Origin: Herpetosiphon giganteus
GTDB taxonomy: Bacteria; Chloroflexota; Chloroflexia; Chloroflexales; Herpetosiphonaceae
Assembly (NCBI RefSeq): GCF_016907925.1
Contig: NZ_JAFBCZ010000020.1
Location: forward strand, 1-64,000
DNA length: 64,000 bases
Reading direction: 5' to 3'
Under the pieces are notes generated by a model, which was given only the letters and a program-made list of their open reading frames with translations, did no database searches and was not told the origin of the DNA. This document shows positions 1 to 64,000 of this stretch, piece after piece (position 1 is the first letter of the stretch; the number at the start of each line of letters is the position of its first letter). The position numbers and the translations under genes are program-made.

Positions 1-69
1 TCCTGGGTCTGATTGGTTGGATAGCACCCCAAGCATACCCGATCAGGGAACCAGTGATGATTTTAGCGT

Positions 70-1422
70 TCAAACGAGAAATGGTGACATACTGATCATG
101 GTGCCATACAGCGATTGACTCTCTGGCTGGGTAAACCCAAAGCCATTGCCGGTTCCGGCATAGGTGTTGATATTCTCAACGGTATCGGCTAGCCCGCCAA
201 CCGCGCAAACTAACGGTAAACAGCCGTAGCGCTGAGCAATCAGTTGATTCGTGCCGCCTGGCTCTACCAACGATGGCATTAATAAGACATCACTTCCAGC
301 ATAACATTGATGCGCCAAAGCTTCATTGAAGGTCAGTGCCAGCGCAACCTGCTGTGGATAGCGTTGCTGCAAGCTGCTGAGCCATTCATGATAGCGCGCT
401 TCGCCAGTCCCCATAACCACCCATTGGAATTGATGATGGCTTAATAATGCTTCGATCGTTTCGGCTAACAGGCCCAAGCCTTTTTGATCGTTTAAGCGCC
501 CAATGAAACAAAACAAGGGCTTGTTAGGATCAAGCTCCAAGCCTAATTGCTGTTGCAGCGCTGTTTTACATGCTTGTTTGCCCGTCAGATCGTCGTGGCT
601 AAATGCTTGGGCAAGATACGAATCAGTAGCAGGATTATAGCGCTGATTGTCAATGCCATTCAAGACCCCAAACAAGCGATCACGCCGATCGCGCAATAAT
701 GGGTCGAGGCCTTCGCCAAATGCCGGAGTTAATATCTCACGGGCATGGGTCGGGCTGACCGTATTGATCATATCCGCATAATAGATGCCACGACTCATTA
801 AATCGACCACCCGATGCAAACTTGGCATATCCGAATGGGCAATATAGCCATATTCAGCAATGCCCGCCATTTCTAAAACTCGTTGGCCAAAAACACCGCG
901 ATAGGCAAGCGTATGAATGGTATAGAGCGAGGCGGTATTAGCAAAAAATTCATCATCGCGATACGAGGTGCGCAGCCAATTGGCAACAATCGCCGCATGC
1001 CAATCGTTGAGATGCACAACATCTGGTTGCCAGCCTTGGGCGCGGGCAATTTCGAGCGTGGCTTTGGCCCAAAACACAAACCGCTCAGCATCACCATCGC
1101 CAAGGTACACCTCAGGCTGGCCAAACAATCGCTGGTTCTCGACCATCCAAACCTGCACGTTGCTATCAGGCAATCTGGTGCTATACCAAGTTGCTGGTTC
1201 GGCAGCATCGGCTAAGGGCACGTTCAGGTTGATGTTGCTTGGTTCAAGCTGCCAGCGAGTGGGATCGATATGACCGTAGCGTGGCATTGCCACAATTACT
1301 TCGTGACCTAAGGCCTGCAAGGCGCGGGGCAACGAGGCAGCAACCTCGGCTAAACCACCAGTGCGGGCAAATGGCTCGACCTCAGAGGCCAAATATAGAA
1401 TCCGTAAGGCTTGTTCATTCAT
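70..1422 (-). CDS. glgA: Glycogen synthase (GT5), short C-terminus
   Basis: Transfers glucose from a nucleotide sugar to the growing alpha-1,4-glucan in the cytoplasm. The N-terminus has the GT5 signature around TGGLAEV (residues 21-27), but the usual lysine of KTGGL is Arg. The C-terminal Rossmann domain has GRLNDQKGL, with the conserved lysine, and an EPGG-TNQ donor motif where most relatives have EPCG. The 450 residues stop about 20 residues after GNGFGF, whereas enzymes such as E. coli GlgA (477 aa) continue for about 60. The last helices that fold back on the N-domain are therefore missing or frameshifted. Neither other frame downstream restores a recognisable GlgA tail. The family is clear; activity of this copy is uncertain. 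The upstream gap is filled by repeats, so it appears monocistronic. Confidence 0.88.
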   Translation of the reverse strand: MNEQALRILYLASEVEPFARTGGLAEVAASLPRALQALGHEVIVAMPRYGHIDPTRWQLEPSNINLNVPLADAAEPATWYSTRLPDSNVQVWMVENQRLFGQPEVYLGDGDAERFVFWAKATLEIARAQGWQPDVVHLNDWHAAIVANWLRTSYRDDEFFANTASLYTIHTLAYRGVFGQRVLEMAGIAEYGYIAHSDMPSLHRVVDLMSRGIYYADMINTVSPTHAREILTPAFGEGLDPLLRDRRDRLFGVLNGIDNQRYNPATDSYLAQAFSHDDLTGKQACKTALQQQLGLELDPNKPLFCFIGRLNDQKGLGLLAETIEALLSHHQFQWVVMGTGEARYHEWLSSLQQRYPQQVALALTFNEALAHQCYAGSDVLLMPSLVEPGGTNQLIAQRYGCLPLVCAVGGLADTVENINTYAGTGNGFGFTQPESQSLYGTMISMSPFLV

Positions 1423-1577
1423 GCAGACTGCTTTACGCTGAATTGCGATAAGAAAGCCGCCCGTGCCTTTGTGTGCATGGTCGGCCTCGACTGTGCTTGC
1501 TATGCTACCACATAGCTATTGCTGAATGCAAACCCATGGCTAAGAACAGAGAACAAAGAGCATAGAACATAGATGGA

Positions 1578-1739
1578 TTGGTACATTGTGTTAACGACGA
1601 CCTGATCCCCTCACCCCAACCCCTCTCCCACGCGGCGGGCGAGGGGCTTTAATTCCATTGTTCTTACGCAATGCGTTGGTAAAAACGCGTGCTCCCCCTC
1701 GCCCGCGTTTTCGTGGGAGAGGGGGTTGGGGGGTGAGGG
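1578..1739. repeat. Long inverted-repeat element, copy 1 of dispersed family
   Basis: The left arm begins CCCCTCACCCCAACCCCTCT at 1607. The right arm is its near reverse complement and ends GGGTGAGGG at 1739, so a stem of over 30 bp with a loop of about 60 can form. The left 80 bases recur nearly unchanged at 17902-17990. Similarity extends about 30 bases outside the arm (ATTG-TACATTG...CTGATCCCC). There is no transposase, so this looks like a non-autonomous, palindromic intergenic repeat. Confidence 0.8.
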
Positions 1740-1785
1740 AATGTTTGACCATCACGCTTTTTTAAAACCTACCCTTGAAAGTTAG

Positions 1786-1872
1786 CCCCTCTCCCGCCCG
1801 CGAGGCGAGGGGGAACCACGAGACAAGTGCTCTCCTCGCCCGCGTCCAGTGGGAGCGGGGCTGGGGTGAGGG
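1786..1872. repeat. Second, shorter unit of the same palindromic repeat
   Basis: The unit starts CCCCTCTCCCGCCCGCGAGG and ends GGGGCTGGGGTGAGGG. It uses the same arm sequences as the 1578-1739 element with a shorter middle, so it is a degenerate neighbouring copy. Confidence 0.65.
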
Positions 1873-1891
1873 CACAAAATCATCACAAAGC

Positions 1892-1934
1892 GCCCTCACC
1901 CTCTGTTTCATGCGTTGAAGCAGAGGGTGAGGGC
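1892..1934. repeat. Perfect 14-bp inverted repeat
   Basis: GCCCTCACCCTCTG (1892-1905) pairs exactly with CAGAGGGTGAGGGC (1921-1934) around a 15-base loop. It lies just past the stop of the DUF892 gene. It has no T tract on the minus strand, so it is terminator-like at best. It may also be a trimmed copy of the neighbouring repeat family. Confidence 0.65.
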
Positions 1935-1957
1935 ACAAACGCGATTCAAATTAGCGC

Positions 1958-2458
1958 TTATTCACCAACCGCTCGCCGATTAATTGTTTTTTCGGCAATC
2001 TTGGTGAGATTATGATCAGTTTCGCCTTCTTGATCAAGAATTTTTTGCAAGCGCTCAGCGATACTATTCATGCCAAGCTGTTTGGCCCAGGTGCGCACAC
2101 AGCCATAGCCAGCCATTTCATAGTGCTCAACCCGTTGGGCTGCTGCAATCAAGCCAGCATCCATCACTTCAGGGTCAGCTTTTTCCTTCATGAAATCTTG
2201 GCCTTCGCGCAAGATTCCTTCCATCGCTTTACAACGGTGGTCGGCTGGTTTCTTGCCGAGATCGGCAAAAATATCATCAAGCGTAGCGCGTTGAACTTTG
2301 GTTTCTTCCAGATGCTTTTCGAAGGCAGCCCGCAACACAGGCGCGGTCGCTTGCTTGGCCATCAGCGGTAAGGCATCGAGAATCTGGGTTTCTGCATCAT
2401 AAAGATCGCTGAGATGTTCATGCAACAGATCATCAAGTGTTTTAAGGGTGGTCATCAT
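1958..2458 (-). CDS. DUF892 (YciF-like) ferritin-like protein
   Basis: This is a 166-residue helical protein of the YciE/YciF (DUF892) family, a ferritin-like four-helix bundle usually induced by stress. The features are the N-terminal LDDLLHEHLSDLYDAETQIL helix, the EKHLEETKVQ helix, the QRVEHYEMAGYG helix and the EGETDHNLTKIAE helix. Their Glu/His pattern fits a di-metal site. GGAGG lies 3 bases before the first ATG (2458) and 6 bases before the second (2455), so either start is usable and 2455 has the better spacing. It is monocistronic, with repeats downstream. The substrate or partner is not known for the family. Confidence 0.85.
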   Translation of the reverse strand: MMTTLKTLDDLLHEHLSDLYDAETQILDALPLMAKQATAPVLRAAFEKHLEETKVQRATLDDIFADLGKKPADHRCKAMEGILREGQDFMKEKADPEVMDAGLIAAAQRVEHYEMAGYGCVRTWAKQLGMNSIAERLQKILDQEGETDHNLTKIAEKTINRRAVGE

Positions 2459-2540
2459 CGTCCTCCATAGGAATCACAAGATCATCTTCTATGCAATGCT
2501 ATAAAGCAACAATCGTACCACCCCGATTCTTCAGCCAAGT

Positions 2541-4865
2541 TTATTGGTTGGTTTGAGCCATCGTCAGCGGCGCATACAGCCGATACAGCGGGGCAATCGG
2601 CGTTGGCGAAATTGTCGCGCTTGGTGTGTTGGTTGGCACACTGGTCGCGGTTATGGTCGGCGAATTGGTTGGCGTAGGCGTATTGGTCACAGTCGCTGTT
2701 GTTGTGCTGGTCGCGGTCGTCGTCGGCGTGCTAGTCACAGTCGCGGTGTTGGTTGGCGTTGGCGTATTGGTTACGGTCGCGGTGTTGGTCGGCGTTGGCG
2801 TGTTGGTTGGAGTTGGGGTTAATTCTGGGCTGGCAAAATTGAAGACGGCAACGCCCAACGAATCAATTTCGCCGACTTTGCTAAAATCGCCAACTGCATA
2901 CAAGCGATTATAATCGACCGCAAGTTTGCGAACCGCCCCATTCGGATAGCTTGCCAAGCCACTAAAGCTCGTACCATCAAACCGCGCAATTGGCCCAGTT
3001 GTTATGCCATTGACCTGCATAAAATCGCCACCGATGTACAAGCCGCCGCCTTCGAGGCCTTGCATGGTGGTAATTGGCCCATCAAAGCGCGCTATTTGGA
3101 TCAGATTCAACGCTTGATCAAAGCGGTACAAGTACCCAGCAGCGTTGGCCATATACAGCTCATTATTCCACGTGACAAAATTATGGTCGAGTTTGGGCAA
3201 GCTAGGGCTTTTCACATCTTGCCAGTATGTCCCATTCCAGCGCGCAAGATCAAGAAAATAGACCCATTGTAATCCACGCAGTTCAAATTTATAGAATTGG
3301 CTTTGATGGACAAAAATTTGTTCTTGATGGGTTGAAAACCATTCATCAGCGATGCGTTGGCTAAACGTTTGACCATCAAACTCGACCAACCCCGTAATTG
3401 GCAGATTCGATTGCAGCGGTGCAAGATAGGTAAACAGTTGTTGGCCCGATCGATGCCAATTAATGTGGCCGGTTGTGCTCAGCACGCCACTTTGCCATCC
3501 ATTATTCTCCCAATGCCAAATATTGCTCGCTGGCGCAGCGCTACTCAAAGCACGAGGATATTCCAATAAAACATAGGCTTGTTGGCCTAAGCTATGTAAT
3601 TGGGCCTCAATAAGCGCCGTATCACCAGTTGCCAGCGTATTCCATTGGCTGCCACTCCAGCGTTGAATTGTGCCCAAATTCGTAGCAGTCAATTGCTTGG
3701 TGATAATCATTGGTTGACCAAGATCGCCAGCGATGGCCTGAACATGCTGCTTGCCAACAAAACTGCCTAGCCCTTGGGCGGTGCTGCCATCCCACGCGAC
3801 CAACTGCTGAGGCTGACCATCAAGCGTCATATGGCCACCAAGATAGAGCGTTTCACCATCGGATGCCAAGGCACTAAGCTTGGTAATTTCAAAGGGCAAT
3901 TGAGCTGGAACCCATTGATCTTGGTTCAAAACCCAAAGCTGATTGCCACTTTGCATATACAACGTATTATCAAAGCCAACCAGCGCATCAATCGGCCCAG
4001 GATGGGTTGGCCCAATCAGCTCCCGTTGACTATTGTGCCAACGATACACTTGGCTTGGAAAGGGAGCATACCACGATCGCGTGACAAGGTAGGTGCTGAT
4101 ACCAATTGTATAAGCTTGTAAATGCATTGTGGGCCAGCCAAAATTAATCGGAACCCATTGATTTTGTTCTAGTCGCGCAAGCTGTGCAGGTTGGAAGTTA
4201 AACTTCCAAAATTCACCAGCAGCAACTAAGCCCTCAGGCGTGCTGATAAAGCTACTGACCGTATCGTTGAACTCGATCAGTTGGGGGGTCACTGTCCCAT
4301 TCCATTGAGCAACCCCAAATGACTGCCACCCATTAAAGCCACTAAAGTTGCCGCCAATATACAGCGTATCGCTATAGACATGCAGCGCATAGGCAATTGG
4401 CTCGGCGAATTCTTGCTCAAGCGTTCCCCATAGGCCTTCGCCAAAGGCCTGAAAATTCGTTCCATCCCAAGCAGCGATATGATTAATTTGGCGATTCTGC
4501 AGGTCCGTAAATTGGCCCGCAACATAGAGCGTATTGCTATAGGTTGCAACGGCGCGAATTTTATTAATATCATCTGCATGCAAGTTGTAGTTTGTCCAGG
4601 TTGCGCCGTCCCATTTGGTTAATCCATTAATTGCTTGACCATTGACCGAGTGAAAATCGCCAACCACATATAGATCGCCATTTTGATCGAGGGTTAATGA
4701 GGAGATCGTGGCTGGTTGTTGCAAGTTTTGGCCAAGGCTACTATCCCATGTGCCGCTGATGGGCAACCTGCTCGCTGGTTGGCGCGCATTCACGCCCAGT
4801 AGGCTACTCAGCGCAAGCAGCGCCACACTCACCAAGCCAATTGACAAACGCAGAGTAGAACGCAT
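2541..4865 (-). CDS. Secreted beta-propeller-like protein with Thr/Pro tail
   Basis: An exported protein of about 774 residues. The signal peptide is MRSTLRLSIGLVSVALLAL followed by a small-residue cleavage region. The body consists of repeated units of the type LYVGG-F...-W-G--W, resembling Kelch or delta-60 beta-propeller blades, with many phrases such as DTLYIGGNFSGF. It ends in a Thr/Pro/Asn/Ser-rich linker of about 90 residues and the tail PLYRLYAPLTMAQ, which matches the tail of the giant protein at 32388-45488 (PSYQIYLPMT). I chose 4865 because it starts the signal peptide directly. An upstream ATG at 4895 would add 10 residues, and neither has an ideal ribosome site. A surface role is inferred; no enzymatic motif is visible. 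Confidence 0.75.
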   Translation of the reverse strand: MRSTLRLSIGLVSVALLALSSLLGVNARQPASRLPISGTWDSSLGQNLQQPATISSLTLDQNGDLYVVGDFHSVNGQAINGLTKWDGATWTNYNLHADDINKIRAVATYSNTLYVAGQFTDLQNRQINHIAAWDGTNFQAFGEGLWGTLEQEFAEPIAYALHVYSDTLYIGGNFSGFNGWQSFGVAQWNGTVTPQLIEFNDTVSSFISTPEGLVAAGEFWKFNFQPAQLARLEQNQWVPINFGWPTMHLQAYTIGISTYLVTRSWYAPFPSQVYRWHNSQRELIGPTHPGPIDALVGFDNTLYMQSGNQLWVLNQDQWVPAQLPFEITKLSALASDGETLYLGGHMTLDGQPQQLVAWDGSTAQGLGSFVGKQHVQAIAGDLGQPMIITKQLTATNLGTIQRWSGSQWNTLATGDTALIEAQLHSLGQQAYVLLEYPRALSSAAPASNIWHWENNGWQSGVLSTTGHINWHRSGQQLFTYLAPLQSNLPITGLVEFDGQTFSQRIADEWFSTHQEQIFVHQSQFYKFELRGLQWVYFLDLARWNGTYWQDVKSPSLPKLDHNFVTWNNELYMANAAGYLYRFDQALNLIQIARFDGPITTMQGLEGGGLYIGGDFMQVNGITTGPIARFDGTSFSGLASYPNGAVRKLAVDYNRLYAVGDFSKVGEIDSLGVAVFNFASPELTPTPTNTPTPTNTATVTNTPTPTNTATVTSTPTTTATSTTTATVTNTPTPTNSPTITATSVPTNTPSATISPTPIAPLYRLYAPLTMAQTNQ

Positions 4866-5042
4866 AGTTAATCGTATCCTCTCAATTAAGCACATAATCC
4901 TCGTTTGAGGATACTAAAGCAGCGCCAACATGTGCGCACATTTTCCTGCATTACTAATAGCTGGTCAATATGAAAAAAGTGAACTGCCTAGGTGCTGGTT
5001 GGAAGAAATGAGTCAATTGATGAATATTTGGAGTCTATGTTG

Positions 5043-5438
5043 ATGAAGCCAATAACCCGCCGAATTATTGTGCTTGGCGCGATTATCCTCAGTGGCATTG
5101 GGTCGCGGCTGGTTTCGAGCGGATTCGTGCTATTCGATAATTATCTTGGCGATGCGTTGTATGCGGCAATGTTGTTTATGCTGCTGCTTGTGCTTGCGCC
5201 GAGGCTGACGCTCGCCAAGGCAGCGCTGATTAGTTTTGGGGTTGTGGTGCTAATCGAGCTGTTTCAACTGACAAACATTCCGCTTGCCATGCGCAGCCAT
5301 GAGAACAGCCTGTTGAGGCTCATAGCGATCGTCCTTGGCACAACCTTTAATGGCTGGGATCTGGTGAGTTATGCAATTGGAATACTTATCTTTTTTGGCT
5401 ATGAAGCCTATTGGGCACGGGTTGAAGTAGCACAATGA
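5043..5438 (+). CDS. DUF2809 family membrane protein
   Basis: A small integral membrane protein with about four hydrophobic segments (IIVLGAIILSGIGSRL, ALYAAMLFMLLLVLA, ALISFGVVVLIELFQ, LVSYAIGILIFFGYEAY). The conserved DUF2809 ending G-T-F--WDL--Y-IGI is present near its C-terminus. GGAG at 5030-5033 sits 9 bases before the ATG at 5043 and only 3 before the one at 5037, so 5043 is preferred over longer starts. It stands alone between convergent or divergent neighbours. No biochemical role is known for the family. Confidence 0.72.
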   Translation: MKPITRRIIVLGAIILSGIGSRLVSSGFVLFDNYLGDALYAAMLFMLLLVLAPRLTLAKAALISFGVVVLIELFQLTNIPLAMRSHENSLLRLIAIVLGTTFNGWDLVSYAIGILIFFGYEAYWARVEVAQ

Positions 5439-5442
5439 AGCA

Positions 5443-5811
5443 TTATGGTGAAATGATGTGCGCATGCTCACGAAAAAGCCATGCCAGAAAGGCCGAACCG
5501 TAATAGTGACAGCCTTGCGCAGTTGTATCAATTGGATGGGTCGCAATCTGCTCAATTGTTATCCAAACCCCGACCAACAGCACCCCATCGTCAGCAAGTT
5601 GCTGCCAACAAGCTTGCATGCCTGCGCGCAGCTGAGGAAACCACGTAAGGGTTGGCTCAGTTGCTGCCTGTGAAGCCACTACCATCAGCCTATCGCTCGT
5701 TGGATCATCCACGACATGATAATCAAAAGCGCACCAAAATGGCCTGCCAGCATGATTGATTCGGGGAGCAAAGCGGCCACTTAATGGCGTGGTAATGCGC
5801 CAGTGCTGCAT
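5443..5811 (-). CDS. Small protein resembling EF-G domain IV
   Basis: A 122-residue soluble protein. The stretch from FPQLRAGMQACWQQLADDG through VWITIE to HPIDTTAQGCHYYGSAFLAW resembles domain IV of EF-G/TetM-type factors, where G--A---G-L-G--V--V-VTL is followed by a D-[ST] turn and a helix. The rest of the translation factor (GTPase, domains II, III and V) is absent. The resemblance is by eye and weak. The gene lies 53 bp downstream of tRNA-Arg on the same strand and could share its transcript. A weak GAG-type ribosome site precedes the ATG. The alternative is simply an unrecognised hypothetical. Confidence 0.5.
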   Translation of the reverse strand: MQHWRITTPLSGRFAPRINHAGRPFWCAFDYHVVDDPTSDRLMVVASQAATEPTLTWFPQLRAGMQACWQQLADDGVLLVGVWITIEQIATHPIDTTAQGCHYYGSAFLAWLFREHAHIISP

Positions 5812-5864
5812 ATATCACTCATGTGCTTTTGGATTTGCCCGCTAACGTTTGGAAAGAAGGGTTT

Positions 5865-5941
5865 TGGCACGGACGGCGGGACTCGAACCCACGACCGTCG
5901 GTTTAGAAGACCGATGCTCTATCCAACTGAGCTACGCCCGC
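5865..5941 (-). tRNA. tRNA-Arg (anticodon TCT)
   Basis: Read on the minus strand, it has a 7-bp acceptor stem (GCGGGCG with CGTCCGT, two G-U pairs), a D arm, the anticodon loop CTTCTAA with anticodon TCT, the T arm GTGGG-TTCGAGT-CCCGC and an encoded CCA (5867-5865). A -10-like TATACT lies at 5983-5978 without a good -35. Confidence 0.95.
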
Positions 5942-6011
5942 CAATATTGAGGGATCATGGCTTGCCACGACCCCTAGAGTATAGCATATTCTGGGCATAT
6001 GGTGAGCAAGT

Positions 6012-7178
6012 CTAAACCCTAATAATCCATGATGGTTCGTAATCAGTATAGCCCTTTAATTCATAGCATTGTAATGGCGGGCAGGCATTCAATTGCCGCC
6101 CAAAGCAGACTGCCAAAGCAGCAGGCATTGCTGCAAACAGATGCACCAGCGGCGAAGCTTGCGCCAATAATTCACTACGAAAGAAATGGGCTAGGGCGCT
6201 TGCTTGCAAACTTGATTCAATATCAAAACGTTGCTGATCGGCTTTGGCATACAGGTTGCGCTGTTTGAGCTGCTGCTGGAGTTGCCGTTCAATATAGCGT
6301 TCAATTGGTTGGATGACTTTGGCGACTGGTTGGGTAATTGCCCATTCCATGCTTACAGCTTGACCTTGATTAAGCATGCTGGTTTGGGTTTTTAGCCCAT
6401 GAGCAGTGCCTTGGGCATTGCAATTCCACCACGTCAGTGCATTGTTAAAGCGATTCGACACCCACATTTGGGTTGGGCCATCCACCCTAGTGTTGAAGGT
6501 TGCGCCAATCAGCAGCGCAGCGGTTAAATGCACCTGCGGCAGAATCAATAAGCGCTCAATCGCTTGCCCAACAATCACATTTTTAACATCAATAAGCGCC
6601 TGCTGGATAACCGGCCAGGCTGCGTTATCAATGGCATAATCCTGCGTCCAATCGCTCCAATCCAGGGCGAGATGCGCGCCTTTGGCTGGGGCAGCGGTTT
6701 GAGTGGTTGCCAGCAAGCTCAGCCATGAAGGGGCATTTTGGCGCATAAAACGCTGAAAAACGAGTTTCAACAACGCTTGCGCTATCTGCACTGGGCTATG
6801 TTGGTCGAGTTGCCAGCTCTGTTGCAATTGATCAAACGCCAAATATTGAAAGCTCTCTGCTTCACGCACTTCGGCTATTTCGATGCCATCACACACCAGC
6901 CACCATGGGGTTTCGGGATGTTGCTGCAGATACAGAATCGCTACCCCAAGCGGCTGATCAACGCTTACTTTGAGCGAATTCAGATAGAGCACAACTCCTT
7001 CGCTAGCAGCGATATGTTCGCGAATGGCGCTTGCTGCCTGGCTTGGATCACGGTCGATAACCAAGCCACGTACTCGACATTCACGCGCCAAATCTTCCCG
7101 CGCAGGCTTGCTATTGGGGGCAAGCCACAGGCTAAGCGGGCGACTTTCAGCATGATAGATTGGCTCAAATTGGTTCAC
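6012..7178 (-). CDS. SAVED-domain protein with TIR-like N-terminus
   Basis: A 388-residue soluble protein. The C-terminal half (about 170-388) shows the SAVED pattern: a Trp-rich start LDWSDW, an LTAALLIGATFNTR strand-helix, the block VHLFAAMPAALAVCFGRQLN, then CYELKGYTDYEPSW. SAVED domains bind cyclic oligonucleotides and switch on fused effectors in CBASS and related defence systems. The N-terminal 120 residues alternate strands and helices (LSLWLAP, RGLVIDRD, IREHIAASEGVVLYLNS, PWWLVCDG) in a TIR-like order, but I cannot identify a sure catalytic glutamate. No cyclase, Cap2 or Cap3 gene is adjacent. It starts with GTG, 4 bases after a strong AGGAGG. The gene follows the lipoprotein gene by 8 bp, so they are probably one operon. 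SAVED is fairly secure; the TIR assignment is a guess. Confidence 0.7.
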   Translation of the reverse strand: MNQFEPIYHAESRPLSLWLAPNSKPAREDLARECRVRGLVIDRDPSQAASAIREHIAASEGVVLYLNSLKVSVDQPLGVAILYLQQHPETPWWLVCDGIEIAEVREAESFQYLAFDQLQQSWQLDQHSPVQIAQALLKLVFQRFMRQNAPSWLSLLATTQTAAPAKGAHLALDWSDWTQDYAIDNAAWPVIQQALIDVKNVIVGQAIERLLILPQVHLTAALLIGATFNTRVDGPTQMWVSNRFNNALTWWNCNAQGTAHGLKTQTSMLNQGQAVSMEWAITQPVAKVIQPIERYIERQLQQQLKQRNLYAKADQQRFDIESSLQASALAHFFRSELLAQASPLVHLFAAMPAALAVCFGRQLNACPPLQCYELKGYTDYEPSWIIRV

Positions 7179-7186
7179 AAAACCTC

Positions 7187-8584
7187 CTACTTAATCTTTC
7201 GCACCAGCGGCGACCAAACTCGGTAGCCGTTGGCAATAATGCTGGCCTGCACGCTGCGACTATTAATTTGGGCTGTATTGACAATGACGCGGCGCTCATT
7301 GGTGCTGACGGTGGCGCGAAAGCTAATCACGGCGCTCTGCGAATTGGGAATTGTGCCGCTCCACTGGACGCTATTGTTGCTGATTGTTGGTGCTGGCAAA
7401 TTGCTTGGGTTGATTGTGGCGCTGGCTGGAACAATCGTCAAGCCAGCTGGCAATTGATCATTCATCATTTGCGAGCTGCCATTACCAACCACGGTAATCG
7501 CATAGCGCAATTGTTGGCCTTGATCAACGCCACCAAATTCTGCAAGTTTGCTTGGTTGCGGTGCGGCACTGGCCACAACCGCTGCCGAATCGGCATTGAG
7601 TTGCAAACTTGAGCTATCAACGGCCTCGAAATGCTCGCCCCGAATTTGATCAAAGGCAGCGCCTAAATCCTCATCATTCCAATTTGGATGCGGCGCGCCA
7701 GAAATATACCAATCCGAGCCATTATCGGCCACAATGATGCCATAACGCTGCATAGCACGTAAAATAACTTGCACCTCGCTGGAAAAGCCCGCAATATCGA
7801 ACGAGGATTTAAGCCGAAAACGCATGCCCATTGGTGGCACATTCAGGTCAGTAATCGACGAGGCAAAATGGCGCGCGGGCCAAACATAGGCTTTTTGCGA
7901 ACGCTGAATCGTAAAGCGAATTGCATGGCGAATTTCGCCCGCTTGCACCTCTTCGTAGCGCACTAAACCAGGCAAAATTGGCAAGCCCGCAGCATCTGCC
8001 GAAGTCCAACCTGCAGGCCGCAGCGCATTCGAACGTAAATCGAAGATCGCGCCATTGCTTGCATTCCAGGTTGTATCGTTGATCTTGGTTGCATTGTACA
8101 GTTCGTAGAGTTTACACTCACCCTCGCGCACCACCAACACATGATGGTCGCTACCATGTTCACGTGGCGCGTTCGGTGGCACGGGATATTGGCCTGCGCC
8201 AGTGGTTGGGTCGCTCTCATCGGGATAATCGACGAAATTAACGTTTACGGTTGGTTGATTGGCGGGCACAACCACAAATGGAATGCCAATTGCGCCGCCA
8301 TTCCATTGGCCTGCGCCAAAATCGGGGTGCAAACTTTCGCTCGCGCCAATGCTGGCAATATACTGGCTCGAACGCGGGTGCACAGGCAAATTGTCGATTG
8401 GCGTGTTCCAAATATTATCAAGCGGAAAAACTGGGCATTGACCAATACTTGGCGAGCTTTGGGGAGTTGGCGGAAAATTGGTCGGATTGGCGGGAGTACT
8501 CTGGGCACTTGGCGGCCCAGCCCAATTGGAACTGCAAGCAGCAATCAAGCCAACCACTAAACCAACAACAAGTATGCGACGCAT
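7187..8584 (-). CDS. Secreted lipoprotein with DUF11-like C-terminus
   Basis: About 465 residues. The N-terminus is a lipoprotein signal (MRRILVVGLVVGLIAAC, lipobox LIAAC) followed by a Pro/Ser/Thr spacer. The central domain opens with CPVFPLDNIWNTPIDNLPVH, a signature of an uncharacterised secreted family. It contains EHGSDHHVLVV and ARHFASSITDLNVPPMGMR, which could hold a metal or active site. The last 110 residues (LRYAITVVGNGSSQMMNDQLPAGLTI...) look like a DUF11/cadherin-like beta domain that often carries surface proteins. GGAGG lies 5 bases before the ATG at 8584. It is the first gene of a likely operon with the SAVED gene, which is unexpected for a cell-envelope protein. Enzymatic activity is unknown. 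Confidence 0.72.
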   Translation of the reverse strand: MRRILVVGLVVGLIAACSSNWAGPPSAQSTPANPTNFPPTPQSSPSIGQCPVFPLDNIWNTPIDNLPVHPRSSQYIASIGASESLHPDFGAGQWNGGAIGIPFVVVPANQPTVNVNFVDYPDESDPTTGAGQYPVPPNAPREHGSDHHVLVVREGECKLYELYNATKINDTTWNASNGAIFDLRSNALRPAGWTSADAAGLPILPGLVRYEEVQAGEIRHAIRFTIQRSQKAYVWPARHFASSITDLNVPPMGMRFRLKSSFDIAGFSSEVQVILRAMQRYGIIVADNGSDWYISGAPHPNWNDEDLGAAFDQIRGEHFEAVDSSSLQLNADSAAVVASAAPQPSKLAEFGGVDQGQQLRYAITVVGNGSSQMMNDQLPAGLTIVPASATINPSNLPAPTISNNSVQWSGTIPNSQSAVISFRATVSTNERRVIVNTAQINSRSVQASIIANGYRVWSPLVRKIK

Positions 8585-8739
8585 CAAGGCCTCCTTTGGT
8601 TTTGCTGCGGATACAACGCCATGGCCAGTCTATCACAGGCTTTTTGGGCTGTCGCTAGCCAATTTAGCCAATAATTTAAGCTGATTTTTACCCATCGCCC
8701 AAGCAACAGCATGCCGCTGTCAGAGCCGCTTGATTCAAT

Positions 8740-8768
8740 TTGACATGCCAAGCCAATCGTGCTATAAT
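8740..8768 (+). promoter_or_regulatory. Sigma-70 promoter of tRNA-His
   Basis: A perfect -35 TTGACA (8740-8745) and a perfect -10 TATAAT (8763-8768) are separated by 17 bp. They end 33 bp upstream of the mature tRNA-His 5' end. Confidence 0.93.
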
Positions 8769-8801
8769 CCTAACGCCTTAGTAACTGAGGCAAAAAAATG
8801 T

Positions 8802-8877
8802 GGTGGCTGTAGCTCAATGGCAGAGCGCCTCACTGTGGCTGAGGATGTTGAGGGTTCGAGCCCCTTCAGCCACCCCA
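8802..8877 (+). tRNA. tRNA-His (anticodon GTG)
   Basis: The acceptor stem GTGGCTG pairs with CAGCCAC. The extra G at -1 (8802) faces discriminator C at 8874, as expected for histidine tRNA. The anticodon stem-loop is CCTCA-CTGTGGC-TGAGG with anticodon GTG, the T arm is normal, and CCA is encoded (8875-8877). Confidence 0.97.
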
Positions 8878-8884
8878 TTCAAAT

Positions 8885-8923
8885 GACACCCGATTAGCAA
8901 AAACTAATCGGGTGTCGTTTTTT
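8885..8923 (+). terminator. Intrinsic terminator after tRNA-His
   Basis: A 13-bp perfect stem (GACACCCGATTAG with CTAATCGGGTGTC) and a 6-base loop are followed by TTTTTT at 8918-8923. Confidence 0.95.
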
Positions 8924-8943
8924 AAGCAGCAAAAACATCAAGC

Positions 8944-8979
8944 AAAAAAGCCAGTTCCTTAGCAAAGAAGGAACTGGCT
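8944..8979 (-). terminator. Intrinsic terminator of the PTS operon
   Basis: A 12-bp perfect stem (AGCCAGTTCCTT, 8949-8960, with AAGGAACTGGCT, 8968-8979) is followed on the minus strand by a T6 tract (8949-8944). It lies 25 bp past the dehydrogenase stop and back to back with the tRNA-His terminator. Confidence 0.93.
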
Positions 8980-9003
8980 CGAATATTTAATGTTGGTACA
9001 AAT

Positions 9004-10737
9004 TTAGCCTTGCCAGAAATGTTCGATCAAGGCCTGTTCGGCTTCGGGATTCCAAACATTGCCCTCACCAAGTTTGGCGGCTACTTCAGGGCAAATGCTA
9101 TGCAATTGATCAATTCCGGTCAATGGCAAGCCGCTCAATTGGGGAAAAATCACGACTTTGCCAGCATAGGTGCCAGCCATCATGGCTTTCACACCATCGA
9201 GCGCCGCTTCGATGCCACCAACCGCCGCCACCGATCGATTCGGCGATAGCTCGCCAGCCAAGGTTTTTTGAATCACCGTGGCCTGGTCGCTAATCCGCGA
9301 GCCAGATGTGCCAGTAAATTGGGCATTGGCCAAATAGACATTGCTCAAATTCAATGGCGCAAAAGTGCCATTCGGCACACCCGCAAACAACACCAGCATA
9401 CCATTTGGCGCAAGCAAGGTCGCTGCATCGCCCATCAACGGGCCGCTTGGCACACTCACAATTACATCATCAGCACCAAGATCATTGCTTTCGAGCATAA
9501 CCGTGGCATGCAACGAGTTTTCAATGGTTGGGTTGATCAGCACCAAGCGTTTGCCTCGGGCCTCTGCCAAGCCGCCAAATAAGCGATCTAAGGCTTGCAA
9601 ACGATCATCATTCACATCAGTCGCAATGATCGTGCGTGGCCCATTCGGCAATTCAATTGCGCGCTGAACGTGCATTTGGCCCATCGGCCCACCAGCGCCA
9701 ACAAAGACCGCCACGCCATTTGGTTGCAAATCGCAGCGATTGCGTTGCTCGCCATAGGCAGCGCTAATCTCGGGGCCGCTTGTACCAACATAGGCAATAT
9801 AATCGTAGTGAATGCGCCCAACATCAATCTCTGGCAAGCCATCGAGCGCAGTTTGGCCAACCAAATTAAACGTACCACGGCGGGCAACCAAGCGGGCGGC
9901 GGCGCTAATTTGGTTAGCAGAACGTGGATCAAGCACAATTACATCGTCAAAGCCTTGATTGCTGGTCAATTCGCTGCGCAGCGCGGCGTAATCATCAATC
10001 CTCAAGCCATCGCGCACAATAATTTCGGCTTTGCTGGTTTGTTGCACAAGTTCGTGCAATTGTGGTGGTACATCAGTCAAAATAATGCGCGCTGGCGCAT
10101 CCAGGCCACTGCTGAAGCTATAGTTGGTTTGATCATCAGGATTGCCAATGATCCACAGCGTGCCACCAACTTTGGGTTCGAGGCGACGGCGCTGAGTATA
10201 GGCTCCTTCGACACAGGCCCATGGCTCGGTCAACGCGGTTTCGGCGTAGCCCATACCCGCACCAACTGGCAGGACATAAGCGCCATCGTCTGCGTTCAGC
10301 ACTTCCTCGCCAACCAGGTGAAATTGGGTCAAGCCACCAGGAATCGTATAGCCATAGGCGGTGCTCATGCCATCTTGGTAAATATCGGGCTGAATCGCCA
10401 AACGCTGGCCTGGCTGATACTGAGCTTGCAGATCTTTGCCAACTTTGAGCACGGTTAAGGCTGCTTCGTGGCCCAAGCGGGTTGGCTCGCTGGCCAAATC
10501 GCGATTATACAGCTTGGGATGGCGACCACCCTGCTGAATCAATTTAACATCGGAGAAGCACATGCCAACCGCATCAACCCGCACCAATAGCTGGTTATCG
10601 GCAGGCTCTCTGACGGCAAAGGTTTCAGGTTGGGCAGCGCACCCAATATTTTCAACCCCAGCCCCATACATATTCCAGGCAACCGTGGTTGCGGCAATCG
10701 GGGCATCGGGCGATTGGTAGTGGTCAAAAGTGGTCAT
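9004..10737 (-). CDS. Zinc-type MDR dehydrogenase, double Rossmann, PTS-linked
   Basis: A 577-residue medium-chain dehydrogenase, against about 350 in most of the family. The GroES-like catalytic domain has the zinc-ligand region GMCFSDVKL and LGHEAA, then EPWACVEGAY. Two nucleotide-binding-type segments follow. The first runs from GGTLWIIGNPDD to RRGTFNLVGQ. The second starts VAVFVGAGGPMGQMHVQRA and runs to GMLVLFAGVP. The start codon overlaps the HPr-EI stop (ATGA, 10737-10734), so the genes are translationally coupled, and this is the last gene of the operon. From context it probably oxidises the sugar- or polyol-phosphate delivered by the mannitol-type PTS; the exact substrate is unknown. 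The second Rossmann-like part is an inference from the strand pattern. Confidence 0.78.
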   Translation of the reverse strand: MTTFDHYQSPDAPIAATTVAWNMYGAGVENIGCAAQPETFAVREPADNQLLVRVDAVGMCFSDVKLIQQGGRHPKLYNRDLASEPTRLGHEAALTVLKVGKDLQAQYQPGQRLAIQPDIYQDGMSTAYGYTIPGGLTQFHLVGEEVLNADDGAYVLPVGAGMGYAETALTEPWACVEGAYTQRRRLEPKVGGTLWIIGNPDDQTNYSFSSGLDAPARIILTDVPPQLHELVQQTSKAEIIVRDGLRIDDYAALRSELTSNQGFDDVIVLDPRSANQISAAARLVARRGTFNLVGQTALDGLPEIDVGRIHYDYIAYVGTSGPEISAAYGEQRNRCDLQPNGVAVFVGAGGPMGQMHVQRAIELPNGPRTIIATDVNDDRLQALDRLFGGLAEARGKRLVLINPTIENSLHATVMLESNDLGADDVIVSVPSGPLMGDAATLLAPNGMLVLFAGVPNGTFAPLNLSNVYLANAQFTGTSGSRISDQATVIQKTLAGELSPNRSVAAVGGIEAALDGVKAMMAGTYAGKVVIFPQLSGLPLTGIDQLHSICPEVAAKLGEGNVWNPEAEQALIEHFWQG

Positions 10738-12842
10738 TGGTCGAACGCTCCTTGGCGTACTTCGGCGGCAGTGGCACAGGCCAATGCACGGCGGGCAGCT
10801 GTTTGGCACTGAGCAAAGTTCAATGCCCGAATTTGGGCTTTGACAGTAGGAATAGCGGGCACGCTGACGCTTAATTCATCAACGCCCAGCCCAACCAAAA
10901 TTGGCACAGCTTGCGGATCAGCGCCCAACTCGCCGCAAACTCCAACCCATTTGCCAGCAGCATGCGCCGCCTCAACCGTGCGCGCAATCAAACGCAGCAC
11001 CGCTGGGTGCAGGCCATCTGCTTGGGCAGCCAAGGTCGGGTGCGTACGATCCATCGCCAAGGTATATTGGGTCAGGTCGTTGGTGCCAATTGAAAAGAAA
11101 TCAACTTCATTAGCCAAAAGATCGGCCATCAAGGCCGCTGAAGGCACTTCGATCATGATCCCGATTTCGATTGGTGGCAGCTGCAATTCAGCCCGAATCC
11201 GCTCGATTTCAGCCTTAGCAGCGCGTAATTCGCCAGCATCGGCAATCATCGGGAACATAATCCGCAAGCGGCCAAAGCTGGCAGCGCGCAAAATGGCCCG
11301 CACTTGAGTTTGCAGCAATTCGGGGTGAGCTAAACACAAACGAATGCCGCGCTCGCCCAAAAATGGGTTTTCCTCGGTGGGCAAGGTCAAATATGGCAAG
11401 GGTTTGTCGCCGCCAATATCAAGCGTGCGCACAATTACTGGTGCAGCGCCCATGGCTTGGGCAATATCGCGGTAGGTCGCAAATTGTTCGTCTTCGGTTG
11501 GGGCTTGGGTACGCTCCAAAAACAGAAATTCGGTGCGCAATAAGCCAACCCCATCAGCCCCAAGGGTGGTGGCTTGTTGGGCTTCGTTGAGGCCACCAAT
11601 GTTGGCCACAACCTCGATATGCTGGCCATCAACGGTCGTGGCTGGCAATTTGGCGCTGCTCATGGCCAAGGCTTTGTGCTCACGCTCGCGTTGCTGGGCG
11701 GTTTTGGCAGCAGTAATTGCCTCAGCAGTTGGGCTAATTAATAATGTCCCAGCAGTGCCATCAAGAATCACTTCGGTACCAGTAGCCAATTCCAAAACGC
11801 TTGGCCCAGCGCTAATCACTGCCGGCAAGCCCAAGGCGCGAGCCAAAATCGCGGTATGGGCATTCGGGCCGCCCACAGCGGTGCAAAAGCCCAGCACTTT
11901 GGCAGGATCAAAGGCCGCAGTTTCCGAGGGCGTGAGATCATAAGCAACCACAATCATGGGCTGCTTGGTTTTGGCCCAATGTTCGTCAAGGCTAGCAGCT
12001 TCGGCTCCAGCCAACAAGCGCAGCACGCGGTCGCCAACATCGCGCAGATCGCTCGCGCGCTCGGCCAAAAGTGGATCGTCAAGTTGGGCAATTGCCTCAG
12101 CCTGTTGATTGATCACTGTTTGCCAAGCCACCGCTGCGGCCTGCCCAGCCTGAATCGCGCTATGCACTGCTTCGAGCAACGCTGGATCGGCCAGCAGATC
12201 GCGGTGAACATCGAAAATTGCTGCTTCGCTGGCATCGGCCCGCAACAACACTTGTTCGCGCAGGGCCACTAGTTGCTGTTGGGCGGTGCTTAAGGCTGCT
12301 TGCAAATGCCGTAGCTCGTTATCCACGCCGCTAAATGTGTGGTTAATTTCAATTCGTGCTCGTTCGTAGCGCAAAATTGGGCCAACCGCAATCCCAGGTG
12401 CGCCAGCAATCGCTTGGATGCTTGCGCCAGCCTTGATTGGTTCGGCACGAATTGGGGCGCTGACTGGCACAATGTCAGCTACAGCAATGCTTGATTCGGC
12501 ATGACTATGGCCGTTGTGCGTGCCATTGCCGTTGCGAGCAGCAGCCAAGGCACTATTGACGCTATCATGAGTTTCGGGGCCTTCGCCTAAGCCTTCACGC
12601 ACGGCGGTTGCCAATGCTTCAGCAGCGAGCGCTTCATCTTCTCCATTTATGTCAATTTGAACCACTTGGCCACAACCAACGCCTAAGGTCAAAATTGCGA
12701 TCATGCTTTTGGCGCTAACTCGCTTGTTGCCAGCCCGAATATGCACGGTCGATTTGAATTGTTTTGCAAGGTCGACCAGAACTCGGGCAGGCCGCGCATG
12801 CAGACCTGCCGAGTTGTGAATCACCAAATCAAGCTCCTGCAT
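10734..12842 (-). CDS. HPr-enzyme I fusion of the PTS
   Basis: A 702-residue soluble phosphocarrier. Residues 1-90 are HPr, with the phosphorylated His at position 15 (GLHARPARV) and the regulatory-serine region RVSAKSMIAIL. A Gly/Asn/His-rich linker (about 110-150) leads to enzyme I. EI has its active histidine at 329 (GGPNAHTAILARAL) and the PEP-binding barrel (LRTEFLFLER, ERGIRLCL, FFSIGTNDLTQYT, GVCGELGADP). It takes phosphate from PEP and passes it through its own HPr to the IIA encoded just upstream. The start is the ATG at 12842, after GAGGAAAGG; it overlaps the IIA stop by 14 bases. An upstream extension in frame is unlikely. Confidence 0.92.
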   Translation of the reverse strand: MQELDLVIHNSAGLHARPARVLVDLAKQFKSTVHIRAGNKRVSAKSMIAILTLGVGCGQVVQIDINGEDEALAAEALATAVREGLGEGPETHDSVNSALAAARNGNGTHNGHSHAESSIAVADIVPVSAPIRAEPIKAGASIQAIAGAPGIAVGPILRYERARIEINHTFSGVDNELRHLQAALSTAQQQLVALREQVLLRADASEAAIFDVHRDLLADPALLEAVHSAIQAGQAAAVAWQTVINQQAEAIAQLDDPLLAERASDLRDVGDRVLRLLAGAEAASLDEHWAKTKQPMIVVAYDLTPSETAAFDPAKVLGFCTAVGGPNAHTAILARALGLPAVISAGPSVLELATGTEVILDGTAGTLLISPTAEAITAAKTAQQREREHKALAMSSAKLPATTVDGQHIEVVANIGGLNEAQQATTLGADGVGLLRTEFLFLERTQAPTEDEQFATYRDIAQAMGAAPVIVRTLDIGGDKPLPYLTLPTEENPFLGERGIRLCLAHPELLQTQVRAILRAASFGRLRIMFPMIADAGELRAAKAEIERIRAELQLPPIEIGIMIEVPSAALMADLLANEVDFFSIGTNDLTQYTLAMDRTHPTLAAQADGLHPAVLRLIARTVEAAHAAGKWVGVCGELGADPQAVPILVGLGVDELSVSVPAIPTVKAQIRALNFAQCQTAARRALACATAAEVRQGAFDQ

Positions 12843-13302
12843 GATGCCTTTCCTCGTCGTAGGCTTCTTCCTCACGCGCTCGCCCTAAGTGCTCAAGAAT
12901 ATGCAACGGATCGTTGGTTTGGGCTAAATGCTGGACAATTTGCTCATCCTCGATCACTTCGGCCAAATTGGCCAACACGCCAACATGCTCATCGGCGTTG
13001 GCGGCAATCCCAATCACCAAATAGGCCAACTCGCCTGGCTCCCACTCAACGCCAGCGGGAAACTGCACCACAGCGATGCCAGTGCGCAGCACATCAGCCA
13101 TATTTTCGTGCTGGCCATGCGGAATCGCCACGCCATTGCCAAGATATGTCGAGATAACTTGTTCGCGCTGCAACATGCCAGCCACATAATTAGCCGAAAC
13201 ACAGCCGCTGGCAACTAACAAGGCTCCTGCTTGTTGAATGGCCTCGTGTTTGCTGGCAGCGCTGGCTCCTAGCCGAATGGTTTCGCTCGATAAGATTGCC
13301 AT
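12829..13302 (-). CDS. PTS mannitol-type EIIA
   Basis: A 157-residue IIA component of the fructose/mannitol superfamily. The phosphorylated His is residue 62 in GVAIPHGQHEN, and LAYLVIGIAANADEHVGVLANLAEV is the typical following region (VAxxxDEHLxxLxxLA). It accepts phosphate from the HPr domain and gives it to IIB. The ATG at 13302 begins one base after the IIB stop, with GGAGG inside the end of the IIB gene. A longer in-frame start lies inside the IIB gene and is not used. Confidence 0.92.
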   Translation of the reverse strand: MAILSSETIRLGASAASKHEAIQQAGALLVASGCVSANYVAGMLQREQVISTYLGNGVAIPHGQHENMADVLRTGIAVVQFPAGVEWEPGELAYLVIGIAANADEHVGVLANLAEVIEDEQIVQHLAQTNDPLHILEHLGRAREEEAYDEERHHAGA

Positions 13303-13303
13303 T

Positions 13304-13624
13304 TTAGGCCTCCACCAGATCAGTACCATCCTGCAAGCTTTGTACAACCTGATCGAACACGGGATCATTCAAAAATTGGGTGAAGGCAATCACCACGGCA
13401 TTTGGCGCTTGCTTGCGGGCAAAATCGGCCAAACCTTTATGCACCAACACCAGCTTGGCATCGGTTGGTAATGAGCGCACCGATTTATGCACCACGCTAA
13501 TGCTCAAATTGGCTTGTTTGAGTTTCTTTTTGAGCGCCGTTACACCCATAAAACTTGAGCCAATGCCTGCTTCACAGGCAAACACGATGGTTGAAACATC
13601 GGCGGCGGCGATTGATTGAGCCAT
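13304..13624 (-). CDS. PTS mannitol-type EIIB
   Basis: A 106-residue cytoplasmic IIB component. The phospho-cysteine is residue 17 in FACEAGIGSSFMG, the C-[DE]-A-G-[IM]-G-S-S loop of mannitol IIB. The fold continues with SISVVHKSVRSLPTDAKLVLVHKGL. It receives phosphate from IIA and passes it to the sugar bound in IIC. It is a separate gene here, whereas E. coli fuses IIC-IIB-IIA. An AGGAGG-type ribosome site precedes the ATG. Confidence 0.92.
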   Translation of the reverse strand: MAQSIAAADVSTIVFACEAGIGSSFMGVTALKKKLKQANLSISVVHKSVRSLPTDAKLVLVHKGLADFARKQAPNAVVIAFTQFLNDPVFDQVVQSLQDGTDLVEA

Positions 13625-13649
13625 AACAAACCTCCTTGTTTGACATTAA

Positions 13650-14720
13650 TTAGTGAGCGGCAACAGTTGCGCCAGTCATTTCGGCTGATTCTTGTTCGGC
13701 TTCAACAGCTTCTTGGCCGGGGAAGAGTTTGAGCAACACCGAGCCAACCACAAACGAGCCGATAACCCCTACAACCACGCCACCTAAGACCGCAAAATGG
13801 CCGCCGCGTGGAATAACTGCAAAATAGGCAAAGATCGAGCCAGGTGATGGCGTAGCAACCAAGCCAGCATCCCAAATCACAAACCAGAGGTCGGCCACAA
13901 TCCCACCAGCCCACATTGCCACAATCATCATCGGGCGAGCCAAAATATAGGGGAAATAGATTTCGTGAATCCCGCCGAGGAAGTGAATCACGGCAGCGCC
14001 TGGAGCCGATTGTTTGAGGTTGCCTTTGCCAGCAAACCAGAAGGCCAAGAGCAAACCCAAGCCTGGGCCTGGATTACTTTCGAGCAAGAAGTGAATTGCC
14101 TTGCCACTCTCTTTGACTTCTGCCACACCCAAGGGGCCAAGAATCCCGTGGTTAATCGCATTGTTGAGGAACAGCACTTTGGCTGGTTCGATCAGAATGT
14201 CGGCGACTGGTAACAAGCGCGAATCAATCAGGAATTGTACGCCAGCACCCAAGCCATCGCTCAGAAATTCCACGACTGGGCCGATTGCCACATTGGCCAA
14301 GAGCACCAAACCAGTTACCAAAAAGCCAGCTGAAAAGTTATTGATCAACATTTCAAAGCCAGTTGGCATCCGATCTTCGAGGAATTCGTCGATTTTCTTC
14401 ATCAGGTAGCCGCCAAGTGGCCCCATAACCATAGCGCCGATAAACATCGGAATATCGGCCCCGACGATCACACCCATAGTTGCGGCAGCACCAACCACCC
14501 CACCACGGGTATCGTGAATCATCTTGCCACCAGTGTAGCCAATCAGGGTTGGCAACAAATAGGTGATCATTGGGCCAACCAGCTTGGCAAAGTCTTCGTT
14601 GGGAATCCAACCAGTGGGAATAAACAGAGCGGTGATTAAGCCCCAAGCAATGAACGCACCAATATTGGGAACAACCATTGCAGCCAAGAAGCTGCCAAAG
14701 CGCTGAATATGCTGTCGCAT
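13650..14720 (-). CDS. PTS mannitol-type EIIC permease
   Basis: A 356-residue inner-membrane sugar channel. It starts [23 protein letters not shown], the start typical of mannitol IIC, and contains the conserved [20 protein letters not shown] and [18 protein letters not shown] (the [12 protein letters not shown] substrate motif). About 6-8 hydrophobic segments are visible. A Glu/Ala-rich cytoplasmic tail ends the protein, with no fused IIB. It is the first structural gene after a leader of about 250 bases. The upstream frame to 14900 is not protein-like, so 14720 is the start, with GGAG 11 bases before it. It probably takes up mannitol or a related hexitol. Confidence 0.9.
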
Positions 14721-15074
14721 GATGGGCGTTTCTCCTTTGAAGTCATTGTTAATCGTCGTTGATTGGCCGTGGATTTCAGAATGGTGGTTCTGCCAGCTAA
14801 CGCCCGGGTTGTTTGCTGAGCAACAGTTACCCACGGTTTTGCACACACCGCTAAGTAGAGGTTCGTCGCGGTGTTTTGGCAGTGCCCTACACCATGGCAA
14901 CGATCCTATCGTAGATTGTCAATCGAGGGAGATAGCTCCGGATGGACAGAGGTTCGATGTGTTTGTTCTATTCTTACGGTACAAGCGTTTTAGGCCATTG
15001 TCAAGCCATAAAAACCATTTTATTAATTTGCTTTTTAGTCGCTCAATTGCGACAAAATGCGATTATTTCGCAGC
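14721..15074 (-). promoter_or_regulatory. Leader and promoter region of the PTS operon
   Basis: 354 non-coding bases lie between the activator gene and the IIC gene. On the minus strand a -35 TTGACA is at 15004-14999, with a weak -10 TACCGT 17 bp on (14981-14976). That gives a leader of about 250 bases. A second TTGACA (14922-14917) with a poor -10 lies inside the leader. Immediately upstream of the first -35 is the conserved block also found before the activator gene. Confidence 0.65.
14991..15057 (-). promoter_or_regulatory. Putative activator box B, before the IIC gene
   Basis: A 67-base block matches 16682-16748 without gaps at 53 of 67 positions. Read on the minus strand it contains TTTTGTCGC-N6-GCGACTAAAA, then TAAAA-N4-TTTTA, then the -35 TTGACA. 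The position just upstream of -35 suits an activator of the MtlR type. Confidence 0.75.
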
Positions 15075-16610
15075 CTAAACCATCCACTGCGTAAGCGCCG
15101 CAATATCTTCTGGGTGCAACATCGGATGGACTTGGATGACATCAATCGGCACGCTAGCCAACGCCAAGGGCGCAGTGGTAATCACCAAATCAGCCTTGGC
15201 CAAACGTTCTGCAGAAAGCTCGCGCATCGATAAAACTTCAAAAATGCCAAGCTTGGGAAACCGCGCCTTGAGCCGCGCCACCAAAAGTTGGGTCGTGGCC
15301 ATTCCGCTCGGACACACCACCAAACTATTGCGGGTTTGGACTGGTCGCGCCCGCACTACCGCCGCCCGCAACAGCAAAATAAGTTCATCGCGGGCATCGA
15401 ATGGCAAGGTCACACCAATCGTTGCCAACAAGCTCCGATCAATCAGATCGGCCATCCTCCGCTCTGCTGCATAACGCTCGCTCTGCGTTTCGCTGGCTTG
15501 ATGCGTCGGAACCCATAAACCAAAACGCTGACGATTGCAAGCAGGCGGAATTAATGCTTCCAAGCCATCGCGCAAAAGCTGATCGTTGGCGAGGGCTGGC
15601 ACATTGTAGGTTGTGGCAATCAAATCAATCAGGCGATTGATTAAATTATGGGTCACATGATCAGTTTCACGTTGCCTGAGCCATGGTCGTTCGCGGGCGG
15701 CACACACCAATTGCAAGCTCAAGCCAGCAATTTCGGCCTGCGTAGCGGTTTGCTCCACGCCATAGCCAATACTTAATTGGGCGGCAATTGGCCAAACTAC
15801 CTGTTGCTCCAGCCAATGCAAGGTTTCAGGATGCCACGTGAGATACTGTTGGGCGCTAATCCGCTGCTGTTGCAAGGCCAAAGCTAGCCCAAGCAGGCTA
15901 ATTGCCTGATCACTAAATCGTGCGTGCAATTGCGTTTCAGCCCAAATGATCTGCTGTTGCGCCTCAGCCAAATCAAGCTCCTGCAAAAAGCTATTGATCC
16001 GTTGAATAATTGGCAAGAGCGCTGCATCCTGCTGCAACACAAAATCAAAGCCAGCCCCAGCCTGAAGCGTGATAATTGGCAAACTGAAGGGCACATCGCC
16101 CCATAACAAGGCAGCAATCGCTTGACGTTTGGCCAATTCAGGGCCTTCGATCCAGCAGCCGCGATGTTGCCGCCGCACCACTTGCAAGCCAAAACTTGCC
16201 AACCAAATCTCCATCACATCGAGATCTTTGAGCACCGTCGTGCGCGCAACCGCCAAATCATGCTGAAGCTGGTTGAGGGTCAATGGCTCAGGCGTAATCA
16301 ACAACACCAAGCCCAAAAGCTGGCCGCGTTGCTCCGGTGTAAGAATCAATTGAAATTTGGCTTGCGATTCAAGCTCGGCATGCAAGCGTTGGCGTTGCTG
16401 CGGCGCGCAGATCAGCTGAATGCCAACCCCAGGCACTTGGCGTAAACTGGCGTGGCGACGAGCCAACCAAAGCTTAATACTGCGTAAACTATAGGAAACT
16501 TGGCGTGGCGTGAGATGCAAAGACTGGCCGAGCGCCGCAGCCCCGATTGGGGTTTCGGTGGTGAGCAAAAGGTACAATAGATCACGTTGAGCAGTCGTCA
16601 GCGACAGCAT
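15075..16610 (-). CDS. PRD-type (MtlR/BglG family) transcriptional activator
   Basis: A 511-residue regulator. An N-terminal HTH (residues 1-65, LSLTTAQRDLLYLL...TPRQVSYSLRSI) and a second HTH-like region (about 85-150, LTLNQLQHDLAVARTTVLKDLD) precede two PRD-like helical regions (about 180-390). A C-terminal IIB-Gat-like domain has Cys433 in VVCPSGMATTQLL. It ends there, without the EIIA domain of full MtlR proteins. PTS phosphorylation of the PRD and IIB domains normally sets DNA binding. It probably activates the adjacent PTS operon and its own gene through the shared 67-base element. The PRD histidines cannot be assigned with certainty by eye. Confidence 0.87.
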   Translation of the reverse strand: MLSLTTAQRDLLYLLLTTETPIGAAALGQSLHLTPRQVSYSLRSIKLWLARRHASLRQVPGVGIQLICAPQQRQRLHAELESQAKFQLILTPEQRGQLLGLVLLITPEPLTLNQLQHDLAVARTTVLKDLDVMEIWLASFGLQVVRRQHRGCWIEGPELAKRQAIAALLWGDVPFSLPIITLQAGAGFDFVLQQDAALLPIIQRINSFLQELDLAEAQQQIIWAETQLHARFSDQAISLLGLALALQQQRISAQQYLTWHPETLHWLEQQVVWPIAAQLSIGYGVEQTATQAEIAGLSLQLVCAARERPWLRQRETDHVTHNLINRLIDLIATTYNVPALANDQLLRDGLEALIPPACNRQRFGLWVPTHQASETQSERYAAERRMADLIDRSLLATIGVTLPFDARDELILLLRAAVVRARPVQTRNSLVVCPSGMATTQLLVARLKARFPKLGIFEVLSMRELSAERLAKADLVITTAPLALASVPIDVIQVHPMLHPEDIAALTQWMV

Positions 16611-16666
16611 ACGTTTACCCCATAGTGTGGAGCGAAATAGGTTCCCTACAGTGAGAGATTGTGTTT

Positions 16667-16748
16667 ATGCTAGCTGCGATTTAGCCCATTGTCAAGCCCT
16701 AAAACACGTTTTATTAATACATTTTTTAGTAGGGCAATTAAGACAAAA
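16667..16748 (-). promoter_or_regulatory. Activator gene promoter with box A
   Basis: On the minus strand, -35 TTGACA (16695-16690), a 17-bp spacer and -10 TAGCAT (16672-16667) lie about 55 bp before the ATG. The block 16682-16748 is the partner of 14991-15057, including TAAAA-N4-TTTTA directly upstream of -35. This suggests autoregulation. Confidence 0.75.
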
Positions 16749-16801
16749 GTGGATGATTTAACTATCTGCTTTCACAACTTAATCAGCAAAATAGCAGCAT
16801 T

Positions 16802-16836
16802 AAAAACCCCTCTCCCAACACGTTGGAAGAGGGGTT
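16802..16836 (-). terminator. Intrinsic terminator
   Basis: AACCCCTCT and CCAAC pair with GTTGG and AGAGGGGTT around a 2-base loop, with a single internal mismatch. A T5 tract follows on the minus strand (16806-16802). It ends the gene at 16851-17783. Confidence 0.92.
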
Positions 16837-16850
16837 GAAGCAAGCACTGC

Positions 16851-17783
16851 TTACTTCGCTTCGTCAGCTGGTTTTGAATCCTCATTGACAATCGGGATCG
16901 TAGTTGCTTGGGTTTGTTCAGAGGCTTGTTCAGGGGCTGGTGGCCCATCCAATTGGCGCAAAAAGCGATCGGTATAGGTTTCTTCTGCTGGGTCGAAGTG
17001 CTTGGCTGCCCGCTCAAAGTAGGGCGTAGTCACACGCCGAGCAAACTCAAGCAAGCCCTCTTCTTGAATCGCGTTCAATGACTCGCGATAATATTCAAAA
17101 ATATGGGTATTGCCCAAGCTCCAGCCAGCTTGCAACGCGCCTGCGGCAACCACAGCTGAAACATCAAGCAACGATTGGCCTTCGGTGCGCGCGGTTTCGC
17201 GCAGTTGGTCGAAGGTATCGGCCAAAGCGGTTGGGGCAGGCAAGCTGCTAGCATTGGCTTTGATCGTTTCCCACGAGCTGCGCAAAGCTGAAACATCAAG
17301 CGGCGGCAAATCGACGGTATCGGCGGCTACGCCAGATGTGCCTTCCAAGCGTTCGAGCAAGGCATCAACCGAATCGATATTGGCTTCTGCTGGCAACAAT
17401 TGGCGTTGTTGCAACTCAGATACTAGCGCCGCCAAATAGGTGCGCGTGCCGCTTGTCACATCGGAGGCTGCGGCCAAAAACCACAGCGGCGACCAACCAA
17501 GGCTCAAAAAGCCGACCAATTCAACAGCATTGCCAGCGATTTTGCGCTTGGTCAGTTCTTCAATACCCATCGTTTCGTCAGCATAAACATTTTTTACATC
17601 GCCAACCAATTCGATTGTGATGCGCAGCAAGCGTTCAAATGTTACCTGATAGAGCCGCGTATTGCGCAAACTCTTGGGAACGATTACATTGCTAGCCTCG
17701 TTGACCAAGCCGCCAACTAAGGCTGCGCCTGCTCGTAGCGTGCGCTCTGGCAACGAAATCACATAATTTAGTGGTTTATCCAT
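16851..17783 (-). CDS. Conserved hypothetical protein
   Basis: I do not recognise this 310-residue protein. It starts MDKPLNYVISLPERTLRAGAAL and contains two amphipathic to hydrophobic stretches: LRAGAALVGGLVNEASNVIV near the N-terminus, and AGNAVELVGFLSLGWSPLWFLAAASDV around residue 90. It ends in an acidic, Gln/Thr-rich tail. The rest is predicted helical. Membrane association is possible; the first part slightly resembles EcsC-type proteins, but not enough to name. The ATG at 17783 has GGAG 6 bases upstream and is preferred over ATGs at 17804 and 17789. It is monocistronic with a strong terminator. Confidence 0.7.
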   Translation of the reverse strand: MDKPLNYVISLPERTLRAGAALVGGLVNEASNVIVPKSLRNTRLYQVTFERLLRITIELVGDVKNVYADETMGIEELTKRKIAGNAVELVGFLSLGWSPLWFLAAASDVTSGTRTYLAALVSELQQRQLLPAEANIDSVDALLERLEGTSGVAADTVDLPPLDVSALRSSWETIKANASSLPAPTALADTFDQLRETARTEGQSLLDVSAVVAAGALQAGWSLGNTHIFEYYRESLNAIQEEGLLEFARRVTTPYFERAAKHFDPAEETYTDRFLRQLDGPPAPEQASEQTQATTIPIVNEDSKPADEAK

Positions 17784-17860
17784 CGACATCTCCTTTGACA
17801 GCACCTGATCTAGGCTTGTACTAGGACGCTGCTCGCTGCCAATTTGTTTTAGCCATTTTG

Positions 17861-17890
17861 ATCCACGAAGGACACGAAGGGCACGAAGGA
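17861..17890. repeat. CACGAAGG-type dispersed repeat
   Basis: GATCCACGAAGGACACGAAGG and a further CACGAAGG are tandem 9-10-base words. The inverse form (CTTCGTG...CTTCGTGGATC) occurs at about 30029-30050 and 54812-54840, always in intergenic gaps. Confidence 0.7.
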
Positions 17891-17901
17891 TAGCTTTTGG
17901 C

Positions 17902-18136
17902 TATTGATACATTGGATTAACCACGGACTGATCCCCTCACCCCAACCCCTCTCCCACGTGGCGGGCGAGGGGCTTTAATCCCATGGTTCTTGCGCACTGC
18001 GTTGGTCAAAACCGGTGCTCCCCTCGCCCGCGTTCAGTGGGCCGTTGGATATTTGGCAGTACATTGATTGTCGTCAACGGTAAAAACCGATGCTCCCCTC
18101 GCCCGCGTTCAGTGGGAGAGGGGCTGGGGGTGAGGG
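17902..18136. repeat. Long inverted-repeat element, copy 2
   Basis: The left arm (17933 on, CCCCTCACCCCAACCCCTCT) is nearly identical to copy 1 at 1607. The right half is present twice: GGTGCTCCCCTCGCCCGCGT at about 18014 and its near copy at about 18090. Only the second reaches the outer end, GGGTGAGGG at 18136. This copy has therefore suffered an internal duplication. Confidence 0.78.
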
Positions 18137-18256
18137 CATGATCTTGGTTGCCAATCCAATGAACCAATACAGCTTTTGGCTTTTGGATTCAGTTTTTTGC
18201 CTTCTGATTTCTGACTTCTGCCTTTTGATTTTACTTCATCCCTCATCCTTCATCCT

Positions 18257-19633
18257 TCATCCTTCTATAAGGTGTCGCCACAGAATTTGGTAGACATCGG
18301 TGGCATGCAAGGCGGCTTCGGGCAAAAGCTCTGGCTGATTGGTCAGTAACAACGGCGCGTGATCAGGATCGCTGCTAATCACGCCATGCGAGCCACGCAC
18401 GATCGTTGGATCAAGCCCAATCACATCCATCACATAGCGAAAGCCAAGCTTTTTCTTGGCCAAAGTCATACCAATTTTGGCCATTGGCACGCGCAAACTT
18501 GGGTCAACAAACAGCTCAGCAGGGTCGTAGCCAGGCTTACGATGAATATCGACTGCCCGCGCAAAATCGGGCGCACGCTGATCATCAAGCCAATAGTAGT
18601 AGCTGAACCATGCATCGGCCTCGGCAATCGCCACCAACTCGCCAGCCCGCTCGTGATCAAGGCCATATTCGCGTTTGCCTTCAGCATCAAGCACTTTGGC
18701 GATCCCGGGCGTGGCTTCAAGCAAAGCTTTGACCCGCTCCAAATAGCTTAAATCATTCACATACACGTGGGCAACTTGATGATCAGCCACAGCAAAGGCT
18801 TTGCTCACGCCAGCATCAAGCAATTCGCGACCCAATTCTTCGCGCACAGCAATTAATCCTGCTGCCCGCAACAAGCGATTAATCGCCACTGGCCGATTAA
18901 CGCTGGTAATGCCATATTCCGATAAAATAATGATTCGTGCGTTGCGCTGCGCGTAGAAATCGAGCAAATCACCAACAACTTGATCAATTTCGGCCAATTG
19001 TGTTGCGCAGCGCTCAATATCAGCACCATATTGTTGAAAACAATAATCCAAATGCGGCAAATAAATTAAGCTTAACGTTGGATTATAGCGTTGCTCAACG
19101 GTTTTGGCTGAGCTGGCAATCCAACGCGATGAAGCAATTGAAGAATTTGGCCCCCAAAAATTAAACAACGGAAACTGGCCTAATTCACGTTGTAAATCAT
19201 CGCGCAATTCGGCTGGTTGGCTGTAAATATCAGGCAATTTGCGGCCATCAGCAGGGTACATCGGGCGTGGCGTAACCGCAACATCAGCGGCTGAATACAT
19301 GTTGTACCACCAGAACAAATTGGCACAGGTAAAGTTTGGATCAAGCGCTTTGGCCGCTTCCCAAATTTTTGGAGCCTGAACTAATTTATTCGATTGTCGC
19401 CAAAATTTAACTTCACATTCATCGCGAAAATACCAGCCATTGCCCACAATTCCATGCTCGCTGGGCATTTTACCAGTCAGGAAGGTTGCTTGCATGCTAC
19501 AGGTTACTGCCGGAACAATTGGTTTAATCGAGGCTTGGGCAGTTTTTTGCTGCCATGCCCGTAAACGTGGCGTATGTGGCTCAATCAATGCAGGGGTCAA
19601 GCCAACAACATTAATGACAACAGTTTTATGCAT
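18257..19633 (-). CDS. eboF: EboF: nucleotide pyrophosphatase/phosphodiesterase family
   Basis: A 458-residue member of the alkaline phosphatase superfamily. The nucleophile region is VPAVTCSMQATFLTG (Thr or Ser following AV), then SEHGIVGNGWYF. Metal-site motifs are LPHLDYCFQQYG, IILSEYG and ADHQVAHVYV, with GSHGVISSDPDHAPLLL near the C-terminus. In ebo/EDB clusters this member accompanies a prenyltransferase-like and a dehydroquinate-synthase-like protein; its substrate is not established. The ATG at 19633 starts one base after the eboC stop, with AAGGAA 6 bases upstream. A longer frame to 19759 lies inside eboC. Last gene of the cluster. Confidence 0.85.
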   Translation of the reverse strand: MHKTVVINVVGLTPALIEPHTPRLRAWQQKTAQASIKPIVPAVTCSMQATFLTGKMPSEHGIVGNGWYFRDECEVKFWRQSNKLVQAPKIWEAAKALDPNFTCANLFWWYNMYSAADVAVTPRPMYPADGRKLPDIYSQPAELRDDLQRELGQFPLFNFWGPNSSIASSRWIASSAKTVEQRYNPTLSLIYLPHLDYCFQQYGADIERCATQLAEIDQVVGDLLDFYAQRNARIIILSEYGITSVNRPVAINRLLRAAGLIAVREELGRELLDAGVSKAFAVADHQVAHVYVNDLSYLERVKALLEATPGIAKVLDAEGKREYGLDHERAGELVAIAEADAWFSYYYWLDDQRAPDFARAVDIHRKPGYDPAELFVDPSLRVPMAKIGMTLAKKKLGFRYVMDVIGLDPTIVRGSHGVISSDPDHAPLLLTNQPELLPEAALHATDVYQILWRHLIEG

Positions 19634-19634
19634 C

Positions 19635-20489
19635 TTAGGTTCCTTGAATAGAGCGTTGAGCCAGGCGAGTGAGGCCAAAGGCGGCAATTGCAAACGAGCA
19701 AGCCCACAAATTGCCAGCAACAATGCATACGAGGGCATCAAAGAGGCTAATGCCCGCAATCAAACGGCCAATCGCTGGGCCAATTAGGCGCTGGCGATAG
19801 ACCAAACTGATGCTGTGCAAGACCCAACTCAATAAACCAACACTCACAATAATCGGGCTAAAATCGGGCGTAACCAAGGCATAGCCAGCGGGCAGCAGCA
19901 TACACAGCGACGGCCACAGCGCCTTCAATTGCGGGCGTAGCTCCGATTTAGCGATAAAGGTAAAGCCCATGACATAACAAAACAACAAGCCAATCGCCAG
20001 CCATGCTTGCCACGAAAAACCAGCATCCAAGGCGGCAATTGTGCTGAGATAGACCAGAATCCGCGTGCCAGCCATCAGCACTGGGCTGATTGGATTGGTT
20101 TTGTGCCACAAATCGTAGAGCACAATTAACCCAACCAAGCCGCTAGCCCAAAGCAGACCTTGCAAACTCACCAGCGCCACACAGCCCAAGCCAACCCCAA
20201 ACAAGCCTATTGTCAGCAACAAGGCGACTTTGCGACTGACACGACCGCTGGGCAAAGGCCGATCTGGCCGTTCACGCAGGTCGATTGCATAATCGCACCA
20301 ATCGTTAAACACCATTCCAGCGCTATAGAAGAGGCTAAATGCCAGTGCCAACAGCCACACCCGCCAATCGCCGATGCTCACGTCAGCCAAGGCCACGCCA
20401 GCCAACGTATTGCTGATCACGGTCGGATTATTGGAGATGCGCATCAACTCCAAATAGCCAAACCAACCAGATTTAGCGTTTGAGTTCAT
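19635..20489 (-). CDS. eboC: EboC: UbiA-like prenyltransferase
   Basis: A 284-residue integral membrane protein of the UbiA superfamily with about eight hydrophobic segments. The first Asp-rich motif is NDWCDYAIDLRERPDRPLPSG (N-D-x-x-D-x3-D). The second Asp-rich loop of classical prenyltransferases is not obvious. The start MNSNAKSGWFGYLELMR at 20489 overlaps the eboE stop by 17 bases. In scytonemin and EDB clusters EboC is one of six conserved proteins thought to help make or move a metabolite across the cell membrane. Translational coupling to eboE is likely, because its own ribosome site is poor. Confidence 0.87.
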   Translation of the reverse strand: MNSNAKSGWFGYLELMRISNNPTVISNTLAGVALADVSIGDWRVWLLALAFSLFYSAGMVFNDWCDYAIDLRERPDRPLPSGRVSRKVALLLTIGLFGVGLGCVALVSLQGLLWASGLVGLIVLYDLWHKTNPISPVLMAGTRILVYLSTIAALDAGFSWQAWLAIGLLFCYVMGFTFIAKSELRPQLKALWPSLCMLLPAGYALVTPDFSPIIVSVGLLSWVLHSISLVYRQRLIGPAIGRLIAGISLFDALVCIVAGNLWACSFAIAAFGLTRLAQRSIQGT

Positions 20490-21672
20490 GCAGCACCCAC
20501 GCATATTCCCGCGCAATCGATTCCGTCAGATCGAGTTTTAATTGGCTTGGCAGCACATCCCATGTGTAGGTTTCGATTTCTAAATGTTGGCTGTAGGGTT
20601 GCTCATTCAACAGCTGCAAGCTTTCTAGCAAGGCTGGCTGGGTGGCATTGAGCACCCCAAAACTGCCAGTAAATATCGGCACATGAAAATGAATGCGCCA
20701 TTCGCAGGCCTGCGGATCGTCGATTGCAGCTAAGGCTTGGGGCAAATCGCGATATTGCAGCAACGAGCCATCGCGATTGCGCTGAATGACTTGATGCAAG
20801 TAAATTGCTTCGCTGAACGGTGCTAAGGCAGCGGCTACAGCTTGGCGATCGTCACCAAACTCCACTTGCAAGGCCGAGCTAAGCTGCACTTTGGCGATGC
20901 TCAGACCTGCTGCTTGATACTTGGCAATCGCTGTACGCGGCGCTTCGTAGGCCACCGCACAATGGCAAGTATCCAAGCAAGCGCCAACATAGCGGCGAAT
21001 CGCAGTTTGGGCTTCGAGCAACGAGCAATCAAGCATGCCCGCCAATTCGGCTGCGCCAACAGCAAGCAATTGTTCAAAATAGCTGATCAATTCGCCGCTA
21101 GTTTCGAGCAAGCCATCTGGCTCTGGCTCGAAGGCCAGTTGAATAATGATGCCGCGCTCGCGTTCAAGCTGCATCAAGGCCGCAACCACCTGCAACACAT
21201 GGCGATTGAGCAAATCCCACGGCACATTTGTTAAATCAGCAAACCATGGTTTGTAGCTCAACGGGCTGGTCGAAATTGAGCCATGCATGCCGTTGGGCAG
21301 CAGCGCCGCCAAAATTTCGATCAAGCGCAGCGTGTAAGCAACTCGTTCAGGTTCACGCCAATCGGGCGCATGCACCTGATCTTTGACAGGTTGTTGATGA
21401 AACGGGTGATACGGAAAACCGTTCAGGGTAAAAACATATAAGTTATGTTCAGTTAACCAGGCTTGAAATGCGGCCAATGTAGCTGGCTGCAATAATTCGT
21501 GGCTTTCTTGGCCCGAAAGCCGCAGGCCAATCCCAAACGCTTGGTCGGGCGCAACTCGCTGTTTAAGCTCGAGCACATGCTGTTGTAAGCCAGCCAAAAC
21601 AGCTGGCCAGCCATTGGCAGGGTGAATATTGGTGCAATAGGTCAGTTGTAATTCACGCTCTAGCACATCCAT
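20473..21672 (-). CDS. eboE: EboE: metabolite traffic protein, TIM-barrel
   Basis: A 399-residue soluble protein related to xylose-isomerase/AP-endonuclease TIM barrels. It opens LTYCTNIHPANGWPAVLAGL, the conserved start of EboE, and continues with LYVFTLNGFPYHPFH, IIIQLAFEPEPDGLLETS, GACLDTCHCAVAYE and HFHVPIF. These contain the Glu/Asp/His residues usual for the metal site. It is now the first gene of a three-gene block (eboE-C-F), because the STAND gene on the other strand begins 72 bp upstream. It must therefore be read from a promoter in that short A+T-rich gap or from a read-around transcript. Confidence 0.87.
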   Translation of the reverse strand: MDVLERELQLTYCTNIHPANGWPAVLAGLQQHVLELKQRVAPDQAFGIGLRLSGQESHELLQPATLAAFQAWLTEHNLYVFTLNGFPYHPFHQQPVKDQVHAPDWREPERVAYTLRLIEILAALLPNGMHGSISTSPLSYKPWFADLTNVPWDLLNRHVLQVVAALMQLERERGIIIQLAFEPEPDGLLETSGELISYFEQLLAVGAAELAGMLDCSLLEAQTAIRRYVGACLDTCHCAVAYEAPRTAIAKYQAAGLSIAKVQLSSALQVEFGDDRQAVAAALAPFSEAIYLHQVIQRNRDGSLLQYRDLPQALAAIDDPQACEWRIHFHVPIFTGSFGVLNATQPALLESLQLLNEQPYSQHLEIETYTWDVLPSQLKLDLTESIAREYAWVLHELKR

Positions 21673-21744
21673 TGATATAATCCTAGTAGCAAAATACTCA
21701 GCGCTAGTTTAACATACTATTATTTTGCAGTTGCTTAATTGTAG

Positions 21745-24261
21745 ATGGATCTGAGCATTATGACTGATGTAGTTGTACGCTGGACAGCAGAAGCGATTCA
21801 AGAAGCGATTCAAAAACCCACAAAGTTTTTAGCTAATCCTCATTGGTTGCAGTATAGTCAACAACTCGGTGGAATTACACAACTATATACCTATATGTCA
21901 ACAATGCCCTTAAAAGAAAAAGAACAGCTTTTATTAGCAACCCTGCTGCACTATCCTGGTGCTTCTGTCGATACATATACGCAATTGTTACATATTCATC
22001 CTGCAACCTTTCATCGCCACCAAAAACAGCTTTTTGAACACTTAGCTGCTTGTCTTAATAGTCAACAGGTTGATCATCCACCTCATGATCGCTCAAAAGA
22101 GTTTGCGAAATTTCATGGACAGCCAATTATTGGGCGTGAGCAAGAGCAAGCCTTAATCCAACGATTATTGGAACAAAAAGATATTCGCTTAATTACATTA
22201 ACTGGTTTGGGTGGAATTGGAAAGACAACGCTTGCGTTGAGCATAATTTCGCTGCTGCAACAGTCATTTAATCATGGAGCAGTATTTATTCAATTAAGTG
22301 AATTCAATAATAATCATGCAGCATTACGAGCGATAGCCAATAAGCTTGGAATTGTTGAATTAAATAAACATTCATTATTACAGCAAATTCAAGAATATTT
22401 ATATACAAAACAATTACTACTCGTCATCGATAATTTGGAGCATCTAGTCGATTTCGATCAAGTAATTGATCATCTGATTAAAAATACAGTTTCTATAAAA
22501 ATACTTATTACAAGCAGAACAGTATTAAATTTAAACTATGAACAGGTTATTCTTATCAATCCATTAGATTTTCCTGACGAAAATATCTATAATTGGCAAG
22601 ATATTGCTGAATATCCAGCTATTCGATTATTTTATCAATGTGCTACTACAGCTGATCCTAGTTTCCAAATTACTAATCAAAATGCATCATTTATTAGCCA
22701 GATCTGTCGATTGGTTAGCGGTATTCCATTAGCAATTGAAATTATTGCTGCCTATATTCGCTATTCATCAATCGAAGATTTATATACAAATATACAGCAA
22801 TCGCTATTAAGTATTAACACGACACTCAATAATCATGCAACCCGCCATCAAAACCTACACAATATTATCGATTGGAGTTTCCAGCAATTAGATTCGGAAA
22901 CGCAAGCATGCTTTGTTTTGCTTGGTTGTGGTCAGAGTTATACATGGGATTATGCAGCGGCTCAATCATGGACGCAGCTTGATCAAACAAGCTTCAGTCG
23001 CTGTTTAAAGCAATTAATTGATCGCCATCTGATTCAGGTTGATCGCTCGAATAAAACAACTCGCTATTCAATGCATACGGTTGTAGCTGTATTTATTGAA
23101 CATCTATTTCAAGTAGATGCGCAACGTGATAGTGTTATGCAACGTTATTATAATTATTATGCCCAACATATGCAACAAGCTGCCACGAAAATTCAAGCAA
23201 CAAGTTTACAAGCTCCCATCTACGCAGCAATTAAGCAAGAATATCCCCACTATCGACGAAGCTTAATCTGGTTTTTAAGCCAACCAAGTGGAAGCGACGC
23301 GCTTGAATTGATTCGCTCATTATGGCGATTTTGGTTGACGCAAGGGTTTGCCGTCGAGGGCTATGCGTGGTGTCAGCAATTATTAGCCTCGCAAACGCTC
23401 TCAAACGAGGAACGAGCGCGACTCAATTTGATCACCGGCAATATTGCTCGTTTGCAAGGAGCATTGCACGCGGCCAAAGAGCTTTTTAAACGCACATTAG
23501 GCTTATGGCAAGCGCTTGAACATAGCGAAGGGATTACGTGGGGTTTAGCAAATTATGGACTAACCGCAGTGATGCTAGGCGATTATGCAGAAGCAAAACA
23601 CTATCTTGCGCAGGCGCTTGAGCATACCCAAAAGCATAATCATGGCTCAATTCAAGCTATTTGTTATGGTAATTCGACCGAATTAGCGCTCGAACAAGCC
23701 GATTATGCCAATGCAGCCGCCGCCGCCCAACAGGCGCTGATCTATTGGCAAGCCCACAACGATTTATGGGGCCAAGCTACGGTTTTGCGCTACCAAGCGA
23801 TTATCCATTTTGAGCAACGCCGCTTCAAAGAATGTAAAAACTGCCTTGAAGATGCGTATCAGTTTGGTTTATTAGCAGGTGACCACAGCCTTATCGGCAT
23901 GCTTGCAACCCATCTTGGCGCACTGGCAATCCACAACGCTCATTTAGCCCAAGCTTACCAATGGTTGTATCAAGCACTAACGATCCATCAGCAGCTTGGC
24001 GATCTCTGTGAATTAGCGCGAACCCTGGAATATTTGGCCTGCTATTACACAACGATTCATAGCTATAAGCGAGCCTTGATGTGTTTGAGTCGTTCCGATA
24101 ATCTTCATCGCCAAACCCAACGCCAGCGTTCGGTTTACGAACAGGCACAATTTACCGCGTTATTGGATCAAGTAAAACATGCTTTAGGCTCCGATTGGAT
24201 TGGGATTTGGCATGTTGCGCACCAACAGGCAGTTGAAATGCAAATGTTGGCTCAGCCATAA
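21745..24261 (+). CDS. STAND (NB-ARC) ATPase with HTH and TPR-like repeats
   Basis: An 838-residue signal-transduction ATPase. The N-terminal 110 residues hold a winged-helix-like motif, DTYTQLLHIHPATFHRHQKQL. The NTPase follows: Walker A at 154-161 (GLGGIGKTT), Walker B with Asp229 (LLLVIDNLEHLVD), ITSRT (sensor 1) and SGIPLAIE (GxP motif). The last 300 residues are TPR-type helical repeats. It is a full-length relative of the protein starting at 62059. The first two thirds are distinctly A+T-rich, unlike the neighbours and the 3' end. It sits head-to-head with eboE and tail-to-tail with eboB, splitting the ebo cluster. No good ribosome site is seen at 21745 or at the ATG at 21760. Function is unknown; it is a regulator or defence-like sensor. 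Confidence 0.85.
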   Translation: MDLSIMTDVVVRWTAEAIQEAIQKPTKFLANPHWLQYSQQLGGITQLYTYMSTMPLKEKEQLLLATLLHYPGASVDTYTQLLHIHPATFHRHQKQLFEHLAACLNSQQVDHPPHDRSKEFAKFHGQPIIGREQEQALIQRLLEQKDIRLITLTGLGGIGKTTLALSIISLLQQSFNHGAVFIQLSEFNNNHAALRAIANKLGIVELNKHSLLQQIQEYLYTKQLLLVIDNLEHLVDFDQVIDHLIKNTVSIKILITSRTVLNLNYEQVILINPLDFPDENIYNWQDIAEYPAIRLFYQCATTADPSFQITNQNASFISQICRLVSGIPLAIEIIAAYIRYSSIEDLYTNIQQSLLSINTTLNNHATRHQNLHNIIDWSFQQLDSETQACFVLLGCGQSYTWDYAAAQSWTQLDQTSFSRCLKQLIDRHLIQVDRSNKTTRYSMHTVVAVFIEHLFQVDAQRDSVMQRYYNYYAQHMQQAATKIQATSLQAPIYAAIKQEYPHYRRSLIWFLSQPSGSDALELIRSLWRFWLTQGFAVEGYAWCQQLLASQTLSNEERARLNLITGNIARLQGALHAAKELFKRTLGLWQALEHSEGITWGLANYGLTAVMLGDYAEAKHYLAQALEHTQKHNHGSIQAICYGNSTELALEQADYANAAAAAQQALIYWQAHNDLWGQATVLRYQAIIHFEQRRFKECKNCLEDAYQFGLLAGDHSLIGMLATHLGALAIHNAHLAQAYQWLYQALTIHQQLGDLCELARTLEYLACYYTTIHSYKRALMCLSRSDNLHRQTQRQRSVYEQAQFTALLDQVKHALGSDWIGIWHVAHQQAVEMQMLAQP

Positions 24262-24276
24262 ACGTAGCTGAGCCAA
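24247..24276. terminator. Hairpin between convergent STAND and eboB genes
   Basis: TTGGCTCAGC (24247-24256) pairs perfectly with GCTGAGCCAA (24267-24276). The stop codon of the STAND gene is in the loop. Only a broken T-rich tail follows, so termination strength is uncertain. Confidence 0.6.
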
Positions 24277-24285
24277 TATTGATTC

Positions 24286-25116
24286 TTACCCGACCAATGC
24301 TTGCTCAAGTGGCGCGAGCCTAAATTTGGGGTTTTGGCTCAAAAAGCGGCTGGGATTGGCATAAACCACTTCGTGAATCCATTGCTGCGAATGGCCACGG
24401 CGGCGCATTTCAAACATACAATTGGGAATCGCCAGCGGCTGGCTTGGGCCCCAATCGCAGGCCGAAGCCACACACAACCGCTCAGTGCCATACATTTCGA
24501 GCATATCAATCGCGCGGCTTGGCGAAACTTTGGTCATCGGATAGAGCGTCAAGCCTGCCCAAAAGCCATGCTCAAGCACCATGCGAATCGTGTGCTCCTC
24601 AACATGGTCAACCAGCACCCGACTGGGATCGATGCGGCTGTTGCTAGCCAAGGTTTCTACAATTGCCTTGGTGCCTTTGTATTTATCTTCAAGGTGCGGG
24701 GTGTGAATATGAATCAATTGATTGTGCTCAAGCGCCAATTCAACATGATCAATAAATGTGGCAAGTTCGTTGCGGGTCACGCGATTAAGGCCAATTTCGC
24801 CAATTCCCAACACGTTTGGGCGCTCCAAAAATTGGGGAATAATTGCCAAGACTTCGCGGGCCAATGCGCGATCTTCGCCTTCTTTGGGGTTCAAACAGAG
24901 CCAGGTATAATGCTGAATGCCATATTTGGCGGCGCGTTGGGGTTCAAACTCGGTTAAATGTTTAAAATAATCAGCAAAAGCGCTAGCCGAAACCCGATCG
25001 TAGCCAGCCCAAAATGCTGGTTCAGTCACCGCAACACAGCCAGTCAAAGCCATGGCATGATAATCATCGGTGGTGCGCGAAACCATATGCGCATGTAAAT
25101 CGATATAGTTCATCAT
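24286..25116 (-). CDS. eboB: EboB: TatD-family metal-dependent hydrolase
   Basis: A 276-residue amidohydrolase-type TIM barrel. The metal motif DLHAHM (H-x-H) is at residues 6-11. [10 protein letters not shown] (metal-bridging Glu), [18 protein letters not shown] and [11 protein letters not shown] (final Asp) follow in the TatD order. It is one of the ebo cluster proteins, of unknown substrate. The ATG at 25116 overlaps the upstream small gene's stop (ATGA), and GGAG stands about 8 bases before it. It ends 25 bases from the convergent STAND gene. Confidence 0.87.
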
Positions 25117-25415
25117 TGCTCACTCTCCTTGGCAGCGCCATAGGCACTTTGGCCATCGCGTTCGGCGCGTAGCTCGCTACTCAGATCGCTCAACAACATT
25201 TGAATCCGTTCGACGCGGCCAAATTCGCTGCTATTGAGCGCTGCAAGTGCTTCGCGAAAGGCTTTAATGCGGAAATCGTCGTTGGCATTGTGCTCAATCG
25301 AACGATCAAAGCGATCCAAAAAGGCAGCAATATCTAAGATTTTAGTCCGATGCTCAATAAATTCAAGCTCGATTAATTCACGCTGCGTGCGTGGGCAAGA
25401 GCCTTCAATCTGCAT
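25113..25415 (-). CDS. Small ebo-linked hypothetical protein
   Basis: A 100-residue, charged, all-helical protein that I do not recognise. Its most regular part is [20 protein letters not shown] followed by a long amphipathic helix ([14 protein letters not shown]) and a third ([18 protein letters not shown]). It lies between eboD (12-base gap) and eboB (4-base overlap), so it belongs to the operon. It stands where eboA would be expected but is much shorter than EboA (over 200 aa) and shows no similarity I can see. It could be a replacement, a remnant, or an extra regulator. Confidence 0.68.
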
Positions 25416-25427
25416 AAAATCCTCGTT

Positions 25428-26579
25428 TCAAGCGCGTTCAGCTAAACAACGAATCGCTTGTTGCATAACGGTTAAATCAATCGTGTGCACTTCGTAGGGT
25501 TGGCCAATATCGCGAATTAATGTGATGGTTAATTGGCCGCCAAGGTGTTCGCGAAACTCAGCTAAGCCACTCAACAGGCTTTGGGGATGCATTGGCTGTT
25601 CAAGATAGCTACTCAAGGCTGGGTGATAAAGATCGAAGCCAAGCGCAGTTATGCAATTGAGCACCCGTTGCCACGGAGCCTCAGCCAAATCACCCAGCAA
25701 ATAGCTATAGGTGCAATCAAGCGCAATCCCAATCGCTACCGCCTCGCCATGGCGTAAACTATAATCGCTGAGATATTCAAGCTTATGCGCCGCCCAATGG
25801 CCAAAATCCAAGGGCCGCGCCGAGCCACGCTCAAACGGATCGCCAGCAGCAATGTGAGCAAGATGCAGCTCTGCACAGCGAAAAATCTGATCCTGCATCA
25901 CGGCCAAATCGCGCTGCTGAAGCGCCGCTGTCGTTTGCTCAATCGTGGCAAAAAAGGCAGAATCTTTGAGCAAAGCCACCTTAATTGCCTCGGCAATGCC
26001 GCTACGCCAATCGCGCTCGCTGAGCGTGGTCAAAAAGTGGCTATCGTTGAGCACGGCATAGGGTGGCGCAAACGTGCCCAAGAAATTCTTTTTGCCAAAG
26101 GCATTGATGCTATTTTTCACCCCAACTGCTGCATCGTTTTGGGCCAAAACCGTGGTTGGTACGCGAATCAAGCGCACACCACGATGGGCAGTTGCCGCCG
26201 CATAGCCAACCATGTCGATTAATGCCCCGCCACCAATCGCCATCACATACGAATGCCGATCGATCGCATAGCGATTAATGCCAGCATAGACCGCTTGCAA
26301 CGGCTCGCTGCTGTGTTTGATCGCTTCGCCGCCAGCCAGCATAAGGCTTGGTTCGACCAATTCAAAGGCTTGGCTGGCTTGGGCATAGGCCGCAATCTCG
26401 GCTAAGAGGGTCGGGTGATGCTCAGCCACAGCCTGATCAAGCACCACCCAAAGTTTGGGCAGGCTTGGCGCTGGAGCAAATATAGCAGCTAAACAAGGGT
26501 TAGCTCGGTCAAAAAGTTTATGAGTGCAATGTACTGGATACGAATAACGAACTTCAAACGCTTGCTGGATCGAACGCAT
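25428..26579 (-). CDS. eboD: EboD: 3-dehydroquinate synthase-like cyclase
   Basis: A 383-residue member of the DHQ/2-epi-5-epi-valiolone synthase superfamily. The NAD-binding motif is AIGGGALIDMVGYAA. Metal and substrate residues lie in RVPTTVLAQNDAAVGVKNSIN, KNFLGTFAPP, SGIAEAIKVALL, LDFGHWAAHKLE and RHGEAVAIGIALD. EboD proteins form a branch separate from shikimate AroB and are thought to cyclise a sugar phosphate to a cyclitol. First gene of the operon. The start is the ATG at 26579 (MRSIQQAFEVRYSY), which has the weak site TAGAG upstream; ATGs at 26585 and 26612 are alternatives. Confidence 0.88.
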   Translation of the reverse strand: MRSIQQAFEVRYSYPVHCTHKLFDRANPCLAAIFAPAPSLPKLWVVLDQAVAEHHPTLLAEIAAYAQASQAFELVEPSLMLAGGEAIKHSSEPLQAVYAGINRYAIDRHSYVMAIGGGALIDMVGYAAATAHRGVRLIRVPTTVLAQNDAAVGVKNSINAFGKKNFLGTFAPPYAVLNDSHFLTTLSERDWRSGIAEAIKVALLKDSAFFATIEQTTAALQQRDLAVMQDQIFRCAELHLAHIAAGDPFERGSARPLDFGHWAAHKLEYLSDYSLRHGEAVAIGIALDCTYSYLLGDLAEAPWQRVLNCITALGFDLYHPALSSYLEQPMHPQSLLSGLAEFREHLGGQLTITLIRDIGQPYEVHTIDLTVMQQAIRCLAERA

Positions 26580-26664
26580 AGCCATCTCTACCACTATGAG
26601 CAAATGCTCCAAATACTGAAATTACAATATTCCAATTTTAGCATAGCTTGTAGTAGGCCGTTAT

Positions 26665-27411
26665 TTAGCGTGCGCCAAACAACGCAGTGCCTACCCGCAC
26701 AAACGTCGAGCCTTCCTCGATGGCCACCTCAAAATCGCCGCTCATGCCCATCGAAAGCTCTGGCAAAGGGCGATCAAGCTCCTGCTCAAGCGCATCGCGC
26801 ACGTCGCGCAAGGCCCGAAAGCATGGCCGCACCACGCCCTCAACATCATCAGAATAGGGCGCGATCGTCATAAAGCCCTGCAAATCGATCAACGGTAGCT
26901 GAGCGATCGCTCGAACTTCGGCCACAAACTCGCGCCACGAAGGGTTGCGCAGGCCACCAGCTAAGGCAAAGCCATCTTTGGAGCGCTCGCCAGAAACATT
27001 CACTTGCAGCAAAATTGGCAAGGGCTGCGGAATGAGCGCCGCTTCTTCATCAACAATTCGGTTGAGAATTTCGGCTAGTTTGAGGCTATCGATTGAATGG
27101 ATTAATGAAAAAAGCTTGGCAGCGCGCCGCGCCTTGTTGCGTTGCAAATGGCCAATTAAATGCCAGCGGGTTTGCACTATGGCTTCTGGCGTTTGCAGGG
27201 CAATTTTCTCCTCGGCCTCTTGCACCCGATTTTCGCCCACATCGTGAATACCAGCCGCCAAAACCGCGTTGACCCGCAGCATTGGATGGGTTTTGGTGAC
27301 CGCAATCAAGCGCACGCTGGCGGGATCGCGCTGGCTGCGCTGAGCAGATTGGTCGATCCGCTGCTGAATCTGGGCAATCTGTTCCAACAATTGAGCCTGA
27401 TCAAACGGCAT
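26665..27411 (-). CDS. yggS: YggS/PLPBP pyridoxal phosphate homeostasis protein
   Basis: A 248-residue single-barrel PLP-binding protein that buffers free pyridoxal phosphate. The cofactor lysine is residue 40 in LIAVTKTHP. Other family motifs are VGENRVQEAEEK, WHLIGHLQRNKA, SIDSLKLAEILN, LLQVNVSGERSKDGF, LQGFMTIAPY and ELSMGMSGDFEVAIEEGSTFVRVGTALFG. The ATG at 27411 overlaps the end of pgeF by 11 bases. pgeF-yggS is a common gene pair in division/cell-wall regions. Confidence 0.95.
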   Translation of the reverse strand: MPFDQAQLLEQIAQIQQRIDQSAQRSQRDPASVRLIAVTKTHPMLRVNAVLAAGIHDVGENRVQEAEEKIALQTPEAIVQTRWHLIGHLQRNKARRAAKLFSLIHSIDSLKLAEILNRIVDEEAALIPQPLPILLQVNVSGERSKDGFALAGGLRNPSWREFVAEVRAIAQLPLIDLQGFMTIAPYSDDVEGVVRPCFRALRDVRDALEQELDRPLPELSMGMSGDFEVAIEEGSTFVRVGTALFGAR

Positions 27412-28207
27412 GACGTACCTCGCGTAGACCAATCACCGCAGCAAAGCGACCGGTAGCTCCGGCTTCGTGACGATGCGAAAAGAATCGATCATTATGACAA
27501 GCTGTACATAAATTCATGTTAATCAGGTTGGCAGGTTGAATGCCAGCTTGCAGCAACCAATGGGCATTTGCCGCCCATAAATCAAAATGCGGACGCTGTT
27601 TGCCAAGTTGGCGCAACAACACATGGGTCGAATGCTCGCCGAATGCTTGTTCAACCGCGCCGATCACTGGCTGATCAACCTCATAGCAGCATGGGCCAAT
27701 CGCAGGGCCGATAGCCGCTAGAATATTGGCTGGCTCAGAGCCAAATTGGGCTTGCATGGTTGTGATGACCACTTTGGCAATATTATTAACTGTGCCTTGC
27801 CAACCGGCGTGAGCCACGCCAACCGCCTGAGCAATCGGATCAAAAAAGAGCAATGGTGTGCAATCGGCAAAATTGGCCCACAGCACCAACCCAGGCTGGT
27901 TGGTAACTAAACCATCGGCAGGCGGCAAGGTTGTTTCGCGCTCGCTCGCGCCGCGTCCGCGCTGCAATTCGCCCACCACCGCAACGGTTGTGCCATGAAC
28001 TTGGCCAGCCAAAACTGCATCGTCTAGGCTAAAACCGACCTGTTCTGCAAAGCGGCGGCGATTTTCCAAGACGGCGGCGGGATCGTCGGGCCGCGAAAAA
28101 CCAAGATTGAGGGTTGCATGGGGTGGTTTACTGACCCCACCTTGGCGGGTTGAAACGCCATGAATCAACTCAGGATACCGCAAGAAGCGTTGGATTTGCT
28201 CGATCAT
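27401..28207 (-). CDS. pgeF: Peptidoglycan editing factor PgeF (YfiH family)
   Basis: A 268-residue laccase-fold protein. In E. coli this family removes wrongly incorporated amino acids from peptidoglycan precursors. The conserved zinc/copper-type ligands are in GQVHGTTV, DCTPLLFFDP, VGVAHAGWQGT, IGPAIGPCCYEVD and NLCTACHNDRFFSHR. GGGGG precedes the ATG at 28207; a longer start at 28219 is possible. It overlaps yggS at its end. A terminator for the phasin gene lies just upstream, so the pair has its own promoter. Confidence 0.93.
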   Translation of the reverse strand: MIEQIQRFLRYPELIHGVSTRQGGVSKPPHATLNLGFSRPDDPAAVLENRRRFAEQVGFSLDDAVLAGQVHGTTVAVVGELQRGRGASERETTLPPADGLVTNQPGLVLWANFADCTPLLFFDPIAQAVGVAHAGWQGTVNNIAKVVITTMQAQFGSEPANILAAIGPAIGPCCYEVDQPVIGAVEQAFGEHSTHVLLRQLGKQRPHFDLWAANAHWLLQAGIQPANLINMNLCTACHNDRFFSHRHEAGATGRFAAVIGLREVRHAV

Positions 28208-28297
28208 GCCAACCCCCATCAGATTGCTTGAATTTAATCAGCAATACAAAGCGTGCTAGCGCCCATCATAACACCAGATGCAGCTTGGTTGAAAAGC

Positions 28298-28340
28298 AAA
28301 AATCCCCCTTGAATGGTTTTTCGCCATCCAAGGGGGATTT
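28298..28340 (-). terminator. Intrinsic terminator after the phasin gene
   Basis: AAATCCCCCTTG (28300-28311) pairs with CAAGGGGGATTT (28329-28340), extended by ATGG/CCAT inside. A T5 then GCTTTTC tail follows on the minus strand. Confidence 0.9.
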
Positions 28341-28368
28341 GCACTTTGCGAAGCAGCAGGCCTAGGGG

Positions 28369-28764
28369 TTAGGCGTTGCGGCTTTTCTTCAATTCTTCGA
28401 CGCGGGCCGAAAGTTGGGCAATTTTGTCGCTCAGCTCGTCGATATCGCGCTTTGATGGAATATTCATGCGGTTGAGCACTTGTTCGAGCCGTGATTCAAC
28501 CCGTGATTCAGCTTCATCGGCAACATGCTCAACTTCGCGTTTGCGGCGCGAAAGCACATCATTCAACAAGGTTTTGGCTTCACGTTCGGCAACTTCACCA
28601 CGATCAACCAAGCGACCAACGAATTGCTCCATTTCGTCGCGGGTCATGGCGACAGCGCCAACAGCAGCCAACATCAATTTGCGCACGCCATCGACAAATG
28701 GCACGCCACGATCGTCAGCATCTTTCTTGATTTCATTCAAGCTTACTTCGATTTCATCAGCCAT
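28369..28764 (-). CDS. Phasin-family (PhaF/PhaI-like) protein
   Basis: A 131-residue helical protein of the polyhydroxyalkanoate granule-associated family. A hydrophobic helix (GVRKLMLAAVGAVAMTRDEMEQFVGRLVDRGEVAE) is followed by the typical KTLLNDVLSRRKREV region. A C-terminal coiled coil contains NRMNIPSKRDIDELSDKIAQLSARVEELKK, the usual heptad tail of this family. The phrase NIPS(K/R) recurs in the neighbouring phasin-like protein, so the two are related. No PHA synthase gene is in the window. It may coat lipid or polyester granules or have a broader structural role. Confidence 0.83.
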   Translation of the reverse strand: MADEIEVSLNEIKKDADDRGVPFVDGVRKLMLAAVGAVAMTRDEMEQFVGRLVDRGEVAEREAKTLLNDVLSRRKREVEHVADEAESRVESRLEQVLNRMNIPSKRDIDELSDKIAQLSARVEELKKSRNA

Positions 28765-28827
28765 TACAATAACTCCTTTGGATTGACCTATCGCTCACCA
28801 GTTGTTCCAGTATAGCACCGCGCCAAA

Positions 28828-29565
28828 TTAGCCGTGAAGCGCTTCGATCCGGCGTTCAACTTCGCGTTGAACGGTAACGCGCTTGGCGTGGCTGGCTTCA
28901 AACAATTTGACGTGATGTAATTCGGCGATGCCCAAGCCATCGAGCTTGGCAATGGCTTCTTCAGCGCGCAAGGCTTCGTAGCCAGCAAAAGGCTCGCGAA
29001 TTTCGCCATCGACGGTCAGGTGTTTGGCAACCGATTGTTCAATTTCGCGTTGAACGGTGACGCGTTTGGCGTGGTTGCTTTCGTAGGCTTCCAAAGCAAA
29101 CAGTTCATCAAGGCTCAAGGTTGGCAACAAAACAATAATTTCTTCGGCGGTAAGATTTTCGTAGTTGGCAACTGGGGCGATGCTGCCATCGCTGCCAAGT
29201 TCGCGCAATTGAGCGTTAAGTTGGGCAATGCGGGTATCGAGCACGCGCAATGTTTTACGTGAAGGAATGTTCAAGTTTTCCAAGACATCGCTCACGCCAC
29301 GCTCAACAGTTTGGCTGGCATCTTGCACATCGTTATTCAAATTGTTTTGCTCGCGGCGGAGGCGCACATTCAAATCTTTCAAATCGCCGCGAACCCCGGC
29401 GGCCACTTTTTCGCCGCGCTTGATCAATTTTTTGAAGGTTTTTTCACCGTTATCGATAGCCAACCCAGCAATCCCCAAGCCTGCCAACCATGAACGGCGA
29501 GCAACTTTTTGGGCGCTTTTGACTTGTTTTTCAGTCGTGTCAGCAATTTGGCGAATGATCGTCAT
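28828..29565 (-). CDS. Phasin-like protein with two C-terminal helical repeats
   Basis: 245 residues. The N-terminal 120 residues are phasin-like: a hydrophobic helix (RRSWLAGLGIAGLAIDNGEK), a basic helix, then NLNIPSRKTLRVLDTRIAQLNAQL, as in the neighbour. The C-terminal part carries two tandem units of about 45 residues. Each runs YE-L-AEE, a short leucine helix, [YF]E-x-[SN]-HAKRVTVQRE[IV]E. The HAKRVTVQRE block is identical in both. This duplication is absent from simple phasins. It lies 63 bases upstream of the shorter phasin gene on the same strand, so they are probably co-transcribed. What the repeats bind is unknown. Confidence 0.78.
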   Translation of the reverse strand: MTIIRQIADTTEKQVKSAQKVARRSWLAGLGIAGLAIDNGEKTFKKLIKRGEKVAAGVRGDLKDLNVRLRREQNNLNNDVQDASQTVERGVSDVLENLNIPSRKTLRVLDTRIAQLNAQLRELGSDGSIAPVANYENLTAEEIIVLLPTLSLDELFALEAYESNHAKRVTVQREIEQSVAKHLTVDGEIREPFAGYEALRAEEAIAKLDGLGIAELHHVKLFEASHAKRVTVQREVERRIEALHG

Positions 29566-30157
29566 AGATCGCTCCTTTTGGGTAAACCGCCAAGTGGCAG
29601 TTTTTTTATAGCATGTGTTGTTATTTCGATGTCATGACGCGTTGCGTTATCAAGAATATAACACAGCGCGTCATAAGTGTCAAGAGCGATTAATCACAGA
29701 ATTTGGCGATCTCTCCGATTTACAGGCCGCTGATCCCTAACATCTATTGCCTCAGCTAGGCTCTTGGCGATTGGCTTTGGACTATAGAAACAGCAATCAA
29801 ACAATCATTCGTGGAATTCGTGTAATTCGTGGCTAAAAGAGATTTGGCGATTGGATTTGGGCGATTGGCTTTTGGAACCTAATCTGTGGTCATCTGTGTC
29901 AATCTGTGGCGAAAACAAGGTATGAAGGATGAGGCTATTGGCTTTGGGCTATGGAAACAGCAATCAAACAATCATTCGTGGAATTCGTGGCTAAAAAACT
30001 CAAATTCGCGCGTTTTGCGATTACGTTCTTCGTGCTCTTCGTGGATCAAATGCTTCGCGCTCTTCGTGGCCTAGCGGACTGGGTAGCGGCTAGGGAGAAT
30101 TATTAATGTTTAAGCCCAAAGCATTAAACGGATAGCACGCATGAATCAAGGCCGATG
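29566..30157. other. Repeat-rich intergenic gap, no gene
   Basis: 592 bases without a convincing gene. It contains the 53-base direct repeat listed next, AATCTGTGG/CATCTGTGTCAATCTG words (29880-29910) and CTTCGTGCTCTTCGTGGATC words (30029-30060). Short open frames follow the repeats. Confidence 0.7.
29770..29989. repeat. 53-base direct repeat, two copies
   Basis: Copies at 29770-29822 and 29937-29989 match at 51 of 53 positions. Both start ATTGGCTTTGG and end GTGGAATTCGTG. The copies are 114 bases apart in the same orientation, consistent with a recent local duplication of a dispersed repeat. Confidence 0.85.
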
Positions 30158-30814
30158 TTAGATGCTGTCACGCTGATGTAAGCCATGCTCAACCGCTAAC
30201 AGTGCCGCTTGGGTGCGATCGCCAACCTCAAGTTTGGCTAAAATGGTACTCACATGATTACGGACTGTGCCTTCAGAAAGCCGCAGATCGTCAGCAATAC
30301 TAGCGTTGGTATAGCCCTTGGCAATTAGATTGAGGACGGTGCGCTCTCGTTCGGTTAGGCGCTGGGACAGCTGGCTTGTTGCTGGGTTGCTGCGCGCTTG
30401 GGCAACCTGATTCAGCAAGCGGCCAGTCACATGCGGGTCAACGTAGGCATTGCCAGCGACTGTACCACGAATCGCATTCACCAAGTCACTGTGGGCCATA
30501 TCCTTTAGCAAGTAGCCTGCGGCTCCAGCCCGAATCGCCTCAAATAACCATTCATCATCATCGTAGGTCGTCAAAACAAGCACCTTCACGCTTGGTTGGT
30601 TCGCCCGAATCTGGCGGGTGGCTTCGATGCCATTCATAACGGGCATTTTGAGATCCATCAGCACCAGATCTGGCTCCCATTCCGCACTCAGATGGACTGC
30701 ATCACGGCCATTACTCGCGGTAGCAACCACCTTAAGGTCGGAGGCAAGATTGAGCATAATCGAGAGGCCATCACGCACGACCGCCTGATCGTCACAGATT
30801 ACAAGCTTGATCAT
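30158..30814 (-). CDS. NarL/LuxR-family response regulator
   Basis: A 218-residue DNA-binding response regulator. The receiver domain has acidic residues Asp8/Asp9 (VICDDQ), phospho-acceptor Asp54 (DLVLMDLKMP), the switch threonine region VLVLTTYDDD and Lys in GYLLKD. The C-terminal LuxR HTH (LTERERTVLNLIAKGYTNASIADDL...TVRNHVSTILAKLEV) binds DNA as a dimer. The gene begins 3 bases after the kinase stop, so they form one operon. Its likely targets are the TGTCAT-type sites in the gap upstream of the kinase gene. Confidence 0.95.
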   Translation of the reverse strand: MIKLVICDDQAVVRDGLSIMLNLASDLKVVATASNGRDAVHLSAEWEPDLVLMDLKMPVMNGIEATRQIRANQPSVKVLVLTTYDDDEWLFEAIRAGAAGYLLKDMAHSDLVNAIRGTVAGNAYVDPHVTGRLLNQVAQARSNPATSQLSQRLTERERTVLNLIAKGYTNASIADDLRLSEGTVRNHVSTILAKLEVGDRTQAALLAVEHGLHQRDSI

Positions 30815-30817
30815 CTA

Positions 30818-32137
30818 TTACTCCTTGCCATGAAAATGCACCGTGACGCAGGTTCCTGCATTGGAACTACTGGTTATGCTGATCGTGCCGCCAAGTTCGT
30901 GAACCCGCTCTTCCATGCCCGTGAGGCCAAAATGGCCGTTGAGTGGGGTAGCCGTAAGGTCAAAGCCACAACCATCATCGCGCACAATTAAACAGAGGTC
31001 GCTATGATCATGGCTCAATTGCACCAATAACTGTTGCGCTTGCGCATGGCGAATCGTATTCCGAATGGCTTCTTGGGCCACGCGATAGAGACAGGTTTCG
31101 ATCTCCAACGCCATGGGTGGAAGCAGCGGCGGAATCACAAGCTCAAGCTTAATTGGACTGGTGGCAGCCAGTTGTTCCGCCAATTGGCGGATGGCTAAGG
31201 CAAGCCCCAAATCGTCAAGCGGGCGGGATCGTAAGGCTTTGAGGGCGAGGCGGGTTTCTTGCAGCCCATGGCGAGCCGCCTCCAAAGCTGAATCTTGCAA
31301 GCTATGACTGGTTTGTGGCTCAATCGTGCGATACAGCTTGGCCGCCTCCAACTGAACAATTAAGCCACTCAGCGCATGCGCCAAGGTGTCATGTAACTCG
31401 CGAGCTACTCGATTGCGCTCACGGCTGATGGCGAGTCGTTCTTGGGTTCCTGCATAGTGACGCAGCTGCGCATGGGCTTCCCGCAGCGCCGCATTTTGCG
31501 AACGAAGCCGCTGCATCAGCGCCGAGAGGGCGTAGCCAAAGACCAAAAAGGTGCTGGTTTGCACAATCGTGATTGCAACTGCGGAGCTAAACCGTGGCGC
31601 GCGTAGCAAAATCGGCCCCAAAATCAGCGCACCAGTGGCAAAACAAAACCACACAACCTGTCGCCAGCTATACGTCCATGCAACCATCACAACGGCAACA
31701 CATAACATCGGGCATAAGCGCAGGACGACCAAGCCAGGTTCGGCAGTAATCGGGCCTTGGCCGCTTGTAATCAGCGGAGTAAGGGCGATTGGAACGACCG
31801 AAATCAGCGCCAGAATTAGCGGCATAAACCAGCGCCCTAAAGTTCGTTGGGCCGCATCCCACGTGGCTAAGCCAAACACCATCCCCGCTAAAGCCATATG
31901 AATTGCATAATAAAACCATGGCAAGGGATACGCCCCTGGCCGCGAGATTAACGAAACCCAATCAAGCCCCGTTAAAATTAAAAAATAGCTCATCCACAAC
32001 AACGCCACACTCTGCAAAATCCGTTTAATCGTCAAGCCGCCACTGCCATGATCGGGGTCGTGGAAGGCATTCAACAAGGCGCTGGATTGGTTGGCTGGCG
32101 CTGCATGGATGAACGTCGGTGACTCGTGGACATGCAT
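30818..32137 (-). CDS. Sensor histidine kinase, DesK/HisKA_3 type
   Basis: A 439-residue membrane kinase. About six hydrophobic segments (residues 40-210) form the sensor, with no large extracellular domain, so the signal is probably in or at the membrane. A coiled linker leads to the HisKA_3 box with His249 (ERNRVARELHDTLAHALSGL) and an HATPase domain with VAQEAIRNTIRHA (N box), VRDDGCGFD (G1) and GHFGLTGMEERV. The ATG at 32137 has AAGGA 6 bases upstream, better than the ATG at 32143. It is divergent from the giant surface-protein gene. Confidence 0.93.
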   Translation of the reverse strand: MHVHESPTFIHAAPANQSSALLNAFHDPDHGSGGLTIKRILQSVALLWMSYFLILTGLDWVSLISRPGAYPLPWFYYAIHMALAGMVFGLATWDAAQRTLGRWFMPLILALISVVPIALTPLITSGQGPITAEPGLVVLRLCPMLCVAVVMVAWTYSWRQVVWFCFATGALILGPILLRAPRFSSAVAITIVQTSTFLVFGYALSALMQRLRSQNAALREAHAQLRHYAGTQERLAISRERNRVARELHDTLAHALSGLIVQLEAAKLYRTIEPQTSHSLQDSALEAARHGLQETRLALKALRSRPLDDLGLALAIRQLAEQLAATSPIKLELVIPPLLPPMALEIETCLYRVAQEAIRNTIRHAQAQQLLVQLSHDHSDLCLIVRDDGCGFDLTATPLNGHFGLTGMEERVHELGGTISITSSSNAGTCVTVHFHGKE

Positions 32138-32178
32138 AGACATTCCTTGCGGTGGTCATGGGTCAGTTGCCCATCGGC

Positions 32179-32184
32179 ATTATA
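32179..32184 (-). promoter_or_regulatory. Extended -10 promoter of the two-component operon
   Basis: On the minus strand TGC-TATAAT forms an extended -10 about 40 bases before the kinase ATG. No good -35 is present. An AAATGTCAT site (32213-32221) sits about 45 bases upstream of the expected start point. Confidence 0.65.
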
Positions 32185-32212
32185 GCATGGCGATTTTTGA
32201 GCGCGCAGTGCC

Positions 32213-32283
32213 AAATGTCATGATTCTGTAGCCCCAACCTATGACAAATGTCATCCCTTAGACACTGCCAAATAATGACATTT
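32213..32283. promoter_or_regulatory. Three-site operator array between divergent genes
   Basis: AAATGTCAT at 32213-32221, the palindrome ATGACA-AA-TGTCAT at 32241-32254, and ATGACATTT (the exact inverse of the first) at 32275-32283. The centres are about 31 bp apart, or three helical turns, so all are on one face of the DNA. The outer two lie about 45 bp from the two expected transcription starts. They are probably bound by the NarL-type regulator. Confidence 0.65.
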
Positions 32284-32312
32284 TGCACGCAGGGCCAAGC
32301 CCTCTGCTGTGC

Positions 32313-32318
32313 TATACT
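32313..32318 (+). promoter_or_regulatory. Candidate -10 of the giant surface-protein gene
   Basis: TATACT lies about 70 bases before the ATG. The hexamer at the -35 position (CAGGGC) is not a match. With the operator centred about 46 bases upstream of the expected start, this fits an activator-dependent promoter. Confidence 0.5.
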
Positions 32319-32387
32319 CCGCAAACTTTCGCACCGTGCTCCGCATACATTGGCTGTCAAGTCATCCCTACCTGCCTTGGAGGTTCC

Positions 32388-35300
32388 ATGAAAATCCGAT
32401 CGCATCGCTCTGGGTTGCGTGCTTTGTCGCTCATCGTCGCTGTTCTTGTGCTGATTTCGGTTGGCGTTGGCGTTGGCAATCAGGCTAAAACCCCACAGGC
32501 CATGATCGAACGGGCGTGGGAACAGGCTGGGGCAAGTGGCAGCTATCGCTATCAGGCAAGTATCGAGCAAACAACCTATCCGGTTGCCGCAATCACCAGC
32601 GCGGGCAGACAACCACAGGTTGATCATGTGGCGATCGAAGCCACGGTTGATGCAAGCAACCAGGAACTCGAAATGCAGCTGTGGAATGGCGCAGATCGCA
32701 ATCCCACGAAAGCGCATTCGCTCCGCTTGCATAAAGGCCAGGTGGAACAACGCCAAGGGCTTGGCGCATGGCAGCCAGGTGACGTGCAGGATCTCAATGG
32801 AATTGCGCCCGCAGGAAATTTGCTGAGTTTTCTGATTGCTGCCGATGATGTGCAAGTACTCGGTCAGGAAACTCGGGCTTTTGATACGGCAAGCGGAGCC
32901 ACATTGGATCTGAGTTTAACTTATGATCATGTTGGCTTTTCGCTTGATGGCAGTCGCTTGGCCGACCAACTCGCGCCCATGCTTGAGCAGCACATTCGCG
33001 CAAGTCGCAATGTGCCTGCCCATGTTGTGCTCGATGCAGGCCAAGCCTATCGCACCATGCAGGGTCGCGGCGAGCTGTGGATTGACGAAGCAGGCCTGCC
33101 GCGTCGCATCGCCTTGACCATTGAATTTCCTGCCCAACGTGGTCAAGGTCGTTCGGTTGCCACGATTGTTGGCGATTATAGCAACTTCGATCACAGCCGT
33201 TTAGCGCTTGCTTCAACTCCGTTTAGCGCCGACCCCATCACATGGATGCGGTTTCGTCTGATCGAAGGCTTGCCAGCTTTGCGCCTGTTGATACTGCAAA
33301 TTGCCAGTATTGGGCTGCTGCTCGCGGTAATTGCGCTTTGGATGCGGCGTTTACACAATCGCACCGTCCATACCTACACCGTGGGTTTGGTCATTCTCTC
33401 TTTGCTGACCACGCCCTTGTTCCGCGCCGATGTGACGGCGGCCTTTGCTGCCGAGCAAAAGAGCGAACAAACTGAGCGCGAGCAGCAGATAACCCAACAG
33501 CAAGAGCTGCATGATGCCGTCGCCAGCCAAAAAACCAGCGCATGGAACCCCCAGCACAATCCCCAAACCACGCCAGTGCAGCCAGCGCTTGTCGATGCTG
33601 AATTAACTGCCTTATTAACCGAACAACCAGCCCTTGCTTTACCAGGCATGCTCGCCTCAAGCGATACGACCGATAGCGATAGCGATGGCCTGACCGATTA
33701 CGACGAGGCGATTTGGGGTGCTTGCCCCAGCGCAAGTTCAACTAGCGATGCCTGTGCAGGAGTTGCCGATTCCACCGATAGCGATGGCGATGGCCTTGAC
33801 GATGGCACGGAAGTCCATCAACTTGGAATCTTGCCCGACGAAGCCGATAGCGATGGCGATGTGATCGCCGACAACCTCGAAGTAACGGGATTTACGCTCG
33901 GCGGAATCCAGTGGTATCTCGACCCCTATGCCAGCGACAGCAACAGCGATGGCCTGAGCGATGGGATCGAATGTCAAGTTTGGGCTGCGATGTCGAGCGC
34001 CTATGATACAACGGCGGCGTGCCCCGATAGCGATGGCGATGGCATGCCCGATGTCTTTGATCTCGATAATGATGGCGATGGGGTCAATGATGCGGTTGAT
34101 GCCTCGCCCAACGGCGTGATTTCTCAAACCTTCAACGGTGATACGCCGCTTGCATTAAGCATCAGCCAGCTTGAAACCAACAAGCCCGTGTATGTTGATT
34201 TTCAAATCACGCCCACGAATCCTGATCATCTTGATTATTTTGGCAGCGTGCTCGATTGGCCAACGGGCGATAGCGCTGGTCAAATTCAGCGCCACTTAGA
34301 AACCAACTTCGCCAATACCGACAACCTGACCTTGCGCAGCACTGATGCGAACGCTGCGAACGGCGATATTCGGCTGCTGCCCATGCTCCAAATTCGCATG
34401 CCCTACACCAGCGGCCACTACGCCAATTTGCCAGTCAATGCAACCTATAGCGGCACTAATCGTGATCGTGCGGTTGAGGTTGATAATTGGATCGATAGCA
34501 GTGCAATTGAGCGCTACGATCTCAGCGTCTACGATTCAAGCAGTGGCGACGGCGAATTATTGGCCTATCTGCCAGTCAGCTATATTGCCGATGAAACTGA
34601 TGGCGGTGTGGTTGGCTTTACGGCGCGCATGCTCTATCAACCGAGCCAAGGCAGCAACGGGCGGGCAACATGGGGCGCAGCCCACGAAGTGCGCTTAGTG
34701 TGGCTCGTTGAAATGTTAACCGATACATGTAGCGACCCAAGCGACCTCAGCACCTGCGAAGACAGCTACGCGATCATCCAAACCTATTACGATACATGGA
34801 AATTGGCTGGCTTGACCGTGACTGAGGAACATGGCACCGATACGGCGATTGTCTATGAAAATCCGGTTGAGGATACAAACCTCGCGCTCGATAGCGATTT
34901 GTGGGTCGCCAGCTGGAACATGAGCAACAGCTTTTTGCGCGGACGCGATTGTAGCAGCATCAATGGCAGCGGCACATGCACCAGCAATGGGAGCCGCGAT
35001 GTGACGATCAGCAATTTGGCGAGCAGCATCGATGGCTGGGCAGGCGGGGCCGCAAAGCATGATCTGGCGGTGCAACGCTTTACTTATACCCACCATGATG
35101 CCTATGTTGAAGATTTAACGATTACGCGCACGACCGCGTTGTTGAGCAGTGTGTTTACGCCCTATGCCAGCCAAACCAATCCCACCCTGCTTTTTGCCAG
35201 CGAACATCAAAGCCGCTCGGTTAATGTTGACGACAGCAGCGTTACAAGTAGCGCAATTACGCTTGATTTTGCTGCGGCAAATGTGCCGTTGGTAACCGAA

Positions 35301-38300
35301 GCGCGCATGAGTTGGGCACCCTACAGCTATAGCAATGGCGCGTGGGGCAACTACGACCCTGAGCAATATTTAACCCTCTTGAGCACTCTTCTCGTTGACG
35401 ACGAATTTTTTCAAGCCGATGGCTCAAGCACCAGCCTCGATGACGTAAGCGGCAAGCAACTGTGGGCGCAAAGCTACTATGCAACCTTGCTGCAAGGGCT
35501 TTCAGAAACCGTCGAAAGCACAGGCACAGTATTGTGGACGCAGAGCACCGACGTGGATGAAGGCTTGTACTCGCCAGGCTGGCCATCGTCGACTCCGAAG
35601 GGCTTTACCTTTATTGGCAACGCCTACCTCAGCACTATCATCGAATCGGTCACCAAGTTTGCTAAATATAAGTCGATGGGCTATAGCGGCTATAGCTTTT
35701 GGAGCGTGATCAATCATGCCTATAAAAAGGGCTTTACCCAATATACCTTTGCCTTTGAACGCTTGCTACAAAATAAAAAGAGTATGGCGCTGCATGGATT
35801 AATTGGCGTAACCACGATTGGTTTGGCGGTTGGGGCAACCTTGTTTGCGGTTGGCTATCTCACTGGCGATGATGCAAGCTTTCAGGCTGGCGTTTATATT
35901 CTGAATGCGGCAACCGTGGTTGGGGTTGGCTTGTATATCGCCAATATGGTGCACAAATTCTATACCCTCTACCAAACAGGGATGGGCGTAAGCGCGGTCT
36001 TAAAATCGACGACCATGGCCAATTTTAAGGCGGTTGGCAAGTTTGGCTTGCTGCTGGGCGTGCTGATTCCATGGATCATCTTTCTCGCCACCTCTGGCGA
36101 CGTGTTGTGGAGTATGATTACCACCGGCGAGGGGGGCAGCATTGCTTTTACGGTTTATGTGGCCTATACAATCGCCAGCACCATTATCACGGTGGTGATG
36201 TTTGCCTTGGAATATGTGCCTGGGATTGGCCAACTCTTCTCGTTCCTCTTTTTCATGGTCTATTTTGTCGATGGCATTCTGGCGATTTTTGGCCAGCAAA
36301 CGGTCTTCGATCGCATGACCGAAGCACTTGCCAAGTTGCTCTACGATGTTGATCTCGTGGTCAAAAATATGGATTCGTCCGATCGCTTGACGCTTGATAT
36401 TGTTAATCGCAGCCTTGGCAGCCCCGAAGATGGGTTTGTCGTGACCAATAGCATTTCATACACGATGCGAGTCACTAACACCCTGCTGTATGGCACGCAA
36501 TATTCGGCATCCGATGCGAATAAGGCCTCGTTCCTCTACACACTCGACGATGAGCCAGTCGATTACCATACCCAGATTAGCAAGGGCGATATGCGTGGCG
36601 ACTGGGTTGCCATCGGCGGGCGCAAAATTCAATTGACCAAAACGATTGAATCGGTCGACGCGTTAGATTTAACGCGAGTTGGCCTCGGCATCAATCGCTC
36701 GCTCGATGGCTTGCTCTATTTAAATGAAGCCTATCAAGTACCCTACACTGGCTGCTGGCTTGATCTCTTCAGTTGCAGCACCGAAACCGTTGGTGGCTCC
36801 AGTGAAATCAATATTGGGGCCAGCGAAACCCTCGATATTTTGCCGGCAACTGTCAGCGAATTTTATGCGCTCGATTGGAACGAGGATGGAGCGTTGCAGT
36901 TTCCCAGCCAACGCGATCACGATGGCGATGGCTTGCTCAGCACGGCGGCGGGCGGGGTTGACCCTGATGATCTGAGCCGCGATGCCGATGACGATTTATT
37001 GCTTGATAGCTATGAATTGGCTCAAGGCAGCGACCCAGAAGCAAGCGATAGCGATGGCGATGGGCTTGACGATGCCCGCGAATTGAGCCTTGGCACCAAT
37101 CCCTTGCGCAACGATAGCGATGGCGATGGGCTTGACGATAAGACCGAAAGCACCACCGGCTGGTTGATTAGCTACACTGATGCCACGAGCAATCGTCGCT
37201 ATACGCGGGTTTGGTCGGACCCCAATGTTGGCGATATTGATGATGATGGTTTGAACGATTTACAAGAGTTTGTCTATGGTTTCAACCCATGGGTCGCCAC
37301 CGATGCCTCATTAATTGATACTCTTGTGCAATTTGCCGAGATGAACGTGCAGGAAGATACTGCGGCAGCCGTGTTGTTGCGCTTGGAAGAAAGTGCTGAC
37401 GCACAAGTATTTGCCAATAGTGCCAGCGCCACCAGCTTTGCCTGTGCCAGCACTGCCAGCTGTCCGCTGGCAGCCCAAAGCGGGCGCTATGGCAATGCGG
37501 CCAGCTTCGATGGCAGCAACGATTATCTCGAGGCAAGCGTTCAGCTCAATCCAACGGCTTATACCCAATCAGCCTGGGTCTATCCCACCAGCAGCGATAG
37601 CAATTTCCATGGCATTGTCGGCTACGATGGCGGAGTGTTGGCCCAACGCGCACCAAGTATCTACCTTTTTCAGGCCGGGCGGGTGCAAGTTGGTTTTGGC
37701 GATGGCAGCACATGGAATAGTCTCTCAACCAGCAGTACCGTGCTCAGCAGCAATGCTTGGAGCCACATTGCCAGCACCTTTGATGGCACGACGATGCGCA
37801 TCTATATCAACGGGGTTGAGCAAGCCAATTCCACCGCAGCCAGCGGCAAAGTGCCCTATCCAATCAGCACTTTGCGGGTTGGCCGCATCGACAACTATTT
37901 CAAAGGCGCAATCGACGAAGTGAGTTTGTTTGATCGGGCGCTTTCGGCCAGCGAAGTGGTTGCGCTTAAGGATGGCCGCTACAATCCCGATGATTTGATT
38001 GTGCAGCCAGGCGCAGCCTTGCAGTATTCAACCAACGTCACCAACACCCTAGCCGCCCAAGGCATTCATGGCCATTTGTTGGGCAGCAGCAGCGCCAGCG
38101 ATCCCGTGGTTGCCCAGCCGAAGATCGCCTTGCGCTTCGAGGATGCGGATCGGAAGAGCGGCTTTAGCCCAGCTTCTGGCGAGAGCGAAGCAGCAACCTG
38201 TGTTGGCACGACCTGCCCAGCCAGCGATCTGGTCAGTGGTAGCGATCGCTCGCTGGCATTCGACGGCGTTGATGATCAGCTCTCGATTGGCACGCTGGCC

Positions 38301-41300
38301 TACGAAACCGCCTTTCAAGCCTCAACCTTCTCGTTCAAAGTAAAATTGAACGCCTTGCCAAGCGCCGGCAAAACTATGAGCCTGATTGCAACCGAAACAA
38401 CCCAAGCCTATGGGCTGAATGTCTCGGTCAATAGCAGCGGCAAACTGGTCGTGGCGTTAAATGATGTCAGCCCAGCCTTGACTGGCGGCATCACCATGGC
38501 CACCAACACCTGGATTACCATCACGATTAATGTCAACGACAAACAACTGCGCGTCTATCAAAACGGAACCTTAGATAGCGGACTCAATAACAATGTACGC
38601 TTGCGGCTCGTGGTTGGGGCTGGCACGTTGGGCAATAATAGCGATGGAACTAGCCCATTGCATGGCAATCTCAACGACATCAGCATCATCAACAATAATG
38701 CCGAAACCGTCTTTGCGCTTGGCTTCGATGAACATAATAGCAGCCTACGCACCAGTTTTGCCAACACTGCCAGCGGTGGCAGCACCGTCACCTGTGCGAC
38801 GACGGCAACCTGTCCAAGCTTAACCGCTGGTGTAACCAACGAGGGCCTGCTGTTCGATGGCAGCGACGATTATTTGCCCTTGCCTGCCGTGGCGAGTAGC
38901 GCAGCGGGAACAAGCGGCTCGCTGAGCTTTAAACTCAAATTGACGGCGCTCCCAGCCAGTGGTTCCTACTACTATTTACTCGATAATGGCTGTTCAAGCT
39001 CGGCGGGCGCAGGCTATTGTTTACGCGCCTTCGTTGATTCAGCTGGGCTAATCTCGATGGGCTTGGTCAACCGCAGTACAACCAACGTCGCCTTTGGGCC
39101 ATTTTCAACGACCGCTGCTGGCGGCTTCAGTGGCAAACTTGGCAGTTGGGTCACGGTGGCAATTAGCTGGAACCTCGCCGCAGCGGCAGGCGCAACCAGC
39201 ACCTTCACCATCGCCACAACCTACAATGGCACGACCACAACGGCTAGCAGTAGCGGCACCAGCACCTACTGGCCCTTGATCACGACCGATAGCAATGCGC
39301 GGTTTGGGCGACGCGGGAGTGGATCGATGCCGCTCAACGGGGCGATTGACGATTTCGTTGCCACCAGCTACGCGCTTAATTTTGACCAACCAAGTTTTAA
39401 CGTTGAGCAAATCAATCGGGTCAATGCGGGACGGGTTGCGGCATGTCGGGCATTCTATAGCTGTCCCACTGCGACCAGCGCTGGCAAATTTGGCTCGGCG
39501 CTGCGCTTCGATGGCAGCGATGATTATATGGTGCTTGATCATACCTTGGCCAATGATTTCAGCATCGCATTTTGGATGCAATCGAGCCAAACCACGGGCA
39601 GCGCCAGCGCATGGTGGCAGGGCAATGGCTTAATCGATGGCGAGGTTGCGGGCAATGCCAACGACTTCGGCATTGCCTTGGGTGATGGCGGCAAAATCTT
39701 GTTTGGGGTTGGCAACCCGACAGCCAGCGATACAACCATCAAAGGTGGCAGCGTCGCCAATGGCAGTTGGCATCATGTGGTGGCAACGCGGGTCAAACAA
39801 AGCGGTGCGATGCGATTGTATGTTGATGGCGCGTTGGTCGCCAGCGGCACTGGCAACACCGCCAGCCTGAGTGCACCACCCTTCTTGCGCCTTGGCATGA
39901 TCCAAACGGGCTATAATGCCTACGCAGGCTTGCTCGATGAAGTTGTGATGCTGCCCGCAGCGGTTGATCTGGCAGGTGCACAATTGCTGATGCAAACCAC
40001 CTATCCCATGATCGCGCTTGCCAACGACTTCACAACCTTCCAACTCGATGCACTTTCGGCCAGCACGGTGAGCGCCGCTGCCACCGTGAGCAGCAATGCG
40101 GTAACCAGCCGCCATACATTCAGCCAAGAGGTCGAGGCCGCAATCGATCTTCAATCGACGATTGTGTATCCCGTGACCGATAGCAATGCAGCAAACATGC
40201 CGCTGCTCATGCCGTTTGAAGAAGTGCCAGGCGAAACCACATTCAACAACTATGGCACGCTGACGGGCTACAGCCAAAGCAACGACATGAAAACCCCAAC
40301 CTGCTATACCACGATTGGCTGCCCAACCACAGGCATGCACGGCGTGGTTGGACGGGCAGCATCGTTCAATGGCAGCGGCGATTGGCTCAGCTGTACCTAT
40401 TCTGGGGTTTTGGGCTTGCCCTGTGCGTGGGGTGAAATCAACATTCGCACCGTGGCGGCGTGGGTCAAGGCCGATCGCGGCACGATTGCCGATTTCCGTG
40501 GCTCGCTCGGCAGTAGCGGAATTGAGTTGGATTACAACAGCTTCAAAGTAACAATCAACGGGACAACCTATCGAATCGCGATTGATCTGCCGGAAAATGA
40601 ATGGGTGCATGTCGCAGCAACCGTCGATATGACCAGCCGCATAGCCAACGTCTACGTGAATGGAGCGCTATCCGGCTCGACCAGCATTGGCAGCAGTGGA
40701 ACCTACAACGGCAGTTTCCCCTCGATTGGGGCCAATCGGGCAGGAACATTTGGCAACCTTGGAGCCGATGGCGATTTCTTCCATGGCGCGATGGATGATT
40801 TGCGTGGCTATACTGTCACGCTCTCAGCCAGCCAAATCAAACAACTCTACACCGAATCAGCACCAGCCATGGCCTTCGATTTCAATGCGGATTCAAGCAG
40901 TGCCAGCAGCATTCGCGATAGTTCGGTCAACGGCTATACCGGCGTACTGCGCGGCTCGGTCTGCAATACTCTGACCCTCAATTCTGCCGATTTCGGCAAC
41001 TTTGGTGCTGATGGGGTTAATATTCGCTTGGAGAGCAGCGATCAACTGATTCTGAGTATCCCGTTGATCACAACTGCCGTGCAACAACTGAATGTGAGCG
41101 TGCCAATCTGTGGCCTAGAAACGCTCACCATTGAGCAAATTGCGGCCAATGGCACGGTTTCCTCCTATGCCATGCTGATCTTGAATGCGGACACGACAAA
41201 TCTCACAACCAGCGCGACCTTAGGCTCGTATCCATTCGACCATATGGTGTTGAACTATAGCTTTGCAACGCCCGCAACCAGCAGCGCACCCAGCCTCACC

Positions 41301-44300
41301 GATGGCAAAATCGGCCAGACCATGACCTTTGGCGGAGCTGGCGCGGTTGAAGTGCAAAGCCCAACCGCTGTTTCAGCCCTCACCAGCACCTTTAGCCTAA
41401 GCGGCTGGATCAATCCAGACGATGTTGCTGGCTTCCAACAGATTATCGCCAGCGGCATGGATGCCAGCAACAATAATGGGTTCAGTCTCGAATTGAACGA
41501 TAATGCGCTTCAATTCCGTACCTTGGGTGTAAAAACCTATGCCAGCAGCGCCAGCGTGCGCGCCGAAGTCTGGCAGCATATCGCCGTGGTCTTTGATAGC
41601 AACTATGATGCGCTGTTTTATGTCAATGGAGCATTACAACAAACCATCGATGGCTCAGCCGTTGCCAAAGCCAACACCGATGATCCAACCTATCTTGGCG
41701 GCAGCGCAAGCAGCATTGGCGTATTGCAAAACTTCTTCCGTGGCCAACTCGATGAGCTGGTGATTTATGACCGCCAACTAACCACCGGCGAAATCTATGC
41801 TATGTATCTCCGCGATCTGCGTTGGTATAGCGCTCGCAGCGCGGTCGAGCTTCAGGTTGATACCGACGCGCCAAGCATCACCCTGCTCAGCGATGCGGCC
41901 TACGTGGCCAATCAACCAACAACGCTGGTCGTCTCGACGATCGATCCAACCTCAGGGGTACGCTTGCTTGACGTTGGGGTCAAACGCCCCAATACCAGTA
42001 GTTACAGCTGGTCGAGTGCGTCGCTCTGTGCCGAATCGCTCAGCGTTGCGACCAACGCCGCGTGGTGTTACAGTTTTGACCCGACCAGCCTCAGCGGCGC
42101 AGGCAGCTATAGCCTGCAATTCCGCGCCGTCGATGCGGTCGGCAATCAAACGATTTCGCCAGCCTATGCAATGAATATCGATCAGATAGCACCAACCGTC
42201 GCGAGCACCTACAACAACCACTGGCAACCGCTCGTCGCCAGTGCCAGCGATGATCTAGCTTGGACAGTGGCGCTCAGCGGCACACTCAGCGATAGTGGCA
42301 GTGGCATTGATCCAAGCGCGGCGCAACTGAGCTTAATTGATAGCACGGGCGCTGTAGCAGGGCTAGATCATGCCCAAACTGTCAGCGTCAGCGGCACTAC
42401 TTGGAGCATCAGCTATGGCTTTGCCAACAAACGCCCATCGGGCCGCTATCAACTGCGTTTCAGTGCCGCCGATGCCGTTGGCAACCAGTGGTCGGGAGTT
42501 ATTGGGAGCATTCTGCTTGATGGCCGTGCGCCTACCATGGAGCTTGCGCCCGACCTGCTGCCTTCGCGGATTATCAGCACCACACCAAGCCTGAATGGGC
42601 TTGTGGTCGAAAAACCACGCTGGGGTGGCGAGATCGCTGCCTTCCCATTTGCCGAAGCCAACGGCGCAACCAGTTTTGCCGATTATTCGGCGAGCCAGCT
42701 GACCGCAACCTGTACAGGCCAGACCTGTCCAAGTGGCGTGAGCGGGTTATTTGGCCGTGCGCTCAGCTTCGATGGTAGCAACGATAGCCTGACTATCGCA
42801 CCAACCACGACCCTTGATCTCGGCACAGCTACCCTCAGCGTATGGATCAAACCAAGCTGGATTTCGGGAACGCTTGGCTATGCGCCGACGATTGCAGCCC
42901 AGAGCAACGGCAGCACACCAAATTGGCGCTGGCAGCTGGGTGCAAATTATCGCAGTATGCACCTAACGACGGGGAACACAACGACAAGCCTACCACTCAC
43001 TATAATACCCAATCAATGGTCGCATCTCGCCTTGGTTCAAGCAGGCGATAGCTGGACTGGCTATCTGAATGGGATCGCGCTTGGCACGGTTGATCAAGCG
43101 TTTGGGACGACGACCAACTTGCCACTATACCTTGGCTCGAATGGCGGCAGCCAATTCTTCGCAGGCCAGCTTGATCAAGTGACGATCTACGATCGGGCTT
43201 TGTCGGCAGCAGAAATCTATGCCGTGGCTCAAAGCTCGGTTGCGGGAAGTAGCCAAGCTCAGGTTTGGCTGGCTCCCGACGCAACAATGTTGCCCGCCAA
43301 CCCACGGATCAGCTATGATTTTGCCGACGTTCGCGGGGCAACCAGCTTTACCGACGCAAGCGGCAATGGCCATACTGCAACGTGCACCAACTGCCCAGCC
43401 GCAACCACGGGCTGGACTGATAGCGAAGCGCTCTGGTTTGATGGGGTTAACGATGGCCTGAGCGTGACGATTACCAACAATCTGAGTTTGACAAGCTTTA
43501 CCCAAGCAGCCTGGATCTATCCAACTGGCAGCGATTCGGGCTATCACGCGGTGATGGGTTATCAACCAGGTTCGCTCAATCAGCGTCGCCCACCAAGCAT
43601 TTATATCAATCAAAAGAATCGAGTTCACGCTGGATTTGGCGATGGCAGTGTCTTTACATCGCTGCAAACCGGCCCCGTTTTGAGCATCAATGCATGGAAT
43701 CACCTTGCGACGACCTTTGATGGTCAAAACTATCGCGTGTATGTGAATGGCACGGCGGTGTATACCTCGACGGCCAGTGCAGGCCGCACGCCATATCCGG
43801 TTTCCAAGTTGGAGATTGGCAAGGCCGATACCTATTTCAACGGATCAATCGATCAGGTCCGAATCTATGATCGGGCATTGTCGGCCAAGGATATTGGGTT
43901 GTTGGCTTCAAGCTGGACAAATGCGCCGCTTACGGGGGCAGGCACAGCCAGCGCCGATTGGACATATGCAATTCCCAATGGGCTTCAAGGCCTGTACAGC
44001 CTGCGCATGCGAGGCACTGATAGTTTCAGCAACACCGATACAATCGCCACGGTGTGGCGGGGTATGATCGATAGCGTTGCGCCGACGATCAGCCTCAGTG
44101 CACTCCATCGCGGTGGTGGCTATGCCGCCTCAACCGTCTATACCGTAACGGCCAGCGATCTGTTCCTTGATCCCGCAACGCTCAGCATGCCATGTCAACC
44201 GCTAACCAGCAGCCTGACATCCAATCCCATGAGCGGCACAAGCACATTAACGGCGACATGCAGCCTTGCAGGCCATCAACAAGGCCTCGTAAACGCAAGC

Positions 44301-45488
44301 ATCCGCGATGTGGCAGGCAACGATGCAACTGCCTCGTTGCAGTTGCCAACCCCAACGCCAAGCTCAGCAATCGTCATTTCAACGCCAGCGGGCGTGATCA
44401 CAACAGCACCCATCAGCATCACGGGCGGAGCCTATGCACCCGCTGGCATTCAACACATAGCAATCACGATCAATGGTGATAGTGGAGACACGCTTCAATT
44501 TGGCACGGGCATTACGAATACCCTCTGGGCCACAACCTGGCAGCCACAAGCGAGCGGTCACTACACCATAACGGCTATCTTGACCGCTGTTGACGGCGGC
44601 ATCTCGACCGCTACGAGCAGCATCACCGTGCGCGATGCCTATCAACTCATAGCCAATCGAGACGGGAGCGGCACTGGCCGAATCACCAGTATGCCCGCAG
44701 GCATCGATTGTGGCGGTAGCTGTGCAGCCTTCTTTGCTGCCAGCACGGTCATTACGCTCACCGCCCAACCAGATCCAACGTCACTATTCAATGGCTGGAG
44801 CGGTGCATGTAGTGGCCAGACAGTCTGTGCTGTGACCATGAATCAGGCTCAAGCTGTGACCGCAAGCTTTCGCCTGAACACGTATCCACTCAGCATCGAT
44901 TTCGCAGGCGATGGCGCTGGCACGATCACAATTATGCCAGCAGGCCTCCAATGTAACGAGCAAACGCCCACATGTTTGGTGATGGTCAATGCAGGAACTG
45001 TCGTGACCATCACCGCCGCGCCAATGCCAACCAGCCGCTTTGTTGGCTGGAGCGGCGCTTGCAGCGGGGCAACGATAGCATGTATTAGCATGATCGATCA
45101 GGCGCGGCAGGTGACGGCTACCTTTGCGCTGCTTCCGCCAACGGTCACACCAACGATCATGCCAACGGCGACTCCAACCAGCACGCCAACGATCATGCCA
45201 ACGGCAACCCTAACCAGCACGCCAACCGCGCTGCCGACATTAACCACAACGGCTATCCCAACCAGTTCAGCGACGGCAACGCTGACCTCAACCAGCACGC
45301 CAAGTCCGACCGCAACCGCGACGGTCACGCCAAGCGTTTCAGCCACGGCAACAACCAGCCCAACGAGTTCGGCCACTGCGACCATCGCAAGCACGCCGAC
45401 CCATTCAGCAACGCCAACAGCTACGCCCAGCGTCGTTGCACCAAGCTATCAGATCTATCTTCCAATGACAATCCACGGAACGCCATAG
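32388..45488 (+). CDS. Giant surface protein: TSP3, membrane block, LamG repeats
   Basis: 4,366 residues in one frame. GGAGG stands 4 bases before the ATG. Approximate order: signal peptide 1-30; beta-rich domain 40-290; hydrophobic segments 296-318 and 330-350; calcium-type thrombospondin-3 repeats 425-575 (DSDGDGLDD type); beta region to 1120; a block of about five membrane segments 1133-1308 (GLLLGVLIPWIIFLATSG); beta region; a second TSP3 set 1505-1628; and eight LamG/concanavalin-like domains 1660-3840, most containing a C...CP pair, FDGS-DY and DE--[IL]YDRAL. Ig-like domains lie between LamG 6 and 7 and after LamG 8. Two divergent InlB-B-type repeats (about 4085-4247; W-GACSG) and a Thr/Pro/Ser linker end in SYQIYLPMTIHG. 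It is probably displayed on the cell surface for adhesion or prey contact; the internal membrane block is unusual. Confidence 0.85.
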   Translation: MKIRSHRSGLRALSLIVAVLVLISVGVGVGNQAKTPQAMIERAWEQAGASGSYRYQASIEQTTYPVAAITSAGRQPQVDHVAIEATVDASNQELEMQLWNGADRNPTKAHSLRLHKGQVEQRQGLGAWQPGDVQDLNGIAPAGNLLSFLIAADDVQVLGQETRAFDTASGATLDLSLTYDHVGFSLDGSRLADQLAPMLEQHIRASRNVPAHVVLDAGQAYRTMQGRGELWIDEAGLPRRIALTIEFPAQRGQGRSVATIVGDYSNFDHSRLALASTPFSADPITWMRFRLIEGLPALRLLILQIASIGLLLAVIALWMRRLHNRTVHTYTVGLVILSLLTTPLFRADVTAAFAAEQKSEQTEREQQITQQQELHDAVASQKTSAWNPQHNPQTTPVQPALVDAELTALLTEQPALALPGMLASSDTTDSDSDGLTDYDEAIWGACPSASSTSDACAGVADSTDSDGDGLDDGTEVHQLGILPDEADSDGDVIADNLEVTGFTLGGIQWYLDPYASDSNSDGLSDGIECQVWAAMSSAYDTTAACPDSDGDGMPDVFDLDNDGDGVNDAVDASPNGVISQTFNGDTPLALSISQLETNKPVYVDFQITPTNPDHLDYFGSVLDWPTGDSAGQIQRHLETNFANTDNLTLRSTDANAANGDIRLLPMLQIRMPYTSGHYANLPVNATYSGTNRDRAVEVDNWIDSSAIERYDLSVYDSSSGDGELLAYLPVSYIADETDGGVVGFTARMLYQPSQGSNGRATWGAAHEVRLVWLVEMLTDTCSDPSDLSTCEDSYAIIQTYYDTWKLAGLTVTEEHGTDTAIVYENPVEDTNLALDSDLWVASWNMSNSFLRGRDCSSINGSGTCTSNGSRDVTISNLASSIDGWAGGAAKHDLAVQRFTYTHHDAYVEDLTITRTTALLSSVFTPYASQTNPTLLFASEHQSRSVNVDDSSVTSSAITLDFAAANVPLVTEARMSWAPYSYSNGAWGNYDPEQYLTLLSTLLVDDEFFQADGSSTSLDDVSGKQLWAQSYYATLLQGLSETVESTGTVLWTQSTDVDEGLYSPGWPSSTPKGFTFIGNAYLSTIIESVTKFAKYKSMGYSGYSFWSVINHAYKKGFTQYTFAFERLLQNKKSMALHGLIGVTTIGLAVGATLFAVGYLTGDDASFQAGVYILNAATVVGVGLYIANMVHKFYTLYQTGMGVSAVLKSTTMANFKAVGKFGLLLGVLIPWIIFLATSGDVLWSMITTGEGGSIAFTVYVAYTIASTIITVVMFALEYVPGIGQLFSFLFFMVYFVDGILAIFGQQTVFDRMTEALAKLLYDVDLVVKNMDSSDRLTLDIVNRSLGSPEDGFVVTNSISYTMRVTNTLLYGTQYSASDANKASFLYTLDDEPVDYHTQISKGDMRGDWVAIGGRKIQLTKTIESVDALDLTRVGLGINRSLDGLLYLNEAYQVPYTGCWLDLFSCSTETVGGSSEINIGASETLDILPATVSEFYALDWNEDGALQFPSQRDHDGDGLLSTAAGGVDPDDLSRDADDDLLLDSYELAQGSDPEASDSDGDGLDDARELSLGTNPLRNDSDGDGLDDKTESTTGWLISYTDATSNRRYTRVWSDPNVGDIDDDGLNDLQEFVYGFNPWVATDASLIDTLVQFAEMNVQEDTAAAVLLRLEESADAQVFANSASATSFACASTASCPLAAQSGRYGNAASFDGSNDYLEASVQLNPTAYTQSAWVYPTSSDSNFHGIVGYDGGVLAQRAPSIYLFQAGRVQVGFGDGSTWNSLSTSSTVLSSNAWSHIASTFDGTTMRIYINGVEQANSTAASGKVPYPISTLRVGRIDNYFKGAIDEVSLFDRALSASEVVALKDGRYNPDDLIVQPGAALQYSTNVTNTLAAQGIHGHLLGSSSASDPVVAQPKIALRFEDADRKSGFSPASGESEAATCVGTTCPASDLVSGSDRSLAFDGVDDQLSIGTLAYETAFQASTFSFKVKLNALPSAGKTMSLIATETTQAYGLNVSVNSSGKLVVALNDVSPALTGGITMATNTWITITINVNDKQLRVYQNGTLDSGLNNNVRLRLVVGAGTLGNNSDGTSPLHGNLNDISIINNNAETVFALGFDEHNSSLRTSFANTASGGSTVTCATTATCPSLTAGVTNEGLLFDGSDDYLPLPAVASSAAGTSGSLSFKLKLTALPASGSYYYLLDNGCSSSAGAGYCLRAFVDSAGLISMGLVNRSTTNVAFGPFSTTAAGGFSGKLGSWVTVAISWNLAAAAGATSTFTIATTYNGTTTTASSSGTSTYWPLITTDSNARFGRRGSGSMPLNGAIDDFVATSYALNFDQPSFNVEQINRVNAGRVAACRAFYSCPTATSAGKFGSALRFDGSDDYMVLDHTLANDFSIAFWMQSSQTTGSASAWWQGNGLIDGEVAGNANDFGIALGDGGKILFGVGNPTASDTTIKGGSVANGSWHHVVATRVKQSGAMRLYVDGALVASGTGNTASLSAPPFLRLGMIQTGYNAYAGLLDEVVMLPAAVDLAGAQLLMQTTYPMIALANDFTTFQLDALSASTVSAAATVSSNAVTSRHTFSQEVEAAIDLQSTIVYPVTDSNAANMPLLMPFEEVPGETTFNNYGTLTGYSQSNDMKTPTCYTTIGCPTTGMHGVVGRAASFNGSGDWLSCTYSGVLGLPCAWGEINIRTVAAWVKADRGTIADFRGSLGSSGIELDYNSFKVTINGTTYRIAIDLPENEWVHVAATVDMTSRIANVYVNGALSGSTSIGSSGTYNGSFPSIGANRAGTFGNLGADGDFFHGAMDDLRGYTVTLSASQIKQLYTESAPAMAFDFNADSSSASSIRDSSVNGYTGVLRGSVCNTLTLNSADFGNFGADGVNIRLESSDQLILSIPLITTAVQQLNVSVPICGLETLTIEQIAANGTVSSYAMLILNADTTNLTTSATLGSYPFDHMVLNYSFATPATSSAPSLTDGKIGQTMTFGGAGAVEVQSPTAVSALTSTFSLSGWINPDDVAGFQQIIASGMDASNNNGFSLELNDNALQFRTLGVKTYASSASVRAEVWQHIAVVFDSNYDALFYVNGALQQTIDGSAVAKANTDDPTYLGGSASSIGVLQNFFRGQLDELVIYDRQLTTGEIYAMYLRDLRWYSARSAVELQVDTDAPSITLLSDAAYVANQPTTLVVSTIDPTSGVRLLDVGVKRPNTSSYSWSSASLCAESLSVATNAAWCYSFDPTSLSGAGSYSLQFRAVDAVGNQTISPAYAMNIDQIAPTVASTYNNHWQPLVASASDDLAWTVALSGTLSDSGSGIDPSAAQLSLIDSTGAVAGLDHAQTVSVSGTTWSISYGFANKRPSGRYQLRFSAADAVGNQWSGVIGSILLDGRAPTMELAPDLLPSRIISTTPSLNGLVVEKPRWGGEIAAFPFAEANGATSFADYSASQLTATCTGQTCPSGVSGLFGRALSFDGSNDSLTIAPTTTLDLGTATLSVWIKPSWISGTLGYAPTIAAQSNGSTPNWRWQLGANYRSMHLTTGNTTTSLPLTIIPNQWSHLALVQAGDSWTGYLNGIALGTVDQAFGTTTNLPLYLGSNGGSQFFAGQLDQVTIYDRALSAAEIYAVAQSSVAGSSQAQVWLAPDATMLPANPRISYDFADVRGATSFTDASGNGHTATCTNCPAATTGWTDSEALWFDGVNDGLSVTITNNLSLTSFTQAAWIYPTGSDSGYHAVMGYQPGSLNQRRPPSIYINQKNRVHAGFGDGSVFTSLQTGPVLSINAWNHLATTFDGQNYRVYVNGTAVYTSTASAGRTPYPVSKLEIGKADTYFNGSIDQVRIYDRALSAKDIGLLASSWTNAPLTGAGTASADWTYAIPNGLQGLYSLRMRGTDSFSNTDTIATVWRGMIDSVAPTISLSALHRGGGYAASTVYTVTASDLFLDPATLSMPCQPLTSSLTSNPMSGTSTLTATCSLAGHQQGLVNASIRDVAGNDATASLQLPTPTPSSAIVISTPAGVITTAPISITGGAYAPAGIQHIAITINGDSGDTLQFGTGITNTLWATTWQPQASGHYTITAILTAVDGGISTATSSITVRDAYQLIANRDGSGTGRITSMPAGIDCGGSCAAFFAASTVITLTAQPDPTSLFNGWSGACSGQTVCAVTMNQAQAVTASFRLNTYPLSIDFAGDGAGTITIMPAGLQCNEQTPTCLVMVNAGTVVTITAAPMPTSRFVGWSGACSGATIACISMIDQARQVTATFALLPPTVTPTIMPTATPTSTPTIMPTATLTSTPTALPTLTTTAIPTSSATATLTSTSTPSPTATATVTPSVSATATTSPTSSATATIASTPTHSATPTATPSVVAPSYQIYLPMTIHGTP

Positions 45489-45523
45489 AACGGAGTCGCA
45501 ACCGCCTAATTAAACCCAACCAT

Positions 45524-45557
45524 GCCCATGCACCTAAGCAAACGTAGGTGCATGGGC
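45524..45557. terminator. Hairpin after the giant gene
   Basis: GCCCATGCACCTA pairs perfectly over 13 bp with TAGGTGCATGGGC around an 8-base loop, 36 bases past the stop. There is no T tract, so it could be an mRNA 3' stabiliser or a weak terminator. The rest of the 256-base gap to 45750 shows nothing else. Confidence 0.65.
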
Positions 45558-45750
45558 AATACACTCGAACAATACCCAACCAAGCATCCAGCATCGGCAT
45601 CAAGTGCCTAAACCTAAATCGTGCCTCCCCAGTCACGTTGAATTTAAGCAGTTGCATCGATTCAAGTCTCCTCAATCTATTCCAAATAAAACAGATGTGC
45701 TATGATGGAGTTATATTTCACAGGAGCTTGATTAAGTATAGGAGATGCAG

Positions 45751-46242
45751 ATGAATATTGCAGCGTTTCGCCATTTCTACGACTATCACTTTGCCGAAAA
45801 CCGCCAGCTCTTGGAATATTATGTCGCGCAATTATCCGATCAGCAGTTTATCCAAGAAGTAGCATATTCGCTCGGCTCGGTGCGCAACCAACTTGTGCAT
45901 TTGATGAGTGTTGATCAAACCTGGTTTAGTGGCTTGCGTGGCGTAGAATTTCCCGAACCACTTGATCCCAACGCGTTCCCTAATCTGGCCACCTTGCGCA
46001 GCTATTGGGCTGGGGTTGAAGCTATGATGCGCGAGTATTTAGCGAATTTGCAGGATGCAGATTTGCAAACCAAACCGCTTGATGGCGAAGATGAAAATTT
46101 GATTGTCTGGCAAGTATTATTGCAAGTTGTCAACCATGGCACCGATCATCGCGCCCAAGTGCTGCGCATGTGCCACGATTTTGGGGTCAAAACCAGTTCA
46201 CAAGATTATATTTTTTATGTCTATGACAATCCTTCAGCCTAA
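45751..46242 (+). CDS. DinB-family protein
   Basis: A 163-residue four-helix-bundle protein of the DinB/YfiT superfamily. The three metal histidines fit LVHLMSVDQTWF in the second helix and NHGTDHRAQVLR in the fourth. Members include thiol transferases and stress proteins; this one cannot be assigned a substrate. GGAG lies 6 bases before the ATG at 45751, which is better than the ATG at 45745. It stands alone, ending at a hairpin shared with the convergent narK gene. Confidence 0.9.
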   Translation: MNIAAFRHFYDYHFAENRQLLEYYVAQLSDQQFIQEVAYSLGSVRNQLVHLMSVDQTWFSGLRGVEFPEPLDPNAFPNLATLRSYWAGVEAMMREYLANLQDADLQTKPLDGEDENLIVWQVLLQVVNHGTDHRAQVLRMCHDFGVKTSSQDYIFYVYDNPSA

Positions 46243-46279
46243 AAAAATCGGCGAGCCACCTCAAAATAGGTAGCTCGCC
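46241..46279 (-). terminator. Terminator of the nitrate operon
   Basis: GGCGAGC-ACCT (46250-46261) pairs with AGGT-GCTCGCC (46268-46279), with one mismatch. On the minus strand a T7 tract follows (46247-46241). On the plus strand there is only a broken T-rich tail, so it mainly serves the nitrate genes. Confidence 0.9.
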
Positions 46280-46289
46280 AAACTACCTT

Positions 46290-47483
46290 TTAGGCGAGTT
46301 GCGCGGTTGGGCGGCGGGGGCGATTGTTGTAGTAGAGCACCAGCCAGCAAACGAGGGTAAACATCGCCAAAGCCACAAAACCATAGCTAAACGAGCCAGT
46401 TTGTTGGCGAATGTAGCCCAGTAGCAAGGGCGGGAAGAAGCCGCCCAAGCCACCAGCCGCACCCACCAACCCAGTCACAATCCCAACTGATTGCGGGAAA
46501 TATTCGGGCACAAGTTTGAATACGGCCCCATTGCCTAAGCCAATTGCCGCTGCCATGCCTAGCGCACCAATCGTAAATGGCACAACATTGTTGAAGGCCA
46601 TTAAGCCTGCCATACAGGTCGTAATCGGAAAGACCCATTTCAAAATTGTATTGCCGCCAACTTTATCGGCCAAAATCCCGCCAACTGGGCGCAAAGCCGT
46701 CGCCACTAGCACAAAGCCAGCGGTGCGCAAACCTGCATCGGTTTTGCTCAGACCAAATAAATCGGTCAACAAAGTTGGCAAATAGACTGCCATGGCCACA
46801 AAACCACCAAAGGTCAAAAAGTAGTAGAGGCTCAAAATCCAGCTTTTGGGGCTGCTCATCGGCTGTAAAATTTGGCTTAGACTTTTGACTTGGCCTTGGC
46901 GCGGCGCATTGCGGGCAAAGAGCATAAAGCAGATTAGCCAAACCACGGTCAAGGCCGAAAAAACCCAAAAGCCCCATTGATAGCCCAAATTGGCCGCCAG
47001 CACTGGTGCACCAAACGCCGCCAACGATTGACCTGCATTGCCAGCACCATACACACCCAAGGCAAAACCTTGGCGTTGCGGTGGATACCAACCACTGACA
47101 AAGCCAACCCCAACCGAAAAACTCGCCAGCGCCAAGCCACAACCAAAGGCCGCAATTAGCAGTTGATTGTAACTTTGCACCCAGCCCATGCCAAGCGATG
47201 GGATAATCGCGCCAGCCATCACGGCACTAAACACGATCCGCCCACCATAACGATCAGTCAACATCCCCAGCGGAATCCGCCCCAAACTACCAAGCAAAAC
47301 CGGCAAGGCCAGCGCAATGCTGACCTGAACGGGCGTAAGATTCAAATCGGTTTTAATCGTTGGCATCATGGCCGAAACCGAGCCAAATATTGCAAAACAG
47401 ACGGCAAACGCGCCGGTTGCGAGAATCAGTTGGCCAAGATTGCCACGGGGTTGGCCCTCGTTGGCGGTTGCTTGAGCATTCAT
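46290..47483 (-). CDS. narK: Nitrate/nitrite transporter NarK (MFS)
   Basis: A 397-residue inner-membrane transporter with twelve hydrophobic segments. Features of the nitrate/nitrite porter family are the segment [21 protein letters not shown], the loop [13 protein letters not shown], the nitrate-signature region around [15 protein letters not shown], and the second signature [16 protein letters not shown]. It imports nitrate and/or exports nitrite. It is the last gene of the nitrate operon. The ATG at 47483 has AGGAG 7 bases upstream; a frame start at 47516 overlaps the DUF6755 gene and is not favoured. Confidence 0.93.
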
Positions 47484-47496
47484 TGCAAGGCTCCTA

Positions 47497-47727
47497 TCAG
47501 TTGGGCTTTCGATCAAGCTTGTAGAGAAATCTCAGCAAGCCAAGGTTGAGCAGCAAACAGATGCAGCTAAAAATCAGGGCTGGCAGTGGCACACCGCTAT
47601 CGCCACCAAGATACGAGTTCATGGTGGCGGTCAACAGCCAAAGCTGCACAATATCGATGATCAACACAATGCTTAAAATGCCATGGACGATGGTCATTTT
47701 TTGCTGGCGGGGAAAGCGTTGTTTCAT
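47497..47727 (-). CDS. DUF6755 small membrane protein
   Basis: A 76-residue protein with two hydrophobic helices ([22 protein letters not shown] and [22 protein letters not shown]). It matches the DUF6755 pattern known beside Rieske and nitrate reductase genes in Chloroflexota. It starts inside the Rieske stop (ATGA overlap) and lies just before narK, so it is translated with the electron-transfer subunits. It may be an assembly or anchoring partner; no redox ligands are seen. Confidence 0.7.
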
Positions 47728-48269
47728 ATGCTGCGTAGCTCCACGGCGGTTGCAAAAATCTCATCGCCACGCACTTCGACATGAATGCGCGGCAATGGGC
47801 GTTGTGGCGGCCCAGCTAATGGGCGGCCTTCAGCCAAACTAAACGAGCCATTATGGCAGGGGCAGCCAATTTGGTTTTCGGCAACATTGGGAATCACGGC
47901 GCACGAAAGATGAGTACATTTTTGGCTATAGGCGAGCAAGGTATCAGCATCGGGGCGCACTAAAATGCATGGCTCATGTTCGTTGGGATAGTGGAACACC
48001 AATGTGCCGCCAACCGGAATTTCGCCAAGGCTGGCAATTTTTTGGGCTGGTGGTGGCGCTGCTTGGTTGCGCTGCCAATTTTTAAACAAAATCCAAAATT
48101 GGCCTGCACTAAATGCCGAGCTAATCAGCACCAAAAATTTGGCAAATTCTCGCCGCGAAACATAATTATCTTGGGCGACATCAATCGGGAAATCTTGCCG
48201 CCATTGCGGCTGTTCGCTCAATGGCAAGCCATCGGGCGCAAGCGAAAGTTCATCGTGGTCGCGAGTCAT
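47724..48269 (-). CDS. Rieske [2Fe-2S] protein
   Basis: A 181-residue protein with one membrane-like helix (EFAKFLVLISSAFSAGQFWILF) preceded by a basic SRRE sequence, and a C-terminal Rieske domain. The cluster ligands are CTHLSC and CPCHNGSF. Electrons probably pass through it in the nitrate reductase chain encoded by the operon, as in assimilatory NasE/NirD-like arrangements or bc-type Rieske proteins. The topology suggests the cluster domain follows the helix. The ATG at 48269 is preferred over one at 48278. Confidence 0.88.
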   Translation of the reverse strand: MTRDHDELSLAPDGLPLSEQPQWRQDFPIDVAQDNYVSRREFAKFLVLISSAFSAGQFWILFKNWQRNQAAPPPAQKIASLGEIPVGGTLVFHYPNEHEPCILVRPDADTLLAYSQKCTHLSCAVIPNVAENQIGCPCHNGSFSLAEGRPLAGPPQRPLPRIHVEVRGDEIFATAVELRSI

Positions 48270-48319
48270 AATCAGCATGTCCTTTCAATCTTAGGTTGCA
48301 ACAAACAGCGTTTGATGGC

Positions 48320-48940
48320 TTATTCGTCGTGCATCATCAAGAAAATATCGTGACCACTGGTGTGATCATGCATAGCCGAAAGCACGTCGATGTGTTCTGG
48401 TTGGGCTGTTCGCGGCACCATCATGTGGACTTTGGTGCTGATTGTTTGCTGACCAAATTGAAATTGATTGATTGGCATCGAGCGGGGACGTTGGGCTTCA
48501 ATTTGCTCGCGTGTGCCATAGTATAAAGCACCACTTGGGCAGACCGAGGCGCACATCGGCGCTTTTCCTATCGAAGTTCGGTCATAACACATATCGCATT
48601 TCATCATCAGTTCAGCACCACTATTCATCTTGGGCACGCCAAACGGGCAGGCCAGCACACAGTTGTTGCAGGCAATACAGCGTGGTTTACGCGCAGTTTG
48701 CACCACGCCATCGGGCGTTTTCTTAATGGCATCAGCAGGGCAAACCTCGGCGCAGGTTGGCGAATCGCAGTGCATACATACCACTGGCGCGGTTTGGGTC
48801 GAATAGTGCCGATTCACAAATTCAAGGTGAATCATGGCCTGACCTTTGTGGGTGTCGCACTCGCTACAGGCTTGGACACACGATTGGCAGCCGATGCAAC
48901 GGCTGGGATCGATAAAAAATTCATACTGGGCTTCAGGCAT
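48320..48940 (-). CDS. Four-cluster ferredoxin subunit (DmsB/NrfC-like)
   Basis: A 206-residue electron-transfer subunit with four [4Fe-4S] motifs: [47 protein letters not shown], and [24 protein letters not shown]. It resembles the beta subunits of molybdopterin oxidoreductases (DmsB, NrfC, FdnH). It starts 9 bases after the catalytic subunit gene ends and would link it to the membrane subunit and Rieske protein. Confidence 0.9.
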
Positions 48941-48949
48941 GGTAGGCTC

Positions 48950-51196
48950 CTATTGCTGAGGCTCAAGTTGGCTGGCATAGGCTGGTGCTTGGCTGGCTTT
49001 GATCAAGCGCACAGCACAAACCTTGTACTCAGGAATTTTCGAAATTGGGTCTTGAGCGGCGATCGTGAGACGATTGATGCTCTTTTGGCCAGCCCAGTGA
49101 TAGGGCACAAAAATCGTATCTGGGCGAATCGTGCGCACAACTTGCGCCCGCAAGGTAATTTCGCCACGCCGAGTTTGGGCCGTCACCCAATCGCCTTCTT
49201 GGATGTTGAGCCGCATAGCAAGTTGCGGGTGTAGCTCAATTCGTGGCTCGGCATATTGATCAACCAATGGGCCAATGCGGCGGGTTTGGGTTCCCGACAG
49301 AAAGTGGCTAATCACGCGGCCAGTTGTCAGCATCAAGGGATATTCTGCATCAACATCTTCGGCGGGCGGCGTGTAGGGCGCAACATTGAAGCGCGCTTTG
49401 CCATCGGGGAAGTAGAACGGGCCAGCGCCTTTGGCCACCGGATTCCAAGAATTTGGCTCGAACAGACGCGGCGTGCCGGGGTGATCATCGCTGGGGCATG
49501 GCCAGAATACTCCATTTTGGGCTTCAATTTTTTCATAGCTAATTCCTGAGTAATCGGCAACGCCACCTTTCGAGGCGCGGCGTAATTCCTCAAAAATCGC
49601 CCGTGGCCCATCAAAGGTAAAGCCTTTGCTACGGCCCAATGCTTGGGCAATATCCTGAATGATGCGCCAATCTTGGCGGGCCTCACCTGGGCATTCAATC
49701 GCTTGATTGATTTTAATGACCCGACCCTCTGCTTGAGTAACAGTCCCTTCATCTTCCTCTTGCAGCGAGCCAGGCAACACAATATCAGCATGGCGCGCGC
49801 TATCGTTCAAGAAGAAATCAATCGAAGTATAAAATTCCAGTTTATCGAGCATTGCGCTGACGTAATCGCTATCGGGCAGCGAAACCTTGGGATTGAAGCA
49901 CAAACTCAGCAAACCTTTGATCTCGCCAGTTTCGATTTTGCGGAAAATTTCGTAGGCATCAACGCCTGGCTGGGGCATTTCCTCGACAGGCATATCCCAA
50001 ATGTTGGCAATATGTTGGCGATGTTCAGGATTGGCCAAATCGCGCCAGCCTGGCAATTGATCACATTTTTGGCCATGCTCGCGGCCACCTTGGCCATTAG
50101 CTTGGCCAGTAATCGTGGCATAACCACAATTTGGCCGCCCGATGCGGCCCGAAGCCAGCACAAGGCTAATCGCGCCCAACACGTTTTGCACGCCATGGGT
50201 ATGGTGTTCGATGCCGCGGGCGTGAGTCATAAACGAGGTTTTGGCCGTGCCCCACCATTCTGCTGCTTGTTGAATACCCTTTTCAGCAATCCCCGTTACC
50301 TCGGCAGTGCGCTTGGGAGTCCAATCGGCAACATGTTCGGCTACAGCTTCAAAGCCAACCGTATGATTGTTAATAAATTCATGATCAAGCCAATCGTGTT
50401 TGATCATCAGGTGCAAAATGCCGTTGAAGAGCGCAATATCACGGCCTGGCTTAATTGGCAAATACAGGTCGCAAGTGCGGGCAATTGGCGTGATGCGTGG
50501 ATCGACGACGATAATTTTGGCTCCATTTTCGCGTGCTCGCCAAACATAGCTGGTGGTGATTGGCGCACATTCGGCCACATTCGCCCCGCTAATCCAAATC
50601 ACATCGGTATGGAGCATATCGTCCCAAGCGTTGGCGGCGCGGTCGATGCCGAATGATTTTTTGTTGGCAGCGCCAGCGCTCACCATACACAAGCGCCCGT
50701 TGTAATCGATATAGGGCGTTTTGAGGCACATGCGGGCAAATTTGCCCATCAAATAGGTTTTTTCGGTGGTCAAACTTGCGCCAGAGAGAATCCCGAAGGC
50801 GCTATTGCCATATTGGGCTTGAATGCGACCAATTTCGCCAGCCACGCGCTGAATCGCTGCATCGTAGCCTATTGGCCGAAAACCGCCGCTACTGGCTGGA
50901 TCGCGCTCCAAGGCGGTCAATAAGCGATCTGGATGCGCCCCTTGCAAATAGCGCTTCACGCCTTTGGGGCAAAGCATACCTTGATTAAACGGGAAGTCAT
51001 ACCACGGCTCGAAGCCAATCACAGTATTATCTTTGACTTTGAGTTGAATGCCACATTGCTGGCCACAAAAGCAACAGTGGGTTTTGACCAAGCGATCTGG
51101 CTCAACGCCAGCCTCAAGCCGTTGGCCTTGGGCATGGGCGAGATGCGGGCCAAACACGGCAATCATCTCAAGTTCAGAACGGGGAAGCTGTGCCAT
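48950..51196 (-). CDS. Molybdopterin nitrate reductase catalytic subunit, Nas/Nap type
   Basis: A 748-residue bis-MGD enzyme that probably reduces nitrate to nitrite. An N-terminal [4Fe-4S] site is made by CCFCGQQCG and CPKG (C-x2-C-x3-C-x27-C). The molybdenum ligand is the Cys in [17 protein letters not shown], as in Nas/Nap nitrate reductases and not the Asp of NarG. Cofactor-binding stretches include [22 protein letters not shown] and the C-terminal [17 protein letters not shown] domain. No twin-arginine signal is seen, so it is cytoplasmic. Context with NarK supports nitrate; formate dehydrogenase is the main alternative but lacks support. Confidence 0.88.
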
Positions 51197-51216
51197 ATCG
51201 AAAACTCCTCACAAAC

Positions 51217-52371
51217 CTAAAAATGCAGATTGGCCTGATCTTCATGGCCAAGCGGGCCTTCGCTGATAACGGGGTTGCCAAAGCGCGGGGCGGCTGGTTG
51301 CTCGTGCATACTCGAAAACATTTGGTCGCCAAAATTGCCTTGCCACTGTTTGGTTTGAGCCAAAACGAACATCGCGCGGCGGCATGGCGGGCAAATCCAT
51401 TGATAATGTTCGACTTCGCCCGCAACTTCGTAGCGAAAACCAAGTTGCTTTTGGACGCTAATTAAATCTTCGACGTGCATGCGCGAGGAATAAGCCTCGC
51501 CACAACGGCGGCAATGGGCTTGCTCGCTGGTTGCGCCTGCATCTTTATAGAAGGTTGCGCCAAGTTGCGCGGGGCGCTGGAAGATGTGAAAAAACTTGCC
51601 AAACGGCATATACAGCAAGGTAAAAATCACGGTAATTGCGTGCAAAATCGCAATAAAATCGAAGGCATAGCCACGCATCCAAGTATAACTGGCGGTCAGC
51701 ATCACGCCGGTCACGCTAATTGCAAACAGTAAAATCAGCGGCAAAATATCTTCAACAAATTGCTGCACCGAGGCCGCGCCATGGTCGCGCATGCGCCGCC
51801 ACATCGCCAGCATCACGCCGAAAATCACCGCGAACGACGACCAAACCAAGCCATGAAACATCAAAAAGGCAAAAATCGAATCGACGGGGAAGTCGAAGAG
51901 CGCAAAGCCAAACAGATAGGCCCGATACGAATCCAACGAGCCAGGCACGCTGGCGAAGTGCAGCCAGCCAAAAACTAAGGGAAACGTGATTGCGACAGCG
52001 ACAATACAGCCCCACATAATGAACCAGTGAGCCAGCCAGCGCAGCTTGCCACGCTTCCAAATAAAGCGATTAGCGGCAAAATCGCTGCTAGTGCGGGTAA
52101 ATAAATTGCGCATGTTGGTCAATAAGCGCTGAGGTTTAAAAAACATTTGCCAGCCGCGTTTCCAATACATGGCGGTTGGCGGGCGTTGCAGCCACATCGT
52201 GTAGCGGTAGGTAATGCCAAAGGTGGCAAAAAGCGTGGCAAAGGTGTAAGCGACAAGGGCTGCATCAAAATGCGCAAGCTCGCGCGAGCCAACCGCAATC
52301 ATAATTGCAAGGCTGATTGTTGTTATGCAGCCCCAAAGAATCGCTTTGCGAACGGGGTGGCGTTTGACCAT
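51217..52371 (-). CDS. Membrane subunit of the nitrate reductase complex, C-terminal CxxC pair
   Basis: A 384-residue protein with about six hydrophobic segments and several conserved His positions ([31 protein letters not shown]). These suggest a heme-b quinol-oxidising subunit like NarI or HdrE. After the last helix a soluble tail has [10 protein letters not shown] and CPPCRR, which could bind zinc or another metal. It lies first among the redox genes, 20 bases before the catalytic gene. The ATG at 52371 has AAGGAG 6 bases upstream; the longer frame to 52461 is not supported. Confidence 0.8.
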
Positions 52372-52495
52372 CGGGTGCTCCTTGAACCAAAACGACACTG
52401 TTGTTTTAAGTTGGCACATTGGGGAATCACAAGCAGGATACTCGCGAATGCCCCGCAACAATGTAATCAGCTAAATACCTGAGGATAAAAACTCC

Positions 52496-53272
52496 TTACA
52501 ATGCAGTGATTAATGTCAGATAGGCTTGCTGGATGTGGCCTACCGACTCAAACGAATAGCCTTCGTCGCTGAGCGTTTCATGCAAAATCACCGGAATTCG
52601 GTCGGTCACACCAATTAAATAGCTCGCTGGCGGCAACCGTTTGAGCGTGGTGATGGTGCGTACCATCGGTTCTGGCGGCTTGAGGCCACGATTATCCAAA
52701 ACGACACAGGGCTTGGCTGGATTGAGTTGGTCGGATTGTTGGGCTTCGCTATTGGCAACGCGCCTAATAAATACCAACCAATCATCGTCTGTATGTTGAT
52801 AGGCCCAGGCTTGATAGCCACGGCGATCTAGCCACTGATACAGCGGGACTGGCTCGAAACCACTGCGCAACAGCAAAAGCTGATCGGCGGCGAGGGCAAG
52901 TGTTGCCGGAGTAATGAGCGCCAGTGGATTTTGGGCGGTTGCTTGGGCTTCGCGCACATCAAGCAGCGCTGTAATGTGGCTCAATTGCAGCCATGCTGGA
53001 GGCGTGGTTGGATCAGGCTGCTGATCAAAATCTTCAGCAAGTGGCGTACCCACAGCTGGCTCAGGCTGGGCTTGATTGAGCGCTTGCAGCAAGCTCGCAG
53101 GCTCAATCTTGGCAATTTGGGCTGCCTGTTCAACCGTAACCATACGCGCAAACACCCGCCGCAACAGCGGATTGCGCAGCCGTTGAAAGGCTGTATGTTG
53201 GGACACAAACACCTCAAGCAAATTGGGATAGCGCTTGAGAATATCGGCGACCGTCATCGTAGCAGTAATCAT
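52496..53272 (-). CDS. DUF1858 plus DUF2249 protein
   Basis: 258 residues. The first 65 (TVADILKRYPNLLEVFVSQH...) are a DUF1858 helical domain, common in ScdA/RIC-type nitrosative-stress proteins. The rest has one or two DUF2249-like alpha/beta units (LQLSHITALLDVREAQ... and CVVLDNRGLKPPEPM...). These resemble TusA-fold domains but lack the active Cys in its usual place. It is separated from the redox genes by 124 bases on the same strand and divergent from the membrane gene at 53435. A role in nitrite/NO stress or Fe-S/heme care is inferred from neighbours. Confidence 0.82.
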   Translation of the reverse strand: MITATMTVADILKRYPNLLEVFVSQHTAFQRLRNPLLRRVFARMVTVEQAAQIAKIEPASLLQALNQAQPEPAVGTPLAEDFDQQPDPTTPPAWLQLSHITALLDVREAQATAQNPLALITPATLALAADQLLLLRSGFEPVPLYQWLDRRGYQAWAYQHTDDDWLVFIRRVANSEAQQSDQLNPAKPCVVLDNRGLKPPEPMVRTITTLKRLPPASYLIGVTDRIPVILHETLSDEGYSFESVGHIQQAYLTLITAL

Positions 53273-53337
53273 GGATACCTCGCGGGCTGAATGCCTTGTT
53301 TGGCGAGTCTAGCTCCAGCAGGTTGGTTTCGGCAGCG

Positions 53338-53370
53338 ACTTTTCTCACATGACGCTGGTGTGAGAAAAGT
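53338..53370. promoter_or_regulatory. 12-bp perfect inverted repeat between divergent genes
   Basis: ACTTTTCTCACA (53338-53349) and TGTGAGAAAAGT (53359-53370) surround 9 bases. There is no T tract on either side, so it is more likely an operator than a terminator. It lies 66 bases before the DUF1858 gene and 65 before the membrane gene. Confidence 0.7.
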
Positions 53371-53434
53371 CACGCCCTCGATTCGCTCAATTTGCTACGC
53401 TCATGCAGAGGTTAATTGTTGAAACGAGGATGCT

Positions 53435-54721
53435 ATGCATGTGCCCAGCCAAAACTATAATCATGCCCGCAACGTGTTGATTTTGCTGTTGATTGCCCAA
53501 GGCTTTCTGTTGGCTTGGGCTGGCCTACAAGCCAGTATTGCCCCGCAGCTGATTGGCTTTCCCTACAGCCCCAACATCTTAAGTTTGACCCACCTGATTA
53601 CGCTTGGATGGGCGAGCTTAATCTGTCTGGCGGCCTTGTATCAGCTCTTGCCAGTGCTGTTGCAACAACCCTTGGCGTGGCGCAGCATGGTCGATTGGAG
53701 CTTTGGCGCATTTGTCATTGGCAGCGGCATCTTTAGTTGGGCCTTTAGTCAGGCGGCAACTCATTGGCTGATCAGTGGGGCTAGCTTGATGAGTGTTGGC
53801 TTGGTGGCTATTTTGGCAAGCTATGGCCGCACGTTATGGCAAGCACGCCAGTGGGATGTAACGACGATTGGCATTAGTTTAGCATTAACTACCTTAGCAA
53901 TTCAACTCCTAATCGGCATTATGCTGGTGATCAATCGTTCGGTCTTGCTTTGGCCAAGTTTGGTTGCTTATGGCCCACTCGGCCATGCCACGCTAGGAGT
54001 GCTCGGTTGGTTTAGCACGCTAACCTTGGCCTTGAGCTATCGGTTATTGGCAATGTTCAGCTTGGCCCATGGCTATGTTTGCCGCTGGCGCTGGGTTGCA
54101 GTGTTGGGCATGAACGTGGCGGCGTATGCAACCGCTATTGCCCTATGGCTGCAAGCTTCAAATATCATTATGTTGAGCTGCGCTAGTTTAATATTGGTCA
54201 GTCTTGGGGCATGGTTGACTGATATTGGTTCGATTTTGCGCCATCGGATTCGCCGCCAAATCGAAGGCCCGATTAAGCTGTTTATTGCTGCTGGCGTATG
54301 GCTGCTCTTCTGTAGTGGCTGGGCGTTTGGCGCAGGCTTAGGTTGGTTGCCCGGAAGCGGGGTTAAGCAATTCCAAGTTTTGTTTATGGCTGGAATGCAA
54401 GGCTGGATTGGGCTAGCAATCATGACGATGTTGCATAAAATCATTCCATTTTTAATTTGGATTGATCGCGCCAATCGCCCAACCCAGCATGTGCCAACCA
54501 CCGCCCGCGAATTGTTCTTGCCCCAACTCACCGCTGCCTCAATTGCAAGTTATGGCTTGGGCAGCGGCTTGGTGATTCTCGCTGTGATAATTAATAGCGT
54601 TTGGGGCTTGCGCTTGGGCAGTGGCTTGATTGCCGCTAGCGGCCTAGCGCTGGTGCTCAATTGCTGGCATGGGCTGCGTGCAGAACATAGAGCAAAGAGC
54701 ATAGAACAAAGAAAAGTATGA
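53435..54721 (+). CDS. Heme-copper-oxidase-like (NnrS/CcoN-type) membrane protein
   Basis: A 428-residue protein with about twelve hydrophobic segments. Conserved His stand in SLTHLITLGWASLICLAALYQLLPVL, GHATLGVLGWFSTL and MLHKIIPFLIW. This layout is found in NnrS and in single-subunit cbb3-like proteins linked to nitrogen oxide metabolism. It is divergent from the nitrate operon with an inverted repeat between. It may respond to or relieve NO/nitrite stress. The last 14 codons (54680-54718) lie in a dispersed repeat word (AGAGCAAAGAGCATAGAACA), so the natural C-terminus may have been altered by repeat insertion. Confidence 0.75.
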   Translation: MHVPSQNYNHARNVLILLLIAQGFLLAWAGLQASIAPQLIGFPYSPNILSLTHLITLGWASLICLAALYQLLPVLLQQPLAWRSMVDWSFGAFVIGSGIFSWAFSQAATHWLISGASLMSVGLVAILASYGRTLWQARQWDVTTIGISLALTTLAIQLLIGIMLVINRSVLLWPSLVAYGPLGHATLGVLGWFSTLTLALSYRLLAMFSLAHGYVCRWRWVAVLGMNVAAYATAIALWLQASNIIMLSCASLILVSLGAWLTDIGSILRHRIRRQIEGPIKLFIAAGVWLLFCSGWAFGAGLGWLPGSGVKQFQVLFMAGMQGWIGLAIMTMLHKIIPFLIWIDRANRPTQHVPTTARELFLPQLTAASIASYGLGSGLVILAVIINSVWGLRLGSGLIAASGLALVLNCWHGLRAEHRAKSIEQRKV

Positions 54722-54904
54722 AGGATGAGGGATGAAGTCAAAAACCTATAGCCCATAGCCCATAGCCTCAATGTTGAATAATCTGTGCAATCTGTGGCTA
54801 AAAACTTAACCTTCGTGCTCTTCGTGTCCTTCGTGGATCAAAAAATAAACCTTCGTGATCTTCGCGTTCTTCGCGGTTTCTAAGCTAGGGTCGGGGATCA
54901 CAAA
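54722..54904. repeat. Intergenic cluster of dispersed repeat words
   Basis: It contains CCTATAGCCCATAGCCCATA, AATCTGTGCAATCTGTGGC and CTTCGTGCTCTTCGTGTCC / CTTCGTGGATC words, in the inverse orientation to the copy at 17861-17890. No gene is seen. Confidence 0.7.
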
Positions 54905-55480
54905 TTAAACATCATCCTCAGCATAAACGATATTGCAGAGTGGCAGCACCTCGCTGCGTTTGACCCGCCGCCGATGACGGGGATTAGGCGCAAGCTCAGC
55001 GTTAGCGGTATATTCGTGGAGTTTGCCGCTACGAATCAGCCGAATAACCCGTTGAGTCGCCACATTGCTGCCAACCAACGCTGCATCAGGGTAGAGCAGC
55101 TGCGCCGCCTCGGTGATCGTAATTAAATCATCTGCATCAAGCCATGCCAGCACCGCCCCACAAACCGCGCCAATTCCTGGCTGAGTCCAAAATTCTGCCG
55201 GAATAACTGGTTCGGCGCTCAACGGCGCTTGCCACAAAAGACGACAAACATCATCGAGCACGCCCTTAATTTCAAAATAACGGGCCACACCGGCAGTTTC
55301 GCGCTCGATTTCGCCATTAGCAACCTGCACCAAAAGCGTCAGTTCTTGCTCCAACAAACTTGGAGCCATTGTTGAATTGGCGGAAGCGCCACCCCACCAT
55401 AAATGCTCAGCCAGCCGCTGCTGCGCTTGCATCACCGTCGCCAAGGTTGTTTGAATAATCAGCGTAGCATCAGATTGCAT
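54905..55480 (-). CDS. Putative DNA-binding protein with excisionase-like HTH
   Basis: 191 residues. The first 130 are an uncharacterised helical domain (about LLEQELTLLVQVANGEIERE and VLDDVCRLLWQAP). The C-terminal part (DDLITITEAAQLLYPDAALV...QRVIRLIRSGKLHEY...RRRVKRSEVLPL) has the layout of the HTH_17/excisionase domain: a helix-turn-helix, then a basic wing. Two perfect 14-bp palindromes lie 28-60 bases upstream of its start, suggesting self-regulation. The tail RRRVKRSEV resembles that of the next protein (RRRKRHEV). Function is unknown. Confidence 0.65.
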   Translation of the reverse strand: MQSDATLIIQTTLATVMQAQQRLAEHLWWGGASANSTMAPSLLEQELTLLVQVANGEIERETAGVARYFEIKGVLDDVCRLLWQAPLSAEPVIPAEFWTQPGIGAVCGAVLAWLDADDLITITEAAQLLYPDAALVGSNVATQRVIRLIRSGKLHEYTANAELAPNPRHRRRVKRSEVLPLCNIVYAEDDV

Positions 55481-55507
55481 ACCCCATCCTTACGAAATTA
55501 ATTTTTC

Positions 55508-55540
55508 AATATACGTATATTACATCAATATACGTATATT
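55508..55540. promoter_or_regulatory. Tandem perfect palindromes (candidate operator)
   Basis: AATATACGTATATT occurs at 55508-55521 and 55527-55540, each a perfect 14-bp palindrome, 19 bp apart. They lie just upstream of the HTH protein gene (minus strand, start 55480). Confidence 0.8.
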
Positions 55541-55569
55541 ATCAAATAATAGCAGGATGTGGATTGCGG

Positions 55570-56151
55570 CTAGGGCTCTGCATAATAATCCTCGCTATAC
55601 GGATCATCATACAAATAGCCCAATTCAACCACCTCGTGGCGTTTGCGGCGGCGCGGTGGGCGCGGCGTAGCCAGCGGATCAACGGCTGGTTGGGTCGATC
55701 TTTTGAGTTTCGTTTGCGCTTGCGCGCGCACTTCGGCGCTAATATCGTGATAAAAGCTAAGATCATCGATTTCCCACGGCTCATCAGGAAAAAGGATTTG
55801 CCAAACCCGCAGCAAAAAAGCATGAACATCATTCGGTCGGTCAAACTGGATGTGCATTGAATCCCATGCATAATAAAATTCATGCCTCATCTGTTCATCA
55901 TAGATATTCAAGCAATAGCGCAGCGATTCTTTCATCCAATATTGGGAACGAACGTAATATGGATGTCGGGCTGGTTCGAAATATGGTTTTGCATAGGTTT
56001 CGATAAATCGCACCTGATTTTCCACGTCGTCCATGGGGAGCCATTTTGACAAATGCTCAATACCACTATTCCAAGTACTAAACCATAAGTTCTCATAGAC
56101 GAGTCGGCGATCAACCTTAATTGGCTTAAAACCCATAGCCCAAACTCTCAC
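55570..56151 (-). CDS. Hypothetical protein with basic C-terminal tail
   Basis: A 193-residue soluble protein, rich in Tyr and Trp in the first 140 residues (VYENLWFSTWNSG..., RHPYYVRSQYWMKESLRYCL, HEFYYAWDSMHIQF), not recognised. The last 45 residues are disordered: Pro/Arg-rich, RRRKRHEVVEL, then an acidic Tyr/Asp tail. The basic-acidic tail is similar to that of the preceding HTH protein. It lies upstream of the palindrome pair on the same strand. A shorter start at 56136 (MGFKPIKV) is possible. Confidence 0.6.
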   Translation of the reverse strand: MRVWAMGFKPIKVDRRLVYENLWFSTWNSGIEHLSKWLPMDDVENQVRFIETYAKPYFEPARHPYYVRSQYWMKESLRYCLNIYDEQMRHEFYYAWDSMHIQFDRPNDVHAFLLRVWQILFPDEPWEIDDLSFYHDISAEVRAQAQTKLKRSTQPAVDPLATPRPPRRRKRHEVVELGYLYDDPYSEDYYAEP

Positions 56152-56240
56152 TAGATAACCATCATTGCTCTATTCTACCCACGTTTTATTGCAATAGTTC
56201 ACAATTTCAAAAATGCCAAAAATTTCTGTATATTTAACTC

Positions 56241-56270
56241 TTGACAATGCTGTGTATTACACAGTATTAT
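56241..56270 (+). promoter_or_regulatory. PadR gene promoter with embedded palindrome
   Basis: -35 TTGACA (56241-56246), an 18-bp spacer and -10 TATTAT (56265-56270). The spacer contains CTGTGTA-T-TACACAG (56250-56264), a perfect 7-bp inverted repeat of the PadR operator type. The expected start point falls on or next to the ATG at 56278. Confidence 0.75.
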
Positions 56271-56277
56271 AAAAACC

Positions 56278-56631
56278 ATGATAGTACAAGCAACAGAACA
56301 AGAGGGATACGAAAAGTTATCCCAAGAATTACGGCGGGGAGTGGTGATTTTGGCGGCGCTAAGCCAGCTGCAAACGCCCCAATATGGCTACTCGCTGATT
56401 GATCGCTTGGCTGAACGAGGCTTTAACATCGACCAAGGCACGCTCTATCCGCTTTTGCGCCGCTTAGAAAGCCAAGGCTTTTTGGATAGCATGTGGAATG
56501 TCGAAGGCTCTCGTCCACGCCGTTACTATGTGATTAACGAGGCAGGTCGCACAATTCTGGCCCAGCTCAGCCACGATTGGCAAAGCTTGGCCGAAGTGAT
56601 GCAACGCCTCTTAACTGATGAAGGAGTTTAA
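56278..56631 (+). CDS. PadR-family transcriptional repressor
   Basis: A 117-residue winged-helix regulator: LRRGVVILAALSQLQTPQYGYSLIDRL (helix 1 and PadR signature), NIDQGTLYPLLRRLESQGFL (recognition region), RPRRYYVINEAGRTIL (wing), and a short dimerisation helix. The ATG lies only 8 bases after the -10, with no ribosome site, so the transcript is probably leaderless. The promoter palindrome implies autorepression. It overlaps the next gene by 14 bases; PadR-HAAS pairs commonly control membrane stress or transport functions. Confidence 0.93.
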   Translation: MIVQATEQEGYEKLSQELRRGVVILAALSQLQTPQYGYSLIDRLAERGFNIDQGTLYPLLRRLESQGFLDSMWNVEGSRPRRYYVINEAGRTILAQLSHDWQSLAEVMQRLLTDEGV

Positions 56632-57640
56632 GGTGGATTTGATTGAACGATACCTTGGCGCGGTCAGCAATTATTTGCCAGCCAAACAGCGCAACGATAT
56701 TTTGGCCGAATTACGCTCGTCGATTTACGATAGCCTTGAGCGCAACGACCAAGCGCTCGACGATCAGGCAGCTGTCGTTGCGACCTTGCAAGCACTCGGC
56801 GAGCCAGCCAAGGTTGCTGCTGCCTATGGCAATAATCGCCAATATTTAATTAGCCCAGCGCTGTTTCCCCAGTTTCGCTCGGTCGTCTTGCTGGTGTTTA
56901 GCATTATGATCGCGACCCAGCTTGGGTTGGCGCTGCTTGGCTCGCTTGGCAATCAGCGGCTCAATATCATTAACACAATCTGGGGTGTGATTGGCAATCT
57001 GCCTGCAACTTTTGGGCTGATTGTGGCGATTTTCTGGGGCTTGCAACAACTCGAAGTTGAGGCTGAATTTGAACCGAAAAAGCCCTTTGACCCGCGTAAA
57101 TTGCCAGCAATTACGCCAGCCAGTGAAAAAGTTGGCCGTGGCTCGCAATTATTTGGCATTGCAGCGCAAGTTATCTTGCTGGGCTGGCTGATGCAATTCC
57201 AGGCTGAAGGTGGCTTTCGCTGGTTCAGCGGCCAAGGCTTGTTTGAAAATCCAGTCATTAGCCAATACTTTGCCTTGGTCGTTGTTGCCAGTATTGTCAA
57301 TATTGTGGTCGATTTGGTGGTGCTATGGCGTGGGGTTTGGCAAACAAGCACCAGAATTGCCTCGCTCGCAGCCAGTGGCTTGAGCTTAATTGTGCTGTTT
57401 TTGCTGATTCAAGGCCATTCGGCATGGCTGGCAAATGCTGGTTATCCGCGCTCGCTGATTCAGCTAAGCAAGCTTGGCGATATGATTCGCGAGAGTAATA
57501 TGGCAATTGGCATGAGCGCGTTCTACTATGGCCTGACCTTCACGGCGTTGTTTGTGATTGTCGATGCCGGCTATACCGCCTACAAGTTGTATCAAGAACG
57601 CAGCCACGCACAACAAAACGAGGTCGTAGTCACCGCATAA
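56618..57640 (+). CDS. HAAS-domain membrane protein
   Basis: 340 residues. The N-terminal 75 residues are a HAAS-type domain (DLIERYLGAVSNYLPAKQRNDILAELRSSIYDSLE...LGEPAKVAAAY), which typically pairs with PadR regulators. About six or seven hydrophobic segments follow. It overlaps padR by 14 bases and is translated with it. The HAAS domain may contact PadR or sense a ligand; the membrane part is uncharacterised. Confidence 0.85.
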   Translation: MKEFKVDLIERYLGAVSNYLPAKQRNDILAELRSSIYDSLERNDQALDDQAAVVATLQALGEPAKVAAAYGNNRQYLISPALFPQFRSVVLLVFSIMIATQLGLALLGSLGNQRLNIINTIWGVIGNLPATFGLIVAIFWGLQQLEVEAEFEPKKPFDPRKLPAITPASEKVGRGSQLFGIAAQVILLGWLMQFQAEGGFRWFSGQGLFENPVISQYFALVVVASIVNIVVDLVVLWRGVWQTSTRIASLAASGLSLIVLFLLIQGHSAWLANAGYPRSLIQLSKLGDMIRESNMAIGMSAFYYGLTFTALFVIVDAGYTAYKLYQERSHAQQNEVVVTA

Positions 57641-57656
57641 CCAAGCAAATCCAACA

Positions 57657-57690
57657 CGCAGCAGTTAATCATTAGCGATTAACTGCTGCG
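57657..57690. repeat. 14-bp perfect hairpin between convergent genes
   Basis: CGCAGCAGTTAATC pairs with GATTAACTGCTGCG around the 6-base loop ATTAGC. No T tract is present on either strand. It is likely an mRNA-end structure for the HAAS and GT87-like genes. Confidence 0.75.
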
Positions 57691-57696
57691 CTGTGG

Positions 57697-58650
57697 TTAA
57701 GCCATTGTTTGATTAGCCAATTTGGCCCGTCGACGCATCCACCAACTTTCATCCCAATTGGTATAGCAAATATGAATAATCATCACCAAGGGCAAAATCC
57801 AAGCAAACCGAATCGCAAAATCTGGTTCAATCGGGGTAAACACGACCCACACATACGAAAGCACGATCGTCCACCATTGAGGATAAAACAAAATAAACAC
57901 AATATAGCTATAAGTGCCAAAAACTGGCGAGGCCAGCGCCATCATCAGAATACTGAGCAGCATGCGGCGTTCACGATCAGCAAACAAGAAGGGAATCCAG
58001 ATGAAGGGCAAGGCAAAGCGCCATGTATCGCCTGCGGCTAAACGCCAAACGTGGGGCGGAAGCGCTTGGGTATTGCTCAGCCAGCGCACCGGCCAATCGA
58101 TACCAAAGACCAAAAAACTTAACAGCAGCATAATTGCTGGCGGAATAACTATTTTCCAGAGCTGCGACCATTTTTGGCCAATAAGAAAGCCAACGATGAC
58201 CAAAGCAGTAACCTGTGGCTTAATTGCCAAAAAGCAAATTCCCAGCCCTTGAAGCCATGAATTTTTTGATTTAAGCATCAGATAGAAGCCAATGCATAAA
58301 AAAATATCAACTTGGCCTAGTGAATATTGACCAAGCATTGGAAAGGCGATAATCACCAACGGATTTGCATCGAGCTTATAAATGAACCAAAACATGCCTG
58401 CAAAAACCAGCAAGCTCCACAAAGGCATAGCCCATTGATTATCGGGCAAGATCATCAATGGAACAAAAAACCAACGCGCATAATAGGGATTAAATCCACA
58501 CGTATCACAACCTTTGGCAAACGGCATATAATATTTATACAGATCTTCACCAAACATCGTAATAAAGAACGATGCGATTACCAACGTTCCTGCAATAAGA
58601 ATCGCACTAATCCAAGCAATTCGTCTAAAATTGATTGATGGTTGGGTCAT
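57697..58650 (-). CDS. Polytopic membrane protein, GT87-like
   Basis: A 317-residue protein with about eight to nine hydrophobic segments. An early acidic loop (FGEDLYKYYMPFAKGCDTCG) could hold the catalytic Asp of GT-C mannosyltransferases. Positively placed LAIKPQVTALVIVGFLIG is characteristic of DUF2029/GT87 proteins (K-P-Q motif). It probably transfers a polyprenyl-linked sugar outside the membrane. No partner genes are adjacent. Assignment to GT87 is by motif only. Confidence 0.72.
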   Translation of the reverse strand: MTQPSINFRRIAWISAILIAGTLVIASFFITMFGEDLYKYYMPFAKGCDTCGFNPYYARWFFVPLMILPDNQWAMPLWSLLVFAGMFWFIYKLDANPLVIIAFPMLGQYSLGQVDIFLCIGFYLMLKSKNSWLQGLGICFLAIKPQVTALVIVGFLIGQKWSQLWKIVIPPAIMLLLSFLVFGIDWPVRWLSNTQALPPHVWRLAAGDTWRFALPFIWIPFLFADRERRMLLSILMMALASPVFGTYSYIVFILFYPQWWTIVLSYVWVVFTPIEPDFAIRFAWILPLVMIIHICYTNWDESWWMRRRAKLANQTMA

Positions 58651-58816
58651 AAAAGCCTTCCTCGTATGCTGAAGCAGTGTGCATCATACCAAAAAATGCT
58701 GAGCTTAAAGTTTGATATTTATTCTCTATAACAGACAATTTTTATCCGCAAAACATCAATTACTCATAAGCTATGGCATAATCAAGCTTGATTAACTTTG
58801 TGATTGAGGAGCATCG

Positions 58817-59248
58817 ATGTCGCGGATCTATCCTAGCCAACCGTTAATTGGGGTCTCGGTGATGGTTTGGCATGCCCAGCGGGTGCTGTTGGTGAAGCGC
58901 TCCAAGGAGCCGTTGGCAGGCCAATGGAGCGTGCCAGGTGGCGCAATTGAGCTTGGCGAAACAATCGAGGCGGCTGCGCGGCGTGAAATTCGCGAAGAAT
59001 GCAATGTTGAAATCAGCCCGCCACACTTTATCACCGCCGTCGATGTGATTCATCGCGACCAAAGCGAGCAGATTCAATATCATTATGTCTTGTTGGAAAT
59101 GCAAGCAGAGTGGCTGAGTGGCGAGCCGCAGGCTGGCGACGATGCGCTGGCGATTGGCTGGTTTGGGGTTGACGATTTAAACGGCTTGGAGATTCATCCT
59201 GAAACCCGCTTATTGGTGAAAACCGTTGCCGCCCAACGCCTTGGTTAA
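58817..59248 (+). CDS. Nudix hydrolase
   Basis: A 143-residue pyrophosphohydrolase. The Nudix box runs from Gly42 (GAIELGE) through REIREECNV. It has all metal-binding glutamates; the usual Gly before the last hydrophobic residue is Asn. GQWSVPGG precedes it, as in MutT/ADP-ribose-type enzymes. The substrate cannot be told from sequence. It has a good ribosome site (GAGGAG) and is monocistronic, ending in a strong terminator. Confidence 0.93.
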   Translation: MSRIYPSQPLIGVSVMVWHAQRVLLVKRSKEPLAGQWSVPGGAIELGETIEAAARREIREECNVEISPPHFITAVDVIHRDQSEQIQYHYVLLEMQAEWLSGEPQAGDDALAIGWFGVDDLNGLEIHPETRLLVKTVAAQRLG

Positions 59249-59252
59249 ACGC

Positions 59253-59290
59253 AAAACCCCGTCATGCCTAGCCGGCACAACGGGGTTTTT
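59253..59290 (+). terminator. Bidirectional intrinsic terminator
   Basis: AAAACCCCGT (59253-59262) pairs with ACGGGGTTTT (59280-59289), with a smaller TGCC/GGCA pair in the loop. T runs lie on both strands. It ends the Nudix gene and the convergent MIP18 gene. Confidence 0.93.
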
Positions 59291-59302
59291 ACGTACTGCA
59301 AT

Positions 59303-59620
59303 TTAGAAATAGCCTAGTTCATCTTTGGCATCTTGGCTCATCATTTCGGGGTTCCAGAAGGGAGTCCAAACCAAGTTGATATTCACATCGTTCAAGCTTG
59401 GGTGAATCACTTCGAGCGCCTTGACCTCTTTATGCGCTTGATCGATAATTTGTGGGCCAGCTGGGCAAGCAGGCGTGGTCAAGGTCATATCGACGACAAT
59501 TTGACGGCCTTCATCGCGAATATCCACGTTATAAATCAAGCCCAAATCGACGATATTCACCCCAATCTCGGGGTCAACCACGTTTTTGAGCGCTGAACGA
59601 ACCATATCATCACTAAGCAT
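59303..59620 (-). CDS. MIP18/SufT-family Fe-S assembly factor
   Basis: A 105-residue DUF59 (MIP18) protein. The features are ALKNVVDPEIGVNIVDLGLIY and the conserved Cys52 in TTPACPAGP, and then VNINLVWTPFWNPEMMS. Such proteins help insert Fe-S clusters and occur in SUF operons (SufT) and beside phenylacetate (PaaD) genes. It follows sufU by 38 bases on the same strand, supporting a Fe-S role. Confidence 0.92.
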   Translation of the reverse strand: MLSDDMVRSALKNVVDPEIGVNIVDLGLIYNVDIRDEGRQIVVDMTLTTPACPAGPQIIDQAHKEVKALEVIHPSLNDVNINLVWTPFWNPEMMSQDAKDELGYF

Positions 59621-59658
59621 TGAATTTCCTTCCTATAGCTCACACCACGCAGGTGTGC

Positions 59659-60114
59659 TTAATTTGAGAATGTTTCGGGTGGGATTTTGGCTGAATCCGT
59701 GCCAAGCTCCGATCGAATTTGATCGTTGCGATATTTCTTGATCGCGGCTTTGAGCGTGCCGAGGGCCAAGGTTGCGCAGCGTGGGCGCGATTGCACCACC
59801 TCGCGGCCTAGCTCATCGATCATCCAATTAAAATCAAGGCCTTCGACTGCTGTCAGGCTTTGACCTTGCATTTGTTCAAGCAAAATCGAGGCAGCTGCTT
59901 GGCTAATGGTGCAGCCCTCGCCGACAAATGCCACATCTTGAATCGCATCGTTGGCTGAATCGACCTTGAGATAGATTGTCACGACATCGCCGCAACCAGG
60001 ATTACCACCAGGCATGGTCACATCCGGATCGGCCAGTTCGCCACGATGGCGGGGTTGTTCGTAGTGTTCGATTAAAAACTCGAAAGCTTCTTGGCGATCC
60101 ACATTCGCCTCCAT
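59659..60114 (-). CDS. sufU: SufU-type Fe-S scaffold/sulfur transfer protein
   Basis: A 151-residue IscU-fold protein. The three zinc/sulfur-binding cysteines are Cys41 (GNPGCGDVV), Cys68 (GEGCTISQAA) and Cys113 (RPRCATLALGTLKAA), with the adjacent Asp in GCGD. The insertion between Cys68 and Cys113 (about 18-20 residues longer than IscU) is typical of SufU. It accepts sulfur from a SufS desulfurase. sufS, sufB, sufC and sufD are not in the window. Confidence 0.92.
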   Translation of the reverse strand: MEANVDRQEAFEFLIEHYEQPRHRGELADPDVTMPGGNPGCGDVVTIYLKVDSANDAIQDVAFVGEGCTISQAAASILLEQMQGQSLTAVEGLDFNWMIDELGREVVQSRPRCATLALGTLKAAIKKYRNDQIRSELGTDSAKIPPETFSN

Positions 60115-60232
60115 AACTGGTGCTAATATCTGTTTGTATTGTACACGATTATGCCTAAAAATTGGCTAGCTAAACGGCCAAACACCACCCCAAAGGATGG
60201 TGTTGTGGTCAAAGCTGTGGTTTGTTCGCGGT

Positions 60233-61876
60233 TTAGCGGCCAGCAGGCAAGCTATCGGCGGCATTCTTGGCAGCGCTATCAACAACCCCAATATTTAATG
60301 GAATTGAGCGCTCGAAGCTGCTGCCATCGGCGGTTGTGCCCGTAACCGTTACGGCTACTTGATACAAACCAAAGCCTTGTGGGCTACTGACATTAAGAGT
60401 TGCACGATCAACGCCTTTGGCCGCGAGGCTGCGGTTGGTTGGCATTGCGCTGTGCAATTCAGTGCCTTGTGGCGTGCCCGTCAATTGGGCCTTGATGCTT
60501 AAGCTTTGGGCATTCGCAGCATTGACCTTGAAACCCAAGTTTTGGTTGGGTTGGGCCAATAAGTTGGCAGCGTCAAGCTGTACCTTCAGGCTGCTTTCAA
60601 GCGTGGCATTGAACAAATAGCCAGTATCTGCTTTGCCACCACTGACCACCACCGACCAGGTGCCGCTTGCAGGCGCAACAACTTCAGCGCTGTAGTGGTA
60701 TGCGCCACGGAAAAATTCGCCATCAAGCGCTGGTTTGTTGGCAGCATAGCGCTGGCCTTGGCTATCGACAAAGCTCACATCCAGATCAGCACTGTTGCTC
60801 ACAAAATCAAAGCTCGCAGTTTTAACCCCAGTTTCGAGATTGAAGCGAATTCCGCTGCGGCTGGCGCTTTCGAGCATGCCACCGCGCAAAATGCTATTGG
60901 CTTCAATGCTGGTTGCTTGCTCGGCAACTGGGCTGGCGCTTGCATTTTCGACAGCTTTGCTGCGGAAGGTACTGCGAACGCTTGGCTCGATTGAACTCCA
61001 AACCACGCTACCCAAGCGAATATTGTCGTGGTCGTAGTTGCGGGTGAAGAGGCGAGTCGTTTGACGGGGATGAATTGAACTGCTAACCTGCACAACTCCA
61101 TCGTTATCGCCTGAGATGTAGGCTCCACCAAACCACATCGCCGAGAAGAACGGGCCATGGTTGGTGCCGCCAGCGGTGTGGAAGCGCACATTATTGTAGT
61201 TGGCGCTGCCATCGGTTTGGGCGCGGAAGTTGTTCATATACGAGGTTTGCATTGAATAGGTGCCATCATCGCGTTGACCAAGCAACGAAGCCAGCCAACC
61301 AGCCCACCAACTGTTAGCCAAATCGGCCAGTTGCGAGCCACGATGCGGCGAGCTGAGGGTGACGATATTTTGTACCTTGCTGCTTGCGCCATAGTGAATC
61401 ACTGCGCTATTGGTATCGACACCACCTTTGCTATGGGCGATAATGTTAACCGAACTAACCCCATAATGGCTTAAAATAACGTCTAATTGGCGATTGAGGG
61501 TTGCGCCGTTGGTCCAAATTGTTGATGAAGGGCCATCAACTTCGTCATCAATACTGACAAAGGCAGTCCGATAGCCAGCGGCATAGGCCTTATCATACAT
61601 ATCGTTCGTGCCGTGGTACATGGTTTCGCCCCACCAGTTGGGAGCCTTGCCGTGCAGACCATGGACAAAGACCAAAACTGGCTTGCTGCTGCTGTTGGCG
61701 GGCACAGCGCCAACCCAAACCCGACCTTTGCCAGATCCATTAACCTCGGCAATAATCCGTGGCGCTGGGGCGGCCATCAACTGGTTTGTTTGGGCTTGAA
61801 CTGCTTGCTGGGGAAGGCTAAATGTGGCCAACATGAGGGCGATCAGGGCCAAAATAATAACAATCCGACGTTTCAC
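60233..61876 (-). CDS. Secreted alpha/beta-hydrolase lipase with C-terminal beta domains
   Basis: A 547-residue exported enzyme. The start is GTG at 61876, 6 bases after AAAGGAG; the ATGs farther upstream are less favoured. A signal peptide (VKRRIVIILALIALMLATFSL...QAVQA) is followed by a lipase domain with the oxyanion loop VFVHGLHGKAPNWW, nucleophile Ser149 in IIAHSKGGVDTN, catalytic Asp probably in GDNDGVVQVSS, and His in the NYDHDNI region. Two C-terminal beta-sandwich domains (pre-peptidase-like, about 300-420, and an Ig-like one) probably bind or protect. It likely breaks down lipids or prey material outside the cell. Confidence 0.85.
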   Translation of the reverse strand: MKRRIVIILALIALMLATFSLPQQAVQAQTNQLMAAPAPRIIAEVNGSGKGRVWVGAVPANSSSKPVLVFVHGLHGKAPNWWGETMYHGTNDMYDKAYAAGYRTAFVSIDDEVDGPSSTIWTNGATLNRQLDVILSHYGVSSVNIIAHSKGGVDTNSAVIHYGASSKVQNIVTLSSPHRGSQLADLANSWWAGWLASLLGQRDDGTYSMQTSYMNNFRAQTDGSANYNNVRFHTAGGTNHGPFFSAMWFGGAYISGDNDGVVQVSSSIHPRQTTRLFTRNYDHDNIRLGSVVWSSIEPSVRSTFRSKAVENASASPVAEQATSIEANSILRGGMLESASRSGIRFNLETGVKTASFDFVSNSADLDVSFVDSQGQRYAANKPALDGEFFRGAYHYSAEVVAPASGTWSVVVSGGKADTGYLFNATLESSLKVQLDAANLLAQPNQNLGFKVNAANAQSLSIKAQLTGTPQGTELHSAMPTNRSLAAKGVDRATLNVSSPQGFGLYQVAVTVTGTTADGSSFERSIPLNIGVVDSAAKNAADSLPAGR

Positions 61877-62058
61877 GAACGACTCCTTTGCATTGCTCAT
61901 CGTCACTGACGAACGATCATCGAGAGAAGCGACTGACGGATATTTGTGAGAATCGACTAGCGGATAAATGGGAGAGATTGGTGGATAGCAGCATCATAAC
62001 GCAGAATGTCAAAATAGTCAAAAATTTATTAATAGCGCATTTTTGAGGAGATTTGGCA

Positions 62059-64000
62059 ATGACCCAGCATCTTTGGCAGGTTGAATGGCTTCAGCAACTG
62101 TTGCAACAACCACATACGGCCCTCAATCAGCCAGCAATTCAACAGCTTGTAAGCGCCAAGGGCGGCCTAAATTCCTTTCTCCAAGCGCTTTGCCAACAAG
62201 CCTTACAGCCAGATCAACAGCGCTTGCTGCAATTGATTGTGGCCGAACCCCAACGTAGTATTGCCTATTACGCCGATAGTTTGGGCATTCACAGCACCAC
62301 CTATCATCGCCATTTCAAAAAGTTATGTCAACAATTAACTACTCGCTTGAATGATGGGATTGCTGAGAGCCAACCAAGCGCCACCTTCAGCCTGCCAATT
62401 CCCCCAACCAGCTGTTTGGGCCGCAATAGCGAACAGCAAACGGTTAACCGGCTGTTGTCCAAGGGTCAACGCTTGATCAGCATTCTGGGCTTTGGCGGAG
62501 TTGGCAAAACCCGCTTGGCGCTTGCCATTGCTGAAGAACAGCAGGCCAACTATCGCGATGGCGTGTGTTTTTGTGGGCTAGCCAGCATCAGCCAACCGCA
62601 ATTGGTTTTGGCCACAATTGCCGAGGCCTTGGGCGTAGCGATTGGCCCACAACAAACTGCCGAAAAAGCGCTCCAGCAGTTTTTGGCAAGCCGTCACTTG
62701 TTGCTGATTTTGGATAATGTTGAGCATGTAGTTGAAGGCGTGACCGCAATTGGCCAGTTGTTGCGCGCAGCAGCCCAGTTGCAAATTGTGGCCACCAGCC
62801 GCGTGCCGCTCAATTTGTATGGCGAATATATGCTGCAACTTCAGCCCTTGGCCGTACCAACCAAACCAATCGCAAGCGAAGATTTGGCTGAAACGCCAGC
62901 GATTGCGCTATTTCTGGAGCGTGCCCAGAGCCATGCTGCCGCACTGCAACCAGATGCAGCAACCCTTGAAGCGATTCGCCAAATTTGCAGCCAACTTGAG
63001 GGCCTGCCCTTGGCGCTCGAATTAGCTGCTGCCCATACCCGCGTGCTCTCGCCGCAACGCTTGGCCCAACAATTAACCAACCATGTGCTTGGGCTAAAAA
63101 CCAGCATTCGCGATTTGCCCGAACGCCAACGCAGCCTGCGCAACCTCATTAGTTGGAGCCTCGATCTGCTTGAGCCAAGCCAGCAACAAGCGCTGCATGC
63201 TTTGGCAATTTGGCCCGCTGGTTGGACGATCAGCAGTGCCAGCTTTGCGCTTAATCTGGCAGAAACAGACCCTGCGCTGTATGAGATTTTGGGTAATTTG
63301 GTTGATCATCATTTGATTATGCAAGTGCCGCAGACTGAGCGCTGGGTGTTGCACCCATTTGTACGCGATTATGTGCTCGAACAATTAGCAAGCGACCAAC
63401 AGCAACAGTTGGCGCAGCAGCATTTAGCTTGGGCCAGCCAACTCAGCGAGGCCTTTAATCAACATTTTGCTAGCGATCAACAACATTGGCTCGATCTCTT
63501 TGAAGCCGAGCACGATAATTTGCGCGCGGCACTTGCCTGGGCCAGCAGCAATCAGTATCCAATTGCAGCATTAAATATTGCGGTCAATAGCTGGCGCTTT
63601 TGGTGGGCACGCAACTATTTCCACGAAGGCCAACAATGGCTTGATCAAGCTCTCGCCCAAGCCACTAGCCAAGCCCAAACGCTTGAGCCAACCCTGCATT
63701 CGCGAGCATTAAACGCCTGTGGCGCAATGGCCTGGAGTCGTGGCGATATTGCTGCGGCCCAAGCCAGCTTTAGCCAAAGCCTTGCGCTCTACGATGCCAA
63801 CAATAACCCCATTGGCGCAGCCATGGTGCGCAACAACTTAGCACTCGTGGCGATCAAACAACAAGCCTATAGCCAAGCCGAAGCCTTATTTGAATTAAAT
63901 GCCGCCGTCTTTGGCCCCAATCCAGAGCAAGCTGCCAACTATGCAGCAACCTTGAGCAACTTATCGATGCTAGCTCGCTATCGGGGCGATTTGCAACGGG
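62059..64000 (+). CDS. STAND (NB-ARC) ATPase with N-terminal HTH, partial
   Basis: At least 647 residues, running off the window. GAGGAG lies 8 bases before the ATG. The N-terminal 100 residues contain an HTH-like motif IAYYADSLGIHSTTYHRHFKKL. It is closely similar in pattern to the STAND protein at 21745-24261 (Y--LL-IH--T-HRH-K-L). Walker A is at 144-151 (GFGGVGKT), Walker B has Asp219 (LLLILDNVEHVVEG), sensor 1 is VATSRVPL, and EGLPLALELAAA is the GxP motif. The C-terminal half is TPR-like (DIAAAQASFSQSLALYDANN). Composition is normal for the window, unlike the other copy. Function is unknown. Confidence 0.88.
   Translation, partial: MTQHLWQVEWLQQLLQQPHTALNQPAIQQLVSAKGGLNSFLQALCQQALQPDQQRLLQLIVAEPQRSIAYYADSLGIHSTTYHRHFKKLCQQLTTRLNDGIAESQPSATFSLPIPPTSCLGRNSEQQTVNRLLSKGQRLISILGFGGVGKTRLALAIAEEQQANYRDGVCFCGLASISQPQLVLATIAEALGVAIGPQQTAEKALQQFLASRHLLLILDNVEHVVEGVTAIGQLLRAAAQLQIVATSRVPLNLYGEYMLQLQPLAVPTKPIASEDLAETPAIALFLERAQSHAAALQPDAATLEAIRQICSQLEGLPLALELAAAHTRVLSPQRLAQQLTNHVLGLKTSIRDLPERQRSLRNLISWSLDLLEPSQQQALHALAIWPAGWTISSASFALNLAETDPALYEILGNLVDHHLIMQVPQTERWVLHPFVRDYVLEQLASDQQQQLAQQHLAWASQLSEAFNQHFASDQQHWLDLFEAEHDNLRAALAWASSNQYPIAALNIAVNSWRFWWARNYFHEGQQWLDQALAQATSQAQTLEPTLHSRALNACGAMAWSRGDIAAAQASFSQSLALYDANNNPIGAAMVRNNLALVAIKQQAYSQAEALFELNAAVFGPNPEQAANYAATLSNLSMLARYRGDLQR

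Follow-up and report, generated by a model that had tools for sequence, protein, structure and literature searches.

Which regulator uses the three similar sites that lie between a histidine-kinase operon and a divergently oriented giant gene of Herpetosiphon giganteus, and do both transcription units respond to it? In this report, the window is the complete stretch of 64,000 nucleotides that was analysed. Judged from sequence comparisons, the array very probably serves as operator for the DesK/DesR-like (NarL-family) two-component system next to it, which would activate its own operon as well as the giant LamG-repeat gene. The genes on both sides are:

30158–30814, minus strand: NarL-type response regulator, 218 aa, with REC and GerE helix-turn-helix domains; D8, D9, D54, T83 and K104 are conserved
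30818–32143, minus strand: sensor histidine kinase, 441 aa, with HisKA_3 and HATPase_c domains and a hydrophobic N-terminal half with several transmembrane segments
32388–45488, plus strand: giant LamG-repeat protein, 4,366 aa; hydrophobic segment at the N-terminus, eight Laminin_G_3 stretches

The hydrophobic segments of the kinase are located within residues 42–209, and Pfam and PDB matches indicate no large sensor domain. Its best PDB matches are VraS and DesK chains. The phosphoacceptor site of the regulator is intact. Among the named relatives in the scans, Herpetosiphon geysericola (a G003-like contig) is the closest; its regulator is 97% identical. The kinase operon described in the first-pass annotation does contain kinase and regulator but nothing beyond them: about 590 bp without an assigned gene follow the regulator, and then come phasin-like genes. 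Besides the giant gene and the phasins, the neighbours at the locus include a laccase-domain protein and an alanine-racemase-like protein.

The giant gene is preceded by a Shine-Dalgarno-like GGAGG at 32379–32383. Its product, which is presumably located at the cell surface, closes with a long stretch rich in Thr, Pro and Ser and, after it, SYQIYLPMTIHGTP (window 45400–45488); no C-terminal membrane anchor was apparent when the sequence was inspected by eye.

The window contains three exact copies of the nonamer AAATGTCAT and no more, at 32213–32221 (+), 32246–32254 (+) and 32275–32283 (−), all inside 71 bp. By a first-order simulation, 64 kb should hold about 0.78 exact copies; in none of 40 simulated windows did any 9-mer occur three times within 71 bp. 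The real window holds one other kind of such triple, a CCCTCACCC-type repeat near 1863. Over the whole 6.16-Mb genome (window on contig C20), the nonamer is found 35 times and the reversed control 8 times. The positions of three operator copies between the kinase operon and the giant gene are thus confirmed. The nonamer that had been taken as the repeat unit is exact in its copies, but it is only half of a palindrome; the true unit is (A)TGACA-N2-TGTCA(T), and it is complete in the central site alone. For comparison within the genus, five Herpetosiphon-genus genomes (G000, G002, G003, G004 and G006) were used. The operators are:

32209–32220, minus strand: kinase-proximal operator, a degenerate palindrome TGCCAAATGTCA that reads TGACATTTGGCA towards the kinase; centre at about −42.5
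32241–32254: central operator, the full 14-bp palindrome ATGACAAATGTCAT (ATGACA-AA-TGTCAT) with the core TGACAnnTGTCA at 32242–32253; invariant in the five genomes of the genus
32276–32287, plus strand: giant-gene-proximal operator, a degenerate palindrome TGACATTTTGCA (TGACATTTGGCA in G003); centre at about −43.5

The central site is a perfect palindrome except for its two middle bases. Both outer sites have their intact half towards the centre and their weak half towards the promoter. The palindrome centres (32214.5, 32247.5 and 32281.5) are spaced by 33 and 34 bp, the nonamers by 33 and 29 bp. The earlier distance of about 31 bp averages the two nonamer gaps. An 18-bp inverted repeat (32208–32225 and 32271–32288) makes the array mirror-symmetric about the central site. 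The array sits exactly between two −10-like boxes:

32179–32187, minus strand: extended −10 of the kinase operon, TGCTATAAT, with the hexamer TATAAT at 32184–32179 and a predicted start at about 32172
32310–32318, plus strand: −10 of the giant gene, TGCTATACT, with the hexamer TATACT at 32313–32318 and a predicted start at about 32325

These are the −10 hexamers named in the first-pass annotation, which found no good −35 with either of them. The hexamers at a spacing of 17 bp read TGCGCG and CAGGGC, so that a TTGACA-like −35 is lacking on either side. A simple promoter scan returned only promoter-like matches built largely from the sites themselves. With the first base of the −10 set at −12, the centres of the outer sites are about 42.5 bp (kinase side) and 43.5 bp (giant side) upstream of the predicted starts, near the 45 bp proposed before; the centre of the central site is at about −75.5 and −77.5, respectively.

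This geometry can be read as follows. A dimer of the phosphorylated response regulator would bind tightly to the complete central palindrome and would assist a second dimer in occupying the degenerate palindrome that directly precedes each promoter, about three helical turns from the centre. The dimer at the outer site (centre at about −42 or −43) would then contact RNA polymerase at a promoter with a good −10 and no usable −35. With a central site common to both sides and outer sites that mirror each other, a single regulator is expected to activate the kinase-regulator operon to the left and the giant LamG-repeat gene to the right.

The palindrome is found upstream of related kinases well beyond the genus. 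Perfect copies of TGACAnnTGTCA are present directly upstream of such kinases in other Chloroflexia. Of the further regulator orthologues, G020, G039, G018, G061, G056, G037 and G087 have a perfect palindrome just before the annotated kinase start; that of G043, also perfect, overlaps the start. Perfect palindromes precede the kinase in 13 of 80 named loci, a set that partly overlaps that of the regulator orthologues. Labels of metagenome-assembled genomes among the loci with the palindrome include Anaerolineales, Spirochaetaceae, Armatimonadetes, Planctomycetota and Acidimicrobiia. In G007 (kinase 45–47% identical) the divergent arrangement is kept, with TGACATATGTCA. The giant side is weaker there, with the third site as TGACATGCGACA and TAGGAT at 65 bp. 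In G008, TGACATGTGTCA precedes a kinase on contig C8 that has no adjoining giant gene. The distance of 62–64 bp between the central-site centre and a kinase-side −10 recurs in G020, G043, G039, G018, G056, G028 and G007. The divergent neighbours vary (mannosyltransferase, Lcl_C protein, P450, HupE, CotH and methyltransferase-like genes) and are unrelated to each other; thus, the palindrome belongs to the kinase-regulator pair.

A census of all 1,024 five-base half-sites combined with spacers of 0–12 (13,312 dyads) was performed on 81 non-redundant kinase-upstream regions from several phyla. The two top entries, ATGACn4GTCAT (20 regions) and TGACAn2TGTCA (18 regions), are two views of one palindrome. 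Apart from its shifted or extended versions, no dyad occurs in more than four regions. Even the relaxed dyad TGACn4GTCA is missing from about half of the 81 regions. A different transcription factor, for example of the TetR or BlaI type, can hardly own the palindrome: it tracks the kinase-regulator pair over several phyla, leads this unbiased census and equals the DesR-type motif, while the case for such a factor comes from a TGACAnnTGTCA dyad at an aldo/keto-reductase-like promoter in G000 and a similar site in G005, which does not have the system.

The aldo/keto-reductase-like promoter (L068, 1475–1530; G000:C5:222125) was considered as a member of the regulon and rejected, as its site directly adjoins the −35 region and G005, which does not have the system, carries a similar one. 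The sequence ATGACAGATATTGACATCTGTCAT overlaps the −35 region of this gene, and similar sites (L278 and L283) were found in G006 and G005. Probably this is a repressor operator of another family. Other regulators, it appears from this dyad and the G005 site, can use similar sequence. A genus-wide search for the pattern of a proximal site plus −10 gave little besides the kinase promoter; degenerate variants on the giant side escape the pattern. The result suggests a very small regulon.

Further indications come from 35 regions of organisms beyond the genus in which the dyad TGACn4GTCA is present. Measured from the palindrome centre, −10-like hexamers in them cluster at 62–63, 52 and 30 bp, and the second TGAC half-site is located at 32 or 22 bp. 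Many of the related kinases look leaderless, with the −10 only 6–7 nt before the ATG (L195, L196, L209, L255, L173, L178 and others), and their probable start point is thereby fixed. In the leaderless kinases the palindrome centre is mostly 74–76, 64–66 or 41–42 bp upstream of the start codon, with a few outliers. The proximal site stays at about −42, and the distal site shifts by about one helical turn, the pattern expected of an activator bound along a single face of the DNA helix. On both sides, the window falls in the longer spacing class. The close vicinity of the sites to the −35 region could also mean that the regulator, or its unphosphorylated form, represses one or both promoters. We regard this as highly improbable because activated promoters typically show these features, namely no usable −35, site centres at about −42 and distal sites in phase. 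Furthermore, the related DesR and pneumococcal TCS11 regulate positively, and TCS11 is positively autoregulated (PMC11034029).

The central site equals the motif ATGACA-N2-TGTCAT of DesR from B. subtilis (PMC11034029). Read on the minus strand, it is exactly ATGACATTTGTCAT, the 14-mer in the motif ATGACATTTGTCAT-N7-AGTGACA of pneumococcal RR11 (PMC11034029). Therefore, the locus is assigned to the DesR-type autoregulated two-component systems, with a mirror-symmetric common operator. DesK-DesR of Bacillus subtilis and YvfT-YvfU share with it a HisKA_3 kinase with a multi-span membrane part, a NarL-type regulator, this operator and several binding regions per promoter (PMC7726353, PMC11034029). 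The corresponding traits here are the kinase architecture, the regulator with its phosphoacceptor, a central operator that is exact and outer ones that are degenerate, and several helically phased sites per promoter. The targets of the Bacillus systems, however, are desaturase or ABC transporter genes, whereas here they would be the own kinase operon and a giant LamG protein, served by a divergent, mirror-symmetric operator with a spacing of 33/34 bp. Desaturase or ABC transporter genes adjoining the kinase-regulator pair were not found among the neighbours at the locus, and for this reason the system is not filed as an orthologous DesKR.

TCS11 has the identical 14-bp motif and a second half-site at an offset of 22 bp, which is one of the two spacing classes among the relatives. 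In contrast to the window, which belongs to the three-turn (33/34-bp) class, TCS11 is a single-direction operon with ABC transporter genes and without a giant protein. VraSR and LiaSR also have a HisKA_3 kinase, and VraR has the solved regulator structure closest by sequence (8e-50, with DesR lower at 7e-34). Its published motif TMMRYCTRARGWYKGA (PMC11034029) is unlike the palindrome described here, and no VraR-type operator was found at the array. A liaF/vraT third gene is likewise absent from the operon. Accordingly, we place the regulator in the DesR/VraR/LiaR branch with a putative DesR-type operator and claim no DesKR orthology.

This type of switch is known from Bacillus; the two-way arrangement and the 4,366-aa LamG-repeat target are new. 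A Chloroflexota two-component system thereby gains a well-supported operator, and the DesR-type motif and its helical phasing reach well beyond Firmicutes. Anchoring at leaderless starts yields activator positions in the relatives from sequence alone. For the predatory genus, a giant LamG-repeat protein is tied to a specific sensor, and its inducing signal becomes directly testable.

Within the genus the intergenic region has diverged; what stays invariant in it is chiefly the array of three sites and the two −10 boxes. In all five genomes the kinase-proximal site is kept at +33 and the giant-proximal site at +34 from the central site. The kinase −10 hexamer is invariant at 63 bp from the central-site centre, and the giant −10 TATACT is found at 64–65 bp in each genome. 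The clearest array is that of G003 (TGCCAAATGTCA, TGACAAATGTCA and TGACATTTGGCA, spaced by 33 and 34 bp), in which each palindrome has at most one mismatch. G002 and G004 have extra repeat-like DNA between the kinase start and its promoter. These interspersed repeats are of the CCCTCACCCC(C)AACCCCTC type (L062 and L063); related repeats are found elsewhere in these genomes and at about 1863 of the window.

In the congeneric G005, kinase, regulator and giant gene are absent together as one block of about 16 kb (window 29690–45660). The matches on the phasin side (window 26605–29687) and on the DinB side (45662–46232) are only 1.39 kb apart there; the unrelated sequence between them (C91:35277–36670, about 1.4 kb) contains small ORFs.

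G008 has five giant homologues. Upstream of the paralogue on contig C172, TGACAATTGTCA is followed by a second site TGACATGAGACA 33 bp on and by TGCTAAGAT at 63 bp; the examined 2.3 kb, which reach to the end of the contig, contain neither a kinase nor a regulator gene. The paralogues on C118 and C88 have a single site 30–31 bp upstream of TATGAT (distances taken from the printed sequence). Outside this family, G042 is the only distant giant homologue with a perfect site upstream (TGACAGATGTCA, between a regulator orthologue and the giant homologue), and in most of the distant homologues (e.g. G014–G021) the palindrome is absent. The link to the giant gene is thus confined to this family and a few others.

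Both this absence and the many genomes in which the palindrome accompanies a kinase without an adjoining giant gene would fit a regulator that binds the array and autoregulates the kinase operon only, with the giant gene as a bystander next door. We consider this unlikely in view of the giant-side site and −10, which keep their distances in five genomes and more weakly in G007, the full arrangement at a G008 paralogue without a kinase nearby, the proximal-position sites of two more paralogues and the joint absence in G005. The earlier proposal that a single regulator switches on its own operon as well as the giant protein is well supported by the giant-side conservation, the G008 paralogue, the co-occurrence of the operator with kinase and regulator, its helically phased activator positions and the DesR motif; binding and activation are predicted. 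It is conceivable, though rather doubtful, that the symmetric operator is a true two-way switch. The high-affinity dimer at the centre would then nucleate a second dimer on either outer site and couple or alternate positive autoregulation with expression of the giant, possibly adhesive protein, all-or-none in part of the population. In this view the three genes for kinase, regulator and giant protein would form a single cassette that genomes acquire or lose as a whole.

Different repeats precede two further giant paralogues of G008. The paralogue on C21 (L116) has ACGACAAATTGTCGTCC...ACGACA upstream, beside a NarL-type regulator gene, and that on C257 (L117) has two direct repeats of about 22 bp, TGTCGAATTTGnAGGACA. 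These differences point to paralogous pairs of regulator and giant gene whose operators have diverged, the repeats being possibly owned by paralogous regulators.
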